Under the pieces are notes generated by a model, which did not search any database, was not told the DNA's origin, and was given only the letters and a program-made list of their open reading frames with translations. DNA of 64,000 bases from Dactylosporangium siamense (lineage in GTDB: Bacteria > Actinomycetota > Actinomycetes > Mycobacteriales > Micromonosporaceae), in assembly GCF_016862795.1 (NCBI RefSeq), contig NZ_BONQ01000050.1, forward strand, positions 1 through 64,000. The letters run 5' to 3'. A program made the translations under genes and the position numbers. This document shows positions 1-64,000 of this stretch, piece by piece (within the stretch, counting starts at the first letter, position 1; each line of letters opens with the position of its first letter).

Positions 1-361
1 GGGCGCCCGGGTCGAAGCGCCGCGAGCCGGTCAGCGCCAGCAGGACCTCGCGGGCAAGTCCGGAGGCGAGGAACACCGCCGGGCGGGCGGGCGCGCGCCG
101 GGCCAGTGCCACCGGCAGGAACACGATCCGCATGTCGGTGTCGCCGTGTGCGCGGTGGTGGTGCATGGACGAGGCGGGGACCCAGGCGACCCGGTTGGCC
201 GGGACGACCCAGGTGCCGTCCTCGGTGTGGACGGTCAGGACGCCGCTCGCCGCGTACACCAGATGCCCGCGTGGATGGGAGTGCGTCGGGCTGGTCGAGC
301 CGGACGGCCACAGGTGCGCGCCCCCGGACGGCCAGATCCGGGATTGGCGGGCTACGGGCAT
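1..361 (-). CDS. AraC-type transcriptional regulator, N-terminal cupin part (runs off window edge)
   Basis: Reading leftward from an ATG at 361 there is an open frame of about 120 codons that continues past the window start. It encodes a cupin-like sensor half: a His-rich segment (PTHSHPRGHLVYA), a beta-rich stretch (GVLTVHTEDGTWVVP), then RVAWVPASSMHHH, the pattern of the arabinose-binding-like fold at the N-terminus of AraC/XylS regulators. The C-terminal double helix-turn-helix would lie outside the window, so the AraC assignment is from the sensor half only; a plain cupin protein is the alternative. It is divergent from the oxidoreductase at 417 with 55 bases between starts, so it probably controls that gene. 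Confidence 0.7.
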   Translation of the reverse strand, partial: MPVARQSRIWPSGGAHLWPSGSTSPTHSHPRGHLVYAASGVLTVHTEDGTWVVPANRVAWVPASSMHHHRAHGDTDMRIVFLPVALARRAPARPAVFLASGLAREVLLALTGSRRFDPGA

Positions 362-416
362 GACTCGGCATTCTATCGGTAGGCGGCCACCAGCCCCGGC
401 GGCGACAGTTCAGGAC

Positions 417-1412
417 ATGCGAACGACGATGCGAGCGGCCGTCTGCGTCCGGGCCGGCGGCCCCGAGGTCCTGGAAATCCGTGAACTGGCGATGCCCGCG
501 GTGCGGGAAGGCTGGAGCCTGGTGCGGGTGATGGCCGCCGGCCTCAACCGGTCGGAGCTGCGCACCCGGCAAGGGCACTCACCGGGCGTCAGCTTCCCGC
601 GGGTGCTGGGGATCGAGTGCGTCGGCGTCATCGCCGACCCGGCCGGCACCGCGCTGCCGGCCGGCACGACCGTCGCGGCGGTGATGGGGGAGATGGGCCG
701 GGCCTTCGACGGCGGTTACGCCGAGTACGCGCTGCTGCCGGACGCGCTGCTCATGCCCGTGACCACCACGTTGCCCTGGGAGGTGCTGGCGGCGCTGCCG
801 GAGACGTACCTGACCGCCCAGGGCGCGTTGGACGCCCTGGGCCTCCAGTCAGGGGATCGGTTGCTCATCCGCGGCGGCACGTCGTCGGTGGGCCTGGCCG
901 CCGCGTCGATCGCGCATGCGCATGGCGTCGAGATCGCGGCGACGACCCGGCGGCCGGAGAAGGCCGCCGCGCTGGCCGCGGCCGGTGCCGACCATGTCCT
1001 CCTGGACGGGTCCGGGTCGCTGCGCACGCCGTGGCCCGACGGCCCGAGCCACGTCCTGGAGCTCGTCGGCGCGAGGACGGTCGTCGACTCGCTGCGCCTG
1101 GTCCGCCGGGGCGGGACGGTCTGCGTGGCCGGTTCCCTCAGCGGATGGCAGGTCCCGGATTTCGAGCCGATCGCGATGATCCCCTCAGGGACCCGGCTGA
1201 CCGCCTTCCACAGCGACGACCTCAAGGGCGCCGCGGGTGCGGCCGTGCTCCAGCGGATCGTCCGCAACGTCGAGGCCGGCGTGTACCGGCCGAACATCGA
1301 CGCGGTCTTCGGCCTGGACCACATCGTCGCGGCCCACCGGCACATGGAGGACAACCGGGCCACCGGCAAGGTGGTGCTGCTGCCCGGCGACGATCACAAA
1401 GCGCTGCCGTAG
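417..1412 (+). CDS. Zinc-independent quinone oxidoreductase / MDR-family NADP-binding alcohol dehydrogenase
   Basis: 331-residue medium-chain dehydrogenase/reductase. The N-terminal GroES-like domain (about 1-125) contains VMAAGLNRSELRTRQGHSP and LGIECVGVIADP, as in NADPH:quinone reductases, and lacks the Cys/His ligands of zinc alcohol dehydrogenases. The Rossmann part begins near residue 145 with LIRGGTSSVGLAAASIAHA, matching the GxxxVG nucleotide-binding loop. Predicted cytosolic NADPH-dependent reduction of quinones or enones. The ATG at 417 is chosen because the domain begins immediately after it; in-frame upstream codons translate to low-complexity sequence antisense to the divergent AraC-like gene. 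Probable target of that regulator. Substrate unknown. Confidence 0.85.
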   Translation: MRTTMRAAVCVRAGGPEVLEIRELAMPAVREGWSLVRVMAAGLNRSELRTRQGHSPGVSFPRVLGIECVGVIADPAGTALPAGTTVAAVMGEMGRAFDGGYAEYALLPDALLMPVTTTLPWEVLAALPETYLTAQGALDALGLQSGDRLLIRGGTSSVGLAAASIAHAHGVEIAATTRRPEKAAALAAAGADHVLLDGSGSLRTPWPDGPSHVLELVGARTVVDSLRLVRRGGTVCVAGSLSGWQVPDFEPIAMIPSGTRLTAFHSDDLKGAAGAAVLQRIVRNVEAGVYRPNIDAVFGLDHIVAAHRHMEDNRATGKVVLLPGDDHKALP

Positions 1413-1464
1413 CCGCCGGCCAGGATGTCCGCGGCCTCCCGTACCGAATCCTTACCTAGCGGCA

Positions 1465-1500
1465 TTGACGTTGACGGATGGGTGGCCCCTATCGTAGGGG
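1465..1500 (+). promoter_or_regulatory. Promoter/operator region of the glucanase operon
   Basis: Upstream of the GH16 gene there is a direct repeat of TTGACG (1465-1470 and 1471-1476), a consensus-like -35, followed by TATCGT (1490-1495). TATCGT lies inside a perfect inverted repeat CCCCTA-TCG-TAGGGG (1486-1500). The spacing to the first -35 is 19 bases, slightly long. An inverted repeat over the -10 is typical of repressor control. The regulator is unknown and the assignment is inference. Confidence 0.4.
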
Positions 1501-1560
1501 AAACTCCCTGCCCAGTTGGCGGCCGAGGCGGGACGGCCTTCAGCATGGTGGGAGAGGACT

Positions 1561-2478
1561 ATGGCAATGCAACATCGGCGGCTGAGCAGAGCCGCGGCAG
1601 TCGTCAGTCTGCTGGTTGCGGGAGCCACGGGCGCCGCAGCGCCCGGATCCGTTGCGAGCGCGGCGATCCCGGCCCCGCCCGCGGGCTTCACCCAGCTCTG
1701 GAGCACCGACTTCGACGGCCCGGCCGACACGGGTGTCGACACCGGCGCCTGGCAGTACGACAGCGGTCCGGGCAGCAGCTTCGGCACCGGCGAGATCGAG
1801 ACCATGACCAGCAGCACGCAGAACGTGTACCGCGACGGCAGCGGCCACCTGGTGCTCAAGGCGAGGCACGCGGGCAACGACCCGGCCGGCGGCTGGACCT
1901 CGGGGAGGATCGAGACCAAGGCGACCTTCGGCGCGGGCGCCGGGGGAGTACTGCTGGTCAAGGCCGCGATCTGGCAGCCGGACGTGACCAGGGCCAACGG
2001 CGCGGGTTACTGGCCGGCGTTCTGGATGCTCGGCTCCACGCTGCGCACCGGCACCCCGTGGCCGACGTCCGGCGAGGTCGACATCATGGAGGACGTCAAC
2101 GGCCGCAGCTCCGTCTTCGGGACGTTCCACTGCGGCACGAACCCCGGCGGCCCGTGCAACGAGTCCACCGGCATCGGCAGCGGCGAACGTGCCTGCAACG
2201 GCTGCCAGACCGGCTATCACACCTACGCGGTGCAGATCGACCGTTCGGTCCAGCCGGAACAGATCCGCTGGTACCGCGACGGCACCAACTACTTCACCGT
2301 CACCGCGACCCAGGTGCCGGCCGCGACCTGGGCGAACGCGGTGCACCATCCGTTCTTCATCATCCTCGACCTCGCCATCGGCGGCGGCTTCCCGGGTGCG
2401 TTCGGCGGTGGCCCGAACGCCGCCACGGCCGGCGGGCACGCCATGAAGGTCGACTACGTCGCCGTCTACCGGAAGTAG
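1561..2478 (+). CDS. Secreted glycoside hydrolase family 16 (beta-1,3/1,4-glucanase)
   Basis: 305-residue exported endo-beta-glucanase. It starts at ATG 1561 behind a GGGAGAGG ribosome-binding site. A Sec signal peptide with a hydrophobic core (AAAVVSLLVAGATGAAAP) ends near residue 35. The GH16 catalytic signature GEVDIMEDVNG lies at about residue 171; its two glutamates flanking the aspartate are nucleophile and acid/base in the ExDxxE arrangement. Further GH16 features are GYWPAFWMLG before it and YRDGTNYFTV and IGGGFPGAF after it. No carbohydrate-binding module is attached. Eight bases separate it from the GH64 gene, so the two are co-transcribed and together would degrade beta-1,3-glucan such as fungal wall or laminarin. 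Confidence 0.92.
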   Translation: MAMQHRRLSRAAAVVSLLVAGATGAAAPGSVASAAIPAPPAGFTQLWSTDFDGPADTGVDTGAWQYDSGPGSSFGTGEIETMTSSTQNVYRDGSGHLVLKARHAGNDPAGGWTSGRIETKATFGAGAGGVLLVKAAIWQPDVTRANGAGYWPAFWMLGSTLRTGTPWPTSGEVDIMEDVNGRSSVFGTFHCGTNPGGPCNESTGIGSGERACNGCQTGYHTYAVQIDRSVQPEQIRWYRDGTNYFTVTATQVPAATWANAVHHPFFIILDLAIGGGFPGAFGGGPNAATAGGHAMKVDYVAVYRK

Positions 2479-2486
2479 GGCTGATC

Positions 2487-3380
2487 ATGTCGTTCCTGAC
2501 CCGCACCGCCGCGCTCACCTGTGCCGCGGTCGCCGGCACGCTGCTCGCGGCGCCGGCATCCGCCGCGGCGGACTTCTGGGGCCCGACCACGGGCATCCCG
2601 GTGTCGAATCGCGTCATGACGTTCAAGGTGCTCAACCGCACCAACGGCCAGTATCCGGACAGCAAGGTCTACTGGACGTTCAACGGCCAGACCCGATCGA
2701 TCGCCGAGCAGCAGTTCGTCGACGTCCCGGTCATCGCCGCGGCGCGGATGTACTTCCACCTCGGCGCGCCGGACAGCCAGTACTCCGACTTCATCGAGCT
2801 CAACACCACGGCCGCGTGGATCGGCGTCAACACCACCCGGGTCGACGGGTTCGGCCTCAAGCTCGCCCTGCGCGTGCACACCAAGGGCGGCCAGGAAGCG
2901 ACGGTCGGCGAGACCCAGGCCGTCTTCGCGCAGGGCCGCGACTCCACGTTCCAGGAGTTCGTCACCGCGATGCCGGCGCAGTTCAAGCACCTCGCCCAGG
3001 CGCCGTTGCGGATCATCGCCCCGAGCCGGTCCGCCGCGTTCCAGCCCGGCGGCCAGTACCAGAACTACTTCAAGAGCTACACGTCATCGCTGGGCTACAA
3101 CGTCTCCACGAGCGACGTCTTCGGTTGCGCCGGCTCCCTGGCGTCCAACGCGGCCCTGTGTGGCGCCCTCAACCGGCACGTCGCCCAGCTCCCGCAGGCA
3201 CAGTGGGCCGACGTCGGCCGGTTCTACCAGAGCGCGCCGGCCAACTACTACGCCCGGTTCTGGCACAACCACGCGGTCGGGAACAAGGCGTACGGCTTCC
3301 CCTACGACGATGCCGCCGACCAGTCCAGTTTCGTCGCGTTGAACAATCCGCAGTACATGCTCATCGCGGTCGGCTGGTAG
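2487..3380 (+). CDS. Secreted glycoside hydrolase family 64 beta-1,3-glucanase
   Basis: 297-residue exported protein with an N-terminal signal peptide (TCAAVAGTLLAAPASAAA). The mature part resembles GH64, the thaumatin-like-fold beta-1,3-glucanases that release laminaripentaose: NRTNGQYPDSKVYWTFNGQT near the N-terminus, ARMYFHLGAPDSQYSDFIE, NTTRVDGFGLKLALRVH (the VDGFGLP-type segment), YTSSLGYN, and AYGFPYDDAADQSSFV near the C-terminus. It consists of the catalytic domain only. Translation starts 8 bases after the GH16 stop, and the operon ends in a hairpin at 3402-3428. The pair probably gives a lytic beta-1,3-glucan-degrading system. Confidence 0.9.
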   Translation: MSFLTRTAALTCAAVAGTLLAAPASAAADFWGPTTGIPVSNRVMTFKVLNRTNGQYPDSKVYWTFNGQTRSIAEQQFVDVPVIAAARMYFHLGAPDSQYSDFIELNTTAAWIGVNTTRVDGFGLKLALRVHTKGGQEATVGETQAVFAQGRDSTFQEFVTAMPAQFKHLAQAPLRIIAPSRSAAFQPGGQYQNYFKSYTSSLGYNVSTSDVFGCAGSLASNAALCGALNRHVAQLPQAQWADVGRFYQSAPANYYARFWHNHAVGNKAYGFPYDDAADQSSFVALNNPQYMLIAVGW

Positions 3381-3401
3381 GCGCGCAGCCTCTGCCGAAA
3401 G

Positions 3402-3428
3402 GGCGGGGCAGGCCGGTCCTGTCCCGCC
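3402..3428 (+). terminator. Hairpin terminator after glucanase operon
   Basis: GGCGGGGCAGG (3402-3412) pairs with CCTGTCCCGCC (3418-3428), an 11-base stem with one G-T pair and a 5-base loop, 21 bases after the GH64 stop. There is no U-tract, as usual in high-GC actinobacteria. The 126 bases from 3429 to 3554 hold nothing I can recognise. Confidence 0.55.
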
Positions 3429-3554
3429 GGCGTTGTTGACGACGTGGCCCGCCTCGCCGAAGCCCTGGCGGCGAACTCCCCGTATTCGGCGAGCACGGCA
3501 TCCCGGCGCTTGCCCGGTAACGGCGCTGTCGATCGGGGCGCTCCTGAGCGTCGA

Positions 3555-4127
3555 TCAGCTGTCGCGTCCGCGGGCGTGTTCCTCCCGCTGCTGGCGGGCC
3601 AGCTCCGGCGGCGTCGACCACAGCGCGACGTCGATGGCCGCCATGCCCAGGTCGCGTCGGGCGGCGTTGAGGAATGCCTGCTCCGACGGCTGGAAGGTGC
3701 GGAAGCTCAAGTCCGGGACGATGCCGTCCGGGCTGTTCGCCCGGTCGATCGCGAAGCGGAGGACGGCGACGCGAAGCTCGCGGGCCTGCTCCGCGACGTC
3801 CGGCGAGCTGGTCACCATGAGCAGGTCCGCGGAGGCGGCCTCGACGGCCTGGCGCAGCGCGGCACCGTCGCCGGACAGCTTCGGCACGACGAGCCGACCG
3901 TCCGGCGACCGGATCACATCAACCGGGTTCGCGGGCTGCTTGAGGTAGTCGACGAACTGGCGGCACGCGGTGAGATAGCGCGAATAGGCGCGCCGGAGCT
4001 CTTCGCGTTCGCGGTGCCGCTGCTCGGCCTGCGCCTTCTGCCGCTCGTTGCGCAGCGTCAACCATGAACCCAGCCAGACGCCGATCAACGCGACCAGCGG
4101 ACCCATGACGGCGACGAAGGCATTCAT
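3555..4127 (-). CDS. Small membrane-anchored coiled-coil protein (family member 1 of 3)
   Basis: 190 residues of unknown function. One N-terminal membrane segment (residues about 3-23, VAVMGPLVALIGVWLGSWLT) is followed by a highly charged helix (RNERQKAQAEQRHREREELR) and an all-alpha cytosolic domain including RRAYSRYLTACRQFVDYL. The same plan (short N-terminus, one membrane helix, charged coiled coil, R-x-x-Y-x-R/x-Y-L-like helix, about 175-190 residues) recurs at 30023-30550 and 42118-42642. The gene stands alone between the glucanase operon and a P450 remnant. The topology (in-membrane anchor with cytoplasmic tail) is inferred from the positive residues after the helix. Confidence 0.7.
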   Translation of the reverse strand: MNAFVAVMGPLVALIGVWLGSWLTLRNERQKAQAEQRHREREELRRAYSRYLTACRQFVDYLKQPANPVDVIRSPDGRLVVPKLSGDGAALRQAVEAASADLLMVTSSPDVAEQARELRVAVLRFAIDRANSPDGIVPDLSFRTFQPSEQAFLNAARRDLGMAAIDVALWSTPPELARQQREEHARGRDS

Positions 4128-4183
4128 ACGGCGGCCACTGTATCGACGGACTCGCGGGTCAAGCCATCGGCCGGTGGTGTCCG

Positions 4184-4616
4184 ATGAGTGACTCGACGAT
4201 CGCCCTCGACGGGGCGGAGCACGCCCGCCGCCGGCGCATCCACAACCGGTTCTTCGGCCCCGCCGCCAGCGCGCACTACGGCCGCATCGTCGAGCCGATC
4301 GCCCAGCGGACCTTCGGTGACCTGGCCGGTCCCGGGCCGGTGGACCTGGTCAGTGCGGCCATCGCCGAGTACCCGATGCAGGTGTTCATGGCGTTGCTCG
4401 GCGTGCCGGACGACCTCGGCGCGCAGGGTCTCCGGTGGGTCCGGGCCATCATGGCTCGCCGCGCCGATGGACCCGACGCTCGTCGAGCCGGGCACCGCGG
4501 CGTTCGCCGAGCCGGGCACCGCGGCGTTCGCCGAGCCGGGCGAACTGTCGTTCCATTACAGCGCCCGCGGCTTCCCGCAGCACGGGACCGAAGCGTTGTG
4601 GGTCCTCACGGCGTAG
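4184..4616 (+). pseudogene. Cytochrome P450 fragment, truncated and frameshifted
   Basis: From ATG 4184 the frame reads ALDGAEHARRRRIHNRFFG, the C-helix region of bacterial P450s (consensus like DPPEHTRLRRLVNRAF), and continues to the D/E-helix-like EYPMQVFMALLGVPDDL. After about 4450 the sensible reading (APMDPTLVEPGTAAFAE) continues in the next frame, so a frameshift is present. It then enters a 24-base tandem duplication and stops at 4616. The oxygen-binding I-helix, ExxR and haem-Cys regions are all absent. It is a decayed remnant, unrelated in position to the intact P450 at 53395-54591. Confidence 0.65.
4485..4541 (+). repeat. 24-bp tandem repeat (2.4 copies) in P450 remnant
   Basis: Unit GAGCCGGGCACCGCGGCGTT + CGCC occurs at 4485-4508 and 4509-4532, with a partial third start at 4533. 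The unit length is a multiple of three and encodes EPGTAAFA repeatedly in one frame. It is one of several short in-frame tandem duplications in this window. Confidence 0.9.
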
Positions 4617-4700
4617 ACACGCGCGGCAGGTCCAGGATCCGGGCGCGGTGGGCAGCACCGCGACCCGGGTCACCGCACCCGAGGATTGCATTGATCGACC

Positions 4701-5231
4701 ATGATGGCTGGTGTGGAGACGCCCGTCGGATCGCGGTTCAGTGTGCTGCTCGCGGGGCTGGTGTGGGCGGTCGCGTCGAGCGCCCTGTTCTGGGTGTACG
4801 GGATGCCGCACGTGCGTGCCTCGTTCGGCTCCGGGCCGCCGGCGGGAACGGTCGTCGTCGCCGACTGCTGGGTGGGGCACGACTACGAAGGCAACGAGCT
4901 CGGCCGGTCCTGCGACGGTGAGTACACCCCGACCGGCGCGGACCGGCCGTCCGGGATCGAGCGCTTCAAGTCGAGCGACCTGCACCGTCCGGGGACCGTG
5001 CGGGAGGTGTGGAGCGCCGGGGGGACCCTGACCGAGCGGTACCCCGGCCGGATGGTGGCCGGGGGCGTGCTCGCGTTGAACGGGGCCATCGTCAGCTGGT
5101 CGCCGCTGGTCTGGCTGCTGTCCCCGTACGGGCGCAGGGCGGAGGCGGAGATCAGCGAGCTGGGGATGTTCTTCCTGCTGGCGTGGGTGGTGGTGGGCTG
5201 CCTGACCGCCTGCAGTTCGGCGTTCGTCTGA
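4701..5231 (+). CDS. Membrane protein of unknown function
   Basis: 176 residues, not recognised. A first membrane helix (about 13-34, SVLLAGLVWAVASSALFWVY) is followed by an extracytoplasmic segment with two cysteines (ADCWVGHDYEGNELGRSCDG, about residues 53-72) that could pair. A second helix lies near 113-132 (VAGGVLALNGAIVSWSPLVW) and a third near 152-171 (GMFFLLAWVVVGCLTACSS). Two adjacent ATGs (4701 and 4704) are possible starts. It converges on the MMPL gene, and the two share the terminator at 5235-5269. Confidence 0.65.
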   Translation: MMAGVETPVGSRFSVLLAGLVWAVASSALFWVYGMPHVRASFGSGPPAGTVVVADCWVGHDYEGNELGRSCDGEYTPTGADRPSGIERFKSSDLHRPGTVREVWSAGGTLTERYPGRMVAGGVLALNGAIVSWSPLVWLLSPYGRRAEAEISELGMFFLLAWVVVGCLTACSSAFV

Positions 5232-5234
5232 GTG

Positions 5235-5269
5235 CCGACGGCCCGGTCGCGTCGCGACCGGGCCGTCGG
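5235..5269. terminator. Strong bidirectional terminator between convergent genes
   Basis: CCGACGGCCCGGTCGC (5235-5250) and GCGACCGGGCCGTCGG (5254-5269) form a perfect 16-base stem with a 3-base loop. It lies 3 bases after the membrane-protein stop and 13 bases after the MMPL stop, so it can end transcription from both sides. Confidence 0.85.
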
Positions 5270-5282
5270 GTTCCGGCCGGAT

Positions 5283-7454
5283 TTACGGGTGCACGGCCGG
5301 GCCGGGCTCCTTCTCCAGGTCGACGGCGCCGCCGACCGGCTGGTGCGGTGCCGGCGCCCGGTCGCCGTGGCCGGGCCACCAGGCGGCGTGCCCGATGAGC
5401 GCGGTGAACGCCGGCACGAAGAAGAACGACATCACGAACGCCGACAGCACGATGCCGATCGCGACCGCGAAGCCCATCTGCTGCAGGAACGAGATGGGCG
5501 CCAGCATCAGCACCCCGAATGTGCCGGCGAGGATCAGGCCGGCCGCGGCCACGGTCGGGCCGCCGTGCTCGACGCCGAGCGCCGCCGCCTCGCGTGGCTC
5601 CTTGCCCTCCCGGGCCTCCTCCCGCAGCCGCGCGATCATCAGGATGTTGTAGTCGGTGCCGATCGCGACGACGAACAGGTACAGGATGATCGGCAGCTGG
5701 AACGTGACGCCCGGCTTGCCCTGGATGCCCTGGAACACGTACACCGTGGCGCCGAGCGTCGCGGCGAAGTTCAGCAGCACCGCGACCACCAGGTAGATCG
5801 GCGCGACGAGGCTGCGCAGCAGCAGGGCCAGGATGATCGCGATCAGTGCGGCGGCCACCGGCAGGATCACCGACAGGTCGCGGTTGTTGGCGGTGTTGAT
5901 GTCGGCGAACACCGCCGTCGTGCCGCCGACGAGTGCCTTCGTCCCGGCGGGTGCCCGGGCGTGCAGGTAGTCGCGCAGGTCGACGCGGACGAGCTCGATC
6001 GCCTCGTTCGACACGGGGTTCATGTTCAGCAGCACGTCGATGCGCACGACGTCCGGCCTGGAGCTGGGGATCGCGTCGCGCACCTGGCCGACGCCGGGCC
6101 CGCCCTTGGCCGCGGCCGAGAACTCGGTGATCGCCTGCTGGCTCAGCGGCGATCCGTCGGTGGTGGTCAGGTACACCTCGGTCGGTTGCGCGGCACCGGC
6201 CGCGAACGCGCGGCCCAGGTCCGCCTGTGCCTGGGCCGACTCGGTGTCCTGCGGGAAACCGGAGCTGAAGTCGTAGTCGGCCTTGTACATCAGCGTGCCA
6301 CCGGCCAGGGCGACCAGCACCAGGCCGGACACCACCGCGACGAGCGCCGGCCGGCGCGCGACCAGCGTGCCCAGCTTGCGCGAGATCGTCGCCTTCGGCG
6401 GGTGCTGCCACGCCTTGGACGGCCAGAACACGAACCGGCCGAGCTTCGACACGAGCGCCGGGATCAGCGTCAGCGATGTGATCAGCATGACGCCGACCGC
6501 GATCGCCAGGCCTGGGCCGAGCGAGCCGAAGAACCCGAGGGAGGCGAGCAGCAGCACCAGGAAGGCGACCACGACCGCGCCGGCCGCCGACGCGATGACC
6601 TCGCCGACCCGCTGCACCGACACGATCATCGCGGTCTGCTTGTCGTCGCCGGCGCGCAGCCGTTCGCGGTACCGGAACAGCAGGAACAGGATGTAGTCGG
6701 TGCCGATGCCGAAGAGGACGATCAGCAGGATCGTCTGCAGGTCCTGCCCGACGTTCCAGTCCAGGGCCTTGCCGACGGCCGCGATGATGCTGGTGGTCAC
6801 CTCCATCACGACGCCGATCACGACGATCGGCAGCAGCGCGGCGATCGGGCTGCGGAAGATGACCAGGATCAGGCCGACGATGAGCACGAACGTGGCGATG
6901 CCGACGATCGCGAAGGCGCTGTTGAACGTGTCCTCGTTGTCGACGTAGGACGCCACGTCGCCGCCGACGCGGGCGCTGAGCCCGGTGCCGTTGAGGTCCT
7001 CGGTGAGTGCGGTGCGCAGGCTGCGGATCGCCTCGAGCAGTGCCGGGTCGTCCGGGGTCGGGGCCTGCAGGCCCACGCTGATGAGCTGGATCGACTTGTC
7101 CGGCGCCAGCACCTGCGGCCCGGTGACGTAGCCCTCGGTGGCCTTGATGTTGCGGGCCTTGAGCTTGCCCGCCAGCGTGGTGACCGCGGCACTGTCCTGA
7201 TCGGACAGTGCGGCGCCGTCGGAGCGTTTGACCACGATCAGCGCGCTCGCGGTGGCCTGCTTGGCGAATGCCGTCTGGGACAGCTTGATCGCCTGGATCG
7301 ACTCGTACTTGGACGGAAGGAAGTCGCTCTGTTCCGCCGACGTGATGTCACTCAACGACGGCGAGAGCCCGATGATCGCGACCGATGCGACCAGCCAGCC
7401 GGCGATCACCCACCAGGCTCTGCGAACGACGAACCTACCCAACCAGCCGAACAT
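5283..7454 (-). CDS. MMPL-family (RND superfamily) transporter
   Basis: 723-residue inner-membrane exporter. The ATG at 7454 follows AGGGAGG. The first membrane helix comes immediately (RRAWWVIAGWLVASVAIIG), then an extracytoplasmic loop. There are two copies of a multi-helix MMPL half: the first includes IGVVMEVTTSIIAAVG and FGIGTDYILFLLFRYRE, the second VVAIGTDYNILMIARLREE, the paired GxxTDY segments that carry proton-relay residues in RND/MMPL pumps. The length is normal for actinobacterial MmpL-type proteins. It is the last gene of the RHH-DUF4097-ABC operon, which suggests joint export of a lipid, drug or envelope component. Substrate unknown. Confidence 0.9.
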   Translation of the reverse strand: MFGWLGRFVVRRAWWVIAGWLVASVAIIGLSPSLSDITSAEQSDFLPSKYESIQAIKLSQTAFAKQATASALIVVKRSDGAALSDQDSAAVTTLAGKLKARNIKATEGYVTGPQVLAPDKSIQLISVGLQAPTPDDPALLEAIRSLRTALTEDLNGTGLSARVGGDVASYVDNEDTFNSAFAIVGIATFVLIVGLILVIFRSPIAALLPIVVIGVVMEVTTSIIAAVGKALDWNVGQDLQTILLIVLFGIGTDYILFLLFRYRERLRAGDDKQTAMIVSVQRVGEVIASAAGAVVVAFLVLLLASLGFFGSLGPGLAIAVGVMLITSLTLIPALVSKLGRFVFWPSKAWQHPPKATISRKLGTLVARRPALVAVVSGLVLVALAGGTLMYKADYDFSSGFPQDTESAQAQADLGRAFAAGAAQPTEVYLTTTDGSPLSQQAITEFSAAAKGGPGVGQVRDAIPSSRPDVVRIDVLLNMNPVSNEAIELVRVDLRDYLHARAPAGTKALVGGTTAVFADINTANNRDLSVILPVAAALIAIILALLLRSLVAPIYLVVAVLLNFAATLGATVYVFQGIQGKPGVTFQLPIILYLFVVAIGTDYNILMIARLREEAREGKEPREAAALGVEHGGPTVAAAGLILAGTFGVLMLAPISFLQQMGFAVAIGIVLSAFVMSFFFVPAFTALIGHAAWWPGHGDRAPAPHQPVGGAVDLEKEPGPAVHP

Positions 7455-7482
7455 TGACGCCTCCCTGCATCGTGGTTTCGAG

Positions 7483-8286
7483 TTATCGGGTCGACTCGCG
7501 ATTGAACAGCTTCTTGGCCCAGAGATAGCCGCCGAGCGTGATGGCGGCGCACCAGCCGATGGCGATGACCGCATTGTTCCCGATCGGGGTGCCCATCAGC
7601 AGCCCGCGAATCGTTTCGATGAGCGGTGTGAACGGCTGGTACTCGGCGAACCAGCGCAGGGCGGTGGGCATCGAGTCGGTCGGGACGAACCCGCTGCCGA
7701 GGAACGGCAGCAGGATCAGCGGCAGGCCGACGTTGCTCGACGACTCGACGGACTTGCTGGACAGGCCGAGCGCGACCGACAGCCAGATGAACGCGAACGC
7801 CATCATCACCAGCACACCGGCGAGGGCCAGCCACTCGACCGGGCTCGCCGTCGGGCGGAAGCCGATGAGCAGCGCGACGCCGAGGACCGCGGTGATGGCG
7901 AGCACCGCCTGGATGAGGCTGCCGAGGACGTGTCCGGTGAGGACGGAGACGCGCGCTATCGCCATGGTGCGGAACCGGTCGATGATGCCCTCGGTCATGT
8001 CCATCGCGACCGAGATCATGGTGCCCTGCACGATGGAGGTGATCGTCATCAGGATGATCGCGGGGGTCACGTAGTTGATGTACTCCGCCCGCCCACCGGC
8101 GGCGCCGTCTCCAGCGCCGCCGAGCCCCGCGCCGAGCGTGCCACCGAAGACGTAGACGAACAGCAGCAGGAAGACGATCGGCATCGCGACCAGCATCACC
8201 GTGAGCGACGGATACCGCATCATGCGGATCAGCTGGCGGCGCAGCATCGTCGCGGAGTCGGCGAGCGCATAGGACACCGTGCTCAT
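7483..8286 (-). CDS. ABC-2 type exporter permease (DrrB-like)
   Basis: 267 residues with about six membrane helices: MLVAMPIVFLLLFVYVFGG, a long segment beginning INYVTPAIILMTITSIVQG, SVLTGHVLGSLIQAVLAIT, LAGVLVMMAFAFIWLSVALG, NVGLPLILLPFLGSGFVP and a C-terminal helix. The phrase MPTALRWFAEYQPFTPLIE is characteristic of the DrrB/NodJ permease group. The ATG overlaps the stop of the ATPase gene by 4 bases (ATGA at 8283-8286), so translation is coupled. It forms the membrane half of an exporter with the ATPase just upstream and lies 28 bases before the MMPL gene. Confidence 0.9.
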   Translation of the reverse strand: MSTVSYALADSATMLRRQLIRMMRYPSLTVMLVAMPIVFLLLFVYVFGGTLGAGLGGAGDGAAGGRAEYINYVTPAIILMTITSIVQGTMISVAMDMTEGIIDRFRTMAIARVSVLTGHVLGSLIQAVLAITAVLGVALLIGFRPTASPVEWLALAGVLVMMAFAFIWLSVALGLSSKSVESSSNVGLPLILLPFLGSGFVPTDSMPTALRWFAEYQPFTPLIETIRGLLMGTPIGNNAVIAIGWCAAITLGGYLWAKKLFNRESTR

Positions 8287-9350
8287 GGCGTGGCCACCTT
8301 CTCGGGTCGGGGGTTGCCGGTCTCGGCATCGGGTCGCGGGTTGCCGCCCGCGGCCTCGGGTCGGGGGTTGCCGGTCAGGGCGAGGAACACGTCGTCGAGG
8401 TCGGGGGTGTGCACGCTCAGCGAGTCGACCGCGACCGCGTGCGCGTCGAGCCGGTCGATCAGTGCCTTCAGCGCGCCGAGGCTGCCGTCGTGCGGGACCC
8501 GCAGCGCGAGCGTGTCGGTGTCGCGGGTCGCCTGGGGCTCCGCGACCCCACGCGACGGCGTCTGGGGCTCCGCGACCCCACGCGACGGCGTCTGGGCCAT
8601 GGCCCGCTCGGCGGCCTCGAGGTCGGCCGGCCCGGCGAACCGCAGCTCGATGTGGCCGCCGGGGATGCGGCGCTTGAGCTCGCCCGGGGTGCCCTCGGCG
8701 ACGATCCGGCCGTGGTCCAGCACCGCGATCCGGTCGGCCAGCTCGTCGGCCTCATCCAGGTACTGCGTGGTGAGGAAGACGGTGACACCGCCGGCGACCA
8801 GGTCCCGCACGATCTGCCACATGGCGCGGCGGCTGCGCGGGTCCAGCCCGGTCGTCGGCTCGTCCAGGAAGATGACCTCGGGCGACGCGACCAGGGTCAT
8901 CGCGAGGTCGAGCCGCCGGCGCATGCCGCCGGAGTAGGTGGAGACCGGCTTGCGGGCCGCCTCGGCGAGGTCGAACTGGTCGAGCAGGTCGGCCGCCCGG
9001 CGCCGGCCGGCCCGGCCCAGGTGGTGCAGGTCGGCCATCAGGAACAGGTTCTCCTGGCCGTTGAGCAGGTTGTCGACCGCGGAGAACTGGCCGGTGACAC
9101 CGATCGCGGCGCGGACCGCGTCCGGTGCGGTGCTCACGTCGTGGCCGGCGACCGTCGCGGTGCCGCCGCCGGCCCGGATCAGCGTGGACAGGATCTTCAC
9201 CGTGGTGGTCTTGCCCGCGCCGTTCGCGCCGAGCAGCGAGAACACGGTGCCGCGCGGGACGTCCAGGTCGATGCCGTCGAGCACCACGTGGTCGCCGAAG
9301 GACCGGCGCAGGCCGGTCGCCGTGATCGCCGGCTGGGATGGCGTGGTCAT
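8283..9350 (-). CDS. ABC exporter ATP-binding protein (DrrA-like) with repetitive C-terminus
   Basis: 355 residues. The Walker A motif GANGAGKTTT (about residue 40), signature YSGGMRRRLDL and Walker B VIFLDEPTTGLD are all intact. The C-terminal extension after the nucleotide-binding domain is of the DrrA type (DUF4162-like, ending in a LSVHTPDLDDVFLALTG segment). ATG 9350 was chosen because the ABC fold begins at GLRRSFGDHV directly after it. It powers the permease encoded next. Two tandem duplications sit in the C-terminal region: TPSRGVAEPQ twice and a GNPRP-type unit three times at the very end. They lie outside the ATPase core and are probably tolerated. Confidence 0.92.
   Translation of the reverse strand: MTTPSQPAITATGLRRSFGDHVVLDGIDLDVPRGTVFSLLGANGAGKTTTVKILSTLIRAGGGTATVAGHDVSTAPDAVRAAIGVTGQFSAVDNLLNGQENLFLMADLHHLGRAGRRRAADLLDQFDLAEAARKPVSTYSGGMRRRLDLAMTLVASPEVIFLDEPTTGLDPRSRRAMWQIVRDLVAGGVTVFLTTQYLDEADELADRIAVLDHGRIVAEGTPGELKRRIPGGHIELRFAGPADLEAAERAMAQTPSRGVAEPQTPSRGVAEPQATRDTDTLALRVPHDGSLGALKALIDRLDAHAVAVDSLSVHTPDLDDVFLALTGNPRPEAAGGNPRPDAETGNPRPEKVATP
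8304..8384 (-). repeat. 27-bp tandem repeat, 3 units, at 3' end of ATPase gene
   Basis: Units at 8304-8330, 8331-8357 and 8358-8384 share GGGTCGSGGGTTGCCG. On the coding strand they give three GNPRP(D/E)A-like peptides just before the stop codon. The unit length keeps the frame. Confidence 0.85.
8531..8590 (-). repeat. 30-bp tandem duplication inside ATPase gene
   Basis: Two near-perfect 30-base units (8531-8560 and 8561-8590), differing at the first base, encode TPSRGVAEPQ twice in frame in the C-terminal accessory domain. Confidence 0.9.
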
Positions 9351-9370
9351 GGGGGTATCCCTTCGAGAGG

Positions 9371-10216
9371 TCAGGTGCGGCGGATGCTGATGTCGCCGAA
9401 GCTGGTGTGCGCGTGGACCTCGACGGTCTCCTCGGACTTCTCCGGTCCCTGGTCGATGTCGGTGAGCTCGTTGCGGACCCGCCCGTGTCCCGTCTTCAGG
9501 TCGAGCCACGCGGCAGTGCCCTTGGCGACCCCGACCGCGAGGTCGCCGGAGGCGGTGACCAGGGTGACCGACTCGCGGGCGACCCGGCCGACACGGATCG
9601 CGCCGTTGGAGGTCTTCGCGTCGACCCCGGCGTCGGCCCGGTCGACGGTGATGGTGCCGTTGGCCGCGCGCGCCCGCAGCTGGCCCGTGACGGTGCCGAT
9701 CTCGATGGGCCCGTTGGAGCTCTTGATGACGGCGGCGCCGCGGATCTCGCCGATGCGCACGTCGCCGCTGCCGGTGGCGACCTCGGCATCGCCGGCGACG
9801 GTGCCGGCGGCGACGTGGCCGACGGTGTCCGCGTGCAGGTGACCGGTCTGGTCGAGCCGGAACCGCCCGACGGACGACTTGAACCGGCAGTCGCCGAGCG
9901 CGCCGGTGCTGTCGATGTCGCCGACGGTCACGTCACCGCGCACCGAGGAGCCGGTCGGCAGCTCCACCAGCACGGCGATCGACCGGGTCTTCTTCGAGAA
10001 GTCGAACATCCGCGACTTCGGCCCGCGCACGGTCAGCGTGCCGTTGGCGTATTCGACCCGGGTCTGCTGCGCGGCCTGCACGTCGGACTCGTCCGTGTCG
10101 TCGCTCGGGCGCACCTCGACGACGGTGTCGGTGCGGTCGCCGGCGACGAGGCGCAGCTCGCCGACGGTGATGTCGATGATGACGGAGATCGGCTCCGGGG
10201 TGGCGAAAACAGGCAT
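9371..10216 (-). CDS. DUF4097 beta-strand-repeat protein (copy 1)
   Basis: 281 residues with no signal peptide or membrane helix. It opens with FATPEPISVIIDITVGELRL, then RLVAGDRTDTVVEVRP, the entry typical of DUF4097. It continues as short beta-strand repeats with Gly/Asp turns (SGDVRIGEIRG, SNGPIEIGTVTG, ANGTITVDRADAG, ASGDLAVGVAKG, TSFGDISIRRT), predicted to form a right-handed beta-helix-like stack. Molecular role unknown. It lies between the RHH regulator and the ABC exporter. A paralogue of the same architecture is at 55582-56247; the two share the N-terminal pattern TPAPI-x-I-x-D-I-x2-G and the closing G-D-I-x2-R. Confidence 0.85.
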   Translation of the reverse strand: MPVFATPEPISVIIDITVGELRLVAGDRTDTVVEVRPSDDTDESDVQAAQQTRVEYANGTLTVRGPKSRMFDFSKKTRSIAVLVELPTGSSVRGDVTVGDIDSTGALGDCRFKSSVGRFRLDQTGHLHADTVGHVAAGTVAGDAEVATGSGDVRIGEIRGAAVIKSSNGPIEIGTVTGQLRARAANGTITVDRADAGVDAKTSNGAIRVGRVARESVTLVTASGDLAVGVAKGTAAWLDLKTGHGRVRNELTDIDQGPEKSEETVEVHAHTSFGDISIRRT

Positions 10217-10249
10217 GGTTGTCCCCTTGCATTGGGTTCTGGAAGGCTT

Positions 10250-10765
10250 TTAGCGGGCCCAGCCGGTGTGGTGCTGCGCGCCGGGCTTGCCGCGGCGTTC
10301 GGAGGCGTGGTCGCGGTCCGAGGTGCGCAGCGCGACCACGGCGGCCCGGGCCAGCCACGCGTTGACCGACCGGCCCTCCTTGCCGGCGGCCTCCTCGATC
10401 GCGGCCTTGAGCTGCTCCGGCAGCCGGACGTTGATGCGCGCCGTGGCGCCGTCGTCGTAGCTCGCGCCGTCGTCGGCCGGTGCCGCGCCGCGGCCGGCGT
10501 CCTCGTCCCGCGGCTGCTGCGCCGGGGGCGCGGTGACGACGAACTCCGGGTCGCGGCCGCGCAGGCGCACCTGGACCGACCCGGGGACGAGGTCTCTGGT
10601 GATCTCGTCGGCGGCGGCCGACAGCGCCTCGAGCATGGCGAGCCGGATCGCCGACTCCATCGCGACGGTGAGCCGCTCGATGGACGCGGTGCCGCCGTCC
10701 GCACCGGTCTCCGCGGCCGTCAGCAGCTCACGTCCGAGCGAGGCCACATACGGGTTCAGGTCCAT
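10250..10765 (-). CDS. Ribbon-helix-helix / HicB-like regulator
   Basis: 171 residues. The start is ATG 10765 (MDLNPYVASLGRELL). The C-terminal part ARINVRLPEQLKAAIEEAAG, followed by KEGRSVNAWLARAAVVAL, is a CopG/Arc/HicB ribbon-helix-helix: one beta strand (INVRL) followed by two helices, the fold that binds DNA as dimers. The N-terminal half is helical with an amphipathic stretch (ERLTVAMESAIRLAMLEALS) and may sense a ligand or protein. It is first in the leftward operon with DUF4097, ABC exporter and MMPL genes. Its start codon abuts an array of TGGC repeats spaced about 10 bases apart, a likely autoregulatory operator because RHH proteins bind direct-repeat arrays. No HicA-like toxin is adjacent. 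Confidence 0.8.
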   Translation of the reverse strand: MDLNPYVASLGRELLTAAETGADGGTASIERLTVAMESAIRLAMLEALSAAADEITRDLVPGSVQVRLRGRDPEFVVTAPPAQQPRDEDAGRGAAPADDGASYDDGATARINVRLPEQLKAAIEEAAGKEGRSVNAWLARAAVVALRTSDRDHASERRGKPGAQHHTGWAR

Positions 10766-10840
10766 GGCACAACTATGGCACGCAGTGGTGCCACTCGCAA
10801 GCAATCTGGCTCAGTTTGGCGCAACGTGGCTCAGGTTGGC
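10765..10840. promoter_or_regulatory. Helically phased TGGC direct-repeat array (putative RHH operator)
   Basis: Between the divergent starts at 10765 and 10860, TGGC or TGGT occurs at 10765, 10776, 10786, 10807, 10817, 10827 and 10837. Spacing is 10-11 bases with one gap of about two turns, and most copies extend to TGGCNCA. Sites spaced one helical turn apart fit cooperative binding of RHH dimers on one face of DNA. This is seen in sequence; the binding itself is inference. Confidence 0.55.
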
Positions 10841-10859
10841 ACCGCGTACGCTGGCCGAC

Positions 10860-11615
10860 GTGCAACGTCCCGCTTACCTGGCACCACTCGTGGTCCCGGT
10901 CGACCCGGTCGAGCCGGAGCGCGGCGACACGGAGGACGTCTACCTCCCGGACGCCGGCGCCGGACGCCGGCCGGCGGTGGTGCTGGTCCACGGCGGACCG
11001 GTGCCGGCCGGGCGCCGGCCCACGCCGCGGGACTGGCCGGTCTATCGCGGTTACGGCTCGCTGCTCGCCGGCCGTGGTGTCGTCGCCGTGACCGTCGACC
11101 ATCCGCTGCACAGCCTCGACGACTACCCGCGGTCCGCGGCACTGCTCCACGAAGCGGTCGAGCGGGCCCGCGAGCACCCGCGCGTCGACGGCGACCGCAT
11201 CGCACTGTGGTGCTTCTCCGGCGGCGGGCCGCTGTGCGCCGGCTGGCTGCGTGATCCCCCGTCGTGGCTGCGCTGCGTCGCGCTGACCTACCCATGGCTG
11301 GGCAGCTCCGTGCTGGAGCCGAGCTTCCGGCCGGTCGGCGCGGTCGAGGCGGTCGGTGCGGCGGCCGCGACCGGCGTGGCCGGTGCGATGCGGGCCAACG
11401 CCCTGCCGATCGTGCTCACCCGGGTGGGGCTGGAACGCCCGGACATCGCCGCCACCGTCGCGGAATTCGTGGCCGCGGCACGGACCGCCGAGGCGGACCT
11501 GACCATCATCGACGTGCCGGCCGGGCAGCACGGCTTCGACACCCTCGACGACACCGACGCCTCGCGGCACGCCGTCACGCAGGCAGTCGACCGCGTGCTG
11601 GCGACGCTGCGCTGA
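10860..11615 (+). CDS. Alpha/beta hydrolase (dienelactone-hydrolase-like)
   Basis: 251 residues from GTG 10860 (VQRPAYLAPLVVPVD). It contains PAVVLVHGGPVPAG (oxyanion-hole HGG segment) and IALWCFSGGGPLCAGWL, the nucleophile elbow in which the canonical G-x-S-x-G is degenerate (F-S-G-G-G). GQHGFDTLDD supplies the catalytic His. The serine of CFSGGG is probably the nucleophile. Predicted cytosolic esterase or lactonase of unknown substrate. It is transcribed away from the RHH gene and probably shares its operator. In-frame upstream codons run back through the RHH operator, so the longer reading is unlikely. Confidence 0.8.
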   Translation: MQRPAYLAPLVVPVDPVEPERGDTEDVYLPDAGAGRRPAVVLVHGGPVPAGRRPTPRDWPVYRGYGSLLAGRGVVAVTVDHPLHSLDDYPRSAALLHEAVERAREHPRVDGDRIALWCFSGGGPLCAGWLRDPPSWLRCVALTYPWLGSSVLEPSFRPVGAVEAVGAAAATGVAGAMRANALPIVLTRVGLERPDIAATVAEFVAAARTAEADLTIIDVPAGQHGFDTLDDTDASRHAVTQAVDRVLATLR

Positions 11616-11647
11616 GCGGCGTCACCAGCACGTCACAAAGCCGTGCC

Positions 11648-12022
11648 TCAGCGCTTCGCCTCCGGCTCAAGGAACTCGAGGCGGTTGCCCAGGGGGTCGA
11701 AGGCGTAGAAGCGGCGGTGGCCCGGGAAGTTGTCGTCCCAGTCGACGCCGACGCCGGCGTCGGTCAGCCGCTCCGCCAGGGCGTCCAGGTCGGCGACCAG
11801 CAGCCCGGGGTGGGCCTTGCGGGCGGGGACGAAGTCCTGCTCGACGCCGAAGTGCAGCTCCAGGGCGCCGCCGCGGAACCAGCAGCCACCGCGGGCGGCG
11901 AGCACCGGCGGCTTCTCCAGCTCCGTCATCCCCAGGACGTCGCCGTAGAACGCCCGGATCTGGGCCTCGGCGCCCGGCGGGATCGCCAGCTGGGTGTGGT
12001 GCAGGCCGTTGAACTCGAACAT
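11648..12022 (-). CDS. VOC-family (glyoxalase/bleomycin-resistance fold) protein
   Basis: 124-residue single-domain vicinal-oxygen-chelate protein with two beta-alpha-beta-beta-beta units. It has LHHTQLAIPPGAEAQIRAFY at the start, RGGALELHFGVEQ in the middle, HPGLLVADLDALAERL opening the second unit, and RRFYAFDPLGNRLEFLEP at the end. Metal-ligand candidates are His9, His57 and Glu117-like positions, as in glyoxalase-fold enzymes. The substrate cannot be named. Its 3' end converges on the hydrolase at 10860-11615, with 32 bases between them. Confidence 0.82.
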   Translation of the reverse strand: MFEFNGLHHTQLAIPPGAEAQIRAFYGDVLGMTELEKPPVLAARGGCWFRGGALELHFGVEQDFVPARKAHPGLLVADLDALAERLTDAGVGVDWDDNFPGHRRFYAFDPLGNRLEFLEPEAKR

Positions 12023-12050
12023 CGTGCCGGGCTCCTCTCGTGGTGACCGG

Positions 12051-12155
12051 CTACCGGCGGCGCAGGAGCAGGACGATGAACACGACGACGGCGGCCATGG
12101 CGAGGATGCCGATGCCGTACAGACCGACGTTCCACGGTTTCGTCGCGACGAGCAT
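12051..12155 (-). CDS. 34-residue single-pass membrane micropeptide
   Basis: ATG 12155 opens a 34-codon frame: a short polar start (MLVATKPWN), then an uninterrupted hydrophobic helix (VGLYGIGILAMAAVVVFIVL) and a terminal LRRR. The composition (one transmembrane helix plus a basic C-terminus) is typical of real actinobacterial small membrane proteins. A ribosome-binding-like AGGG (CGAAGGGCCCTGC upstream on the coding strand) is 8 bases away. It sits between the VOC gene and the NlpC/P60 gene. Function unknown; it could be missed by automatic annotation. Confidence 0.5.
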   Translation of the reverse strand: MLVATKPWNVGLYGIGILAMAAVVVFIVLLLRRR

Positions 12156-12210
12156 GCAGGGCCCTTCGGTCGGCGGATGATGCCAATCGATGCGACCTCA
12201 GGCTAGCGGG

Positions 12211-13110
12211 TCAGCGCGTCGCAGGTTGCCCCACGCGGTGGATGCCGGTGAGGGTCTCGACCCGGTCCTGCGGCATCGGCTCCTCGAGGACCTGGTGCGC
12301 TTCGGCCGATGCGTGCAGCAGCACCCGGTCGGTGGGGGTGACGACGATGCCGACGTGGTGGACCGGGCGCCCGGGGCGGGCGAAGAAGTACAGGTCGCCG
12401 GGGTGCTCGGTGCCCGGGGCGACGGGCGTGGTCGCGGCCGCCTGGTCGTGGGCGTCGCGGGGCAGGCGCACCCCGAGCCGGCGCCACACCAGGTGGACCA
12501 GGCCGGAGCAGTCGATGCCGGGCGTGGACAGGCCGCCCCACACGTACACCGCGCCGAGCAACCGGCGGGCCACCGCGAGGACCTCGTCGCCCGTCGGCGG
12601 GCGGTCCGGCACCGGCGCCAGGTCATCGGCGGCGGCCCAGAGCGTGCGGCCGGCGACGCCGACGGGCAACCAGCTCCCGGCCGCCGCGCCGACCGGCGGC
12701 AGCCGGGTGCCGAGCACCACGCCGGGCAGCACGACCCGCCCGCCCGGGGCGTCGCGCAGGGCGGTGGTCGTGGCGTCGACCACCAGCGGCTCGGCGCCGT
12801 CGGAGGCGGGAGCGGTGAGCTGGGCGGTGCGGACCCAGCCCGGATAGCCGCGAGGGTCGAGCTCCGGGGCGGGCTGGCCGGTCGCGACGACCCGGGACCA
12901 ACCGTCCGGGCGGGACTCCTCGACCTGTACCGGATCCCCCAGCAACAGCTGGGTGACGACGCCGCTGCCGGTCTGCTCGGTGGGGGTCATCGCCGCGATC
13001 CACGCGCCGATGTCGGGGGAGTCCAGCAGGGCGGCCGCATCGCTGGGCCGGGTCCGGTCCGGGGACGACCACAACGTCGCCACCGTGACCCCGACTGCCG
13101 CGTGTCTCAC
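12211..13110 (-). CDS. NlpC/P60 gamma-D-glutamyl-diamino-acid endopeptidase (YkfC-like)
   Basis: 299 residues without signal peptide, so cytosolic. Two SH3-like segments fill about residues 1-165 (TVATLWSSPDRTRP; LGDPVQVEESRPDGWSRV; WLPVGVAGRTLWAA). The NlpC/P60 domain follows from about 172: YVWGGLSTPGIDCSGLVHLV carries catalytic Cys201, PVHHVGIVV His252, and RVLLHAS His266. This layout matches Bacillus YkfC, which cuts L-Ala-gamma-D-Glu from the diamino acid of imported muropeptides. Start GTG 13110 overlaps the epimerase stop (GTGA). Pairing with an L-Ala-D/L-Glu epimerase and a peptide importer strongly supports a cell-wall peptide recycling role. Confidence 0.9.
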   Translation of the reverse strand: MRHAAVGVTVATLWSSPDRTRPSDAAALLDSPDIGAWIAAMTPTEQTGSGVVTQLLLGDPVQVEESRPDGWSRVVATGQPAPELDPRGYPGWVRTAQLTAPASDGAEPLVVDATTTALRDAPGGRVVLPGVVLGTRLPPVGAAAGSWLPVGVAGRTLWAAADDLAPVPDRPPTGDEVLAVARRLLGAVYVWGGLSTPGIDCSGLVHLVWRRLGVRLPRDAHDQAAATTPVAPGTEHPGDLYFFARPGRPVHHVGIVVTPTDRVLLHASAEAHQVLEEPMPQDRVETLTGIHRVGQPATR

Positions 13111-14207
13111 AGGTCCTCCAGAGCAAGGGTGACGCCGAGACCGGGACGGTCCGGCAGCTGGACGTGGTCGCGCTCGTATCGCAGCCCGCCCCGGACCGGC
13201 GAGGACGCGAGCCACCACACGGCGTCGAGGTCGGACACGGCGCTCGTGCCGTAGGCGGCGGCGAGGCTCGCCGCGGCGCCGACGCCGACCTGGGTCTCCA
13301 TCATCGAGCCGATCAGCGTGCCCATGTCGTGCGCGGCGGCGAGCTCGAGGAGGGTGCGGGCGGGACCGAGGCCACCGGACTTGGCGAGCTTGACGTTGAC
13401 CAGGTCGGCGGCGCGGCGGCGGATCACCTCGACGAGGTCGCGGACGCCGAACACGGCCTCGTCGGCGAGGATCGGCACGCCGACGCGGTCGCTGACCCAG
13501 GCGAGCCCGTCGAGGTCGTGCCGGGGGACCGGCTGCTCGACGAGCTCGACGTCGAGGCCGGCGTCCTCGATGCCGCGGATGACGCGGACCGCCTGCCGTG
13601 GGGTCCAGCCCTGGTTGGCGTCGAGGCGCAGCAGCACGTCGGGGCCGACGGCGGCGCGGATGTCGCGGACCCGGGCGATGTCGGCCGCGGCGGCGTCGCG
13701 CTCGCCGGCGCCGGGCCTGCCGACCTTGACCTTGAGGACCCGGAAGCCCTCGTCGACGCGGGCGCGGGCGGCGGCGGCCAGGGCCTCGGGCCGGTCGGCG
13801 GCGAGGGTGACGTCGGTCGGCACGGACAGGGCGACGCCGCCGAGGTAGCGCACCAGCGGCACGCCCAGCCGGCGGGCCGCGAGGTCGTGCAGGGCGACGT
13901 CGACGGCGGCCTTCGCGCCTTCGTTGTGCTGCACCGCGCGCTGCACCAGCCGGCCGTTGCCGGCCACGTCGTCGGCGTCGCGGCCGATCAGCAGCGGGCC
14001 GAGGATCTGCTGGACGCAGGCCTCGGCGCCGGCGACCGAGCCGCCGGTCACCTGCCACACCTGTGGCGCCTCGCCGTACCCCGCATCGTTGCCGTCGGTG
14101 ATCGAGACCAGCAGCGACTCGGCGGTCGTGGCGCGGCGCAGCGCGGTGACGAACGGCGTGTGGAACGGCGCGGACACGCGGTGCGTGCGCACCTCCTTGA
14201 TGATCAC
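13107..14207 (-). CDS. L-Ala-D/L-Glu (dipeptide) epimerase, enolase superfamily
   Basis: 366 residues. N-terminal capping domain followed by a TIM-like barrel. The first catalytic lysine pair is KVK at 159-161; metal ligands are Asp196 (RLDANQGW), Glu224 (ELVEQP) and Asp249 (ILADEAVF); the opposing lysine is in KLAKSGG (273-279). These are the residues of the muconate-lactonizing subgroup that includes YcjG and YkfB. It would convert L-Ala-D-Glu, released by the endopeptidase encoded next, to L-Ala-L-Glu for ordinary peptidases. Its GTG start is preceded by a triplicated 23-base start/ribosome-binding module (14205-14276), so reinitiation probably delivers ribosomes to it. Its stop overlaps the NlpC/P60 start. 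Confidence 0.92.
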   Translation of the reverse strand: MIIKEVRTHRVSAPFHTPFVTALRRATTAESLLVSITDGNDAGYGEAPQVWQVTGGSVAGAEACVQQILGPLLIGRDADDVAGNGRLVQRAVQHNEGAKAAVDVALHDLAARRLGVPLVRYLGGVALSVPTDVTLAADRPEALAAAARARVDEGFRVLKVKVGRPGAGERDAAAADIARVRDIRAAVGPDVLLRLDANQGWTPRQAVRVIRGIEDAGLDVELVEQPVPRHDLDGLAWVSDRVGVPILADEAVFGVRDLVEVIRRRAADLVNVKLAKSGGLGPARTLLELAAAHDMGTLIGSMMETQVGVGAAASLAAAYGTSAVSDLDAVWWLASSPVRGGLRYERDHVQLPDRPGLGVTLALEDL

Positions 14208-14276
14208 ACCAGCACCTCCTTGATGGTCACGCCAGCACCTCCTTGATGGTCACGCCAGCACCTCCTGGACGGTCAC
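14205..14276 (-). repeat. Iterated 23-bp start-site module: chain of micro-ORFs before the epimerase
   Basis: On the coding strand a 23-base unit GTGACCATCAAGGAGGTGCT + GGC is repeated three times (the first with ACCGTCCAG), then the epimerase begins with GTGATCATCAAGGAGGTG. Each unit opens with GTG, contains an AAGGAGG ribosome-binding site 7 bases before the next GTG, and reads as an 8-residue ORF (VTIKEVLA-stop) whose TGA overlaps the next GTG. The first GTG overlaps the TGA of the serine hydrolase gene (14273-14276). Each micro-ORF is a copy of the epimerase N-terminus (V-I-I-K-E-V). Confidence 0.85.
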
Positions 14277-15052
14277 AGCAGCTCCTTGCGGGCGTCCCAG
14301 GCGAGTCGGGACAGGCGGGCGATCACACCGTCCGGGGCGCCGGTGGTGCAGACCGCGAGCACGTACGGCGGCTCGCCGGCGGGCAGGACCACGCCGGCGG
14401 CGTGCCGCACGCCGGTGACCCAGCCGCTCTTCTGCGCGACCCGGGCCCCGCCGGGCACCTCGATGGCGAGGTCTTCCTGGGCGGCGAGCACGTCGAGCAT
14501 CTCGGTGCACGACGCGGGTTCGGCGACCGAGCCGGTCGCGATGCCGCCCAGTAGCCGGGCGAGGTCGGCGGCGGTGACCGTGTTGTCCAGGTCGACCGGG
14601 TCCTCGATGCCGCGGGCGGTGACGCTGCCGGTCGCGCCGGCCGCTCGCCACGCCCCGGCGACCGCGGGCAGTCCGATCAGGCCGATGAGCAGGTTGGTCG
14701 CGAGGTTGCTGGACCGCACGATCATCCGGCGGGCCAGCCAGCGTGCCGGGGCGGAGGATCCGAGCCGCCGCCACACCTCGTCTTCGTTGTCGTAGCCGGG
14801 ATCGCAGGTGTATCGGGAGCCGCCGACCGACGCGAAGTCGTTCACCACCGGCACCGGTGCGTCCAGGTCGAGGAGGCCGGCGTCGGCCGCCCGGTGCAGC
14901 GCGACCAGCACGGCGACCTTCATCGTGCTGGCGGCGTAGTGCGGCGCGTCCGGCGAACGGGTGTACGCCGGTGGTGCGCCGAGGCGCCCGAGGGACACCG
15001 AGACCAAGCCCGGTGTCCCGTCGAGCGCCCCTTCGAGGAACGACAATGTCAC
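14273..15052 (-). CDS. Class A beta-lactamase-fold serine hydrolase
   Basis: 259 residues from GTG 15052, which overlaps the dppA stop (GTGA). No signal peptide is visible, unlike secreted beta-lactamases, so it is probably cytosolic. Active-site elements are the SxxK tetrad STMK (Ser42, Lys45), an SxN-like SSN (residues 114-116), and KSG near residue 222 in place of KTG. The omega-loop glutamate is not obvious. The family covers beta-lactamases, DD-peptidases and esterases. Its position inside a muropeptide import and recycling operon favours hydrolysis of an imported wall peptide (for example D-Ala removal, by analogy to the position of YkfA in Bacillus), but this is inference. Confidence 0.82.
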   Translation of the reverse strand: MTLSFLEGALDGTPGLVSVSLGRLGAPPAYTRSPDAPHYAASTMKVAVLVALHRAADAGLLDLDAPVPVVNDFASVGGSRYTCDPGYDNEDEVWRRLGSSAPARWLARRMIVRSSNLATNLLIGLIGLPAVAGAWRAAGATGSVTARGIEDPVDLDNTVTAADLARLLGGIATGSVAEPASCTEMLDVLAAQEDLAIEVPGGARVAQKSGWVTGVRHAAGVVLPAGEPPYVLAVCTTGAPDGVIARLSRLAWDARKELL

Positions 15053-16794
15053 TGCTTCACGTAGGCGTTGGTGACCGCGACGCTGCCCCAGATGGAGTCG
15101 ATGAAGATGCCGCCGACCTTCGAGCCGTGGATCGTGAACATCACGTCGACGTACAGCGGCACGACCGGCGCGTACTCCTTCATGATCTTCTCGTCGAGCT
15201 TGCCCCACTCGGGGCCCTGCTCGCCGACGGGCAGTGCGAGGACCCGGTCGAACTCGGCGTTGAGCGCGGAGGCGTTGAGGTAGGACGCGCCGTTGTTGCT
15301 GCCGCCGTCCTTGATCGCCCGGCCGTCGTAGAGGACCGGCAGGATCGACGCGCCGCTGGGCCAGTCCGCGCCCCACGACCCGATGTACAGGTCCCAGGGG
15401 TTGTCCTTCTTCTTCGTCTCGTCGAGGAACGTGTCCGCGGCGATCGGCTTCAGTGTGATCTTGAAGCCGGCCTTCTCCAGGTTGCCCTTGAGGTGGGTGC
15501 TGAGCTCCTGGTAGGTCGAGTCGTCCTGGAACCCGAGGACCAGCTCCGGGGTCTTGCCGCCGAGGAGTTCCTTGGCCTTGTCGGGGTTGCCGCTCTTGCC
15601 GGCCGGGTAGGCCTCGTAGTCCTTCCAGCCGATCGTCGCCGGCGGCATGAGCGTGGTCACGGCGCGGGCCACCGTGTCGCCGCCGAGGGTCTTGACGACG
15701 CCGTCACGGTCGATGGCGTAGTTGAGCGCCTGGCGGATCTTCAGGTCGGTGACCTTGTTGTTGTTGATGGTGAGGGTGTACTCGCTGGGCGTGGGCTCCT
15801 GCAGCGTGCGCGCCTTCAACGCCGGGTCATTGACCACTTTGGACACCAGCGAGGAGTCGACGCCGTTGAACGACACGGCGCTCGCGTCGGCGCCGCTGTC
15901 GGCGATGATGCGGTTGGTCTGGGTGACCGGGTTGGCGCCGAACTCGTAGACGTACGCGTCCGGGTACTGGTGGCGCATCGCGTCGGTCGCCGGGTCCCAG
16001 AACGTGTTGCGCTCGAACGTGAGCCGGGTGCCGGCCTCGTTCTTGGTGAGCTTGTAGGGCCCGGAGGACAGGGGCTGCTTGTCGTAGTCGGTGCCGGTGT
16101 CCTTGGCCGGCGGCAGCGGCGCGGTGGCCGGCAGCGACGCCGCGAACGGCAAGTCGCAGTGCGGCTTGTTGAACACGAACTTCAGCGTCTTGGGGTCCGG
16201 GGTGCTCAGCCCCGGCGGCAGGGACGTCTTGTTCGCCGCGAAGTTGAACTTGGTGTCGAACTGCGGCGAGTCGGCCAGCCACTCCTGGATGTAGGTGGGG
16301 CCGCCGGTCAGGGCCAGGTCGAAGGAGCGGGCGATGCCGTAGGCGATCTCCGCCGACGTGATCGCGCTGCCGTCCTCGAACTTCACCCCGTCCTTGATCT
16401 TGAATTCCCAGGTCTTGCAGTCCTTGTTGACGTCGGTGCCGGGCGTCTCGGCCAGGTCGCCGACGAGGACCACCTTGCCCTTGCCGTCGTCCTTGTACGT
16501 GGTGAGCCGCCGCGCGTACAGCTGCGAGGCGGTCAGGCCGACGAACGAGTACACCCGCTGCGGGTCCAGGTGCGAGATCTTGCTCTGCCGCAGGACCGTG
16601 ACGGTCCCGCCCTTGGCCGCGCCGGGGACCTCCGCGGCCGGGCCCTTCGAGTCCTTCGGGTCGGTCGCGATCGAGCCGGTGGCCTGCCGGTTCTCGGTCT
16701 TCGCGTCGTCGTCGGTGCGCTTGTTTTCGCTGCAGGCGCCGAGACCGGCGACGAGCGTCAGCAGTATCAACGCCGTCAAAGGTTTTCGTGGCAT
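15049..16794 (-). CDS. dppA: Peptide-binding lipoprotein of ABC importer (SBP_bac_5, DppA/OppA-like)
   Basis: 581 residues. Signal peptide with lipobox LVAGLGAC (Cys near residue 21), so a membrane-anchored lipoprotein. The family 5 fold opens with GGTVTVLRQSKISHLDPQRV, then FKIKDGVKFEDGSAITSAEI and SSGPYKLTKNEAGTRLTFER, the hallmark blocks of oligopeptide-binding proteins. DLKIRQALNYAIDRDGVVKT and YIGSWGADWPSGASILP form later subdomains. It captures substrate for the permeases encoded upstream. Gene order (permeases, binding protein, then wall-peptide enzymes) suggests murein peptides as ligand. ATG 16794 is supported by the signal peptide and an upstream GGGAG. Confidence 0.9.
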   Translation of the reverse strand: MPRKPLTALILLTLVAGLGACSENKRTDDDAKTENRQATGSIATDPKDSKGPAAEVPGAAKGGTVTVLRQSKISHLDPQRVYSFVGLTASQLYARRLTTYKDDGKGKVVLVGDLAETPGTDVNKDCKTWEFKIKDGVKFEDGSAITSAEIAYGIARSFDLALTGGPTYIQEWLADSPQFDTKFNFAANKTSLPPGLSTPDPKTLKFVFNKPHCDLPFAASLPATAPLPPAKDTGTDYDKQPLSSGPYKLTKNEAGTRLTFERNTFWDPATDAMRHQYPDAYVYEFGANPVTQTNRIIADSGADASAVSFNGVDSSLVSKVVNDPALKARTLQEPTPSEYTLTINNNKVTDLKIRQALNYAIDRDGVVKTLGGDTVARAVTTLMPPATIGWKDYEAYPAGKSGNPDKAKELLGGKTPELVLGFQDDSTYQELSTHLKGNLEKAGFKITLKPIAADTFLDETKKKDNPWDLYIGSWGADWPSGASILPVLYDGRAIKDGGSNNGASYLNASALNAEFDRVLALPVGEQGPEWGKLDEKIMKEYAPVVPLYVDVMFTIHGSKVGGIFIDSIWGSVAVTNAYVKQ

Positions 16795-16811
16795 GTCGTT
16801 CTCCCTGGGGT

Positions 16812-17798
16812 TCACCGCAGCCGGACGCGCGGGTCGATGATGGTGTAGAGCACGTCGACGACGAGGTTGGCGGCGACGATGAAGGCGGCCGCGATCAGGA
16901 CGGTGCCCATGATCGTCGGCAGGTCCCCGTCCTTGACCGCGTCGATCGCGGTCCGGCCGAGGCCGCGCAGGCCGAACGTGGTCTCGGTGATGACGGTCCC
17001 GCCGAGCGCGGCGCCGACCTCGACACCCGCGGTCGTCACGAGCGGCGTGATCGCGGCCCGCAGCGCGTGCCGGCGCACAACCGTGCGGCGCCGCAGCCCC
17101 TTGGCCTCGGCGGTGCGCACGTAGTCCTCGGACAGCGTCTCCAGCATCTGCGCGCGGGACAGCCGGGCGTAGACGGCGGAGAAGAGCACCGCGAGGGCGC
17201 ACCACGGCAGGATCAGCGCCGTCGCCCAGTCCCACGGGTTGTCCAGGATCGAGGTGTACCGCGGGTACGGCAGGACCTTCAACGTGTAGACGAACGTCAG
17301 CAGCAGCACGCCGCCCACGAAGTACAGCTGCAGCGACGCCCCCGTCAGCGACAGGCCGATCGCCAGGCGGTCGAAGACGGTGCCCAGCCGGAGGGCGGAC
17401 AGCATGCCCAGCCCGATGCCGACCGTCAGCCACAGGATCGAGGCCGGGACCACGATGCTCAACGTCACCGGGATGACCCGGCCGAAGGTCTCCGTCACCG
17501 GTTCGCTGTTGACGTAGGAGTAGCCCAGGCACGGCGCGTCGCAGTGCCCGCCCTGCGAGGCGCCCAGGTCGCGGCCGGCGAAGATGCCCTGCACGTAGTG
17601 CAGGTACTGCAGGTACTTCGGGTCGTTGAGCCCGAGCTCGTCGCGGACCCGCTCGAGGCGCGCCGCGTCGCAGTTCTTCGGGCACATCGCCGTCGCCGGG
17701 TCGCGGGGCAGCGCGAAGAACATCAGGAACGTCAGCACGCTCACCGCGAACAGCGTGAGGATCGCCAGCAGGATCCGCCGGATCAGGAAGTTCAGCAC
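16812..17798 (-). CDS. dppB: Peptide ABC importer permease DppB
   Basis: 328 residues, GTG start 17798. The N-terminal helix RRILLAILTLFAVSVLTFLM is typical of DppB, followed by a long extracytoplasmic loop containing CPKNCDAARLERVRDELGL and a second Cys pair (HCDAPC), as often found in actinobacterial members. The binding-protein-dependent transport core follows with the EAA loop (VRTAEAKGLRRRTVVRRHAL) and TVITETTFGLRGLGRTAIDA. It forms the membrane pore with DppC. There are 17 bases to dppA and 4 to dppC. Confidence 0.92.
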   Translation of the reverse strand: MLNFLIRRILLAILTLFAVSVLTFLMFFALPRDPATAMCPKNCDAARLERVRDELGLNDPKYLQYLHYVQGIFAGRDLGASQGGHCDAPCLGYSYVNSEPVTETFGRVIPVTLSIVVPASILWLTVGIGLGMLSALRLGTVFDRLAIGLSLTGASLQLYFVGGVLLLTFVYTLKVLPYPRYTSILDNPWDWATALILPWCALAVLFSAVYARLSRAQMLETLSEDYVRTAEAKGLRRRTVVRRHALRAAITPLVTTAGVEVGAALGGTVITETTFGLRGLGRTAIDAVKDGDLPTIMGTVLIAAAFIVAANLVVDVLYTIIDPRVRLR

Positions 17799-17802
17799 GG
17801 CG

Positions 17803-18801
17803 TCACCTCGTCATCGACTTCGGGTCGAGCGCGTCCCGGACCGCGTCGCCGAACAGGTTGAAGGCCAGGACCAGCACGAAGATCGTGACGCCGGGGAAGA
17901 ACACGTACGCCGGGTCGGTCTGCAGGTAGTTGAGGCTGCGGAAGATCGTGCGCCCGAAGTCCGGGGTCGGCTCCAGCATCCCGATGCCGAGGAACGACAG
18001 TGCCGCCTCGCTGGTGATGTAGGCCGGGATCGACAGCGAGAACACCACGATGATCGGCGCCCACAGGTTCGGCAGCAGCTCCTTGAACAGGATCCGCGAG
18101 GTGCGCGCGCCGGTGGCCCGGGCCGCCTCGATGAACTCGCGTTCGCGCAGCGAGAGCACCTGCCCGCGGACGAGCCGGGCGGTGGCCGTCCAGCCGAACG
18201 CGGCGAACAGCCCGATCAGCACGATGACCCGGAACCAGCCCGGCACCGCCTCGCGGGGGCCGTAGAAGGCCAGCTCGAGGGGGCGGATCAGGGCGAGGGT
18301 GAAGATGAGGAACGGCAGGGCCAGGGCGACGTCGGTGATCCAGTTGATGATGCCGTCGACCCAGCCGCCGAGGTAGCCGGAGACGATGCCGGTCAGCACG
18401 CCGAGCGTCGTGGTGACGATCGCGGCCGCGAACGCGATGCCCAGTGAGGTGCGCATCCCGTAGACCATCTGGATGAACAGGTCGCGGCCGAGGCCGGGCT
18501 CGATGCCGAACCAGTGCGTGCCGGAGACGCCGCCGGCCACCCCGTAGGGCATGCCGTAGCGGTCGAGGTCGTCCTTGAACGAGTCCTGCGGGTCGATCCC
18601 GTAGCCGAGCTCGATCAGCGGGGCGGCCAGCGCGACCACGATGAGCAGCGCCGACACGATGCCGCTGACCAGTGCGGTGCGGTCGCGTCGCAGCCGGCGC
18701 CAGACGGCCTGCCCGAGCGACCGCGCGGCGATCGCCTCGTCGTCCCGGGCCGGTGGCTCGTCCTGCTCCACCCGCTCCGCGTCTAACGGCACCACGCTCA
18801 T
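17803..18801 (-). CDS. dppC: Peptide ABC importer permease DppC (first gene of importer operon; TTA codon)
   Basis: 332 residues. ATG 18801 is preferred over the in-frame ATG 18822 because GGGAGGTGGG lies 9 bases before it. A cytosolic N-terminal tail (OppC_N type: AVWRRLRRDRTALVSGIVSA) is followed by about six helices, the EAA loop EFIEAARATGARTSRILFKE and SEAALSFLGIGMLEPTPDFG, a DppC hallmark. Codon 6 is TTA (18784-18786), very rare at this GC content, so translation of the whole operon may depend on the rare leucyl tRNA (bldA type). No DppD/DppF ATPase is encoded in this locus; one must be supplied from elsewhere. Confidence 0.92.
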   Translation of the reverse strand: MSVVPLDAERVEQDEPPARDDEAIAARSLGQAVWRRLRRDRTALVSGIVSALLIVVALAAPLIELGYGIDPQDSFKDDLDRYGMPYGVAGGVSGTHWFGIEPGLGRDLFIQMVYGMRTSLGIAFAAAIVTTTLGVLTGIVSGYLGGWVDGIINWITDVALALPFLIFTLALIRPLELAFYGPREAVPGWFRVIVLIGLFAAFGWTATARLVRGQVLSLREREFIEAARATGARTSRILFKELLPNLWAPIIVVFSLSIPAYITSEAALSFLGIGMLEPTPDFGRTIFRSLNYLQTDPAYVFFPGVTIFVLVLAFNLFGDAVRDALDPKSMTR

Positions 18802-19095
18802 GCCATCCCACCTCCCCAGCATCGACGGCAGCGACTGTAGGTAACCGTCGTACGCCGACGATACGGTGAAGGTAATCTACGAACCCGTCGCCGTCATCCG
18901 GCGCTTGTAACGACTCTGCAAATCCTGCACCCCGGTCACCGGCGCGAAGAGTCGGTCGAAACATGCATGAAACAGGTCAATGCGGTGGCGGTCGCTGTAG
19001 GTTACCCACATGTTGGAGCAACTGACCGCAAGGTATTGACGTCAAAGATTCCTGTGCGGCACGCTGTGCCGAACCACCCGTAGTCAGGAGGTTCG
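18802..19095. promoter_or_regulatory. Divergent control region of the peptidoglycan-scavenging locus
   Basis: 294 bases between dppC and the amidase gene. Three copies of GTAGRTWACC are present: CTGTAGGTAACC at 18835-18846, an inverted copy GGTAATCTAC at 18871-18880, and CTGTAGGTTACC at 18995-19006. The first two face each other as an inverted pair next to dppC. The third contains TAGGTT (18998-19003), an actinobacterial -10-like hexamer oriented toward the amidase gene. A ribosome-binding site CAGGAGG lies just before ATG 19096. A shared regulator for both arms is inferred. I could not fold a known riboswitch here. Confidence 0.5.
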
Positions 19096-21072
19096 ATGCG
19101 CCGTCGTCGCCGCCCCTTCACCCCGACTGCCACGCTCGGCGCCGCGATGCTTCTCGCGCTGAGTGCCGCCGTCCTTCCCACCGGCACCGCAGCCGCCGCC
19201 GAAACCGACGCACGCCAGGCCGAATACGCCTCGGCGTCCACGGCCTGGGGCGTGCCGCAGAGCGTCCTGCTCGGCGTGTCCTACCTGGAATCGCGCTGGG
19301 ACACCAACGGCGGCGCGCCGAGCACCAGCGCCGGCTACGGCCCGATGCACCTGACCGACGCGGCCACCCTCGCCGCGGCGGCCCACCACGAGAATGACGC
19401 CCGCGGGGACGACTCCCGGGCCCCCAAGACCGTCCAGCCTGCCGCCACCGCGACCGGCCCGGCATTGCGGACGTTGCAGCGCGCCGCCGAGCTCACCGGC
19501 ACGGCGGAGCAGACCCTGCGCACCGATCCCGCGGCCAACATCCGCGGCGGTGCGGCGCTGCTCGCCGGGTATCAGCGCGACGCCGGCGGCCCGGCCGGCG
19601 CCGGCAGCGACCCGGCCGCCTGGTACGGCGCGGTCGCGAAGTACAGCGGCGCCGACACCACCGACGCCGCGGCCGCCTTCGCCGACGAGGTCTACGCGAC
19701 CCTGCGCGACGGCATGGCCCGCACCACCGACGACGGGCACCCGCTGAACCTGGCCGCGCAGCCCGCCATCAGCCCGGTCCGGGCCTGGCTGGACCGGCTC
19801 GGCCTGCGCCGGCCGCCGGCCCGCCCCGACGGCCTGGAATGCCCGGTCGACATCTCGTGCGAGTGGATCCCGGCACCCTACGAGCAGTACGGGCCCGGCG
19901 CCGGCGACTACGGCAACCACGACCTCAGCGAGCGCCCGCAACGGCAGCGCATCGAGTACATCGTCATCCACGACACCGAGGCCACCTACGACACCACGCT
20001 CAACCTGGTCCAGGACCCGGAGTACGTCAGCTGGCACTACACGCTGCGCTCCGTCGACGGGCACGTCGCCCAGCACGTGAAGACCAAGGACGTGGCCTGG
20101 CACGCCGGCAACTGGTACGTCAACGCCAAGTCCGTCGGCCTGGAGCACGAGGGCTTCGCCGCGCAGCAGGGCGCCTGGTACACCGAGGCGATGTACCGCT
20201 CCTCGGCGAAACTGGTGCGGTACCTGGCCGCGCGGCTGGCGATCCCGCTGGACAGGCAGCACATCATCGGCCACGACAACGTCCCCGGCACCGTGCCCTC
20301 CACCGTGCGCGGCATGCACTGGGATCCGGGCCCGTACTGGGACTGGAGCCACTACTTCGACCTGCTGCACGCGCCGTTCATCACGTTCGGTACGTCCAAG
20401 ACCGGGCTGGTCACGATCGACCCCGACTACGGGACGAACCAGCCGCAGTACACCGGCTGCACCGGTGCCGCGAGCAACCCGTGCCCGCTGCACGGCTCCT
20501 CGCCGGTGCTGCTGCGCACCGCGCCGTCCCAGGACGCGCCGCTGCTGAGCGACATCGGCCTGCGCCCCGGCGGTGAGCCGGCCACGATGCAGATCTCCGA
20601 CCACGGTGCCCGCGCCGCGGCCGGGCAGACCTACGCCGTCGCCGGCCGGCAGGGCGACTGGACCGCGATCTGGTACCTCGGCCAGAAGGGCTGGTTCTTC
20701 AACCCGCCGTCCCGTCCGGCGGCGAAGTGGTCGACCGGCCTCGTCGTCACCCCGAAGGCCGGCAAGGCGAGCATCCCCGTCTACGGGCGCGCCTACCCGG
20801 AGCAGTCCGCGTACCCGGCCGGCGTGCCGTACCAGGCGATCACCCCGCTGCAGTACACGTTCAGCGCCGGTCAGCGGTACACCCTCGGCGGCATCGTGCC
20901 CGGCGAGTATTACCGGGCCGTGACCTTCGACGGCTCCGGCCCCGGTGACTGGACCGTCATCCGCGGCCAGAACAAGTACGCACAGGTCCAGTTCGGGCAC
21001 CGCGTCATGTTCGTGAACCTCGACGACGTGCAGATCCTGCCGTCGTTCATCGCGCCCCCGGAGGGGTCATGA
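19096..21072 (+). CDS. Secreted bifunctional peptidoglycan hydrolase: lysozyme-like + Amidase_2 + SH3-like
   Basis: 658 residues. Signal peptide (AAMLLALSAAVLPTGTAAAA) to about residue 35. A lysozyme/transglycosylase-like domain follows: VPQSVLLGVSYLESRWDTNG with Glu65 as candidate acid, then SAGYGPMHLTD. An N-acetylmuramoyl-L-alanine amidase type 2 domain begins near 285: YIVIHDTEATYDTT (zinc His), SWHYTLRSVDGHV, and QHIIGHDNVPGT and HWDPGPYWDW (further zinc and catalytic residues). The C-terminal third has SH3-like repeats (LRTAPSQDAPLLSD; IPVYGRAYPEQSAYP) likely to bind wall. It would release glycan and stem peptide extracellularly. First of three exported proteins with overlapping genes. 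Confidence 0.88.
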   Translation: MRRRRRPFTPTATLGAAMLLALSAAVLPTGTAAAAETDARQAEYASASTAWGVPQSVLLGVSYLESRWDTNGGAPSTSAGYGPMHLTDAATLAAAAHHENDARGDDSRAPKTVQPAATATGPALRTLQRAAELTGTAEQTLRTDPAANIRGGAALLAGYQRDAGGPAGAGSDPAAWYGAVAKYSGADTTDAAAAFADEVYATLRDGMARTTDDGHPLNLAAQPAISPVRAWLDRLGLRRPPARPDGLECPVDISCEWIPAPYEQYGPGAGDYGNHDLSERPQRQRIEYIVIHDTEATYDTTLNLVQDPEYVSWHYTLRSVDGHVAQHVKTKDVAWHAGNWYVNAKSVGLEHEGFAAQQGAWYTEAMYRSSAKLVRYLAARLAIPLDRQHIIGHDNVPGTVPSTVRGMHWDPGPYWDWSHYFDLLHAPFITFGTSKTGLVTIDPDYGTNQPQYTGCTGAASNPCPLHGSSPVLLRTAPSQDAPLLSDIGLRPGGEPATMQISDHGARAAAGQTYAVAGRQGDWTAIWYLGQKGWFFNPPSRPAAKWSTGLVVTPKAGKASIPVYGRAYPEQSAYPAGVPYQAITPLQYTFSAGQRYTLGGIVPGEYYRAVTFDGSGPGDWTVIRGQNKYAQVQFGHRVMFVNLDDVQILPSFIAPPEGS

Positions 21073-22385
21073 GACGATCCGCAGCCGCCGTCGTGCTCGC
21101 TGTAGCCATGGCGTTCATCGCGCCCGCGACCGCCGCGACCGCGCATCCCGTCACGCATGACGAGCAGATCACGTTCAACCGCTGGCAGACGTTCCCGCAG
21201 TGGCTCAGCGGGAAGTCGGAGGGCACCTGGGCGGTGCCCGGCCGCACGTCGTACCTGAGCATCGGCCGGGCCGCCGGCACCACGTCGTTCACCGACCCGC
21301 ACACCGGCACGACCGCCGACTGGGAGTACGCCACCTGGACCTCGCCGCAGCGGCGGATCGGGTTCGGCGCCAGCGAGCTCGTCGCGTCCTGGAACGCCGA
21401 CACCCCGGCCGGCACCTGGCTGCAGGTCGAGCTGGAGGGCACCTACACCGACGGCCGCCAGACCCCGCGGTACGTGATGGGCCGCTGGGCCTCCGGGGAC
21501 CAGGACATCCGGCGCGCCACCGTCGATGATCAGAGCGACGGCGTGTCCTCGATCTGGACCGACACGTTCTCCATCGACGACGCCTCGGCCGGGGTGCTGC
21601 TGCAGTCCTACCGGCTGCGCGTCACCCTCTACCGTCAGCCCGGCTCCCGCGCCACCCCCCGCGTCTACCAGGTCGGCGCGATGGCCTCCAACGTCCCCGA
21701 CCGGTTCACCGTCACCCCGAGCGCCGGGCACATCGCCTGGGGCCGCGAGCTGGCCGTGCCGCGCTACTCGCAGAACATCCACGAGGGTCAGTACCCCGAG
21801 TACGACGGCGGCGGGGAGGCCTGGTGCTCGCCGACGTCGACGGAGATGGTCGTCGAGTACTGGGGCCACCACCCGAGCCCGGCGGACCTCGCCTGGGTCG
21901 ACCCGTCCTACGCCGACCCGCAGGTCGACCACGCCGCTCGCAGCACCTACGACTACACGTACCAGGGCGCCGGCAACTGGCCGTTCAACACCGCCTACGC
22001 GGCGAGCTACGGGCTCACCGGCATCGTGACCCGGCTGCACTCCCTGGACGAGGTCGAACGGTTCATCGCCGCCGGCATCCCGGTCGTGACGTCCCAGTCG
22101 TTCCTCGCCACGGAGCTCACCGACGCGAACTACTCGACCTCCGGGCACCTGTTCGTCGTGGTCGGCTTCACCGCCACCGGCGACGTGATCATCAACGACC
22201 CCGCGTCGTCGTCGAACGATGCGGTACGCAACGTGTACAAGCGATCGGAGTTCGAGCAGGTGTGGCTGCGTACGAAGCGGTACCGTGCGAACGGCACCGT
22301 GGCCTCCGGTAGCGGCGGCGTCGCGTACATCATCGCCCCCAGCTCGAAGCAGCTGCCGCGAGTGCCCGGATCGGACAACTGGTGA
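21069..22385 (+). CDS. Secreted C39-like cysteine peptidase (Peptidase_C39_2)
   Basis: 438 residues, ATG overlapping the amidase stop (ATGA). Signal peptide (AAVVLAVAMAFIAPATAATA) then a beta-rich N-terminal domain of about 200 residues (FNRWQTFPQWLSG ... ASELVASWNADTPAGTWLQV). The papain-like C39_2 domain follows: VPRYSQNIHEGQ, GGEAWCSPTSTEMVVEYWG with Cys at about 254, STSGHLFVVVGF with His at about 359, and VIINDPASSS with the third active-site residue. The order Cys-His-Asn/Asp is intact. Enclosed by an amidase and a glycosidase gene, it probably trims stem peptides outside the cell. Other protein substrates cannot be excluded. Confidence 0.85.
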   Translation: MRRSAAAVVLAVAMAFIAPATAATAHPVTHDEQITFNRWQTFPQWLSGKSEGTWAVPGRTSYLSIGRAAGTTSFTDPHTGTTADWEYATWTSPQRRIGFGASELVASWNADTPAGTWLQVELEGTYTDGRQTPRYVMGRWASGDQDIRRATVDDQSDGVSSIWTDTFSIDDASAGVLLQSYRLRVTLYRQPGSRATPRVYQVGAMASNVPDRFTVTPSAGHIAWGRELAVPRYSQNIHEGQYPEYDGGGEAWCSPTSTEMVVEYWGHHPSPADLAWVDPSYADPQVDHAARSTYDYTYQGAGNWPFNTAYAASYGLTGIVTRLHSLDEVERFIAAGIPVVTSQSFLATELTDANYSTSGHLFVVVGFTATGDVIINDPASSSNDAVRNVYKRSEFEQVWLRTKRYRANGTVASGSGGVAYIIAPSSKQLPRVPGSDNW

Positions 22386-23983
22386 AAATTCGTCTTCTGC
22401 TGGCATTACTGCTGGCTGGTGTCTTTGTCTCCGCTTCGCCGGCCTCGGCGTCCGCGGCTCCGGCTGCCGCCTGCGTGTCGAATCCGGCCACGCCGAAGCA
22501 CCAGATGCGGGCGATGTGGATCGCCAGCGTGGTCAACATCGACTGGCCCAGCGCGCCCGGGAAGTCCGAAGCCGAGTTGAAGGCCGAGTACGACGGCTGG
22601 CTGGCGCTGGCCAAGTCGTACAACTTCAACGCCGTCATCGTGCAGGTCCGCCCGCACGCGGACGCGTTCTGGCCGTCGCCGCTGGAGCCGTGGTCGCAGT
22701 ACCTCACCGGCGTCGCCGGCCAGGACCCCGGCTGGGACCCCCTCGCGTACCTGGTGTCGCAGGCGCACGCGCAGAACCTGGAGTTCCACGCCTGGTTCAA
22801 CCCATACCGGGCGAGCATGCCCGCCCCGGGCGGCGCCGGCACCGACCTGTCGAAGCTGCCGGCGAACCACCCGCTGGCGCTGCACCCCGACTGGGCCGTC
22901 GCCTACCCGGTGAACAACGCCGGCGGCCGGCTCTACCTCAACCCCGGCATCCCCGAGGCCCGCGCCTGGGTTCAGGACGCCGTCATGGACGCCGTCACCA
23001 AGTACGACATCGACGGCGTGCACTTCGACGACTACTTCTACCCGTACCCGGCCGCCGGCCAGGACTTCGGCGACGAGGCCACGTTCGCGCAGTACGGCGG
23101 CGGCTTCGCGACCAAGGGCGACTGGCGGCGCGACAACATCGACCGGCTCATCCGCGAGCTGGACGGCCGTATCCACGCGGCCAAGCCGTGGGTCAAGTTC
23201 GGCGTCAGCCCGTTCGGCATCTGGCGCAACAAGGCCGCGGACCCCCTCGGCTCCGACACCAACGGCACCCAGTCCTACGACGCCAACTTCGCCGACACCC
23301 GCAAATGGGTGAAGGAAGGTTGGATCGACTACATCGTGCCGCAGGTGTATTGGAACATCGGCCTCGCGGTCGCCGACTACGCCAAACTGGTCCCGTGGTG
23401 GGCCGACGTGGTCGCCGGCACCGACGTGCAGCTCTACATCGGTCAGGCCGACTACAAGGTCGCCACCGCCGGCCAGCCGGCCGCCTGGTTCGACCCCGCC
23501 GAGCTGTCCAACCACCTGACGCTCAACCGGCAGTACCCCCAGGTCCTCGGCGACGTGCACTTCAGCGCCGTCCAGGTCAGAGCGAACCGCCTCTCGTCGG
23601 AATCCATCCTCGCCGCCGAACACCACAGCCGCCCGGCGTTCCCACCCGCCTGGCAGCCGGCTTCGGGCCCGGCCAAACCGCTGCTCTTCCCGGTGATCAC
23701 CACCGCCCGGCGGACCGACGCGGGGGCCGAGCTCCGGTGGCGCCCGACGGTCAGCGGCGCCGGCCCGTTCGGCGAGGTGACCTCCTACGGCGTGTACCGC
23801 CTCGACACGGCGACCATCCCACGCGGCTGCGACCTCGCCGACGCGTCCAACCTCGTGGCCACGGTGCGCGGCACCACGTACACCGACCCCACCGCCGAAC
23901 CGGGCAAGCACTACACGTATGTCATCACCGCCCTCGACCGTCTCTGGCACGAGAGCGCCGCATCACCGCCCCGCTGGATCTGA
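22382..23983 (+). CDS. Secreted GHL10-family glycosidase (DigH/YngK-like), TTA codon in signal peptide
   Basis: 533 residues from GTG 22382, which overlaps the previous stop (GTGA). Signal peptide LLLALLLAGVFVSASPASAS. The glycosyl-hydrolase-like 10 barrel begins HQMRAMWIASVVNIDWP and includes FNAVIVQVRPHADAFWPSPL, LEFHAWFNPYRASMP, YDIDGVHFDDYFYPYPA and FGVSPFGIWRNKA, the blocks of the YngK/DigH (YddW) family; DigH cleaves denuded peptidoglycan glycan strands after amidase action. A fibronectin-like domain lies at the C-terminus (SYGVYRLDTATIPRG ... YTYVITALDRLWH). Codon 9 is TTA (22406-22408). Following an amidase gene, it would degrade glycan stripped of peptides. Confidence 0.87.
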   Translation: MKIRLLLALLLAGVFVSASPASASAAPAAACVSNPATPKHQMRAMWIASVVNIDWPSAPGKSEAELKAEYDGWLALAKSYNFNAVIVQVRPHADAFWPSPLEPWSQYLTGVAGQDPGWDPLAYLVSQAHAQNLEFHAWFNPYRASMPAPGGAGTDLSKLPANHPLALHPDWAVAYPVNNAGGRLYLNPGIPEARAWVQDAVMDAVTKYDIDGVHFDDYFYPYPAAGQDFGDEATFAQYGGGFATKGDWRRDNIDRLIRELDGRIHAAKPWVKFGVSPFGIWRNKAADPLGSDTNGTQSYDANFADTRKWVKEGWIDYIVPQVYWNIGLAVADYAKLVPWWADVVAGTDVQLYIGQADYKVATAGQPAAWFDPAELSNHLTLNRQYPQVLGDVHFSAVQVRANRLSSESILAAEHHSRPAFPPAWQPASGPAKPLLFPVITTARRTDAGAELRWRPTVSGAGPFGEVTSYGVYRLDTATIPRGCDLADASNLVATVRGTTYTDPTAEPGKHYTYVITALDRLWHESAASPPRWI

Positions 23984-24073
23984 CTGGTCTCGCCGTCCGG
24001 CGGTCACGGGTGGATCTCACCTTGACCGCCGGGTCGGCGGCCGCGGGCATCGGCCTGGAAGAATCCAGGCACG

Positions 24074-25057
24074 ATGTTCGCGTGCAAGGGTTGCCGGGCC
24101 GAGCTGACCGTGCCGATGGCGGAGGTCGCGCTGCCGGCCCACGCGCACCAGAACCTCGGTCACACCCTGATCGGTCCGCTGATGGAGCCCGGCACCTTCG
24201 CCGTCGACCCGGACCCGCCGGCCTGGCTCCGGTTCCCGGGCGCGCCGGTGGTGATCGCCCCCGGCGACCTGCGCGGCACCGTGTTCCGCCAGGACCTGGC
24301 CGGCGAAGGCTGCCTCGGCGTCGGCGGAGGGAGCGGCCCGAACCTCGTCTGTGAGCGGTGCGGCCGGGTGGTCGCGACCCGCATCGACGACTGCGGGCGG
24401 TGGCAGGCGGTGTGGCTGGACCCGGCGGCGGTCCTTCACATCGCCGGCCCGGCCCGGCCGCAGCTCACCTGGGAGGAGCTGCGGACCCGGCGGGCCGGCG
24501 TCGACCTCCTGGAGCAGAACGGCTCCTGGAGCCCGGTGTGGTCGGCCGCGCTCGCCGCCGCGCTCGCCCGGGTCCTTGCCGTGTCCGGCGGCGCGCCGGT
24601 CACCGCCGACGGTGCCCTCGACGCCCTGATCGGGCCCGCGCTCGCCGCGATGCTGCCGGCCGGCCCACCGCCTCGGCCGGTGACGCTGGCCGGGCCGGCT
24701 CGGTCGGTGACGCTGGCCGGGCCGGGACTGCCGCCCGGCGACGTGGACGTCGCACTCGTCCCGCGGCACCCGCAGACCGGCGCCGCCTGGACGCTGCCGG
24801 GCGCGGGCAACGCGGTGCCGCTGGAGTGGGACGTGTGGGCGCCGCTGGCGTACCGGCCGGCGCGGGGCCCGGTTCCGCTGCCCGCCGGCGAGCGCCGGGA
24901 CGACCCGCCGCCGCTGCTGCCGTCCGAGCGGTTCTGGCTGGACCGGGGCGTGTTCGTCGCGACCCTGCGCCGGCTGCCGGAGCTCGACCGGCCCTGGCTC
25001 CGGGCGATCCACGACCGGGCCGAGTCCCGCGGCTACGGCTGGCCACTGATGCTGTGA
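24074..25057 (+). CDS. Hypothetical protein with two zinc-knuckle-like CxxC pairs
   Basis: 327 residues, not recognised. MFACKGCRAELTVPM at the start and VCERCGRVVATRIDDCG near residue 93 provide CxxC pairs that could bind zinc. The middle contains LTWEELRTRRAGVDLLEQNG and a helix-rich stretch, and the C-terminus WLDRGVFVATLRRLPELDRP. No signal peptide or membrane helix. A short duplicated peptide (VTLAGPA / VTLAGPG, nucleotides about 24680-24724) lies in the central linker. The end overlaps a possible GTG start of the next gene. Similar proteins may be widespread as actinobacterial conserved hypotheticals, but I cannot give a function. Confidence 0.65.
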   Translation: MFACKGCRAELTVPMAEVALPAHAHQNLGHTLIGPLMEPGTFAVDPDPPAWLRFPGAPVVIAPGDLRGTVFRQDLAGEGCLGVGGGSGPNLVCERCGRVVATRIDDCGRWQAVWLDPAAVLHIAGPARPQLTWEELRTRRAGVDLLEQNGSWSPVWSAALAAALARVLAVSGGAPVTADGALDALIGPALAAMLPAGPPPRPVTLAGPARSVTLAGPGLPPGDVDVALVPRHPQTGAAWTLPGAGNAVPLEWDVWAPLAYRPARGPVPLPAGERRDDPPPLLPSERFWLDRGVFVATLRRLPELDRPWLRAIHDRAESRGYGWPLML

Positions 25058-25092
25058 ATCTGGTCTTGTGGGCCACCGCTACCGTTGCCCGC

Positions 25093-25422
25093 GTGGCCGT
25101 CGAACCTGAACCGTTGCCGTTGTCGTGGCGGCGCACACCGCTGACCGTGGCGCTGCACGGCGCGCTGCTGGTGTGGATGACGACGCCGATCCTGTGGGTG
25201 GTCGGCCTGGTCACGTTCATCCCCGAGGACGACACCACGGCGCAGGTCGTGTTCCACGCGTCCACCGTGGCGTTCGGCGTGACCGTGCCGGTGGTCGTCC
25301 ACCGCGTCGCGCGGCGGACGGAACGCGAGCTGCACTGGTGGGCGATGATCTGGCTGACGGCCCTGATCGGCCTGGCCTTCCTGTGCGCCGCCGACGTCCA
25401 GGACACGTTCCGCGGCGCGTGA
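25093..25422 (+). CDS. Small membrane protein
   Basis: 109 residues from GTG 25093. TACCGT lies 7 bases upstream, the usual -10 of leaderless actinobacterial mRNAs. An alternative GTG at 25054 overlaps the previous stop and would add 13 residues. Three membrane helices are visible: VALHGALLVWMTTPILWVVG, VVFHASTVAFGVTVPVVVHR and WAMIWLTALIGLAFLCAADV. The protein ends in DTFRGA. No family was recognised. It converges on the membrane-protein gene at 25439. Confidence 0.6.
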   Translation: MAVEPEPLPLSWRRTPLTVALHGALLVWMTTPILWVVGLVTFIPEDDTTAQVVFHASTVAFGVTVPVVVHRVARRTERELHWWAMIWLTALIGLAFLCAADVQDTFRGA

Positions 25423-25438
25423 CGCGACGTCGTTGCGG

Positions 25439-25966
25439 TCAGGCCGGTTCGGCGTACCAGCGGCGGTGCACCCACGGTTCGACGGCCAGCACGCTCGTCG
25501 CGGCCACGACGGTACACACCGCGGTCGGCAAGTCGAGCGCCGTCCAGGCCGCGGTGAGACCGGCGGCCACCGTCACCCACGGCCGGATGAGGGTCAGCGG
25601 GCCGAGGCCGAGCAGGATGAGGAAGGTCGCCGGCCGCCGGGGCAGGACCGCGTAGCCGACGAGCGACGCCACCACGACGGCCGCGAAGGGGCCGATGACC
25701 CACAGCATGCTGATGCCGGCCTGGGTCAGGCCGGTGTACCGGGTGCCCGGGTCGGGCGCGGTGGCCAGGACGGCGCCGAGGACGAGGGCCAGGCAGCCGA
25801 GCACGGCCGCGCCGCCGGCGAGCCCGCGCCGCATCGCGACGACGTAGTAGGCGCGTTTGCGGATCAGGCCGTTGCGTCCGGTCGCCGCGCGGAACCCCGC
25901 GAGGGCGGCATCAACCAGCGCGATCGAGGCCAGGACCACCGGCACCGCGACAGCAGCGCTCACCAC
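25439..25966 (-). CDS. Integral membrane protein
   Basis: 175 residues with about five predicted helices: VAVPVVLASIALVDAALAGF, GGAAVLGCLALVLGAVLATA, SMLWVIGPFAAVVVASLVGY, PATFLILLGLGPLTLIRPWV and TAVCTVVAATSVLAVEPW. A basic loop (RNGLIRKRAYYVVAMRRG) lies after the first. Its ATG overlaps the 3' end of the methyltransferase gene by 7 bases, so the two are one transcript. No family was recognised. Confidence 0.68.
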   Translation of the reverse strand: MVSAAVAVPVVLASIALVDAALAGFRAATGRNGLIRKRAYYVVAMRRGLAGGAAVLGCLALVLGAVLATAPDPGTRYTGLTQAGISMLWVIGPFAAVVVASLVGYAVLPRRPATFLILLGLGPLTLIRPWVTVAAGLTAAWTALDLPTAVCTVVAATSVLAVEPWVHRRWYAEPA

Positions 25967-26883
25967 GGCCGGCGCATGGGACGGCTGTCGGTGACCAGGT
26001 GGCGCGCGGCGGGGCCGAGCGCGGCGCGCAGCGCCGACACCTCCTGCGGGCGCACGCCCAGGAGCGGCCGGACCGACGCGCAGAACGGGTTGCTGTGGTG
26101 GGTCGGCCGGTGCAGCAGCGGCACCAGACCGGGCGCCGACCGCGCCGCGGTCATCAGGTCATGGTCGGTGTGCGCGCGGCGGGCCGACACGACCCCGTCG
26201 TGGCGGCCCAGCGGCTCGCGCATCCGGGCCCGGTGGAACATCCACGCGCCGACCGGCGCCAGCCGGGTCGCGGCGATGTCGAAGTGGCAGTACGCCTGCG
26301 CGCCGGCGTCGGCCTGCGCCCGGAAGAACGCGCCGAGGGCATCGCCGCGCAGGTGGTGCAGCACGCCGACGGAGATGTACACCGTGGCCGAGCCGGGCAG
26401 CGCGAACGCGTCGCCGCGCACGAACCGGCACGCGAGCCCTTCGACGTCGGCGAGCCTGGTCGCCTCCGCGACCAGCGCCGGGTTGAAGTCGACGCCGCTG
26501 AGGTCGACGTCACCGAGCACACCGGCGGCCGCGAGCCAGCGAACGGCGTATCCGATGCCGCAGCCGACGTCGACGACCCGCGGCCGTTCACCGCCGCGGG
26601 CCACCGCGGCCAGCAGCGGACCGAGCAGCTCCGCCAGCTGCTCGGCGATGCGGAGCTCCTCGTTGAGCCGCTGCAGCTCGGTGTGCGTGCGCACCAGCAG
26701 CCGGTCCACCGCGGCCGCCTCGAGCACACCGTCACGGTGTGGCAGCCCCGCCACGATCCGGGCGCCGCGCCGATCGCCGGCGGCGCGCAGCGCGGCGATC
26801 ACCTCGTCGCGGCGCACCGGCAGGCTCGCCCCCGTCGCCACGTCGTGGCGGATGATGAGGTCGGAGATCTCCAAGATCGGCAC
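25960..26883 (-). CDS. Class I SAM-dependent methyltransferase
   Basis: 307 residues from GTG 26883, with TACCGT a few bases upstream (leaderless type). A helical N-terminal region (LLVRTHTELQRLNEELRIAE) precedes the Rossmann methyltransferase core: motif I VVDVGCGIGYAVRWLAAAG, the acidic end of strand 2 DLSGVDFNPALV, a motif II/III-like CRFVRGDAFALPG, and post-motif VYISVGVLHHLRGDALGAFF. The acceptor is unknown. It is transcribed divergently from the formate/nitrite-channel-like gene and overlaps the following membrane-protein gene. Confidence 0.82.
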   Translation of the reverse strand: MPILEISDLIIRHDVATGASLPVRRDEVIAALRAAGDRRGARIVAGLPHRDGVLEAAAVDRLLVRTHTELQRLNEELRIAEQLAELLGPLLAAVARGGERPRVVDVGCGIGYAVRWLAAAGVLGDVDLSGVDFNPALVAEATRLADVEGLACRFVRGDAFALPGSATVYISVGVLHHLRGDALGAFFRAQADAGAQAYCHFDIAATRLAPVGAWMFHRARMREPLGRHDGVVSARRAHTDHDLMTAARSAPGLVPLLHRPTHHSNPFCASVRPLLGVRPQEVSALRAALGPAARHLVTDSRPMRRPW

Positions 26884-26938
26884 CCGCGTACGGTAACCTG
26901 CGAGGCCGGGCCCGCGGGCGGGGACGCGGCGCGCCGCC

Positions 26939-27759
26939 GTGGTCATGAAGAAGATGATCCACGCCGGTGAGGCGAAGGTCTTCATGTCCACCCGGGACAC
27001 GCTGATCCGGGCCTACATGGCCGGCGCCATCCTGTCGCTGGCCGCCGCCTTCGCGGTCACCGTCACCGTGCAGACCGGCCAGCCCATCATCGGCGCGCTG
27101 CTGTTCCCGGTCGGTTTCTGCCTGCTGTACCTGCTCGGGTTCGACCCGCTCACCGGGGTGCTCACGCTGGTGCCCCTGGCCCTGATCGACAAGCGCCCTG
27201 GCGTGCGCCCGCGCGGCGTGCTGCGCAACTGGGGCCTGGTGTTCGCCGGCGCGCTCACCGTCGCGGTGATGATGGCCGTGATCTTCACGTTCGCCTTCAG
27301 CGTCGATCCGAACGCGGTCGGCAAGGCCATCAGCAAGATCGGGGAGAGCCGCACCGTCGGCTACGCCGACCACGGCGCCACCGGCATGCTGACCCTCTTC
27401 ATCCGCGGCGTCCTGTGCACCTGGATGGTCTCCACCGACGTCGTCGCCGCCATGATCTCCACCAACGTCATCGGCATGTGGGGGCCGTGCTGGTCTTCTT
27501 CTACATGGGCTTCGAGCACTCGATCGTGAACATGTACCTCTTCCCGTCCGGCCTGATGCTCGGCCGCAACTTCTCGATCGCGGACCACTTCATCTGGAAC
27601 GAGATCCCCACCGTCGTCGGCAACCTTGTCGGCGGGCTCACGTTCGTGGGTCTCACGCTCTACACCACCCACGCCAGGACCGGCGCGACCCGCCACCGCC
27701 CGGCCGCCCCGGCGACCCCCGCACCGGTCGCCGAGGATGTTCCCGCCCTTGTGCAATAG
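26939..27759 (+). pseudogene. Formate/nitrite transporter family channel (FocA/NirC/YfdC-like), frameshifted
   Basis: The sequence from GTG/ATG 26939-26945 (KKMIHAGEAKVFMSTRDTLI; AYMAGAILSLAAAFAVTVTV; FIRGVLCTWMVSTDVVAAMI) is the first two thirds of an FNT-fold pentameric anion channel. The remainder (AVLVFFYMGFEHSIVNMYLF; SIADHFIWNEIPTVVGNLVG) continues in the next frame up to 27759. The break is at the G run 27480-27484 (ATGTGGGGGCCG); one extra G restores the frame. In relatives a few residues lie between these segments, so a small deletion is also possible. It is either a recent pseudogene or an assembly/sequencing error in a homopolymer. Both halves are otherwise well conserved. Confidence 0.75.
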
Positions 27760-27789
27760 CCCCTCATGACGAGGCCGGCCCGGAGCCGG

Positions 27790-27834
27790 GGCGGCAGGTC
27801 AGGGGGCGGCAGGTCAGCGGCGGCAGGTCATGGG
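27790..27834. repeat. GCGGCAGGTCA tandem repeat (3 units of 14-15 bp)
   Basis: GCGGCAGGTCA begins at about 27791, 27806 and 27820, just downstream of the channel remnant and upstream (in map order) of the leftward gene ending at 27901. It is noncoding on both strands as far as I can see. The stretch 27760-27900 otherwise holds only GC-rich inverted segments near 27835-27850. Confidence 0.7.
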
Positions 27835-27900
27835 GCGGGCGGCCCGCCGGGCCGGTGGTCAGGGCCGTCCGGACGATGCGGATGGTCTCGCATGCGTCGT

Positions 27901-28458
27901 TCAGTCGTTGAGCAACCGGTCGATGACGTCGCGGGGTTCGTCGTCGGTGTCGCCGGCCGCGGCCCGGATGTCGAGCTCCCGGCTCTTCGCCTCCGCGGAG
28001 GCCCGGGCGTCGCGGCGGCGGTCGAGGAACGTGGAGGTGTCCGGGGCCAGGTGGAGCAGGACGGTGTCGTCGTCGCTCCACTCGTTGGTCACCGTCACCA
28101 GACCGTGGTCACCGTCGGCCATGCACCCGGCGACGCCGCGCAGGAGGGTGACCGCCCAGATCATGGTCGGTAGCCGGAAGTCGGCGCGGGACGAGAACTC
28201 CACGACCAGCGATCCGGTGTCCTCGTCGAACTGGAACGTCAGGTCGTCTTCCGCCAGGTCCAGGAACACGTCGGCATAGTCGCCGTCGAGCCAGCTGTCG
28301 CACTCGTCGATCGCGGCAGGCAGCTCGTCCGACTCGGAGACCCCGGCCCACTCTCGCGGCGACCAGGCGTTCGCCGGTGCGACCGGGGATCGCAGATAGG
28401 TCTGGAGGCGCGGCTTTGCGATGAGCAGGGCGGCAGTCACGAACACCGACTCGGACAC
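27901..28458 (-). CDS. Hypothetical acidic protein
   Basis: 185 residues, not recognised. It is markedly acidic (ESDELPAAIDECDSWLDGDY; DLAEDDLTFQFDEDTGSLVV) with a beta-rich middle (LVTVTNEWSDDDTVLLHLAP) and a charged helical tail (FLDRRRDARASAEAKSRELD). No signal peptide or membrane helix. Codon usage is normal for the window. It is possibly an immunity- or ligand-type single-domain protein, but nothing in the context shows a role. Confidence 0.65.
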   Translation of the reverse strand: MSESVFVTAALLIAKPRLQTYLRSPVAPANAWSPREWAGVSESDELPAAIDECDSWLDGDYADVFLDLAEDDLTFQFDEDTGSLVVEFSSRADFRLPTMIWAVTLLRGVAGCMADGDHGLVTVTNEWSDDDTVLLHLAPDTSTFLDRRRDARASAEAKSRELDIRAAAGDTDDEPRDVIDRLLND

Positions 28459-28547
28459 GGCCTCAGCCTATCGCATCACAACCTAGCTGCCTAGGAAGCT
28501 CTGCGGGTTGCGTCCCGGGTCACAACCACCGGCGATACCGTTCGCTG

Positions 28548-28960
28548 CGTCAGCCGTCGCCGTGGTGCATGACCCAGGCGGTGGTCCGCACCCCGCCGCG
28601 CGCCGCGATGTCCTGTCGCAACTGCCGTTCCTGGGCACCGGACAGACCTGGCGCGGCGCCGGCCGGGAGTTCGAGCGCCTCGGCCCGATACTGGCGCCCG
28701 GCCGACAGCCTGGAGTAGTCGATCCGGATCGCCGCCGTCCCCGACCCGTCGTCAGCAGCAGCGAGATGCTGCCGTCGACGTCACCCCACAGCGGGACGCT
28801 GCGGTCCAGGACCTTGCAGCCGGTGACGGCCCCGAACGGCGACTCCCCGCCGACCTGCATCGGCGTCGCGGTGAACCGGCCGCGGATGCCGTCTGCCTGA
28901 TCCGCGGCGCCACAGTGGGGCGGTTGGCACCCTCCCTCGCCGCGTACCGTGAAACGCATG
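28548..28960 (-). pseudogene. Broken small gene (frame interrupted near 28760)
   Basis: Leftward translation gives plausible protein in two frames: FTATPMQVGGESPFGAVTG followed by CKVLDRSVPLWGDVDGSISL (to about 28765), then in another frame GSGTAAIRIDYSRLSAGRQY and LSGAQERQLRQDIAARGGVR to a TGA at about 28548. Together this would be a protein of about 125 residues. A frameshift near the CTGCTGCTGACGACGG stretch separates them. It may be a pseudogene, a sequencing error or coincidence. Family not recognised. Between 28459 and 28547 I see nothing else. Confidence 0.35.
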
Positions 28961-29917
28961 AAGATCGTCGTCCTGGACGACTACCAGCGCGTGGCTCGCA
29001 AGTTCGGGCCGTTCGAATCGCTGCGCGGCGACACGGTCGAGGTGCTGCACGAGCACATCACCGGCCTGGACGCGCTCGCGGCCGCGCTGCGCGGGGCGGA
29101 GGTCGTCGTCGCGATGCGCGAGCGGACGCCGTTTCGCGCCGAGACGTTCGAGCGGCTGCCGGAGCTGCGCCTGCTGGTGACCACGGGCATGGCCAACGCG
29201 GCCATCGACCTGGCGGCTGCCGCGGCCCACGGCGTCACGGTCGCCGGCACGGCCGCGACCGGGTCGACCAGAAGCTCGAACACCGCCGAGCTGACCTGGG
29301 CGCTGATCCTGGCCTGCCGGCGGCACGTGGTGACCGAGGACCGGGCGCTGCGCGACGGCCGCTGGCAGACCACGGTCGGCACCGACCTGGCCGGCACCAC
29401 CCTCGGCGTGCTCGGGCTGGGGCGGCTCGGCACGCAGGTGGCGCGGATCGGGCAGGCGTTCGACATGCGGGTCGTCGCGTGGAGCGAGCACCTGACCCCG
29501 GAACGGGCGGCCGAGGTCGGCGCGACCTGGGTGTCCAAGGCCGAGCTGCTCGCCACCAGCGACGTCCTCACCGTCCACCTGAAGCTCAGCGACCGGACCG
29601 TCGGGATGATCGGCGCCGCCGAGCTGGGCGCCATGCGCCGGACCGCGATCCTGGTCAACACCTCGCGCGGCCCGATCGTGGACGAGCGGGCCCTGGTCAC
29701 GGCGCTGGCGGCCGGCACGATCGCCGGGGCCGGCCTGGACGTCTACGACACCGAGCCGCTGCCCGCCCGCCACCCGCTGCGCGGCGCGCCCAACACCGTG
29801 CTGCTGCCGCACCTGGGTTACGTCACCGAGGCCGGGTACCGCTCGATGTACGAGCAGGTCGTCGAGGACATCGCGGCCTGGCGGGCCGGGTCCCTGGTGC
29901 GGGTCCTGACGGCCTGA
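28958..29917 (+). CDS. D-isomer-specific 2-hydroxyacid dehydrogenase family protein
   Basis: 319 residues. The N-terminal substrate-binding half starts MKIVVLDDYQRVARKFGPFE. The NAD-binding Rossmann motif is LGVLGLGRLGTQVARIGQA (GxGxxG) near residue 152. The catalytic Arg lies in AILVNTSRGPIVDERAL, the acid in GLDVYDTEPLP, and the His in VLLPHLGYVTEAGYRSMY. All D-2-hydroxyacid dehydrogenase catalytic elements are present. Predicted NAD(P)-dependent reduction of a 2-keto acid; substrate not determinable. ATG 28958 has TACCGT 7 bases upstream (leaderless type); GTG 28949 overlaps that box and is less likely. Confidence 0.9.
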   Translation: MKIVVLDDYQRVARKFGPFESLRGDTVEVLHEHITGLDALAAALRGAEVVVAMRERTPFRAETFERLPELRLLVTTGMANAAIDLAAAAAHGVTVAGTAATGSTRSSNTAELTWALILACRRHVVTEDRALRDGRWQTTVGTDLAGTTLGVLGLGRLGTQVARIGQAFDMRVVAWSEHLTPERAAEVGATWVSKAELLATSDVLTVHLKLSDRTVGMIGAAELGAMRRTAILVNTSRGPIVDERALVTALAAGTIAGAGLDVYDTEPLPARHPLRGAPNTVLLPHLGYVTEAGYRSMYEQVVEDIAAWRAGSLVRVLTA

Positions 29918-30022
29918 CCGCATGCTGAAGTTACGGGTGACGCTGTTCGGCGCCATCGAGTCGCCGCCAGGCGAGCGCGTCCTCCGTGCCCACCCGAGCG
30001 ATGGTCTCTGGGAGGATCGCGC

Positions 30023-30550
30023 GTGAAGGCACGCCCGCACGGGAGGTCGACATTGGACGCCAGCCTCGCGCCTCTGCTGGTCACCGGCGCATTCACCCTC
30101 ATCGCCGCGATCGGCAGTTCGGCCTTGACCTTGTTCGCCACCAGCCGGCGAGAGCGGCGGCAGGCCTACGAAGCGTCGTACTTCCGCAACCTCGAACACC
30201 GGCGCTCGATCATTGTCGAGTTCCTGCTGATCTACGACCAGTTCAGGAGGCTCGGCGCCGCCGGGCACGCAGTACGCGAGGACCACGAAACCGACCAGTC
30301 CTATCGGGAGTACCTCGGCGATCTGCGGCGTCGGCTCGGGGAGAGCCGCACGACGTTGGATCTGTTCTGCAGTCCGCACACCCGGCCCATCGCCGAACGG
30401 GCCGAACAGCTGGGCCGAGAGGTATGGCTCGCGCTCATCGGGCGCCAGCCCCTCACCGACGACCAGCTCCGGGATCACGCCGCCACCATGGATGGCTACA
30501 AACAGGTGCTGCTGACCGCGTTCCGGAAGGATCTCGGCGAGGAGTCCTGA
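30023..30550 (+). CDS. Small membrane-anchored coiled-coil protein (family member 2 of 3)
   Basis: 175 residues of unknown function. GTG 30023 follows GGAGGATCGCGC. One membrane helix (LAPLLVTGAFTLIAAIGSSA, about 14-33) is followed by a charged region (FATSRRERRQAYEASYFRNL) and helices ending in AATMDGYKQVLLTAFRKDL. Architecture matches the proteins at 3555-4127 and 42118-42642, although sequence similarity is limited to the pattern of membrane helix, Arg-rich linker and Y-x3-L helix. It converges on the kinase-like gene, with a hairpin at 30554-30579 between them. Confidence 0.68.
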   Translation: MKARPHGRSTLDASLAPLLVTGAFTLIAAIGSSALTLFATSRRERRQAYEASYFRNLEHRRSIIVEFLLIYDQFRRLGAAGHAVREDHETDQSYREYLGDLRRRLGESRTTLDLFCSPHTRPIAERAEQLGREVWLALIGRQPLTDDQLRDHAATMDGYKQVLLTAFRKDLGEES

Positions 30551-30553
30551 GCG

Positions 30554-30579
30554 TGCGGCACAGGCTCGGTCGTGCCGCA
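30554..30579. terminator. Hairpin between convergent genes
   Basis: TGCGGCAC (30554-30561) pairs perfectly with GTGCCGCA (30572-30579) around a 10-base loop, 3 bases after the stop at 30550 and 39 bases from the stop of the leftward gene. Confidence 0.5.
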
Positions 30580-30617
30580 TGGTCGTTCCGGAGCCGGCAG
30601 GGGCGGGCGGCGAGGGT

Positions 30618-31244
30618 TCAGCGCAGGTCGATCGGTTGCAGGCCGACCCTGGCCAGGCGGACCCGGCCGGCGGCGTCCCTGGCCAGGACGGGGACGCCTG
30701 GCTGGCGCGGGCCGCGGACCTCGAACAGCACGTTGCGTTCGTGCACGTCGCGGTACCGGCGGCGGTAGGTGTCGAACCGTCCGCCGTAGACGAGCCGCAG
30801 GAACGCGGTCATCGGGTGGTCGAGCCAGGTGGGGCGGTCGGGGCGCCACTGGAACCGGGCCCATTCGTAGCCGTCGACGAACTCGCGGACCTTGACCAGG
30901 CCGGTGAATCGCAGCCCGATCAGCGCTCTGCGGTCGAAGGCGACGCCGGACAGCCCCACGACGCGGCGCTCGAGGAAGTAGGTCCCGGTGACGAACCGGC
31001 CGTTGAGGTAGGTCCGCTCGTCGATCACCTCGACGACGAAGACCCGCTGCCGGTGGTCGCAGACGCGGAAGGCGGCCTTCTCCTCGCCTTTGCCGAGGTA
31101 CGCGCAGCGCCAGCGAGGATCCGGGAAGTGCAGCAACCGGTCGGCGTAGGTCATCGCGGCGAGCTGTTCCTCGTGCCACGGGGTGAAGTCCGCCGCGACG
31201 GCTTTCGACACCTCGACCAGGGTGCCGCCCATGTCGATGAGCAC
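30618..31244 (-). CDS. Kinase-like protein with D-x-H-x-x-N loop, coupled to LacI repressor gene
   Basis: 208 residues. CAYLGKGEEKAAFRVCDHRQ followed by RVFVVEVIDERTYLNG resembles an N-lobe glycine loop and strands of protein-kinase-like folds, although the usual ATP-binding lysine of the VAIK strand is not evident (VVEVID). YRDVHERNVLFEVRGP matches the catalytic-loop pattern D-x-H-x2-N of aminoglycoside/YrbL-type kinases. A DFG-like Asp is not clear and the protein is short, so it may be a degenerate kinase. Start ATG 31244 is 1 base from the LacI stop, so both are co-transcribed. A sensor or modifier linked to the sugar locus is possible. Confidence 0.55.
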   Translation of the reverse strand: MLIDMGGTLVEVSKAVAADFTPWHEEQLAAMTYADRLLHFPDPRWRCAYLGKGEEKAAFRVCDHRQRVFVVEVIDERTYLNGRFVTGTYFLERRVVGLSGVAFDRRALIGLRFTGLVKVREFVDGYEWARFQWRPDRPTWLDHPMTAFLRLVYGGRFDTYRRRYRDVHERNVLFEVRGPRQPGVPVLARDAAGRVRLARVGLQPIDLR

Positions 31245-31245
31245 G

Positions 31246-32253
31246 TCAGGCCTCCGGGGTGGGTGGCCGCTCGCCGGAGCCGCGCACGATCAGCTCCACG
31301 CCGACGGTGACGGTCTGCACGGGCCGGGTGTGGTCGGCCATGCGGTGCCGCAGCAGGTCGATGGCGGTGCGCCCGATGGTGTCGCTGTCCTGGGCGACGA
31401 CGGTGATCGCGGGCCGGAGCAGGTCGGCGACGGCGAAGTCGTCGAAGCCGACGATGGCCAGGTCCGCGGCGGCGGAGCCGAGGTGGCGCAGCACCTCCAG
31501 GGTGGTGGACGCGTTGCCGGTGATGAGCGCGGTCGCGGGGTCGGGGCCGCGCAGTGCGGCGTCGAGCGCGGCGGCGATCCGGGCGGGCTCCACGACGCCG
31601 GGGTGGACCAGGCCGGCGACCGGTTCGCCGCTCGCCGCCATGCAGGCCCGGAAGGCGGCGGCCCGTTCGTGGCCGGTGAAGATCCGCTCCTCGTCGCCGA
31701 TGTAGGCGACCCGGTGGTGCCCGTGGCCGCGCAGGTGCCGGAACGCGGCGCCGATGCCGGCGGCGTTGTCGGAGATGACCGTGTCGACCGTGATCCCGCC
31801 GGCGGGCCGGTCGAAGGCTACGATCGGTGTGCCGGCGTCGATCTCCCGGCTCAGGTACTGGTGGTTGTCGCCGACCGGTTCCAGGACGATGCCGTCGAGG
31901 TGCCGGCCGCACATCGACAGCACCACCTCCCGCTCCCGGTCCTCCTCGTCGGCGGTCGCGGTGGCGAGGACCGTGAGACCGTGCGAGCAGGCGGTGGCGT
32001 CGAGAGCGCCGAGGACCGGGTGGCCGGCGGACAGGTTGCGCACGGCCGCGCCGATGAGCCCGCTGCGTCCGCCACGCAGGTGCCGGGCGCGCTCGTCGGG
32101 GGTGTAGCCGAGCGCGGTGATGGCGGCCTGCACCCGGTTGGCGAACCCGGTGCCGACGGTCGGGTCGTTGTTGACGACCCGCGACACGGTGCGCAGCGCG
32201 ACGCCCGCGTGCTCGGCTACGTCGATCATGGTCGGCCGCTTGCGGCGCGTCAT
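31246..32253 (-). CDS. LacI-family transcriptional repressor
   Basis: 335 residues. The N-terminal HTH TMIDVAEHAGVALRTVSRVV and hinge helix region YTPDERARHLRGGRSGLIG are classical. The periplasmic-binding-like sensor follows: HLDGIVLEPVGDNHQYLSRE, GTPIVAFDRPAGGITVDTVI, and HHRVAYIGDEERIFTGHERA. ATG 32253 is set by the HTH. It is divergent from the sugar ABC operon, whose promoter carries the LacI-type palindrome ATAACGTTAT, so it most likely represses that operon until the transported sugar or a breakdown product binds. Confidence 0.93.
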   Translation of the reverse strand: MTRRKRPTMIDVAEHAGVALRTVSRVVNNDPTVGTGFANRVQAAITALGYTPDERARHLRGGRSGLIGAAVRNLSAGHPVLGALDATACSHGLTVLATATADEEDREREVVLSMCGRHLDGIVLEPVGDNHQYLSREIDAGTPIVAFDRPAGGITVDTVISDNAAGIGAAFRHLRGHGHHRVAYIGDEERIFTGHERAAAFRACMAASGEPVAGLVHPGVVEPARIAAALDAALRGPDPATALITGNASTTLEVLRHLGSAAADLAIVGFDDFAVADLLRPAITVVAQDSDTIGRTAIDLLRHRMADHTRPVQTVTVGVELIVRGSGERPPTPEA

Positions 32254-32353
32254 GCCACTCCTCCCAGGCCCAGCAGTGTCAGCGTACCGGCGGGCGCATT
32301 CATCCCATGACTGCATGTGAGGCCAGAGCATAGCCTCAGGTTTCTCGTTCGGG

Positions 32354-32411
32354 ATAACGTTATTTTCGAGCGTCACACCTGTTGACATCGGATGTTTCAC
32401 GGTCGTATGGT
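32354..32411 (+). promoter_or_regulatory. LacI operator and promoter of the sugar-uptake operon
   Basis: Perfect palindrome ATAACGTTAT at 32354-32363 with the AACGTT core of LacI-family operators. A consensus -35 TTGACA (32382-32387) and -10 TATGGT (32406-32411) are separated by 18 bases and drive the rightward operon. A ribosome-binding site AGGAGG lies before GTG 32469. The operator sits just upstream of the -35. The region 32254-32353 up to the repressor gene shows no further motif I can support. Confidence 0.75.
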
Positions 32412-32468
32412 CGGCGCCACCATCCGCCGGGTCCATCGTTATCTCGCCCCGTCCGCCAGGAGGTCCCC

Positions 32469-33749
32469 GTGCCCCGCACCCGCCGCTCGGTCCTGCTCAG
32501 CGCAATCTCCACCGCCGCCTTACTCGCCGTCGCCGGGTGCACCCCCGGCGAGTCCAGCAACGGCGGCGGGACAACCCTGACGTTCCTGACCTTCGAGACG
32601 CCGGCACTGACCGCGAAGTTCTGGGACGACTCGATCACCGACGCCACGAAACAGCTCGACGGCGTCACGGTGAAGAAGATCGTCGCACCGACCAGCGACC
32701 GCAACGCCTACGCCAAGCAGCTGCAGGCCTCCGGGCAGTTCCCCGACGTCCTCGCCTCGATCAACCCGAAGGACTTCCTCGACGCGGGCCTGCTGCAGCC
32801 GTTCGACCAGGCCTGGCTGGACGCCAACTTCCTGCAGCCGAACGGCAACGCCATCAACGGCAAGACCTACATCCCGCCGACCAACTCGCAGATCCTGCCG
32901 ATGGTGTTCTACAACAAAGACCTCTTCGCCAAGCACAACCTGACGGTGCCGACCACGTGGGCCCAGTTCGCCGACGTCGCCGCCAAGCTCAAGGCCGCCG
33001 GGGTCACCCCGATTCAGCTCGCCGGCGCCGAACCGTGGTCGGCCAGCATGCCGCTCGTCGGCCTGGTCAGCGCCGACGTGCTGGGGAAGAACCCCAACTG
33101 GATCAAGGACCGCTACGCGGGCAAGGTGAAGTTCACCGACCCGGACGTCGTCGCCGCCGTCACCAAGCAGCGCAACCTGGTCAAGGCCGGCGCGTTCGGC
33201 GACGGCGCGCTCGGCGTCAACTACGCCGACGCCAACAAGCAGTTCCTCGACGGCAAATCCGGCATGTACCTGATGGGCAGCTGGTTCATCGGCCAGATCA
33301 CCGCCGCGCAGGCGAAGTCCTTCGGCGGGTTCCTGCTCCCCACCGACGACGGCAAGCAGATCGTGCCGTTCAACGTCGGCGGCACCACCAGCGTCAACGC
33401 CAAGTCCGCGAACGCCGCCAAGGCCGCCGAGTTCGCCAAGGCATGGTCGCTGTCGCCGAACAACCTCAAGACCCTCATCGAGACCGACGGCGCATTCCCC
33501 ATGCTCAAGACGGTCAAACTGGAGGACTTCGGCGCCACCGTCACCCCGGTCTTCACCGACTGCTACAAGTACGTGCAGGAGAACAACACCAAGGTCAGCT
33601 CCATCGGCTGGGTCAACAACGACGACGCCCTGCCGCCCGGGGTCGCCGACCTGTTCTACGCGCTGTCGCAGCAGCTGTTCACCAACGACGACGTCAAGGC
33701 ACAGCTCGCGGCGCTGGACACCGCGTGGGACAAGGCCGCGAAGAAGTGA
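32469..33749 (+). CDS. Carbohydrate-binding lipoprotein of ABC importer (SBP_bac_1), TTA codon
   Basis: 426 residues from GTG 32469. Signal peptide with RR near the start and lipobox LAVAGC (Cys near residue 24), so a lipoprotein. Family 1 extracellular solute-binding fold: LTFLTFETPALTAKFWDDS, DRNAYAKQLQASGQFPDVLA, QILPMVFYNKDLFAKHNLTV (the typical hinge strand), and GKSGMYLMGSWFIGQITAAQ. Codon 18 is TTA (32520-32522), inside the signal peptide. First gene of an operon with two permeases and a cytosolic glycosidase, all linked by GTGA overlaps; no ATPase gene is present, as is usual where a shared MsiK-type ATPase serves many importers. Ligand probably an oligosaccharide. Confidence 0.92.
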   Translation: MPRTRRSVLLSAISTAALLAVAGCTPGESSNGGGTTLTFLTFETPALTAKFWDDSITDATKQLDGVTVKKIVAPTSDRNAYAKQLQASGQFPDVLASINPKDFLDAGLLQPFDQAWLDANFLQPNGNAINGKTYIPPTNSQILPMVFYNKDLFAKHNLTVPTTWAQFADVAAKLKAAGVTPIQLAGAEPWSASMPLVGLVSADVLGKNPNWIKDRYAGKVKFTDPDVVAAVTKQRNLVKAGAFGDGALGVNYADANKQFLDGKSGMYLMGSWFIGQITAAQAKSFGGFLLPTDDGKQIVPFNVGGTTSVNAKSANAAKAAEFAKAWSLSPNNLKTLIETDGAFPMLKTVKLEDFGATVTPVFTDCYKYVQENNTKVSSIGWVNNDDALPPGVADLFYALSQQLFTNDDVKAQLAALDTAWDKAAKK

Positions 33750-34609
33750 CCAGGCGCGGCGGCCTCGCGCCCATCGCCTGGCTCGCGGTCCTGCTCTACG
33801 CGCTGTTCCTGGTGTACCCGCTGTGCCGCAGCCTGTTCCTCAGCTTCACCGACCGCAACCCGCTCAAGGCCGACAGCACCTTCGTCGGCCTCAGCAACTA
33901 CCTGGACATGCTCGACGACCCGCGGCTGCTCGCGACGCTGCGGTTCACGCTGCTGGTCGTCGTCGCGGTCACCGTCGTGGCCAACGTGTTCGGGCTGGCG
34001 TTCGCGCTGCTGCTCAACCGCAACACCGCCAACTACCGGGTGATGCGCACGCTCATCTTCATCCCGCAGGTGCTGTCCGGGGTCATCGTCGCGTTCATCT
34101 GGCGCAGCATCCTCACCCAGAACGGCCTGCTGAACGCGGCCCTCGCGCAGGTGGATGCCCGGCCGGTGGCGTGGCTGGGCAGCACCGACCTGGCCACCGT
34201 GTCGATCTGCGCCGTGGTCAGCTGGATGACGATCGCGTTTGCCACCGTCGTCTACTCCGCGGCGCTGCGCACCGTGCCGCCGGAGCTCTACGAGGCGGCC
34301 CGGGTCGACGGCGCCGGCGCCCTGGAACGCTTCCGCGCCGTGACACTGCCGATGATCGCGCCCGGCATGACCATCAACGTCGTGCTGTGCCTGATCACGA
34401 CGTTCAAGCTCTACGACGTCATCGCCGTGCTCACCGGCGGCGGACCGGCCAACACCACCCAGTCCACCGCGTACTACCTGCTCGAGGTCGCGTTCACCCA
34501 GAACCTCTTCGGCTACTCCTCGGCGATCGCGATGCTGCTGCTCGCGCTCACCGCCGGGATCGCCTACACCGTCACGTTCCTGCTCCGCAAACGGGAGGCC
34601 CGGCTGTGA
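33746..34609 (+). CDS. Sugar ABC importer permease 1 (MalF/UgpA-like)
   Basis: 287 residues, GTG start inside the lipoprotein stop (GTGA at 33746-33749). About six helices: APIAWLAVLLYALFLVYPLC opens, FVGLSNYLDMLDDPRLLATL marks the periplasmic loop, RVMRTLIFIPQVLSGVIVAF follows, and the EAA loop reads ELYEAARVDGAGALERFRAV. LTGGGPANTTQSTAYYLLEV is the conserved tail of UgpA-type permeases. Forms the channel with the next gene product. Confidence 0.93.
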   Translation: MTRRGGLAPIAWLAVLLYALFLVYPLCRSLFLSFTDRNPLKADSTFVGLSNYLDMLDDPRLLATLRFTLLVVVAVTVVANVFGLAFALLLNRNTANYRVMRTLIFIPQVLSGVIVAFIWRSILTQNGLLNAALAQVDARPVAWLGSTDLATVSICAVVSWMTIAFATVVYSAALRTVPPELYEAARVDGAGALERFRAVTLPMIAPGMTINVVLCLITTFKLYDVIAVLTGGGPANTTQSTAYYLLEVAFTQNLFGYSSAIAMLLLALTAGIAYTVTFLLRKREARL

Positions 34610-35424
34610 TCCGTCGGCTCCACACCGGCTTCGCCTGGCTGGCGACGCTGCTGTTCTGCCTGCCGATCTACCTGGCGCTCGTCAACGCGTTCAAGGACCA
34701 GCGGCAGATCCTCGCCAACCCGGCCGCCCCGCCGGCGCCGTTCACCCTCGGCAACCTCACCCGTGCCCTGCAGCGCCCCGACCTGCTGGTGCAGGCCGGT
34801 CTCATCAACTCCGTCGTCGTCACCGCCGCGTCGGTGCTCATCCTGGTGCCCCTGTCGAGCGCGCTGTCCTTCTACATCTCCGAACGCACGCCCAGGGTGA
34901 AGGCCGCGCTGCTGGCCATGTTCGCGCTCGGGCTCATGGTGCCGCCGCAGGTGGTGCTGCTGCCGATCGTCGGGCTGTTGCAAACCGTCGGGCTGCAGCA
35001 CACGTACACCGGCCTCATCCTCGCCAACGTCGGCGGCGGCTACCTGTCCTTCGCCGTGTTCGTCTACGTCGGGTTCCTGCGCGGCGTGCCCCGCGAGGTG
35101 ATCGAGGCGGCCCGCGTTGACGGCGCCGGGGACCTGCGCGTGTGGTGGCAGGTGGTGTTTCCGATGGTGCGCCCGGCGACCGCGACCGTGGCCATCTTCC
35201 TCGGCCTGTGGGTGTGGAACGACTTCCTCAACCCGCTGTTCATCCTCGGCCCGCTCAAGGGCCAGACCATCACGACCGGCGTCTACCTGTCCGTCGGCAC
35301 CTACTCCACCGACTACGGCCAGTTGTTCGGCATCATGTTCCTCGCCGCGATAATCCCGGTGGTCGGCTACCTGGTCAGTCAGCGCGAATTCATCCACGGA
35401 CTGATGTCAGGAGCCTCGAAGTGA
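34606..35424 (+). CDS. Sugar ABC importer permease 2 (MalG/UgpE-like)
   Basis: 272 residues, GTG start overlapping the previous stop (GTGA). Opens with FAWLATLLFCLPIYLALVNA, then LINSVVVTAASVLILVPLSS. The EAA loop is EVIEAARVDGAGDLRVWWQV and the downstream segment IFLGLWVWNDFLNPLFILGP is typical of MalG-like proteins. Its stop overlaps the start of the cytosolic glycosidase, so all four genes form one translationally coupled unit. Confidence 0.93.
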   Translation: MIRRLHTGFAWLATLLFCLPIYLALVNAFKDQRQILANPAAPPAPFTLGNLTRALQRPDLLVQAGLINSVVVTAASVLILVPLSSALSFYISERTPRVKAALLAMFALGLMVPPQVVLLPIVGLLQTVGLQHTYTGLILANVGGGYLSFAVFVYVGFLRGVPREVIEAARVDGAGDLRVWWQVVFPMVRPATATVAIFLGLWVWNDFLNPLFILGPLKGQTITTGVYLSVGTYSTDYGQLFGIMFLAAIIPVVGYLVSQREFIHGLMSGASK

Positions 35425-38066
35425 CGCCCCCACACATTGACGACTTCGCCGGCGACTGGCTCGACCGCGGCGAGCTCGCGCACCTGCCGTCGCTGCGCAA
35501 CCAGTGGGGTCAGGCGCACGTCAACGACGACCTCACGTCGCTGTCGTGGCTCGCGATGCCGCCCTACAGCGGGGGATACCACACCGGCGTCCTGCGCGTC
35601 GACGGCCGGGTCGTGCGGGCCGACCGGCTGCGCTGGGCACCGTGGGGCGTGTCCCGGGAGGGTCGCTCCAGCGGCGTCGCCGTCACCAGCGACACCCGCC
35701 TCGGCTACGAACAGCACGCCGTGTACTGGCGGACCCGGCTGTTGAATCACACCGCTGACCCCGTCACCGTCACCGTCGAGCAGGAGCTCCACGCGCCGAT
35801 CGCCGACAGCCCGGTCGACTGGGGCTGGCTCTACGGCACGCCGTGGAGCGCCGGGCACTATCACGACTACTACGCCACCGAACGGATCCGGGTCGAGGTC
35901 CTCGCGTGGGTGCCGCGCCACGTGCATCTGCTCGCCACCGACGCCCGGTGGATCCGGCTCGGCAGCCCGCGCATCCCCGGCATCCAGCGCGACGAGGACA
36001 CCGCGCCGATGCTCCTGGAGACGGAGCTGCCGGATCACTCCACATCGGACAGCGGGCGCACCCGCGCCCCGTCCGTGCTCGGCACCGTCCGGGGGATCAG
36101 CGGCGCACCGGGCGTGTTCGAGCTGACCTCCCCGGCCGCGGAGCACCGGCTCGCGCCAGTGGCGCTCGGACCGGAAGCGGTGCTGCGCCTCGAGTTCCGG
36201 CCCGCCACCGACGACCAGACCGGCGTCGTGCTCACCCACGGCAACCACCCCGACTCCGTGCAGCTCGGGCTGACCGGCGGCCGGCCCTGGCTGCGCATCG
36301 CCGGGGAACTCGTCACGGCCGGGTCGCCATTGCGCGCCGGGCAGTGGCACCGCCTCGAGGTGCGGATCACCGGCGACGGCGCCTCCCTGAGCGTCGACGG
36401 CGCCCTGGTGGCCTGGACCGAGCCGTGGTGGGGCGCGCAACGCTGGACCTCCACTGTGGACGTCGACCACGTGGTTGTCACCGACCGGAGCAGCCCCGCG
36501 GTGTCGACCTACGCGTTCGCCACCGCCCCGGACGCGTTGGAGGTGCGCGGGGGCGGCGCGGTCGCCAGATGGGTGTGCACCGTCGAGCCCGGTGACACCG
36601 TGGATGTGGGTGTGGTACTGGCAATCGCGTCGAACCGGTCGCGATCGGTGGACGTGGCAGTGTTGGCGGCACGCGGGTTCGCGGGCGCCTTCGACGCCAT
36701 CGCCGACCGGTGGCGGTCCACGTGGACGGACGCCTTCACGCCCGGCAATCCTTCGTTCTCCGGGCACCTCCCGGTGCTGGAGGGCGCGCCGGCCGGCCTG
36801 GCCCGCACCTACTACCTCGGCGTGCTCCTCGCCATCTACCTGCGCAACACCGGGGTCAGCCCGATCGGGCCGGTGTTCCTCACCGGCGGGCCGCGGCTCG
36901 GACCGACCACCACGTACTTCTGGGACCAGTCGGAGTGGGCACACACGGCGGCCATGCTGGAGCCGGTCGGCACGCGGGCCTGGATCCTCGCGGCGCTCAG
37001 CCAGCCCTACGACCGGTGCCACTCCTTCGACACCCGCAACCTGCTGCCCGTCGGCAACCACTACGCCGCCAACGACCACGCGCTGTTCCGGACCGTCCAG
37101 GCGTACCTCGCCGTCACCGGCGACCTGGACCTGCTCACCGAGAAGGCGGGCACGTCGACGGTCCTGGACCACCTGCGGACGCTCGCCCAGCGCCCCCGGG
37201 CCGCCTTCGGCGACGGTGTCCTCGCCGACTTCGGCCGGGACGCGTGGGAGCTGCTCGAATGCGTGCCCAACTACCGCGACGCGGTGGTGTCGTTCAACGC
37301 CGGCTACGCGGGGATGCTGCGCGGGCTGGCCGCGCTGCTGCGGCGCCTCGATCCCTCGCTAGCGGACGAGGCGGCCCGTGCCGACGCCGACGCCGACGAG
37401 CTCGCGGCCGCGGTCCTGCGGCAGTACGCCGGCGGCGGGCGCTGGAACATCGCACACCCGGAAGGCAACGAGACCATCGGGCACGTCCTGGACTTCGTGT
37501 TCGTGGCCGCCGAGCTCGCCGACGACCTGAGCGCTCCGGTGCGCGCGGAGATGGTCGAGTTCGTGACCGGGCACCTCCTCGACGGCGACTGGATGCGGGC
37601 CCTCGCCCCGGACGACCCGATCGCGCCGCGCTCCGACCGGCCCGACCACGGCGCGGCGGGGGCGTTCGGTGCGTGGCCGGGCGCCACCGCATACGGGCTG
37701 TGCCGCCTCGGCCGGCCCGACCTCGCCGCCGCGCTGCTGTCCCGCATCCACGCCAGCACGTCCGGCGCGGTGTGGGGGCAGGCGATGGAATCGGTCGGCG
37801 GCGGCCGGTTCCGGGTCGCCGAACGGGGCGTCGCCAACCGTGACAGCCTCGCCGGCGCCGCCGCCACCGAGGCGATCCTCGTCGGGCTCTTCGGCCTGCC
37901 CGGCGGCTCGCCCGTGGCACCTGACCTCGGCATCGGCACGCTGCACCACGTCCGCGTCCAGCAACCCTCGCCCAACCCGGGCGCGCCGCAGCACGTCCTC
38001 GTCCAGCAACCCTCGCCCAACCCGGGCGCGCCGCAGCACGTCCCCGTCCAGCAACCCTCGCCCTGA
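35421..38066 (+). CDS. Cytosolic six-hairpin glycoside hydrolase with LamG-like insert
   Basis: 881 residues, GTG 35421 overlapping the permease stop (GTGA). No signal peptide, so it acts inside the cell. N-terminal beta-sandwich (about 1-210), then a concanavalin/LamG-like beta domain (about 217-356: SVLGTVRGISGAPGVFELTS ... GQWHRLEVRITGDGASLSVD), then an (alpha/alpha)6 barrel (GPTTTYFWDQSEWAHTAAML; CHSFDTRNLLPVGNHYAAND; LADFGRDAWELLECVPNYRD). The barrel resembles GH78/GH127/GH63-type enzymes; the exact family is uncertain. It presumably hydrolyses the oligosaccharide imported by the preceding ABC system. The C-terminus ends in a 15-residue proline-rich repeat (2.6 copies). Confidence 0.8.
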   Translation: MTPPHIDDFAGDWLDRGELAHLPSLRNQWGQAHVNDDLTSLSWLAMPPYSGGYHTGVLRVDGRVVRADRLRWAPWGVSREGRSSGVAVTSDTRLGYEQHAVYWRTRLLNHTADPVTVTVEQELHAPIADSPVDWGWLYGTPWSAGHYHDYYATERIRVEVLAWVPRHVHLLATDARWIRLGSPRIPGIQRDEDTAPMLLETELPDHSTSDSGRTRAPSVLGTVRGISGAPGVFELTSPAAEHRLAPVALGPEAVLRLEFRPATDDQTGVVLTHGNHPDSVQLGLTGGRPWLRIAGELVTAGSPLRAGQWHRLEVRITGDGASLSVDGALVAWTEPWWGAQRWTSTVDVDHVVVTDRSSPAVSTYAFATAPDALEVRGGGAVARWVCTVEPGDTVDVGVVLAIASNRSRSVDVAVLAARGFAGAFDAIADRWRSTWTDAFTPGNPSFSGHLPVLEGAPAGLARTYYLGVLLAIYLRNTGVSPIGPVFLTGGPRLGPTTTYFWDQSEWAHTAAMLEPVGTRAWILAALSQPYDRCHSFDTRNLLPVGNHYAANDHALFRTVQAYLAVTGDLDLLTEKAGTSTVLDHLRTLAQRPRAAFGDGVLADFGRDAWELLECVPNYRDAVVSFNAGYAGMLRGLAALLRRLDPSLADEAARADADADELAAAVLRQYAGGGRWNIAHPEGNETIGHVLDFVFVAAELADDLSAPVRAEMVEFVTGHLLDGDWMRALAPDDPIAPRSDRPDHGAAGAFGAWPGATAYGLCRLGRPDLAAALLSRIHASTSGAVWGQAMESVGGGRFRVAERGVANRDSLAGAAATEAILVGLFGLPGGSPVAPDLGIGTLHHVRVQQPSPNPGAPQHVLVQQPSPNPGAPQHVPVQQPSP
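37947..38063 (+). repeat. 45-bp tandem repeat at 3' end of glycosidase gene
   Basis: Units 37947-37991 and 37992-38036 plus a partial third (38037-38063) encode HV(R/L/P)VQQPSPNPGAPQ, ending at the stop codon. Units differ only at the third residue codon. The frame is kept. Confidence 0.92.
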
Positions 38067-38071
38067 CCAAG

Positions 38072-38107
38072 TCATCCCACCGGATGACCCGTCATCCCGC
38101 CAGATGA
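38072..38107 (+). promoter_or_regulatory. Two small hairpins between glycosidase genes
   Basis: TCATCC-cacc-GGATGA (38072-38087) and TCATC-ccgcca-GATGA (38092-38107) are two adjacent inverted repeats of nearly the same sequence in the 55-base gap before the GH95-like start. They may act as mRNA processing or attenuation elements separating expression of the importer genes from the secreted enzyme. The function is inference. Confidence 0.35.
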
Positions 38108-38121
38108 AAGGAGCGATGCAC

Positions 38122-41100
38122 ATGACCAGGATGCGCAGCACCGTCACCGCCGCCACGGTCGGCCTGCTGACCGCCGGCGTCGCCGCGATCGTCGTCGTCG
38201 CGGCCCCGGACGCCAGGGCCGCGACCCCCACCCCGGCCCAGCAGTGGACCGACGTGCAGAACCTGATCGGCCCCATCCGGGGCGTCTGGACCACCCAGGA
38301 CTATGCCGGGGCGGTCAGCCGGTCGATGCCGGACACGGCCCTGCTCGGCAACGGTGACATCGGCGTCACCTCCGGCGGCGGCCCCGGGTACAAGACCTTC
38401 TCCGTGTCCAAGGGCAACTTCTGGGCCGGCAACCCGAACCCGTCGTTCGTCGCCCTCGGCGGCGTCACCATCGCACCGGCCACCAGCACGCCGTCGGCGA
38501 ACCTGGCGCTCGGCGCGGTCGCCACCGCTTCCAGCGCCGACGCCAACTTCCCGGCGTCGCGGGCCGTCAACGGCCAGTGGGCCGCCGGGTATGAGGGCTG
38601 GGTGTCGCAGGTCGGCAAGCCGCAGATCCTGACCCTCGACCTGGGCAGTGCGAAATCGTTCACGCGGTACCTGGTCCGGCACGACGCGGCGGCCCGGCCG
38701 GCGGAGACCGCGAACGTGACGAAGAACTTCACCCTCCAGGTGTCCGGCGACGGCAGCACCTGGTCCACTGTGGACACGGTCACGAACAACACCGCCGCCA
38801 CCACCGACCGGACCGTGGCGGCGCAGTCGGCGCGGTACGTCCGGCTGAACATCACCGAGCCCACCCAGGGCACCACCGCCGACTCGCAGACCAACCCGCG
38901 GGCCCGGATCGGCCAGATCGAGCTCTACGGCGCGGCGCCGGTGTCCAATGTGGCGCTCGGCGCCGCCGCATCGGCAACCAGCACCGAGGGCGGTTTCAGC
39001 CCGTCGCGGGCCGTCAACGGCCAGTGGGCCGCCGGGTATGAGGGCTGGGTGTCGCAGGTCGGCAAGCCGCAGATCCTGACCCTCGACCTGGGCAGCGCGA
39101 AATCGTTCACGCGGTACCTGGTCCGGCACGACGCGGCGGCCCGACCGGCGGAGACCGCCAACACCACGAAGAACTGGACCCTGCAGGTGTCCGGCAACGG
39201 CTCCACCTGGTCCACTGTGGACACCGTCACGAACAACACCGCCGCCACCACCGACCGGACGATCGCCGCGCAGAACGTGCGGTACGTCCGGCTCAACATC
39301 ACCGAACCCACCCAGGGCACCACCACCGACTCGCAGACCAACCCGCGGGCCCGCATCGGCCAGATCGAGCTCTACGGCCCGGGATCCGGACCGACCACGC
39401 CACCGCCGTCCGGCGCGTTCCGCGAGGAACAGAACATCCTCAAGGGCGACGTCGACACCACCATGACCATCGGCGGCCAGCCGGTCACGATGAAGACCTG
39501 GACCGCCGCCAACGACAACCTCGTCGTCACCCAGATCCGCTCCACCGGCACCGGCACGGTCTCCCTGAAGGCCGAGACGTTCGCCGGCGCCGCCGACGCG
39601 CGCAGCGGCTTCACCAACACCGCCGGCGTCAACGGGCAGACCACGTGGGCGACCCGGCGCACCCCGACCGGCGGCAACTGGGTGTCCGAGGCGTCCCTCG
39701 CCACCCGGCTGATCGGCGGCACCGGCACCGCGTCGTCCTCCGGCGCGACCGCCCGCCTCACGTTCGACCTCGCGCCCGGCCAGACCGTCCAACTCGTCAC
39801 CGCCGTCGCGGGCGGCGGGCAGAATCCCACCGGCACCGCAGCCAATGCCCAGAGTCTCGTCAACGCGCAGAGCAGCACCGCGCTCGACACGCAGTACACC
39901 ACCCATCTGGACTGGTGGAAGCAATACTGGTTGAAGTCCTATCTCAACGTCGGCGACGACACCCTGCACCGGTACTACTACGGCGCGCTCTACCTGCTGG
40001 GTTCCTCGATCCGCGCGGGCAAGATGTCACCCGGCCTCTACGGCATCTGGGCGACCAGCGACTCGCCGCAGTTCAGCGGCGACATGCACCTCAACTACAA
40101 CTACATGGCCAACTTCTACGGCGTGTACTCCACCAACCGCCCGGAGCTGGCGCTGCCCTACTTCGACCTGATCGGCGCCTACCTGCCGGAGGCGCGGCGG
40201 CGGGCGCAGCAGGACCTGAACCGCGTCAAACCCGACTACGTCGGCCGGCGCTTCCCGTCCGGCGGCATGCCGTCCGGGTTGCTGTTCCCGGTCGGCATCG
40301 CCCCCTACGGCGCCACCGCCGACAACAACTATCACCAGCAGGTCGGCAACTCGCTGTTCACCGCGACCCAGTACATCGCCTACTACGAGTACACCCGTGA
40401 CCGGACGTTCCTGCAGAACACCGCCTACCCGGTGCTGAAGGAGGTGGCGGCGTTCTTCCAGAACTGGCTCGAGTACGACGCCGCGACGCAACGCTACAAC
40501 CTGTGGTCCGGTCCGCACGAAGGCCTCTGGGGACGCAATTCCAGCCCCGACCTGGGCCTGCTGCGGTATGTCCTGTCGACGCTCGTCGACGCGTCGTTGG
40601 ACCTCAACACCGATGCGTCGCTGCGCGGCACCTGGCAGAACATCCTGTCGCACCTGCCGCCCACCCCGACGACCGTCGCCAACGGACAGACCGTGTACGC
40701 CCTCGCCGACGCCGGCACGATCAGCGGCTCCGACACCCGGCCCATCCACCCCGGCGACAACACCGTCAACCTCGAGTTCATCCACCCCGGCTTCGGCCTC
40801 GGCCTGGGCTCATCCGCCACCGACCGGCAGATCGCCGTCAACACGCTCAACGCCATGAACTCCTGGGGGCAGGACAACAGCTTCCCGAAGGTCTTCACCC
40901 AGGCGGCCCGCGTCGGGTACCCGGCGCAGAGCCTCATCGACCAGCTCAAGAACCAGATCACCCAGAAGCTCGGGCCGAACCTGCGGATCAGGGACCCGTT
41001 CCACGGCCTGGAGAAGTCCGGCGCGGTCGAGGCCGTCGACAACCTGCTGCTGCAGAGCGACAACGGCGTCATCCGGGTCTTCCCCGTCTGGCCCACGTCC

Positions 41101-41355
41101 CGCAACGCCCAGTTCGTCAACCTCCGCGAGAAGGGCGCGTTCCTGGTGTCCAGCCAGCTCAGCGGCGGCCAGGTCACCTACGTCGACATCACCAGCCAGG
41201 CCGGGCGCCCGGTCGCGCTGCTCAACCCGTGGGGCAGCGGCCGGACGGTCACGGTCACCAGGGTGGGCGGTGGGACGGTCGCGCACACCACCCCGAACGG
41301 CACCATCACCTTCCCGACACAGTCCGGCGCGACCTACCAGATCGTGCCGACCTGA
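38122..41355 (+). CDS. Large secreted GH95-like glycosidase with two inserted discoidin (F5/8 C) domains
   Basis: 1077 residues. ATG 38122 is preferred over 38104 and 38116 because AAAGGAG lies 8 bases before it. Signal peptide AATVGLLTAGVAAIVVVAAP. An N-terminal sandwich starts WTTQDYAGAVSRSMPDTALL with GNGDIGVTSGGG, is interrupted by two discoidin domains (about 124-271 and 273-420), and resumes at FREEQNILKGDVDTTMTIGG. The helical barrel follows: YYGALYLLGSSIRAGKMSPG, FSGDMHLNYNYMANFYGVYS (equivalent of the N-x-N/Q-M-N-Y-W segment of GH95), SGPHEGLWGRNSSPDL, and VDNLLLQSDNGVIRVFPVWP (GH95/GH65-like C-terminal signature). Predicted extracellular exo-glycosidase, perhaps an alpha-fucosidase or alpha-galactosidase, feeding the importer. 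Last gene before the terminator at 41374. Confidence 0.82.
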   Translation: MTRMRSTVTAATVGLLTAGVAAIVVVAAPDARAATPTPAQQWTDVQNLIGPIRGVWTTQDYAGAVSRSMPDTALLGNGDIGVTSGGGPGYKTFSVSKGNFWAGNPNPSFVALGGVTIAPATSTPSANLALGAVATASSADANFPASRAVNGQWAAGYEGWVSQVGKPQILTLDLGSAKSFTRYLVRHDAAARPAETANVTKNFTLQVSGDGSTWSTVDTVTNNTAATTDRTVAAQSARYVRLNITEPTQGTTADSQTNPRARIGQIELYGAAPVSNVALGAAASATSTEGGFSPSRAVNGQWAAGYEGWVSQVGKPQILTLDLGSAKSFTRYLVRHDAAARPAETANTTKNWTLQVSGNGSTWSTVDTVTNNTAATTDRTIAAQNVRYVRLNITEPTQGTTTDSQTNPRARIGQIELYGPGSGPTTPPPSGAFREEQNILKGDVDTTMTIGGQPVTMKTWTAANDNLVVTQIRSTGTGTVSLKAETFAGAADARSGFTNTAGVNGQTTWATRRTPTGGNWVSEASLATRLIGGTGTASSSGATARLTFDLAPGQTVQLVTAVAGGGQNPTGTAANAQSLVNAQSSTALDTQYTTHLDWWKQYWLKSYLNVGDDTLHRYYYGALYLLGSSIRAGKMSPGLYGIWATSDSPQFSGDMHLNYNYMANFYGVYSTNRPELALPYFDLIGAYLPEARRRAQQDLNRVKPDYVGRRFPSGGMPSGLLFPVGIAPYGATADNNYHQQVGNSLFTATQYIAYYEYTRDRTFLQNTAYPVLKEVAAFFQNWLEYDAATQRYNLWSGPHEGLWGRNSSPDLGLLRYVLSTLVDASLDLNTDASLRGTWQNILSHLPPTPTTVANGQTVYALADAGTISGSDTRPIHPGDNTVNLEFIHPGFGLGLGSSATDRQIAVNTLNAMNSWGQDNSFPKVFTQAARVGYPAQSLIDQLKNQITQKLGPNLRIRDPFHGLEKSGAVEAVDNLLLQSDNGVIRVFPVWPTSRNAQFVNLREKGAFLVSSQLSGGQVTYVDITSQAGRPVALLNPWGSGRTVTVTRVGGGTVAHTTPNGTITFPTQSGATYQIVPT
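38500..39380 (+). repeat. Tandem discoidin-domain duplication (447-bp period)
   Basis: The second discoidin copy is offset by 447 bases (149 codons). From about 38555 to 38695 the two copies differ at a single position (T at 38649, C at 39096), although flanking parts differ more. Such a patch of near identity indicates recent duplication or ongoing gene conversion. Confidence 0.9.
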
Positions 41356-41373
41356 TCTGTTCCGCCCGTGTCA

Positions 41374-41406
41374 CGTCCCCGGCGGCGGGCCGCGCCGCCG
41401 GGGACG
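41374..41406 (+). terminator. Strong terminator of the carbohydrate locus
   Basis: CGTCCCCGGCGGCG (41374-41387) and CGCCGCCGGGGACG (41393-41406) form a perfect 14-base stem with a 5-base loop, 19 bases after the GH95-like stop. Confidence 0.85.
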
Positions 41407-41500
41407 TCGCTCTCAGGTCCGGGCTCTCGGTGCGCCAGCCCGCCGCCACGAAGCGCGTACGCCGGATTGGTCGACGTAGCTGGTCGACGCGGAATGCCGG

Positions 41501-41911
41501 TCATCGAGCGTCGTGGCCTTGGGGTTGCCGCGCCCGGTCAATATAGAAGCTCCGTCTCGGGCCTCCCTCCGGAATCGGGTCCGACGCCGTGTTGCCGCGC
41601 ATCTGCCGCGACGGTGCGTTCCACCTTCTGGCGACTTCCTCTGGGCGCTGATGGCCGGACTCAAGACGGGTGCCGCTGCTGTCGGTGACTTGGGCGTCTC
41701 TTTCGTTCACCCAAACCGCGATGTTCGCGATGCCGGCCGCCCGGTCGTCGTCCTCGAAGCGGTCGACGGTCAAGGCTGCCTCGTCGTCATGGTCGGAGCG
41801 GACGTGGAACGTTTCGTCCGGTTTCAGCCAGCGGTCCTCTCCCAACGGCTCCAACCAGAGCACCAGCCACCCGGCGGAGTCGTTGTGTACTTCCATGATC
41901 ACCATGAGCAC
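41501..41911 (-). CDS. Small conserved-type hypothetical protein
   Basis: 136 residues. The N-terminal half (MEVHNDSAGWLVLWLEPLGE; WLKPDETFHVRSDHDDEAAL; IANIAVWVNERDAQVTDSSG) is beta-rich and resembles a group of small actinobacterial proteins with a vWLEPWg-type strand. The C-terminal 35 residues are basic and low complexity and may be a run-on. Starts at 41911, 41905 and 41896 are all in frame. No signal peptide. Function unknown. The interval 41912-42117 holds no gene I can support. Confidence 0.5.
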   Translation of the reverse strand: MLMVIMEVHNDSAGWLVLWLEPLGEDRWLKPDETFHVRSDHDDEAALTVDRFEDDDRAAGIANIAVWVNERDAQVTDSSGTRLESGHQRPEEVARRWNAPSRQMRGNTASDPIPEGGPRRSFYIDRARQPQGHDAR

Positions 41912-42117
41912 ACTGTAGGCTCAGCGGCGCTCTGCGGCAGACGCGTCCCGGAGCAGCGCCGAAACCATGGCACGGCGGGCGCCTGTGTCCATGGACATCA
42001 ACATCCACGAGGTCCAGTTGCACCCGCTTCGCACTCCGACCCACCCGCCGACGATGGCACCCAGTGAGCGAATCGTGGCGGATCAGTGCTCTTTGGATCG
42101 CCCGGTCGTCATCCGCC

Positions 42118-42642
42118 TCATGCCTGATCCTGCGCACGTTCGGGTCGGTCGCCGTGGATTTCGGCATGCATTGCTTGGACGAGCTGGTGGTACAACTTCG
42201 TGCACTCCGGTTGTCCGGCCCGGTCCGTGCCGGACGCCATGCGCGGCAACAGGTTCCACAGCGCGCGGTCATAGGTGTCGAGCACCTCTCGGACGGGACC
42301 GGTTGCGAGCAGCATGGTCTCGACCCGCACGGTCTCGTTGTCGGTGAGCGGACCGCGCAACTCCGCCGGCGGCCGGGCGATCACATCGGCCAGGTCCAGC
42401 GGAGCTTCGCTGCGCTGCCGGTGCAGGGTATTCGCTGTGTCGAACAGCCGCTGGGCCGTCACCAGATACCGTGCGTAGACTTCCCGGCGGGTGGCTCGCA
42501 GTTCCCGCTCGGAGGCGAAACGTTGCTCCAGGCGCAGGCGTTCCTGCTGCCAGCGATGGCTGAGCATGGCGGTGATGAGCCCGACCGCCGCCGTCACGAG
42601 CACACCGCCGAGCGTCCCGACGACTGTCAACCACCCCGCCAT
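42118..42642 (-). CDS. Small membrane-anchored coiled-coil protein (family member 3 of 3)
   Basis: 174 residues of unknown function. N-terminal membrane helix (LTVVGTLGGVLVTAAVGLIT, about 5-24), then a long charged helix (HRWQQERLRLEQRFASEREL) and TRREVYARYLVTAQRLFDTA. Closest in pattern to the protein at 3555-4127, which shares a membrane helix, E-R-x2-R-R-x-Y/V-x-R-Y-L and a following helix. Stand-alone gene. The 206 bases on its 5' side (42643-42848) contain no gene I can support. Confidence 0.7.
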   Translation of the reverse strand: MAGWLTVVGTLGGVLVTAAVGLITAMLSHRWQQERLRLEQRFASERELRATRREVYARYLVTAQRLFDTANTLHRQRSEAPLDLADVIARPPAELRGPLTDNETVRVETMLLATGPVREVLDTYDRALWNLLPRMASGTDRAGQPECTKLYHQLVQAMHAEIHGDRPERAQDQA

Positions 42643-42848
42643 GACGTCATCAAATCATTTCGATACCACCGCAGTCGACGTACTTCCGCCCCGACAGTCT
42701 GTGCGATGAAGGCGTCCGGTGTCGCAGCCAACAGTCGGTTCCGGGGCGACCGAGCGGGGGGTGTCGTGGACGAGCTCCGGGCGTCGCGCCGTGATGGACT
42801 TCCGGCCGACTCGCCTTGTGGACAGAACAGGAAGCTGCGGCATTTCGT

Positions 42849-43454
42849 TCAGTCCTGTGTCTGGCAGCCCGGCGAGCCCGGCTGCGCAGCGATGCCGAAA
42901 TGTGTGATGGTCATGTCGGCCACGTCGGCGGGACTCCGCCTGGTGTTGTCGATGCGCAGGTAGTCGGTACGGTCGTCGAACCTGCCGCCCGAGCCGAGGC
43001 GGTACTGCTGATCCAGTTCGAGCAGGTTGCGCTCCGAGAAGGCGACATCCCGCTTGGACGGCTTCTCCGCCAGGCGTGACACGCCGCGATTCCGCTGGAG
43101 CCGTTCCTCCTGGCTGGCCTCGAGCTCAAGGAAGAGGACCCGGCCGCCGCGTCGTCTGAACGGCTCCGCGAAGCCGTCCACTGCCACCTCGTCCTCGGGA
43201 AGGTCGAACGCCCAGACCAAGGTGAAGATCAGTCCGGGCAGATCGCTGGCCGCCACCTCTTCGATCAGGTCGCGACGGAACCCGTCAACCAGCCGCCCGA
43301 ACGGCGGACTACCGAACGGGAAGAACCGAAGCACCGGCTCGATCGCCATGTGGTTGTGGAACAGCCGCAGGCTGGTCCGGGCGGCGATCTGCTCGCCAAC
43401 GGTCATCTTTCCCACGGCCGGCGGCCCGACGATGAAGAGCAATGTCCCGGTCAC
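42849..43454 (-). CDS. P-loop kinase-like / AAA-type nucleoside-triphosphatase
   Basis: 201 residues from GTG 43454 (GGCGAGG upstream). Begins TGTLLFIVGPPAVGKMTVGE with a Walker A GPPAVGKMT at residues 9-17, the position expected for shikimate- or adenylylsulfate-kinase-type small-molecule kinases. ARTSLRLFHNHMAIEPVLRF provides a substrate-lid-like region. GRVLFLELEASQEERLQRNR resembles the Arg-rich lid of nucleotide kinases, followed by KPSKRDVAF. Substrate unknown; similar proteins are annotated as AAA-family ATPases. Stand-alone gene. Confidence 0.75.
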   Translation of the reverse strand: MTGTLLFIVGPPAVGKMTVGEQIAARTSLRLFHNHMAIEPVLRFFPFGSPPFGRLVDGFRRDLIEEVAASDLPGLIFTLVWAFDLPEDEVAVDGFAEPFRRRGGRVLFLELEASQEERLQRNRGVSRLAEKPSKRDVAFSERNLLELDQQYRLGSGGRFDDRTDYLRIDNTRRSPADVADMTITHFGIAAQPGSPGCQTQD

Positions 43455-43540
43455 CTCGCCAACGCTAGCCGTCCTCAACCGTACGATCGAGGCATTTACC
43501 GACCGGCCGCGTCGACGCGGCAACCGCCCGCTGGCCCGGT

Positions 43541-44308
43541 TCAGGGGCTCAGCTCGCCGACCGCTTTGAGTGCCTCCTCGAGTGCGGCCTCGGCCGGCGG
43601 ATCGGGCAGCGTGCCCCGGCGTGCGGCGAGCCTTGCGAGGAGGTCCGGCCGGGCCAGCCAGTCGGTTACCTGGCCGGGGCCGGGCCTGACGGTACCGTAG
43701 ACACCCCCGGGTCTGCCGACCTGGAGGAACGCGTTCCACGCGCGTTCCCCGCTCCGGATGCGGGCGACCTCTCGGGCATATTCGGCGAGGTTGGCGAGCG
43801 TGGTCGCGTCGCCGGAGCGCTCCCAGTGCCTGAGGTACGGGCTGAGATCGTCCTCGATCAGCATGATCCCGGTCAGGACGGGCTCGAAGTGAGCCAGGTG
43901 CACGCCTTCGGCGAGGGCGGTCCGCCAGTGCACCATCGCCAGATCCCGCACCGCTGCCTGCTCGGCGGCCGGCCAGGTGGTGAATGCGCCGTACGCAAGG
44001 TGTCCGTAGACGATCTCGACATCCGGAAACTCGAAGCCTTCCGTTGCGGCAATCTCCAGGATCCGGGGGAGAAAGTGCTTCAGGTCGTCGAGGTCACCCC
44101 ACAACATCAGCGAGTCCGCGACGTACTGCTCGAGGTCGTCGGGGGTCAGGTCGCGCAGCGGCACCCGATGCAGCGCCCGTTCCTCGTCGGCCGTGTGGCA
44201 GTGCAGGCACGGGTCGGTCCATTCCCGCAGCGGGTAGCCGGCGAAGCTCTCATACAGCAGCGTCACGGCCTCGCCGAGCATCCGGCTGGTCTGCTCGACC
44301 TCATCCAT
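43541..44308 (-). CDS. Hypothetical helical protein with CxxC motif
   Basis: 255 residues, not recognised. ATG 44308 (MDEVEQTSRMLGEAV). A CLHCHTADEERALHRVPLRD segment near residue 34 has a CxxCH pattern that could bind zinc or haem. The rest is predicted helical (YVADSLMLWGDLDDLKHFLP; HLAYGAFTTWPAAEQAAVRD; HFEPVLTGIMLIEDDLSPYL). No signal peptide, so CxxCH is more likely metal-binding than cytochrome c. Function unknown. Confidence 0.68.
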   Translation of the reverse strand: MDEVEQTSRMLGEAVTLLYESFAGYPLREWTDPCLHCHTADEERALHRVPLRDLTPDDLEQYVADSLMLWGDLDDLKHFLPRILEIAATEGFEFPDVEIVYGHLAYGAFTTWPAAEQAAVRDLAMVHWRTALAEGVHLAHFEPVLTGIMLIEDDLSPYLRHWERSGDATTLANLAEYAREVARIRSGERAWNAFLQVGRPGGVYGTVRPGPGQVTDWLARPDLLARLAARRGTLPDPPAEAALEEALKAVGELSP

Positions 44309-44478
44309 CGGCTCACCGTAGGCAACGCCGGCCGCTCCAGTCGAAGGCTTTTCGCTTCCCGCGCAGCGCGGCCGGCGGCAGGCACGGACGGCTGATCTTG
44401 GTGACAGTAGGCTGGCGGGTTCAACCGTGGAGATGCCATTGACAGGCGTAGGCAAGCTGACGTGACTGGAGGAATCGC

Positions 44479-44982
44479 ATGCTGATGTCCACCCTGGCCG
44501 AGCCGCCGGGTCTGGTGTACGAGGTAAAAGGGCTCGTCTTCGCGGATGCCAAACTCAACGCGATCGGCGGCGGCAACCTGCCGAAAATGGTCAAGTCTCT
44601 GGTGGAGCAGGCTCTGCAACTCGGCGCGAACGGGATCGTTGACATCAGGACCGCCGTGGGCGGCGACGCTGGATGTTGCGTGATGACCGGGACGGCCGTT
44701 CTGATCGGACATACACCGGGCACGCCGTACTTCGGTGCGCAACTGCTGGATGCCACCCGCGGCGTCCAGATCGGTGTTGTCGCCGCAGGAGGCCCCGCAG
44801 AACGGCACGGGCTGCGCCCGGGCGATGTCGCGACGCACGCGGCCGGCGACGCCCTGACCGACGCCGCCGAATTGATCGGAATCATCAGGGCAGCCAACCC
44901 TGGGGATCAACTTGCGCTGAAGGTATGGCGAGACGGGTCGACCGTGAGCCTCACCGTCGTGCTCGGTTCCAGACCGGACTGA
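44479..44982 (+). CDS. YbjQ/DUF74-like domain fused to a PDZ domain
   Basis: 167 residues. Residues about 12-80 (YEVKGLVFADAKLNAIGGGN ... LVEQALQLGANGIVDIRTAV ... CVMTGTAVLIG) match the YbjQ/UPF0145 fold: LGANGIVDIR and a closing strand with GTAV. Residues about 85-165 form a PDZ domain: RGVQIGVVAAGGPAERHGLR, PGDVATHAAGDALTDAAELI and LALKVWRDGSTVSLTVVLG, with the carboxylate loop near RGVQIG. ATG 44479 is used; GGAGG sits before it. There is no membrane segment. YbjQ proteins are pentameric with unknown function, and a PDZ partner is unusual. It converges on the septum-formation-type gene. Confidence 0.72.
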   Translation: MLMSTLAEPPGLVYEVKGLVFADAKLNAIGGGNLPKMVKSLVEQALQLGANGIVDIRTAVGGDAGCCVMTGTAVLIGHTPGTPYFGAQLLDATRGVQIGVVAAGGPAERHGLRPGDVATHAAGDALTDAAELIGIIRAANPGDQLALKVWRDGSTVSLTVVLGSRPD

Positions 44983-45057
44983 GCCGAACCGGCCCGTGGC
45001 GACGGCCGCGCCGAAACCCAAAAGTCCAGCTCGAGGGAATTGCTCCACGCGGCTCGG

Positions 45058-46047
45058 TCAGACCGGTAGTGGTTTCGTTCCGAGGCCCTTGATCGAGGCG
45101 CGGGCCTTCTTGCCCGGGTTGAACAGGGCGAAGCAGCGCACATAGCGGTCGCCCGCGTCCCACTGGAACTTGCTGACGCCTTCCCAGACGAGCCCGATGT
45201 CCACGCGGGCGTCGAACTGGGCCTGGGTGAGGCCCATGAACTTCGCGACGACCGGATAACACCGGTCGATCGTCCACTTCCTCAGGACGTCGTCGGCGGG
45301 GAACGTGCCGCTGCCGCTCACCTGGATGGTGCCGACGAACTCGGCCTCGTGCGGCGTCGTGCAGCCGACCGGGGTCAGCTCGCTCAGGTCGCCCCACCAG
45401 CCGTCGGACTTCGTGGTGCCCCGGACGTCCAGGCACTGGATCGCCTTCGGAGCGTCCCCGGCCAGCGCACCCTTCAGTGACCCGGAGTTGAACGACATCC
45501 GGCTGTACACATTGGTCAGCGCGAAGACCGAGCAGACATAGGAGCGCAGACCGCCCCGCCACGGCCCGGGCAGCGGCAGCTGGACGTCGATGCCGAGCAT
45601 GCCGTTGTGCCAATCGCCGCCGACGTAGTCGTTGACCGCCGCGCTGCAGGCGGTGTACGCCGCCTGGAACCCCGCGGAGCCCGCCGCCGGCGGCCCGGGC
45701 TCCTGCCCGTCGCTGCCCTCGACGGTGCCGACCAGCACGACCTCGAGCGTGTGCGCGCGCTCGCACTCGATCGGGGCGGCCCGCACGAACGCCGGGTCGA
45801 AGGACGTCTTCGACGGGCTGTCCAGGCACATCCCGACGCTCGGCACGTCGAACTTGGGCGCCGCCATCGGTTGCCAGTCGTCGAGCAGGTTGCCGTCGGT
45901 CCCGGCGACGGGCTTGCCGCAGCCCGACACCCCGAGCAGCACCCCGACCAGCACGGTGGCAATCGATGTTATCGTCCTATTTCCCCGTGAAACCACCGGG
46001 CGACTTTCCGCGACGGCGGCCGATCTTGTCAATGGCCGGTCAGCCAT
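45058..46047 (-). CDS. Lipoprotein with duplicated septum-formation-type domain
   Basis: 329 residues. A hydrophobic segment with lipobox (TVLVGVLLGVSGC, Cys near residue 43) suggests a lipoprotein; the true start may be GTG inside VVSRGNRTI rather than ATG 46047. Two similar Cys-containing modules follow: MCLDSPSKTSFDPAFVRAAP and IECERAHTLEVVLVGTVEGS, then IQCLDVRGTTKSDGWWGDLS and VGCTTPHEAEFVGTIQVSGS. Each has the C...D...C-x2-pH-x-E/hEVV pattern of the actinobacterial septum_form (PF13845-like) domain. Extracytoplasmic, role in envelope or division unproven. Confidence 0.72.
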   Translation of the reverse strand: MADRPLTRSAAVAESRPVVSRGNRTITSIATVLVGVLLGVSGCGKPVAGTDGNLLDDWQPMAAPKFDVPSVGMCLDSPSKTSFDPAFVRAAPIECERAHTLEVVLVGTVEGSDGQEPGPPAAGSAGFQAAYTACSAAVNDYVGGDWHNGMLGIDVQLPLPGPWRGGLRSYVCSVFALTNVYSRMSFNSGSLKGALAGDAPKAIQCLDVRGTTKSDGWWGDLSELTPVGCTTPHEAEFVGTIQVSGSGTFPADDVLRKWTIDRCYPVVAKFMGLTQAQFDARVDIGLVWEGVSKFQWDAGDRYVRCFALFNPGKKARASIKGLGTKPLPV

Positions 46048-46093
46048 TGCGCCGACCCCGAACGGACCGGACCGGGTGCGCCGGCGGAAGGCG

Positions 46094-46666
46094 TCAGCGC
46101 GCGTCGAGGACGTCGACGATGACGCGCAGCGCGCCGGCCGGCGCGTGCGGGTTCGCCTCTCGGTCGTACGTCATGTTCGGTGGGATGTCGAGCTGGACGC
46201 GGCTGCCGACCTTGACCCCGACCAGCCCGCGGTCCAGGCCCGCGATCACCTGGATCGTCCGTCCGAGCTGGCCCAGCCCGACAGCCACGTCAACGGTGGA
46301 CTTCCGCGACCACGTCGAGTCGATGACCTTGCCGTCACGCAGGGTGGCAATGACATAGTTCGTGGTGATCGTCTGGCCCGGCGTGACGGCCGCGCAATGG
46401 CCCAGAATCAGGACGATCACGGCCAATTCGTCCGGCTCGGTGGCACCCGCGGTGATTGTCGGCGCGGTCGCGAGGCGCTCGTCGAATCCGTCGCGCAGCG
46501 GCGGGAACGCGGCGCGTGGTTCGTGGCTGCAGGACGGATCGGCACTCGGACTCGGCGACGCGACCGCGTGCACGCCCGTCTGCGCCGGCCCGGGCTGCCG
46601 CGTGCAGGCCGCCGGTGCCGTGAGGAGCAGCACGGCGGCGACCAGCGGGCCGAAGCGAATGATCAT
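46094..46666 (-). CDS. FKBP-type peptidyl-prolyl isomerase lipoprotein
   Basis: 190 residues. Signal peptide with lipobox (LLLTAPAAC, Cys near residue 21), then a Ser/Pro-rich linker. The FKBP fold has ILGHCAAVTPGQTITTNYVI, RDGKVIDSTWSRKSTVDVAV, VIAGLDRGLVGVKVGSRVQL and IPPNMTYDREANPHAPAGAL, following the G-L-x2-G-L-x2-M-x-V-G-x-R pattern with D at the end of the first strand pair. Probably folds exported proteins at the membrane. Followed by the regulator gene at 46699 but on the same strand with only 32 bases between, so co-transcription is possible. Confidence 0.85.
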   Translation of the reverse strand: MIIRFGPLVAAVLLLTAPAACTRQPGPAQTGVHAVASPSPSADPSCSHEPRAAFPPLRDGFDERLATAPTITAGATEPDELAVIVLILGHCAAVTPGQTITTNYVIATLRDGKVIDSTWSRKSTVDVAVGLGQLGRTIQVIAGLDRGLVGVKVGSRVQLDIPPNMTYDREANPHAPAGALRVIVDVLDAR

Positions 46667-46698
46667 GCGGAGATGTATACAGGTCTGCCAGGCCGTCG

Positions 46699-47574
46699 TC
46701 AGTCGGCGGTCCGCACCGTGGCGTCGCGGGTCGCGGCCCAGGCGGCGAGCAGTTGCAGGCCGTCGCCGGAGGAGGAGCCCGGCTCGGCGGAGTACGTCAG
46801 GAGCACCAGCTGATCGTCGCCGGGCAGTTGGAACGCCTCGAAGTCCAACTCCAGGTCACCGACGGCCGGGTGGCGGAGACGCTTCACGCCGTAGCGGTGC
46901 GCGTAGACGTCCTGGGCGGCCCACAGGCCGCGGAAGGGTTCGCTGCGCATGGACAGCTCACCGATCAGGTTCACCAGGTGCTGGTCGTCCGGATGCTGGG
47001 CGGCGGCGGTGCGCAGCGCGGCGACCGCGGCCCGGGCCACCAGCGCCCACTCCGGGTAGAACGCCTGCGCGTGCGGGTTGAGGAAGGTGAACCGCGTCGA
47101 GTTCACCGGCAGGGCGGCGCCCGTGGCGAACATCGGCGCGTAGAGGGCCATGCCCAGCGGGTTCGCGGCCAGGATGTCGAAGCGGTGGTTGCGCAGGAAC
47201 GCCGGGACGCCGGTCATGGAGTCGAGCACCCGGCGGATCGTGGGCCGGATCTCGGGAGCCTTGTCCCGGCGGGCGCGGGTGCGGGCAGACTGGGGGCCGG
47301 CGGCGCGGGCGAGGAGGTGCAGGTGCGCGGTCTCGGTCTCGTTGAGTTGCAGCGCGCGGGCGACGCCGTCCAGGACGCTGTCGGAGACGCCGGCGAGGTT
47401 GCCGCGTTCCAGCCGGATGTAGTACTCGACGCTGACCCCGGCCAAGGCGGCGACCTCGCCCCGGCGCAGCCCGGCGACCCGGCGGCCACCATACGCGGGG
47501 ATTCCGGCCTGCTCCGGGGTCACCTTCGCCCGGCGTGAGCTCAGGAACGCGCGCACCTCGCTGCGATTGTCCAC
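46699..47574 (-). CDS. XRE-type regulator with MmyB-like ligand domain
   Basis: 291 residues from GTG 47574. The N-terminal HTH begins VRAFLSSRRAKVTPEQAGIP, then VAGLRRGEVAALAGVSVEYY and IRLERGNLAGVSDSVLDGVA, the standard actinobacterial HTH_31 form. The C-terminal MmyB-like (PAS-type) domain contains TGVPAFLRNHRFDILAANPL, FLNPHAQAFYPEWALVARAA and HPAVGDLELDFEAFQLPGDD. Such proteins control adjacent oxidoreductases in response to fatty-acid-like or redox ligands. Divergent from two aldo/keto reductase genes, its likely targets. Confidence 0.9.
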   Translation of the reverse strand: MDNRSEVRAFLSSRRAKVTPEQAGIPAYGGRRVAGLRRGEVAALAGVSVEYYIRLERGNLAGVSDSVLDGVARALQLNETETAHLHLLARAAGPQSARTRARRDKAPEIRPTIRRVLDSMTGVPAFLRNHRFDILAANPLGMALYAPMFATGAALPVNSTRFTFLNPHAQAFYPEWALVARAAVAALRTAAAQHPDDQHLVNLIGELSMRSEPFRGLWAAQDVYAHRYGVKRLRHPAVGDLELDFEAFQLPGDDQLVLLTYSAEPGSSSGDGLQLLAAWAATRDATVRTAD

Positions 47575-47709
47575 GTGCCCAAGGCTAAGCCGCTCACCCG
47601 GCGGGAGGGGGTCCCTGGCAGAACCCCTTTCAGCGGTGTCTCCCTGCCGGACGTGGGTAGGTGTTTGCTCGAAGGGACAACGAGAAGGGACAACGAAGGG
47701 AACACCACC

Positions 47710-48597
47710 ATGCGAGCCATCCCGCACCTGACGCTCAACAACGGCGTCGAGCTGCCCGCCATCGGGTTCGGCGTGTTTCAGACGCCGCCGGACGAGACCC
47801 GGACCGCGGTCGACGCCGCGCTGGCGGCAGGGTACCGGCACATCGACACCGCCGCCGCGTACAACAACGAGCGGCAGGTCGGCGAGGCGATCGCCAAGTC
47901 CGGCGTCGACCGCGCCGAGGTCTTCATCGAGACGAAGATCTGGATCAGTGACTACGGTTATGACGAGACGCTGCACGGCTTCGACAAGAGCGCCGGCAAG
48001 CTCGGCGTCGACCAGATCGACCTGCTCATCCTGCACCAGGCGCTGCCGTCGGAGTTCGGCAGGACCCTGGAGGCGTACCGGGCGCTGGAGACGTTGCTCG
48101 CCGGCGGTAGGGTACGAGCCATCGGCGTCTCCAACTTCATGGTCGAGCACCTCACGGCGTTGCTGGACAAGGCGACGGTCGTGCCGGCGGTGAACCAGAT
48201 CGAGGTGCACCCGTACTTCGCGCAGCGGCAGGTGCAGGCGTTCGGCGCGCGGCACGGCATCCTCGCACAGGCGTGGTCACCGATCGGCGGCATCACCTTC
48301 TACCGCGACAGCCCGCACACCAGCACCCTGCAGGACCCGGTGATCGGCGAGATCGCCGCGGCCACCGGCAAGACCCCGGCGCAGGTGATGCTGCGCTGGC
48401 ACCTGCAGCAGGGGCGTTCGGTGATTCCCAAGTCGACGAAACCGGCGCGCATCGCGGAGAACCTCGACGTCTTCGACTTCGACCTCACCGGCGAGCAGCT
48501 GGCCGCGATCGACGCCCTCGACACCGACACCCGTGGCGGCCCCGCGCCGGAGGCCATCACGATGGCGACCTTCGGCCGGCCGATCCCAGAAGCCTGA
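47710..48597 (+). CDS. Aldo/keto reductase (AKR5-like)
   Basis: 295 residues, ATG 47710. TIM-barrel NADPH-dependent reductase with catalytic tetrad Asp and Tyr in [18 protein letters not shown], Lys in [13 protein letters not shown], and His in [12 protein letters not shown]. Cofactor-binding segments are [40 protein letters not shown] and [16 protein letters not shown]. All key residues are present. Divergent from the XRE/MmyB regulator; the next gene starts 19 bases downstream. Substrate probably small aldehydes or ketones. Confidence 0.92.
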
Positions 48598-48616
48598 TCT
48601 ACCAGGAGGACACAGC

Positions 48617-50221
<1,605 letters not shown>

Positions 50222-50226
50222 TCCCG

Positions 50227-50997
50227 TCAGAGCGAGGTTTGCAGGACGTTGAGGGCTGCGGCGTGCACACCCGGCGCGGCGGCGACGTAGCCGGGGCTCG
50301 TGACGTCCCAGGGTCTGCCGTCGAAGTCGGTGACGATGCCGCCCGCCTCACGGACCAGGAGCACCGGACCGATGTGGGAGCGCACGTTTTCGAACTGCCA
50401 GTGCACGTCAGTGCGGCCCGCGGCGACCTGGGCGAGCTCGTGGCTCACCGGGACGGAAAGGCGCACGTACAGCGCGTGCTGCAGCATCGCGGTGATCGAG
50501 GCGCCGATGCGGTGCGCCACCGGAGCCGAGTGGCTGGGCCTGGCCTGACCGGTGCCGGTCAGGGCGACGCTCAGGTCGGTCTTCGCGGATACCGTCATCC
50601 GGGCGCCGTTGCGGAACGCGCCGCCGCCGGCCGTGGCGGTGAACAGCTCGCCGGTCAGCGGCGAGTGGAGCACCGCGAAGGCGGGCCGGCCGTCGCGCAC
50701 CAGCGTGACGCCGATGTTCCAGCCGGTCATCCCGTGCACGAGGTTGAGGTTGCCGCCGACGGGGTCGACGACCCAGCGTTCGCCGGCCGGCATCGGACCG
50801 GTCCCGTGTTCGTCGTCCTCCCAAGCGGCGGCGGGCAGGGCGGCCCGCAGGAAGTCGGCGACGGTGGCGTCGTTGCGCCGCAGGCCGGCGAACAGTTCGT
50901 CGCTGGTCGCGGCGCGGTTGTCGGGCGAAGAGAGGCGGAGCAGGCGGGCGCCGGCCTCCCTGACAAGCGCAGTGGTGCTGGTGAGCAGGTCGGTCAT
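50227..50997 (-). CDS. Inositol-monophosphatase-like protein with altered metal motif
   Basis: 256 residues with the FIG superfamily order: an acidic AAWEDDEHGTGPMPAG segment, WVVDPVGGNLNLVHG near residue 75, NIGVTLVRDGRPAFAVLHSP, and VLLVREAGGIVTDFDGRPWD near the C-terminus. In classical enzymes the second motif is DPxDGTxN; here the second Asp is Gly and Thr is Asn, so one metal site is weakened. The protein is either a variant subfamily or catalytically inactive. Divergent from a LysR regulator 66 bases away, which probably controls it and the NmrA-like gene. Confidence 0.78.
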   Translation of the reverse strand: MTDLLTSTTALVREAGARLLRLSSPDNRAATSDELFAGLRRNDATVADFLRAALPAAAWEDDEHGTGPMPAGERWVVDPVGGNLNLVHGMTGWNIGVTLVRDGRPAFAVLHSPLTGELFTATAGGGAFRNGARMTVSAKTDLSVALTGTGQARPSHSAPVAHRIGASITAMLQHALYVRLSVPVSHELAQVAAGRTDVHWQFENVRSHIGPVLLVREAGGIVTDFDGRPWDVTSPGYVAAAPGVHAAALNVLQTSL

Positions 50998-51063
50998 GAC
51001 TCAAGTCTTGGTTGCGCCGTCAGGTAAGTCCAATGCACTCTTGTGAAGCTAAGGTTTACCGTC

Positions 51064-51981
51064 ATGCAACTGGATCTCAACCTGTTGACCACGCTGGACG
51101 CCCTGCTGACGGAGGGCAGCGTGATGGGGGCGGCGGAGCGGCTCCACCTGTCCTCGCCCGCGGTCAGCCGCTCGCTCGGCCGGATCCGCAGGCTGACCGG
51201 CGACGACATCCTCGTGCGGACGGGCCGTTTCATGACCCCGACCCCGTACGCCCTGGCGGTCCGGGAGCAGGTGAGCGGGCTGATCCGGCAGGCGAACGCG
51301 GTGCTGGCGCCGAGCCGCGACCTGGACCTGGCGGCGTTGGAGCGCACCTTCACGCTGCAGTGCCACGACGCGCTGACCACCGCGGTCGCGCCCCTGCTGC
51401 TGGCTTCGATCGCCGCGCAGGCCCCGGGTGTACGGCTGCGGTTCCTCACCGAGACGGCGGTGGACACCGATGACCTCCGGCACGGCCGGGTGGACCTGGA
51501 GATCGGCGCAACCACCCCGGAACTGCCGGAGGTCCGGACCGAAACCGTCGGTCACGACCGCCTCGTCGTGGCGCTGCGCGCAGACCACCCGTGCGTCGGG
51601 CGCCTGGACCTGGAGTCGTACGCGGCCCAACCGCACCTGCTCGTCTCCCGTCGCGGGCGGTTGAGCGACCCGGTGGACGAGATGCTCGCATCGCACGGCC
51701 TGCGCCGCCGGGTGCTGGCGGCGGTCGGCACCACCGCGGCGGCCCTGCACGTCGTCAGCCGCGGCGACGCGCTGCTGACCGTGCAGGACGTCATGTGCCG
51801 GCCGCTGATCGCGGCGTTCGGGCTGACCACCGAACCCCTGCCCGAACCCCTGGGCCTGCCGTCGCCGCCGATCGTGTGCAACTGGCATCAGCGGTACGAC
51901 ACGGACCCCGGCCACGCGTGGCTGCGCGCGCAGGCGCGGGACGTGCTGCGAACGATCCTGGCCGCGGCCGAGGCGCCGTGA
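51064..51981 (+). CDS. LysR-family transcriptional regulator
   Basis: 305 residues from ATG 51064, with TTTACCGT immediately upstream (leaderless type). The N-terminal winged HTH is LDLNLLTTLDALLTEGSVMG, AAERLHLSSPAVSRSLGRIR and DDILVRTGRFMTPTPYALAV. The sensor domain includes LERTFTLQCHDALTTAVAPL, RLRFLTETAVDTDDLRHGRV, DLEIGATTPELPEVRTETVG and ALHVVSRGDALLTV. NodD/PcpR-like subgroup. Divergent from the phosphatase-like/NmrA-like pair, its likely target. Confidence 0.92.
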   Translation: MQLDLNLLTTLDALLTEGSVMGAAERLHLSSPAVSRSLGRIRRLTGDDILVRTGRFMTPTPYALAVREQVSGLIRQANAVLAPSRDLDLAALERTFTLQCHDALTTAVAPLLLASIAAQAPGVRLRFLTETAVDTDDLRHGRVDLEIGATTPELPEVRTETVGHDRLVVALRADHPCVGRLDLESYAAQPHLLVSRRGRLSDPVDEMLASHGLRRRVLAAVGTTAAALHVVSRGDALLTVQDVMCRPLIAAFGLTTEPLPEPLGLPSPPIVCNWHQRYDTDPGHAWLRAQARDVLRTILAAAEAP

Positions 51982-51993
51982 ACCGGGCAGCCG

Positions 51994-52860
51994 TCAGTGC
52001 AGCGCCGCCACCGCGGCCTCGATCACCGTGCCGGGCGGGCTGACGACGTCGGGCACGACGCCGACGCCCTCCCAGTTGGTGCCGGTGACGCTGTCGATGA
52101 CGTAGGCCTCGGGCAGGTGCGCCAGGACCGTCGGCGCCAGCCGGATCGGCGTGATGTGATCGGCGGCACCGGGCGTGGTCTCACCCACGACGACAACCCT
52201 GCCCCGTGCCTGCAGGTGATAGGCGAGCGCTTCGCCGGACGAGAACGTGCCCTGGCCGACGATGACGGCGACCGGCTGCCGCAGGCTCGTGCCGGACGGC
52301 AGGGCGGGCGTCCACCACTGGCGCCGCCGGTCCGGGTAGACGACCTCGGACAGCTGCGTCGGTGTATCGCCGAGCAGCCGGCCGGCGATGTGCGCCACCG
52401 TCGCCGGGTCGCCGCCCCCGTTGGCGCGCAGGTCGAGCAGGATCCGGGCGGAGCCGTGGGCGAGGGCGAACGCGGCGTCGAGATACGGCTGGGCGAGGCT
52501 GACGGCGTCGAGGTCGTCGACGCTGATGAGGCAGGTGCCGTCCGCCAGCCGCCGCACCTGCGAGACGCACGCGGCCCGGGCCCGGACCACGGCCGGGTCG
52601 GGATCAGGCCAGCCCGGCGACTCGGTGTCGGGCCGGGCGGTGCCGCCGGGCTCGAAGGCGAGCGCGAGATGGCGGGAGACCGTCCACGCACACTGTTCGA
52701 TCGCCACGCAATCGGCGCCGGTGACCGTGGTGTCCACGGCATCAAAACGTTCGGTGAGCACGGCGATGAGCGCGTCGCGGCGCGCGCCGGGTGGCATCAG
52801 CCGGGCCAGCCAGTCGGTGAGCCGCTCAACGAGGTCATGCACCAGCAGGGCGTCGGACAT
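51994..52860 (-). CDS. S41-family (IRBP/TSP-like) peptidase
   Basis: 288 residues, cytosolic (no signal peptide). A helical N-terminal domain (LVHDLVERLTDWLARLMPPG) precedes the S41 core: ARILLDLRANGGGDPATVAH (oxyanion-strand region) and VAVIVGQGTFSSGEALAYHL, with the nucleophile Ser in TFSSGE. VVVVGETTPGAADHITPIRL lacks the catalytic Lys of Ctp/Tsp enzymes but agrees with the IRBP-like subgroup, where other residues serve. GTNWEGVGVVPDVV closes the fold. Substrate unknown. Converges on the LysR gene with 12 bases between. Confidence 0.82.
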   Translation of the reverse strand: MSDALLVHDLVERLTDWLARLMPPGARRDALIAVLTERFDAVDTTVTGADCVAIEQCAWTVSRHLALAFEPGGTARPDTESPGWPDPDPAVVRARAACVSQVRRLADGTCLISVDDLDAVSLAQPYLDAAFALAHGSARILLDLRANGGGDPATVAHIAGRLLGDTPTQLSEVVYPDRRRQWWTPALPSGTSLRQPVAVIVGQGTFSSGEALAYHLQARGRVVVVGETTPGAADHITPIRLAPTVLAHLPEAYVIDSVTGTNWEGVGVVPDVVSPPGTVIEAAVAALH

Positions 52861-52953
52861 GACCGAACGGTAGAGCAGCGGGTCCGCGTCCAGCAGCCTC
52901 GACCGCTACGCCCGCAGCGAACCCGTCCTGCCGGTGACCGGCCACGAGGCGGA

Positions 52954-53361
52954 TCAGTGGCCCAGATGCAGGGGGAGGATCGCTGCGGTTGTCACCGCCA
53001 GGTCGCGGTCGAGCACGTCTTCCTGCGGGATGAACACCATCGCCCGTCCTTCGCCGACAGTCACGTCCCGCTGTACCGCGTGGGTCGTGCCGTGGAAGAC
53101 GTGCATGGTCACCGTGTGCGGGAAGCCCGCCTCGTACGGACGAGGGCCGCTCCACAACAGTCGGAGGTCTTCCACCGTGAGGCCTGTCTCCTCGAGCAGC
53201 TCCCGGTGTGCCGCCTGTTCCGGCGTCTCACCCGGCTCGACATGGCCGCCGGGCAAGCTCCATTGATTCGGCGAGACCGGGGTCCGATCATCGCGATGCT
53301 GCATGAGGATTGCCCCCGATGGGTCGACGAGGAGCACCAACGCGACTTCATAGCTGGCCAC
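52954..53361 (-). CDS. Nudix hydrolase
   Basis: 135 residues. The complete Nudix box [20 protein letters not shown] plus ETGLTV (Gx5Ex7REUxEExGU) begins near residue 38. The first strand [20 protein letters not shown] and QWSLPGGHV are typical of MutT-like enzymes. It hydrolyses a nucleoside diphosphate linked to another moiety; substrate unspecified. Located 33 bases beyond the P450 stop on the same strand, so possibly one transcript. Confidence 0.92.
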
Positions 53362-53394
53362 AGCGAGATCATGCCAAAGCCACGCACCGAGAGG

Positions 53395-54591
53395 TCAGAA
53401 CTCCACGTCGAGGGTGACCAGCCGGTGGCCGAGCGGCGGGGCCACGTGCAGGTCCGGGCGCTGGTACGCCGGCCGCAGGTGTGGGAACCGGTCCAGCAGG
53501 ATCCGGAAGCACTCGTCGGCCTCCATCCGGGCCAGCGCCGCACCCAGGCAGTAGAAGGCGCCCATCCCGAAGGCGGTGTGGCGGTTGGGCTTGCGCGTGA
53601 TGTCGAAGCGGTCCGGCTCCTCGAACACGTCGGGATCCCGGTTGCCGGCGAGCATGGCCAGGTAGAACTGCTCGCCGGCGGGGAACGCGTGCCCGGCCAC
53701 CTCGACCGGCTCGCCGCTGACCCGCACGATCACCCCGGCCGGGCCGTCGCAGCGCAGCATCTCCTCGACGGCCGGAGCGGTGAGCGTGGGGTCCGACCTG
53801 AGCAGCGCGAGCTGGTCCGGGTTGTCGAAGAGCAGCCGCAGGCCGTTGGCGATCAGGCCCGCGGTGGTCTCGTGGCCGGCGAACAGCAGCAGCACGCAGT
53901 TGGCGACGATCTCGTCCTCGGTGACGGTGCCGTCGCGTTCCGCGGCGACGAACATGCTCAGGATGTCCTCGCGGGGCTGCCGGCGCCGCTGCTCGACCAG
54001 GACGCGCAGGTAGTCCTGCATCTCCAGGACGCTGCGCTGCGCCTGCCGCAGCCGGTCCATGTCCGCGAGCTGGAAGACCGCGAGGATGTCGCGGGACCAG
54101 ACCTGCAGCTGCAGGCGGTCGCCCGTCGGCATGCCCAGGATCTCGGCGATGACGTTGGCCGGCAGCGGATACGCCAGGTCCTTGACGACGTCCATGCGCC
54201 CGTGCGGCGCCACCGCGTCGAGCAGCTCGTGGGTGATCTCGCGGACCCGCGGGCGCAGGGCGTCGACGGTGACCGGCGTGAAGTACCGCTTCAGCAGCTG
54301 CTGGAAACGGACATGGTCGGCCGGGTCGGTGTGCCCCATCCACAGCTGGATCGAGCGGCGCAACGGCAGCAGCTCCTCCTGCTCCGCCGCGCTCAGCCGC
54401 TCCAGGCCCTTGCCCAGGTTGGCGGTGTCCAGCCGGCGGTCCTTGAGCGCCGCGACGATGTCCGCGTGCCGGGTCAGCAGATACGCGCCGAGCTGCGGGA
54501 CCTGGCTGACCGGGCTCTCGGCCCGGATCCGGTGCAGCAATGGCATCGGCTCGGCCATCGCCTCGGGTGTGAAGATGTCATACGACCGCAT
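53395..54591 (-). CDS. Cytochrome P450, complete
   Basis: 398 residues, the normal length for soluble bacterial CYPs. C-helix region WMGHTDPADHVRFQQLLKRY; I-helix NCVLLLFAGHETTAGLIANG (AGHETT); K-helix ExxR in PAVEEMLRCDGPAGVIVR; haem loop HTAFGMGAFYCLGAALARME with ligand Cys348 and Phe in place of the common His two residues before it. No ferredoxin or reductase gene adjoins, so electrons come from elsewhere. Substrate not predictable. Divergence or fusion with other biosynthetic genes is not seen; its neighbours are a Nudix gene and the HTH/MarR regulator on the same strand. Confidence 0.95.
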   Translation of the reverse strand: MRSYDIFTPEAMAEPMPLLHRIRAESPVSQVPQLGAYLLTRHADIVAALKDRRLDTANLGKGLERLSAAEQEELLPLRRSIQLWMGHTDPADHVRFQQLLKRYFTPVTVDALRPRVREITHELLDAVAPHGRMDVVKDLAYPLPANVIAEILGMPTGDRLQLQVWSRDILAVFQLADMDRLRQAQRSVLEMQDYLRVLVEQRRRQPREDILSMFVAAERDGTVTEDEIVANCVLLLFAGHETTAGLIANGLRLLFDNPDQLALLRSDPTLTAPAVEEMLRCDGPAGVIVRVSGEPVEVAGHAFPAGEQFYLAMLAGNRDPDVFEEPDRFDITRKPNRHTAFGMGAFYCLGAALARMEADECFRILLDRFPHLRPAYQRPDLHVAPPLGHRLVTLDVEF

Positions 54592-54623
54592 GCCCCGATC
54601 CTCGCCGACGCATCGGCCGATGG

Positions 54624-55361
54624 CTATGTCTGCGGCGGTGCCGGATTTGGCGACGGGTGTACCTCGGGCTTGGTGGAGAGGACCTCGCGGACCTGTTCGG
54701 CGGCGCGGAAGATGCTCTCGCTGATGAAGTCGCTGAAGCGGGCGATGTTCTCCAGGCGGACGGCGGCCGGGTTGCCGGGGCCGAGGACGGTGACGCCGCG
54801 CCGGGCGATGTCGGCGACCTGGGCGATGCCCCGGGCGCTGGCGATCGTCGACTGATACCAGACGTCGTCGTTGACGGAGTAGCGGTCGCGGCGGCGTTCG
54901 TCGCGGCTGCGGCGGACGAGGCCCTGCTCCTCGAGGAACGCCACGGCCTTGGAGACCGATGCCGGGCTGACCTGGAGGTGCTGGACGAGTTCGGACGCGG
55001 TGAGGCTGCCCGCGTCGGCGACGAGGAGGCAGGCGAGGACGCGGGCCCCCATCTTGGGCAGGCCCTGCTGCATGAACAGGGTGGTGAACGACTCCTCGTA
55101 CTCACGCACGGCCTCGTCGTCGCGGCCGGGGGCCGGGGTGCCCGCGGGCTGGGTGGGACGGCGCCGGTGGGCGCGGTGTTCAGTGGCGCGGTGGGCCAGG
55201 TCGGCGCGGTATGCGGTGGGGCCGCCGTTGCGCATCACCTCGCGCGTGATCGTCGAGGTGGGCCGGTCGAGCCCTCTGGCGATCTCCGCGTAGGCGAGGC
55301 TGTCGGCCAGCCCCAGCGCGATCTTCTGGCGTTCCTGCTGGGTGAGTCTGCCTCCCGGCAC
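54624..55361 (-). CDS. Regulator combining an HTH_38-like and a MarR/GbsR-like winged helix
   Basis: 245 residues from GTG 55361, preceded by GGGAG. The N-terminus GGRLTQQERQKIALGLADSL, AYAEIARGLDRPTSTITREV and MRNGGPTAYRADLAHRATEH is a helix-turn-helix of the kind opening IS30-family transposases (HTH_38). The second half is MarR/GbsR-like: KMGARVLACLLVADAGSLTA, SELVQHLQVSPASVSKAVAF, and LEEQGLVRRSRDERRRDRYS (wing). No transposase catalytic domain follows, so it is a regulator. Divergent from the DUF4097 copy 2 operon; the intergenic region carries repeated CGTAGCGTT sites. Confidence 0.85.
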   Translation of the reverse strand: MPGGRLTQQERQKIALGLADSLAYAEIARGLDRPTSTITREVMRNGGPTAYRADLAHRATEHRAHRRRPTQPAGTPAPGRDDEAVREYEESFTTLFMQQGLPKMGARVLACLLVADAGSLTASELVQHLQVSPASVSKAVAFLEEQGLVRRSRDERRRDRYSVNDDVWYQSTIASARGIAQVADIARRGVTVLGPGNPAAVRLENIARFSDFISESIFRAAEQVREVLSTKPEVHPSPNPAPPQT

Positions 55362-55581
55362 GGTGATCTCCCTTCGTGGTGCCCCCAGCGTAGCGTTCCT
55401 TGCAGGCCAATGCAACGCAACAGCAGCGGATCATTGCATTAGGCGCCAGCCCGTTGCAACGAAATAGGTGTCGTGAGCTGGGATGATCCAGATGTGAAGC
55501 AATGATTGTGTTGCGAGATCTGGAAAGGCAACGTAGCGTTTCGAACGTCAGAAACACCCGGAACGAACCCAGGAGCGCATG
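55362..55581. promoter_or_regulatory. Divergent control region with CGTAGCGTT and TTGCAA sites
   Basis: CGTAGCGTT occurs at 55389-55397 and 55532-55540, each about 30-40 bases from one of the two divergent starts; the second is part of AACG-TAG-CGTT. Between them are a perfect palindrome CGTTGCAACG (55452-55461) and several TTGCA/TGCAA words (for example at 55400, 55411 and 55434). The regulator at 54624-55361 is the obvious candidate ligand of these sites, since MarR-type proteins bind such inverted repeats. Binding is inference. Confidence 0.5.
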
Positions 55582-56247
55582 ATGCAGCACTTCGACACCC
55601 CGGCCCCGATCGCCGCCGTCCTGGACATCCCCGCGGGGCGCATCCAGGTCATCGCCGCCGACCGCACCGACACCGTGGTCGAGGTCCGGCCGGCCGACCC
55701 GTCCAAGAACCGCGACGTCCGCACCGCCGGGATGACCACGGCCGACTACGCCGACGGCGTCCTGCGGGTCCGCACCGCCGAGGCCGGGAACAAGCTCATC
55801 GGCCACTCCGGATCGGTGGAGGTCACCGTCCAGCTGCCGGTGGGTTCGCGGGTCGAGGCCAGGTCCGCCGCCGCCGAGCTGCGGGGTGTCGGCCGGCTCG
55901 GTGACGTCGCCTTCGACGGTGCGTACCGCCAGATCAAGATCGACGAGGCGGCGAGCGTCCGCCTCGCCGCGGTCGACGGCGACGTCGTGGTCGGCCGGCT
56001 CAGCGGGCCGGCGGAGATCAGCACCGCCCGCGGCAGCATCCGGATCGCCGAGGCGGTCCGCGGCACGGTCGTGCTGCAGACCCGGTCCGGCGACATCGCG
56101 GTCGCCGCGGCGGCCGGGGTGTCGGCCGCGCTGGACGCCGGCACCGGCTACGGCCGGGTCAGCAACGCCCTCAAGAACACCGGCACCGCCGAGCTCGACA
56201 TCCGCGCCACCACCGGCCAGGGCGACATCACCGCCCGCAGCCTCTGA
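55582..56247 (+). CDS. DUF4097 beta-strand-repeat protein (copy 2)
   Basis: 221 residues. ATG 55582 is favoured (AGGAG 6 bases upstream); ATG 55579 is adjacent. Starts HFDTPAPIAAVLDIPAGRIQ with VIAADRTDTVVEVRPADPSK, clearly homologous to the start of the copy at 9371-10216. Beta repeats follow (VEARSAAAELRGVGRLGDVA; VRLAAVDGDVVVGRLSGPAE; GTVVLQTRSGDIAVAAAAGV), ending ATTGQGDITARSL. Shorter than copy 1. No signal peptide. Paired downstream with an alpha/beta hydrolase and upstream with an HTH/MarR regulator, whereas copy 1 has an RHH regulator and exporters. Confidence 0.85.
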   Translation: MQHFDTPAPIAAVLDIPAGRIQVIAADRTDTVVEVRPADPSKNRDVRTAGMTTADYADGVLRVRTAEAGNKLIGHSGSVEVTVQLPVGSRVEARSAAAELRGVGRLGDVAFDGAYRQIKIDEAASVRLAAVDGDVVVGRLSGPAEISTARGSIRIAEAVRGTVVLQTRSGDIAVAAAAGVSAALDAGTGYGRVSNALKNTGTAELDIRATTGQGDITARSL

Positions 56248-56282
56248 GCCCGCAAGCCCACTCGAAAACCAAAGGAGCAGTC

Positions 56283-57059
56283 ATGACCGCGCAATGGACC
56301 GGAATGGTCACCGTCGACGACACCGCCCTGGCCGTCACCGACACCGGCGGCACCGGCACCCCCGTGCTCTACCTCAACGGCCAGTTCGCCACCCAGGGCT
56401 ACTGGGGCCGGGTCATCGCCGACCTGGGCCCGCAGTGGCGGCACATCACCTACGACGAGCGGGCCCGGGGCCGCAGGTCGAAGCGCTCCGCGGACTACTC
56501 GTTCGAGGCCGCCGTCCGTGACGTCGACGCCGTGCTCGCGGCGAGGAACGTCGACCGGGCGCTGGTCGTCGGCTGGTCCTACGGCGCGGTCATCGGGGCG
56601 CACTGGGCCGCCCGCAACCCGCAGCGCGCCATCGGTGCGGTCCTGGTCGACGGCGCGTTCCCGCACGACTGGCTCGACGACGCGATGGAGGTGCGAATCC
56701 GTAAGCTGTTCAAGCGGATCAGCTGGTTCACCGTGCCGCTGCGCGCGACGGGCCTGGCGCCGCGGATGAGCGCGGCGGAGCAGGCCGAGAGCAACATCGA
56801 GCTCGGCAAGCTGTCCCGCGAGCGGGAGCTGGGCCCGGTGCTGGACCAGATCAAGGTCCAGACCCGCTACGTGGTCGCGTCGGGCACGTCGTTCGGCAGC
56901 AAGGGCGACGAGCAGGAGCGGATCCGGGCCAGCCTCGACCAGGTGCTCGTGCGCAACCCGAACATCAAGATCAGTGCGAAGGTCGCGAGCAACCACGGCG
57001 CGATCCTCAAGAAGGACGCGGTGGCGATCGCCCTGGCGGTTCGCGAGGTCGCGGCGTGA
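56283..57059 (+). CDS. Alpha/beta hydrolase
   Basis: 258 residues, ATG 56283 behind AAGGAG. GTPVLYLNGQFATQGYWGRV holds the oxyanion region; the nucleophile elbow is RALVVGWSYGAVIGAHWAAR (G-W-S-Y-G, Ser about 98); RAIGAVLVDGAFPHDW follows; a C-terminal ASNHGAILKKD provides the His. A lid of charged helices (RIRKLFKRISWFTVPLRATG) follows the elbow. Likely esterase or haloperoxidase-fold hydrolase, cytosolic. 35 bases after the DUF4097 gene, so an operon; ends at the hairpin 57065-57107. Confidence 0.88.
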   Translation: MTAQWTGMVTVDDTALAVTDTGGTGTPVLYLNGQFATQGYWGRVIADLGPQWRHITYDERARGRRSKRSADYSFEAAVRDVDAVLAARNVDRALVVGWSYGAVIGAHWAARNPQRAIGAVLVDGAFPHDWLDDAMEVRIRKLFKRISWFTVPLRATGLAPRMSAAEQAESNIELGKLSRERELGPVLDQIKVQTRYVVASGTSFGSKGDEQERIRASLDQVLVRNPNIKISAKVASNHGAILKKDAVAIALAVREVAA

Positions 57060-57064
57060 CCCAC

Positions 57065-57107
57065 GACGTCCCCCTCACTCCAGCGGCAGCTGGGGGAGGG
57101 GGACGTG
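57065..57107 (+). terminator. Terminator after DUF4097/hydrolase operon
   Basis: GACGTCCCCCTC (57065-57076) pairs with GAGGGGGACGTG (57096-57107), 11 matches; the loop itself contains CCAGC/GCTGG arms. Lies 6 bases after the hydrolase stop. The rest of the gap to 57242 holds the ribosome-binding site GAGGAGG of the next gene and nothing else I recognise. Confidence 0.7.
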
Positions 57108-57242
57108 GTGCTGCCACCCCGAGGGGTGGTCAAGGCCTCTCGGCAGCTCGAGGCGGGAGGAGATTCCGCCGGCCCGGCTTGTCGGCAGTTGTCGCGGGTA
57201 GCGTCTCGAACGGTGCTCGGCTGCAACTCCGAGGAGGTATCG

Positions 57243-57677
57243 ATGACCCGGACAATCGCGCCGTCATTCGAGGGCGTGCATCATGTCGCATTCACCGTCA
57301 GGGACCTCGACAAGAGCATCGAGTGGTACAGGAAGGTCTTTCAGGGTGATGTGGTGGAAGGGAAGCTGGCGCATTACGGGCGCGAGTGGAGCGGATACGC
57401 CGAACTCGTCGTCGAGCCCCGAACCGGACTGACGATCGGCCTGCACCACAACAATGCCAACCAGGGCGAGGAGATGGACGAGACCCGCACCGGACTGGAC
57501 CACATCTCGCTGAAGGTCGACGGTCGTCAGGGCCTGCAGGCCTGGGCGGACTGGCTCGACAGCCTTGGTATCGCGCACTCCGGCATCCAGAGCATGAAGG
57601 AGCCGTTCACCTTCTCCACGGTCGTGTTCCGGGACATCGACAACAACCAGCTCGAGGTCATAGCCGTCGACGTCTGA
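57243..57677 (+). CDS. VOC-family (glyoxalase-fold) protein
   Basis: 144 residues, ATG 57243 after GAGGAGG. GVHHVAFTVRDLDKSIEWYR opens the first beta-alpha-beta unit (His ligand in HHVAFTV); ELVVEPRTGLTIGLHHNNAN; TGLDHISLKVDGRQGLQAWA opens the second unit (His in DHISL); TVVFRDIDNNQLEVIAVDV ends with Glu as expected for a metal ligand. Resembles lactoylglutathione-lyase/dioxygenase-type small VOC enzymes. First of a three-gene operon with an SDR and an alcohol dehydrogenase. Confidence 0.88.
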   Translation: MTRTIAPSFEGVHHVAFTVRDLDKSIEWYRKVFQGDVVEGKLAHYGREWSGYAELVVEPRTGLTIGLHHNNANQGEEMDETRTGLDHISLKVDGRQGLQAWADWLDSLGIAHSGIQSMKEPFTFSTVVFRDIDNNQLEVIAVDV

Positions 57678-57697
57678 CAATCGATGAGGAGACTGAC

Positions 57698-58546
57698 GTG
57701 ACCAGGGTGCTTATCACGGGATGCGGCACTGGTTTCGGACACGAGGTGGCCATGCGTCTGGCGGAGAAGGGCTTCGATGTCATCGCCGCCGTGGAGATCT
57801 GGGCCCAGGTGCAGACCCTGAAGCAGCAGGCAGCTCAACGCGACGTGCGGCTGCAGGTGGAGAAGCTCGACGTCACTGACGAAGGCGACCGCCGGAAGGC
57901 GTTGACGTGGGACGTCGAGGTGCTGGTGAACAACGCCGGCGTCGGCGAGGGCGGCTCGACGCTCGACATCCCGGCAGCGAACATCCGCCGGGAATTCGAG
58001 GTCAACGTCACCGGACCGCTGCTGCTGACCCAGGGCATCGCCAAGCAGATGGTCAAGCGCGGCAAGGGACGTATCGTGTGGGTCTCCTCGCGAGAGGGGC
58101 TCAACGTCAATCCCTTCACGGGTATCTACGCGGCGTCCAAGCACGCGATCGAGGCCATCGCCGAGACAATGGCGATGGAGCTGCAGGAGTTCGGTGTCGA
58201 GGTCGCCACCGTCAATCCCGGACCGTTCCTGACCGGCTTCAACGATCGAATGTTCCAGACCTGGCAGAGCTGGGAGGATGACCCGTCCGAGCGGCTCTTC
58301 GACTACGCGAAACTCGCCTTTCCGCGCGCCCAGTTCGACCCCGAGCCGGTCTACGCCACGATGACCGCCGTCGCCGCCGGCGAGGTGGACACGTATCGCA
58401 ACCTGGAACCCAAGCAGATGATCGACGAGACCAAGCGCCTGCAGCAGGCGCCGTGGGACAGGAAGACGACGGACGGTTTGGGCACCCGGTCCAGGCAGCT
58501 TCAGGCCTCCTACGACATGGAGCCCGAAACCCCGATCGCTGTGTAG
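57698..58546 (+). CDS. Short-chain dehydrogenase/reductase
   Basis: 282 residues from GTG 57698 behind GAGGAGA. Cofactor loop VLITGCGTGFGHEVAMRLAE (TGxxxGxG); EVLVNNAGVGEGGSTLDIPA (NNAG); catalytic Ser in RIVWVSSREGLNVNPF; YAASKHAIEAIAETMAMELQ provides Tyr-x3-Lys; VATVNPGPFLTGFND follows. A C-terminal extension (LGTRSRQLQASYDMEPETPI) is longer than average. All catalytic residues are intact. Lies 20 bases after the VOC gene. Confidence 0.92.
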   Translation: MTRVLITGCGTGFGHEVAMRLAEKGFDVIAAVEIWAQVQTLKQQAAQRDVRLQVEKLDVTDEGDRRKALTWDVEVLVNNAGVGEGGSTLDIPAANIRREFEVNVTGPLLLTQGIAKQMVKRGKGRIVWVSSREGLNVNPFTGIYAASKHAIEAIAETMAMELQEFGVEVATVNPGPFLTGFNDRMFQTWQSWEDDPSERLFDYAKLAFPRAQFDPEPVYATMTAVAAGEVDTYRNLEPKQMIDETKRLQQAPWDRKTTDGLGTRSRQLQASYDMEPETPIAV

Positions 58547-58578
58547 TCGTCGGCATCCTCCGCTGGGGAGAGCAGATC

Positions 58579-59652
58579 ATGCAGATGCGAGCCGCTCGGA
58601 TGTACGGGTACCGGCAGCCGCTCCGGGTCGAAGAGGTTCCGGTGCCCGAGATCAGCCCGGACGGGATCCTGGTGAAGGTCGCCGCGGCGGGCATGTGCCG
58701 AAGCGACTACCAGCTCGTTGACGGCTACTTCAGGGACCCGTTCCCGGTACCGTTTCCGTACATCCCCGGGCACGAGATCGCCGGTCGCGTGGCGGGGCTG
58801 GGCAGCGCGGTGCCGGCTGCGGCCCGCCTTTCCGAAGGCGACCCGGTCGTGGTCTACCCGAGCTGGGGTGACGGCACCTGCCGGCAGTGCCGCGAGGGCA
58901 ACGAGCAGTTGTGCAGCGGCGACGGACGATGGGTGGGCTTCGGCCCGCCCGGGGGATTCGCCGAGTACGTCGCCGTGCCCTACCGCTCCGCGATCCCGGT
59001 GGCCGGGGCCGGTGCGGACACCCCGGAGACGCTCGCGCCGCTGACCGACGCGGGCGTGACCCCCTACCGCGGGTTGAAGAAGCTCCGCGACGCCGGCAAG
59101 CTCGGGCCGGGCCGCACGGTCGGCATCACCGGCATCGGTGGCCTGGGCGCCTATGCGGTGCAGTACGCCAGGCTGTTCGCGGGCGGCTCCACGGTGATCG
59201 CGCTCGGCCGAACGGACAGCAAGCTGGCCGTCGCGGTGGAGAACGGCGCACACCACGGGATCAACACCAGGGACCGGTCCGTCGCGGCCATCCAGGACGA
59301 GCTCGCCGAACGCACCGGCCGGCGCACCGTCGACGCCATCCTGGACTGCGCGGGCGCCACGGCATCGGTCTCACTGGGGTTCGACCTGCTGGGCGCCGAA
59401 GGCGCGCTGGTGTCCGTCGGGCTGATGAGCGACCGCGTCGAGCACCGTCTGTTCCCCTTCGTCGGAACAGAGCTGTCCTACCACGGATCGTTCTGGTCCA
59501 ACTACAACGACCTCGTCGAGGTGCTGGCACTCGCCGAGGCCGGGAAGATCAGGCATAACATCACCAAGGTGAGCCTCGAGGACATCAACGAAAACCTGGA
59601 GTCCCTCGGCCGCGGCGGCGTCGTCGGCCGCCAGGTCATCGTGTTCGACTGA
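58579..59652 (+). CDS. Zinc-dependent alcohol dehydrogenase (MDR family)
   Basis: 357 residues, ATG 58579. Catalytic-zinc ligands are in VAAAGMCRSDYQLVDGYFRD (Cys about 39) and IPGHEIAGRVAGLG (His, Glu). The structural-zinc loop GDGTCRQCREGNEQLC has three cysteines, and the first canonical Cys is replaced by Asp, which may still bind metal. Rossmann GITGIGGLGAYAVQYARLFA; LDCAGATASVSLGFDLLGAE. NAD(P)-dependent oxidation or reduction of a secondary alcohol or aldehyde. Last of the VOC-SDR-ADH operon, suggesting successive oxidation steps on one substrate. Confidence 0.92.
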   Translation: MQMRAARMYGYRQPLRVEEVPVPEISPDGILVKVAAAGMCRSDYQLVDGYFRDPFPVPFPYIPGHEIAGRVAGLGSAVPAAARLSEGDPVVVYPSWGDGTCRQCREGNEQLCSGDGRWVGFGPPGGFAEYVAVPYRSAIPVAGAGADTPETLAPLTDAGVTPYRGLKKLRDAGKLGPGRTVGITGIGGLGAYAVQYARLFAGGSTVIALGRTDSKLAVAVENGAHHGINTRDRSVAAIQDELAERTGRRTVDAILDCAGATASVSLGFDLLGAEGALVSVGLMSDRVEHRLFPFVGTELSYHGSFWSNYNDLVEVLALAEAGKIRHNITKVSLEDINENLESLGRGGVVGRQVIVFD

Positions 59653-59720
59653 GTTCCCGGAAACTCGTTCCCAACCAACTGGCGGCCCGCACCACTCAGA
59701 GTGGGTGAAGGAGGCCGGGG

Positions 59721-60224
59721 TTGCGGGATGAACGGGAGTACGTCCAGTACGCGCAGACACGTCTGCCGGCGCTGCGCCGGTTGGCGTACCGGCTGTGCGG
59801 CGACTGGTCGGGCGCGGACGACCTGGTGCAGGAGTGTCTCGTCGCGCTCTACCGGCACTGGCGCAGGGCGTCGGCGGCCGACGAGCTCGACGCCTACGTG
59901 CGCACCATGCTCGTGCACACGTACCTGTCCGAACGGCAACGCTCCTGGAGCCGCCGGGTCAGCCCCTTCGCGGAGGTGACCCCGCCACCCGCCCCACCGG
60001 TTGCTTTCGAGCACCGCGTCGACCTGCTCGCCGCCCTGGCCAGGCTGACCCGCGGCCAGCGGGCGGTGCTGGTGCTGCGCTACTGGGAGGACCTGGACGT
60101 GGCACAGACCGCCGCGGCCCTCGGCTGCTCGCCCGGCACCGTCAAGAGCCAGACCTCCGACGCGATCGCGGCCCTGCGCCGCCTGCTGCCCAACTACGTG
60201 CCGGGAGGGTCGGACCTGCCATGA
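59721..60224 (+). CDS. SigE-family ECF sigma factor
   Basis: 167 residues, TTG start at 59721 with AAGGAGG 6 bases upstream. Region 2: EYVQYAQTRLPALRRLAYRL, CGDWSGADDLVQECLVALYR and HWRRASAADELDAYVRTMLV. Region 4: ALARLTRGQRAVLVLRYWED, LDVAQTAAALGCSPGTVKSQ and TSDAIAALRRLLP. This is the SigE-like actinobacterial subfamily (YVRTMLVHTYLSERQR linker). Its stop overlaps the start of the next gene (ATGA), which is expected to encode its membrane partner. Confidence 0.93.
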   Translation: MRDEREYVQYAQTRLPALRRLAYRLCGDWSGADDLVQECLVALYRHWRRASAADELDAYVRTMLVHTYLSERQRSWSRRVSPFAEVTPPPAPPVAFEHRVDLLAALARLTRGQRAVLVLRYWEDLDVAQTAAALGCSPGTVKSQTSDAIAALRRLLPNYVPGGSDLP

Positions 60225-61594
60225 AAGAGCTGTTCGCAAGCCTGCCCGACGAGCAGGCACCCCCACCGCCACCCGGCTACCTCGACACCGTCCTCACCGT
60301 GGCCCGCCGCTCCGCCCGCCGCCGCCGCGCGGTGACCCTCGCGACCTGGGCGGCCGTGCTCCTGGCCCTTGTCGCCGTCGCTGTTCCGCTGGTACGGCCA
60401 CCGTCACAGCCGGCCACACCCAGCACCCGGGCCACCCTGCCGTCCCGCTTCGCCGGGTACTCCGTCCTCACCGCCGACGCCTCCCGATCCCCGGCCGGGC
60501 GGGCGATCGCCCTGTACGGCTACGGCAACGGCGAGCTGTTCAACATGCACCAGCCGCTCGTCGCCGGCGCCGACGGGAACACGTACCGCCGCATCGCCGC
60601 GATGCAGGACCGTGAGCTGCCCGCCGCGTTGCTGTCCCCGGACGGCACCCGCGTCCTGTTCGGCGACGAACGTGGTGCCGTCACCGACCTGCAGCTGCTG
60701 GACCTGACCAGCGGCCGGCAACGGCCCGTCCCCGTCGGCCAGGCGGTCGGGGTGCGGCTCCTCGCGTGGTCGCCGGACGGCCGGTACGTGGCGTACAGCG
60801 CGGCACCCGTGTCCGCGAACACCGACAACGCCGGCAACTTCGTCGACCACGAGGTGGCCCGCACCGGCACGCTGCGGATCCTCGACTTCACCACCGGCAG
60901 CAGCACACCGGTGCCCACCGCGACCCCCGCATGGACGGCGGCGTTCGCCTCCGACAGCCGCCGCCTCGCGGTCCAGGTCGGCAAGCAACTGCACCTGCTC
61001 GACGCGTCCGGCGCATCGTCGGGGGTAGTCGAGCTTCCCGCCGACCGGCAGCTCGTGGGCAACGTCGGGTGGTCGCTGGACGGTGGCGCCTTCGCCACCA
61101 TGCCAATGCCCGTCGGCGGCCAGGCCGACGGCAACACCGGCCACGACACGTACCTCACCGAGCGGCAGACCCTGACCTTCGTGCCGGCGCCTGGTGTGGG
61201 CCGCCCCCTGCCGCCCTCGTTCGACGCCGTGCAACTGTTGGGCTGGAGCTCCCCGGAGCAGGTCCTGGTGCTGGACGCCGACGCGGTGGGGCACCTGACG
61301 ATCGCCCTGGCCGACCTCCGCGCCGGCACCCGCCGCGTGCTGTCCCGGTTCGACACCGGCTCGTCGTGCGAGTTCGGCACCCAGTCGTGCCAGGTTTTCG
61401 ACCTGCAACTGGCGACGGCCCTGCTGCCCGGGGTGACGGCGCGCGACGCCGGCTGGGCACACCGCGGCCCGTGGCCCGCATGGTTCATGCTCACGGTCGG
61501 CGTCCCCACCATCGGGGTCGCCGTGCTGGTGTGGTGGCTCATCCGCCGCCGGTCCCGACGGTTGCCCACCGGCACGCCGCCTACCGGCAACTGA
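60221..61594 (+). CDS. Membrane-anchored propeller-like protein paired with ECF sigma factor
   Basis: 457 residues. A short cytosolic N-terminus (KELFASLPDEQAPPPPPGYL) is followed by RRSARRRRAVTLATWAAVLL and ALVAVAVPLV, a membrane helix near 35-58. The large exterior part has beta-propeller/TolB-like repeats (LSPDGTRVLFGDERGAVTDL; LLAWSPDGRYVAYSAAPVSA; WTAAFASDSRRLAVQVGKQL; NVGWSLDGGAFATMPMPVGG). A second membrane helix is near the C-terminus (AWFMLTVGVPTIGVAVLVWW) with a basic tail. Gene overlap and topology suggest a sigma-factor-regulating sensor, but no HCC anti-sigma motif is seen, so the cytosolic N-terminal segment must be the binder if this is right. Confidence 0.75.
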   Translation: MKELFASLPDEQAPPPPPGYLDTVLTVARRSARRRRAVTLATWAAVLLALVAVAVPLVRPPSQPATPSTRATLPSRFAGYSVLTADASRSPAGRAIALYGYGNGELFNMHQPLVAGADGNTYRRIAAMQDRELPAALLSPDGTRVLFGDERGAVTDLQLLDLTSGRQRPVPVGQAVGVRLLAWSPDGRYVAYSAAPVSANTDNAGNFVDHEVARTGTLRILDFTTGSSTPVPTATPAWTAAFASDSRRLAVQVGKQLHLLDASGASSGVVELPADRQLVGNVGWSLDGGAFATMPMPVGGQADGNTGHDTYLTERQTLTFVPAPGVGRPLPPSFDAVQLLGWSSPEQVLVLDADAVGHLTIALADLRAGTRRVLSRFDTGSSCEFGTQSCQVFDLQLATALLPGVTARDAGWAHRGPWPAWFMLTVGVPTIGVAVLVWWLIRRRSRRLPTGTPPTGN

Positions 61595-61609
61595 ACCGAG
61601 GCGTACGCA

Positions 61610-61985
61610 ATGTCGCCGCAGACCCGTTGACCAGCGTCTGGCGGGTGGTCGCCAGGTCGGCGAGTTCGGACTCGATGGCGGCCACCTCGCTGGCGACTGG
61701 GTGTCCAGCACCACCGCGGACGGATCCTCACGGCGACCGGCCTTCTCGCGCGCCTGACAGCGCAGCAGATCATGGATCGCCTGGTCGGTGCCGTCATCAC
61801 GCCACACCGCGAAGTAGTAGTACGTCGCGGAGTTCGGCGGCAGGTCATGCGGCAGATACGCCCACTGACAACCCGTCCGGTTCTGATAGAAGATCGAGTT
61901 CACGATCTCCCGCAACTCGCAACGCCCTGATGCCCCGACACTGACGGATGCCGAGCCTTCCACGCGTCCGCATCGACCTGACCGG
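61610..61985 (-). mobile_element. IS5-family transposase remnant joined to another 3' gene fragment
   Basis: On the minus strand from about 61925 to 61694: ELREIVNSIFYQNRTGCQWA, YLPHDLPPNSATYYYFAVWR, DDGTDQAIHDLLRCQAREKA and REDPSAVVLDTQS, the N-terminal third of IS5-group (IS1647/ISMt-like) transposases up to the first catalytic Asp region (VLDTQS). Then the sequence switches to a different frame reading ASEVAAIESELADLATTRQT to a stop near 61595, a coiled-coil fragment of another protein. Both ends are missing and no inverted repeats were found, so it is immobile. The remaining sequence 61986-62127 shows nothing clear. Confidence 0.7.
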
Positions 61986-62127
61986 GAACCGGCCCTGAGC
62001 CACCACACGCCGGGGTCGATGTGGTTGCGCCGTCCGGGGGGTTGCGCCGGCCCGGGGTGCTCGGCACGCTTGATCGGGAGTGCCGCGACCCTGCGGTGCC
62101 GAGTGTGGTGAGTCGAGAGGGTGCGCG

Positions 62128-62463
62128 ATGCAACCCGGTGAGCCGCGGCGCAGGTCCGCACAGCTGGTCAGGATCGGCGACGTCGAGTTCTACGCCGAGC
62201 TGACCGAGGGGGGTGGCCCGCGCACCGTCGGGGTCCACGACGCGTTCTCCTTCGACGGTGTCCGGCGCACGATCGAGGCGGTGGCCGGCGAGCTCGCCCA
62301 GGCGTGGGACGTGGTCAAGCCGGCCGAGGCGACCGTCGAGTTCGGACTGTCGTTGACCGCCCGGGCCGGCAAGCTGACCGGCCTGGTCGTCGAGGGCGGC
62401 GCGGACGCGAGCCTGAAAGTGACGCTGGTCTGGAAAAACTCCGAGCGGCATGACGGGGCTTAG
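62128..62463 (+). CDS. Trypsin-co-occurring domain (Trypco1/CU044_2847-type) small protein
   Basis: 111 residues, ATG 62128 with GAGAGG upstream. A beta-strand VRIGDVEFYAELTEGGGPRT, then FDGVRRTIEAVAGELAQAWD, VVKPAEATVEFGLSLTARAG and KLTGLVVEGGADASLKVTLV, ending W. This follows the Trypco1 pattern (KPxxxxVEFGLxLxAxxGxL ... AxLxVTLxW) of small proteins encoded beside trypsin-like protease/NTPase effectors in predicted prokaryotic conflict systems. Its 3' end overlaps by 14 bases the start of such a protease-NTPase gene, so the two are co-translated. Confidence 0.82.
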   Translation: MQPGEPRRRSAQLVRIGDVEFYAELTEGGGPRTVGVHDAFSFDGVRRTIEAVAGELAQAWDVVKPAEATVEFGLSLTARAGKLTGLVVEGGADASLKVTLVWKNSERHDGA

Positions 62464-64000
62464 CTGGCTGGCCAACGAGACCACGGTCGAATCCTGGCAA
62501 CTGCGGCGGCACACCGTCCGGATCAACCACCCGCACGGGCGGCTGCTGGGCAGCGGGTTCTTCGTGGCGCCCGGGTGGGTGATGACCGCCGCGCACGTGG
62601 TGTACGACCTCGTGGAGGGCGGTGAGCTGCCGGTCGTGTCGGTGACCCCGAGCGACGAGGACGTCGGCACCGACGGCGTCGAGGGTGAGGTCGTGGTGCG
62701 GTCCGCGCCGGGCAACGGCACCGGGGTGTGGCCGTTCCCGGACGTCGCGCTGGTGCGGCTGCGCCCGACGCAGGAGTGGGTCGGCCGGCACCCGTGCGTG
62801 TGGCTGGACGACCGGCACCCGGTGAAGACCTGCCACGCGTACGGGTATCCGGTCCGCGTGCCGGGCGTGACGCCGTCGGGTGGCCCGGCGACGTTCGACT
62901 TCGAGGGCGAGACCAGCGACCGGTACCTGCAGCTGAAGGCGGGCCAGGCGGCCCCCGGGCTGTCCGGCGCGCCGCTGGTGTGCCCGGTGCAGCGGGGGGT
63001 CGTGGGGGTCGTGGTCAGCTCCCGGGACGTGGACACCGACCTGGGCGGCCTCGCCACGCCGGTCGGCGCGCTGCTCGGCGAGCTGACGGGAGTGCCGCAG
63101 GACCTCGCCGAGAAGCTCCGGGAGGTCCGTGGGCTGGGGGTCGCGGCCGTGCTGGCCGACCGCGCGTCATGGCACCGGGTGCTGCAGATGCCGGCCGCGG
63201 AGACGTCCCTCGCCCCGCCCCTGGCAAGGTTCCAGCGCAAGCCCAGGTCGCTGCCGGCGGAGATGCTGCTGGCCGACGCGGGGGTGGTCCCGTACCTGTT
63301 CCGCGGCCATGAGCTGGAGGAGGCGCAGCGCTGGTGCGAGCAGGCCAGCGCCATGGAGGTCTGGCGGTTCACCGGACCGGGCGGCGCGGGCAAGACCCGG
63401 TTCGCGATCGAGCTGTGCAAGATCATGAAGGGTCGGGGCTGGCTGGCCGGGTTCTGGGACGGACCGGCGGCCGCCGCCGACACCGGCTTCGACGTGGCCG
63501 ACGTGCCGCTGCCCCGGCTGATCGTGCTGGACTACGTGGAGGCGTTCGCCGCGGGTGACCTGCGGGTGCTGCTCGGCCGGCTGCAGATCCGCGCGTCGGA
63601 GCTGGCCCCGGTGCGGGTGCTGCTGCTGAGCCGCACCACGGCCGGCGACACCGACGTGCTGCGCGAGATCGGCAAGGCCGCCGGGGTGCAGCTGCGCAAC
63701 GTGCTCAACGACGCCCCGGATCCGCTCGACGTGGGCGGCATCCCGGTCGGGCAGCGGCGGCGGCTCTACGAGGCGGCCGTGATGGCGTTCCGGGCCGCCT
63801 GGTTCCCCGACCCGCCGCAGCTGGCGATCCCCAGGATCGATCTGACCGCCGACCGGTACGCGGTGCCCCTGGAGGTGCTCCTCGAGGCGTTCGACCACGC
63901 GCTGTCCGGCAGACCCGCCGGCGGGGCGCCGGACACCGACCGGATGCCGGTCGAACGGGCACTGGACCACGAGGAGCGCTACTGGAGCCTGGCCGCCCCG
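62450..64000 (+). CDS. Trypsin-like serine protease fused to P-loop (STAND-type) NTPase, partial at window end
   Basis: The frame opens at ATG 62450 (MTGLSWLANE) and is still open at 64000 (517 codons). Trypsin-like domain, residues about 15-200: RLLGSGFFVAPGWVMTAAHV (catalytic His), GVWPFPDVALVRLRPTQEWV (Asp), GQAAPGLSGAPLVCPVQRGV (Ser in GLSGAP). Then a P-loop ATPase: EVWRFTGPGGAGKTRFAIEL (Walker A near 310), PLPRLIVLDYVEAFAAGDLR (Walker B), and RVLLLSRTTAGD (sensor-1-like). Such protease-STAND proteins are predicted death or anti-phage effectors; C-terminal sensor repeats would lie beyond the window. No signal peptide, so cytosolic. Partner Trypco1 protein lies immediately upstream. Confidence 0.88.
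   Translation, partial: MTGLSWLANETTVESWQLRRHTVRINHPHGRLLGSGFFVAPGWVMTAAHVVYDLVEGGELPVVSVTPSDEDVGTDGVEGEVVVRSAPGNGTGVWPFPDVALVRLRPTQEWVGRHPCVWLDDRHPVKTCHAYGYPVRVPGVTPSGGPATFDFEGETSDRYLQLKAGQAAPGLSGAPLVCPVQRGVVGVVVSSRDVDTDLGGLATPVGALLGELTGVPQDLAEKLREVRGLGVAAVLADRASWHRVLQMPAAETSLAPPLARFQRKPRSLPAEMLLADAGVVPYLFRGHELEEAQRWCEQASAMEVWRFTGPGGAGKTRFAIELCKIMKGRGWLAGFWDGPAAAADTGFDVADVPLPRLIVLDYVEAFAAGDLRVLLGRLQIRASELAPVRVLLLSRTTAGDTDVLREIGKAAGVQLRNVLNDAPDPLDVGGIPVGQRRRLYEAAVMAFRAAWFPDPPQLAIPRIDLTADRYAVPLEVLLEAFDHALSGRPAGGAPDTDRMPVERALDHEERYWSLAAP

Follow-up and report, generated by a model that had tools for sequence, protein, structure and literature searches.

A Dactylosporangium locus with exported wall hydrolases, a peptide importer and predicted murein-peptide enzymes, and an operator-like palindrome shared by its two arms

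Do genes for three exported cell-wall hydrolases, standing divergent from an oligopeptide importer and three peptide-processing enzymes, form one functional unit in Dactylosporangium, or are these two operons with nothing in common that happen to be neighbors? The locus sits in a 64-kb window, the whole stretch of DNA that was analysed. We propose, with a probability of about 0.7, that it is a unit for both scavenging and recycling of peptidoglycan peptides whose arms are switched together through a wall-recycling operator, most likely that of a MurR/RpiR regulon.

Gene content of the two arms

All nine genes are present in this Dactylosporangium genome, with the order, strands and outer coordinates noted earlier (Table 1). 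The leftward arm encodes NLPC_P60 with SH3, MR_MLE, Beta-lactamase2 and SBP_bac_5 proteins and two BPD_transp_1 permeases, and the rightward arm Amidase_2, Peptidase_C39_2 and GHL10 proteins. Neighboring genes overlap by ATGA (amidase/C39) or GTGA (C39/GHL10, and in the leftward arm dppA/serine hydrolase and epimerase/NlpC). Sequence and Pfam thus bear out the nine-gene content, the two divergent operons and the overlaps of the earlier note. By-eye reading of the translated protein starts, used in place of a predictor, gives each of the three rightward proteins a signal peptide and DppA the lipobox LGAC; the enzymes encoded 3' of dppA (serine hydrolase, epimerase and NlpC) show no signal peptide.

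Table 1. Features of the locus, in window coordinates
Feature	Position	Strand	Basis
YkfC-type NlpC/P60 endopeptidase with SH3b	12211..13110	-	Pfam; PDB 3h41; aligned residues
Dipeptide epimerase, enolase superfamily, L-Ala-D/L-Glu epimerase-like	13107..14207	-	Best PDB match 1jpm
Serine hydrolase, class A beta-lactamase fold, PBP-A-like	14273..15052	-	Pfam, alignment, model, fold match, profile alignment
DppA/OppA-type lipoprotein (SBP_bac_5)	15049..16815	-	Pfam; PDB 2wok; alternative ATG start 16794
DppB permease	16812..17798	-	Pfam/NCBIfam profile matches
DppC permease	17803..18822	-	Pfam/NCBIfam profile matches
Divergent promoter region, dppC to amidase gene, 273 bp	18823..19095	.	Pattern searches
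Operator-like site 1, GTAGGTAACCGTC, dppC side	18837..18849	.	Pattern search
Operator-like site 2, GAAGGTAATCTAC, dppC side	18868..18880	.	Pattern search
Operator-like site 3, GTAGGTTACCCAC, amidase side	18997..19009	.	Pattern search
Exported N-acetylmuramoyl-L-alanine amidase (Amidase_2), weak SLT-like N-terminal domain	19096..21072	+	Pfam
Exported C39-like cysteine peptidase, N-terminal beta-sandwich domain	21069..22385	+	Pfam, structure model, fold matches
Exported GHL10 glycan-cleaving enzyme, Cwp19 type	22382..23983	+	Pfam, PDB match

The closest PDB structure to the epimerase is 1jpm (E 1.3e-82), to which its segments LKVKVG, LRLDANQGW, ELVEQP, LADEA, NVKLAKSGG and SDLDA align; these we take to be the KxK motif, the metal ligands, the second lysine and the DxD motif. 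The protein falls below every NCBIfam cut-off (NF041118, 177.6 of 500; NF011708, 105.5 of 343), and its top model is the cycloisomerase TIGR02534 (198.2, cut-off 334.95); we therefore call it epimerase-like. Matches at E<=1e-60 occur in 73 of 121 genomes of the family. For the NlpC/P60 endopeptidase the closest structure is that of B. cereus YkfC (3h41, E 1.5e-32). PMC2954226 outlines the YkfC-like subfamily signature as Tyr118 in SH3b and Asp256 in NlpC/P60, the pair that goes with recognition of a free N-terminal residue. The equivalents in the 3h41 alignment, Y89 and D219, are unchanged in 24 of 24 aligned endopeptidase sequences, in which the catalytic Cys-His-His (C201, H252, H266) is also invariant. 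The epimerase and YkfC-type assignments made earlier are thus supported by structural matches and conserved residues, and the predicted activity of the YkfC-type enzyme is cleavage of the gamma-D-Glu-diamino acid bond.

The third cytoplasmic-looking enzyme, the serine hydrolase, keeps SxxK (S40/K43), SxN (S112/N114) and KxG (K206/G208) invariant in 29 sequences, and a structure model and fold matches, including 2j7v (PBP-A), back its class A fold. YkfA is an LD-carboxypeptidase of the S66 family, and Pfam detects no S66-type enzyme among the nine genes. Two S66 genes lie elsewhere in the genome, which ruled out the serine hydrolase as its sole LD-carboxypeptidase.

On the exported side, the GHL10 domain scores 305.6 bits (cut-off 27.9) and is the protein's sole Pfam domain, CWB2 not being found. 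DigH is likewise a GHL10 protein. A match to the Cwp19 structure (E 8.7e-117) supports a relationship to Cwp19 for this enzyme, which was read earlier as a DigH/YngK-like glycosidase. The 'lysozyme-like' domain attributed to the amidase is weak, an N-terminal match to Pfam SLT (E 4.4e-4) whose 20.2 bits fall just short of the 21.3 cut-off. The C39 protein was modeled with a mean pLDDT of 76.9; over 154 aligned residues its modeled catalytic domain resembles 3erv, a C39-like peptidase (Z 12.0, rmsd 3.0), and over 148 it resembles PeiR, a pseudomurein endoisopeptidase (8z4h; Z 10.7, rmsd 2.6), and its modeled N-terminal domain weakly matches various jelly rolls. These Z scores are middling, and we therefore claim no function from the fold.

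DppA is closest to the OppA2 structure 2wok (E 1.4e-53), and murein-peptide binders are only distant relatives (3o9p, E 1.6e-5; 8ay0, E 9.6e-5). A tblastn search at E 1e-25 with the DppD/DppF pair of one relative, Catellatospora, found no such ATPase gene in the locus, the window or stretches L038-L045. The genome holds 18 oligo_HPY matches, and its nearest DppD/DppF pair (C123) is 60 and 65 percent identical to the Catellatospora pair. This pair is no orphan that could be assigned to DppABC of the window, since it sits in a dpp operon of its own with permeases and binding protein. The window importer would therefore need borrowed ATPases. The sugar side (murQ-like, rpiR-like, kinase and sugar-importer genes) is on another contig. 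With those genes elsewhere and the ATPase genes absent, the full path that the earlier note placed in this single locus is not supported.

An operator-like palindrome at both arms

The window contains three copies of a palindrome close to GWAGRTWAYCTWC, against 0.03 expected, and all of them fall within the divergent promoter. Sites 1 and 2 are 31 bp apart, a spacing kept in four of five congeners (<=3 mismatches). In congeners G044 and G095, where the amidase gene lies 12 kb and 20 kb from dppC, both promoters carry the site. A scan of 18700-19200 found no sigma-70 promoter or terminator. An extended pattern has two exact matches in the genome, one preceding an exported FG-GAP protein and Amidase_2 pair; at <=1 mismatch it is not enriched genome-wide (21 against 20 for the reversed control).

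The palindrome recurs at orthologous genes in relatives. Allowing <=2 mismatches in upstream regions drawn mostly from other genera, with expectations from shuffles, we found the fixed pattern upstream of dppA in 16/18 regions (0.27 expected) and of dppD in 15/16 (0.47 expected). The 16 dppD regions represent about seven genera, and genomes sharing a genus do not count as independent samples. The pattern also precedes the amidase gene in 10/21 regions (0.86 expected), GHL10 in 10/19 (0.82 expected) and C39 in 5/20 (0.76 expected). Unrelated upstream regions gave 2/314 (4.2 expected), but these controls average 217 bases and the hydrolase regions span 801-901, so that hydrolase counts are fairly judged against the shuffle expectation for their own set and not against 2/314. 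Mean GC was 0.68 in controls, 0.62 at dppD and 0.58 at dppA. Promoters of the trio genes in other genera carry the pattern in just 2/29 cases (0.23 expected), so that nothing but fusion to dppCBA would bring the trio into the regulon.

We relied on these fixed-pattern tests in view of the outcome of two motif cross-tests. In the first, held-out counts over the 98 percent level ran from 0 to 12 of 19-21, because controls shared promoters with dppD. Once such controls were dropped, which left 592, amidase promoters alone yielded a matrix that passed the 99 percent control level in 6/20 C39, 12/19 GHL10, 14/19 dppD and 0/24 serine hydrolase regions; with shuffled training promoters, however, 3, 8 and 8 of 19 dppD regions still passed, since the motif is already present in the seed.

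The proposed link to a regulator comes from rpiR-murQ loci, of which 14 of 30 exceed a score of 14.2 with a matrix built from hydrolase promoters (0.55 expected). The fixed pattern is weak there, with 8/30 at <=2 mismatches (3.05 expected) and none at one mismatch. Lesser signals are a weak site before a sugar-binding gene in G000 (score 13.8) and a sub-threshold one at the C39 promoter of G016 (12.7); no site was found at the C39-amidase-dpp operon of G021. A murQ-like gene lies about 5 kb from GHL10 in G017, G019 and G042.

Conservation and competing readings

Two of seven sampled congeners have the compact nine-gene layout. It is missing from all 28 epimerase stretches of 5-20 kb examined beyond the genus, which represent 26 genera. 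The earlier note named arms that are not conserved together as a refuting condition, and by that measure its claim of one locus fails outside the genus. What is kept there is the trio of PBP-A-like serine hydrolase, dipeptide epimerase and YkfC-type endopeptidase. A functional link between hydrolases and importer is still supported by the shared operator-like sites and by partial linkages in four genera.

These data bear directly on the possibility that a general oligopeptide importer with peptide salvage has come, by genus-level accident, to adjoin hydrolases for cell separation or spore release. The arms are not adjacent in the stretches examined outside Dactylosporangium, OppA2 is the nearest relative of DppA, and amidases and DigH serve daughter-cell separation in E. 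coli, as described in PMC12288456. We nevertheless consider such an accident improbable: operator-like sites mark both arms as well as their orthologs in relatives, and of 31 genomes from other genera whose DppA is at least 57 percent identical, four (G005, G016, G019 and G021) have C39 and/or amidase next to the orthologous dpp genes, no more than 10 kb from DppA, against about 0.2 expected by simple arithmetic. Moreover, in G106, the one congener without the locus, epimerase, DppA, amidase and C39 were not matched at the thresholds used. Far less credible is a role of the locus in antibiotic defence or sensing, with the serine hydrolase acting as a beta-lactamase. Pfam Beta-lactamase2 and the class A fold would fit, but the Glu166 position is Ile or Met across the 29 sequences, as PBP-A has Leu158 there, the score with the NCBIfam class A model is 43.9 where 200 is required, and aligned orthologs show no signal peptide by eye. 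Given the missing Glu166 equivalent and signal peptide, we rejected a beta-lactamase assignment.

A more serious competitor, though one we still doubt, accepts the sites and assigns them to another regulator, for example of wall stress or development, so that the regulon would serve to turn over the wall during growth or sporulation, with the importer only recovering the waste. The strongest sites belong to the hydrolases and dpp, the general weakness of the fixed pattern at rpiR-murQ fits, no site exceeds the matrix threshold at rpiR-murQ in any of the six genomes that carry the window locus, and a DeoR-type regulator gene adjoins the G021 operon. Against this, 12 of the 14 positive rpiR-murQ loci, from 9 genera, have the site at the called start of rpiR or a short way 5' of it, and Catellatospora has sites before murQ and between the regulator and the sugar importer, as expected under local autoregulation.

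If the locus is a peptidoglycan peptide scavenging unit, its amidase would free stem peptides from glycan outside the cell, GHL10 would cut the denuded glycan, and the C39 enzyme would probably cut wall cross-links or peptides. The DppA lipoprotein with DppB and DppC would then import peptides, powered by ATPases whose genes lie outside the locus. In the cytoplasm, the PBP-A-like hydrolase would probably trim D-Ala, the YkfC-type enzyme would split the diamino acid from X-D-Glu (X being L-Ala or Gly), and X-D-Glu would then be converted by the epimerase to X-L-Glu for ordinary peptidases. The three operator copies, as part of a wall-recycling regulon of Micromonosporaceae, would switch both arms under a regulator most likely of MurR/RpiR type and encoded with murQ. 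Micromonosporaceae walls may have Gly in place of L-Ala at residue 1 of the stem peptide, and we therefore write the substrate as X-D-Glu. Glycine is named among Actinoplanes wall components (PMC3364876), and DL-A2pm and N-glycolated muramic acid are reported for Micromonosporaceae walls (PMC6113628).

Known systems and wall salvage in actinomycetes

In the account of PMC2954226, ykfA-D adjoins dppB-E in B. subtilis and ykfBC occurs with an oppA gene in B. cereus. The Dactylosporangium locus likewise links epimerase and YkfC-type genes to peptide-importer genes; unlike the Bacillus systems, it lacks an ATPase and an S66-type LD-carboxypeptidase, and it adds the PBP-A-like hydrolase within the operon and the divergent exported hydrolases. 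That hydrolase shares a class A fold without Glu166 with cyanobacterial PBP-A (2j7v), but has no visible signal peptide and is encoded with murein-peptide enzymes. The B. subtilis cluster murQ-murR-murP-amiE-nagZ-ybbC, as given in PMC5061867, resembles our locus in setting an exported amidase and a glycan-cleaving enzyme with a MurR-type regulator and salvage genes; it holds the sugar side, whereas the Dactylosporangium locus holds the peptide side, with murQ-rpiR on another contig. The same source places MurQ and a MurR-like regulator with two neighbors of unknown function at S. coelicolor SCO4305-SCO4308, a precedent for such a regulator beside murQ in an actinobacterium, and the part of it drawn on here describes neither an operator nor a wider regulon. 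For the glycan-cleaving enzyme the closest systems are Cwp19 (PMC6016235) and DigH (PMC12288456); the Dactylosporangium protein shares the GHL10 domain with Cwp19, differs in lacking CWB2, and may act as a lytic transglycosylase or a hydrolase.

We hold an evenly balanced view of a broader proposal, that in a Micromonosporaceae MurR/RpiR-type regulon one palindrome couples three exported hydrolase families, an oligopeptide importer and MurNAc-6P etherase, and that Dactylosporangium has physically joined part of it with the trio for living on its own or foreign walls. A partial literature search, covering titles and abstract openings, turned up no comparable regulon in actinobacteria. Little of their wall recycling seems to have been mapped, and a 2010 survey found YkfC-like enzymes predominantly in four phyla that did not include actinobacteria (PMC2954226). 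A shared operator would offer a handle for picking wall-salvage hydrolases and peptide importers from the many in a large mycelial genome, would give C39-like peptidases a testable role, and would make it possible to ask whether soil actinomycetes that produce antibiotics use cell wall as food.

Architecture and conservation of the locus

The nine genes lie where the earlier note placed them and belong to the families it assigned (gene read-out and Pfam). The window is part of contig C50 in a genome of 12.7 Mb, and the junction sequences contain stop/start codon overlaps joining amidase to C39, C39 to GHL10, dppA to the serine hydrolase and the epimerase to NlpC/P60. A search for DppD/DppF-type ATPase genes found none, either across the window or in the congener stretches L038-L045. 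An ATPase-free dppCBA also occurs in two further genera (G056, G098 and G006; L110, L120 and L121), and this recurrence implies that importers borrowing their ATPase may be common in the family.

Compact nine-gene layouts were present in two of seven Dactylosporangium genomes, G000 and G064. D. fulvum (G095) and D. roseum (G044) keep the order; other genes fill about 20 and 12 kb, respectively, between dppC and the amidase gene, and additional genes are interposed among the hydrolases. By eye, both carry an RtcB-like gene between dppC and amidase (L039 1380-3343 and L041 18409-19836), and the D. fulvum stretch an archease-like gene too. Two other congeners, G115 and G081, place amidase and C39 across the dpp-trio operon on its opposite side, convergent with it, and GHL10 on a different contig; for a third, G106, searches with the epimerase, DppA, amidase and C39 gave nothing within the thresholds applied.

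The epimerase was found at E<=1e-60 in 73 of 121 family genomes (27 of 44 genera) and in 9 of 246 genomes of a class-wide sample, including the Dactylosporangium siamense genome itself and two more from the family. Around it we read 28 stretches from 26 genera outside Dactylosporangium (L046-L073, 4.8-20 kb). An NlpC relative was nearby in 27 of these. A serine hydrolase relative accompanied the epimerase in 25, in some of them at a distance of 2 to 6 kb; two of the three exceptions lie at contig ends. All 28 lacked the three exported hydrolases and any DppA, DppB or DppC above 35 percent identity, so conservation of all nine genes as one locus is not supported in the stretches read outside the genus. 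Among 34 clustered epimerase loci, genes named by eye as TypA-like and UvrB-like recurred in 22 and 20.

Enzymes and importer

The NlpC/P60 protein is closest to Bacillus cereus YkfC (3h41, E 1.5e-32), in which, according to PMC2954226, the side chains of Tyr118 and Asp256 read the free N-terminal amine. Their equivalents, counted by hand along the alignment, are Y89 and D219, invariant in 24 aligned sequences. The Ser257 position is Ala, as in dipeptidyl-peptidase VI (same text), and the Ala229 position is Gly. The nearest relative of the epimerase is the L-Ala-D/L-Glu epimerase of B. subtilis (1jpm, E 1.3e-82), whose motifs it retains; it scores under the NCBIfam cut-offs, its top model being a cycloisomerase. 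The serine hydrolase is predicted to adopt a class A fold (pLDDT 95.4), the model resembling 4ewf (Z 31.9, rmsd 2.4, 244 aligned) and PBP-A 2j7v (Z 30.3, rmsd 2.4, 244 aligned). SxxK, SxN and KxG are present in 29 of 29 sequences, and the lactamase Glu166 position, which aligns with PBP-A Leu158, is Ile or Met in all of them.

As for the exported proteins, GHL10 is closest to Cwp19 (E 8.7e-117), a lytic transglycosylase according to PMC6016235; the peptide-free glycan left by amidases is what DigH cuts (PMC12288456). C253, H360 and D377 of the C39 protein are invariant in an alignment of 11 sequences, and its predicted structure has an N-terminal beta-sandwich domain. The closest solved relative of DppA is OppA2.

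A shared operator-like palindrome

A palindrome, GWAGRTWAYCTWC, is repeated in the divergent promoter and in the corresponding regions of five congeners; two dppC-side sites 31 bp apart recur in G064, G095, G044 and G115 (at most three mismatches). At no more than one mismatch the 64-kb window holds three, all inside the promoter, versus 0.03 expected from dinucleotide shuffling, and none of 100 shuffles reached three. Because the pattern derives from these same promoters, this count alone is circular; away from the window we kept the pattern fixed, allowing two mismatches, with expectations from local shuffles. Matches preceded amidase genes in 10 of 21 regions (0.86 expected), C39 genes in 5 of 20 (0.76) and GHL10 genes in 10 of 19 (0.82), all regions coming from other genera save two for GHL10 (G115 and G081), both without a match. 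They also lay upstream of dppD (15/16 versus 0.47), dppA (16/18 versus 0.27) and trio genes (2/29 versus 0.23); unrelated genes had 2 in 314, versus 4.2 expected.

The extended pattern TGWARNWWWNYTWCA matched at 21 places in the D. siamense genome (at most one mismatch) versus 20 for the reversed control, and thus shows no genome-wide excess. Of its two exact matches, one is inside a called gene and the other precedes an FG-GAP/Amidase_2 pair. Fifteen of the 21 places were read and four are intergenic: this pair, two in the nine-gene locus and, by eye, one upstream of a malonyl transferase-like gene. Separately, two window proteins 45 kb apart (9371-10216 and 55579-56247) share AxDRTDTVVEVRP near the N-terminus.

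Operator-associated features and gene runs joining right-arm families to dpp
Feature	Location	Strand	Remark
Divergent promoter, dppC/amidase	window 18823..19095		273 bp
FG-GAP/Amidase_2 pair	L209 (G000 C55:36000-52000)	minus	exact TGWARNWWWNYTWCA match at 7992-8006
Exported-looking FG-GAP protein	L209 6455-7915	minus	first gene of pair, nearest TGWARNWWWNYTWCA site
Amidase_2 protein with FG-GAP repeats	L209 4389-6425	minus	second gene of pair
C39-amidase-dppDFCBA	G021
amidase-dppDFCBA	G005		near contig end
C39-dppDFCBA	G016		same stretch as Catellatospora sp. KI3
C39-dppD-dppCBA	G019

Linkage, regulation and known systems

Outside the genus, 31 sampled genomes encode a DppA with at least 57 percent identity (20 neighbourhoods read gene by gene, 11 judged from coordinates only). 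In four, from four genera, right-arm families share a gene run with dpp (table); simple arithmetic that ignores kinship, taking two to three right-arm genes in each genome and a genome size of about 8.5 Mb, predicts about 0.2 cases within 10 kb of DppA. The C39 copies beside dpp in other genera belong to a branch more distant than the window's C39 (38 to 51 percent). In G017, G019 and G042 roughly 5 kb separates GHL10 from a murQ-like gene. DppA-like genes at E<=1e-110 number nine to eleven per genome, several in tandem, in four genomes of one genus (G012, the source of stretch L053, G050, G070 and G086).

Sites at rpiR and murQ point to a putative MurR/RpiR-type regulator. Of the 30 murQ loci with the best matches, 14 scored above the 99 percent control level with a matrix trained on the hydrolase promoters (0.55 expected). 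Twelve of these, across nine genera, have the site at the called start of an RpiR-like gene or immediately before it; the fixed pattern matched only 8 of the same 30 loci (3.05 expected). In Catellatospora a site with a high score (25.2) lies ahead of the murQ-like gene; another, weaker (16.2), falls between an RpiR-type regulator and a sugar importer. However, the simple form of this proposal is disfavoured because rpiR-murQ sites are absent from the six genomes holding the window locus; the rpiR-murQ-kinase-sugar importer locus of D. siamense, on contig C14, has only a weak one (13.8), before the sugar-binding gene. The G021 C39-amidase-dpp operon likewise argues against it, as the site is missing there and a DeoR-type regulator precedes the operon, along with a sugar importer and a BadF-type kinase (L103 797-6290). 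This DeoR-type gene suggests that the lineage of G021 changed regulator.

In B. subtilis, ykfABCD adjoins a dipeptide importer (PMC2954226) and murQRP lies with amiE and nagZ at a separate place (PMC5061867). The nine-gene locus unites elements of both clusters; its hydrolases are different ones (Amidase_2, C39, GHL10), and it includes a PBP-A-like enzyme. A partial literature search, covering titles and abstract starts, returned no published description of such a locus. The evidence fits a coordinated pathway in which wall would be digested outside the cell, and its peptides imported and broken down inside to dipeptide and diamino acid.
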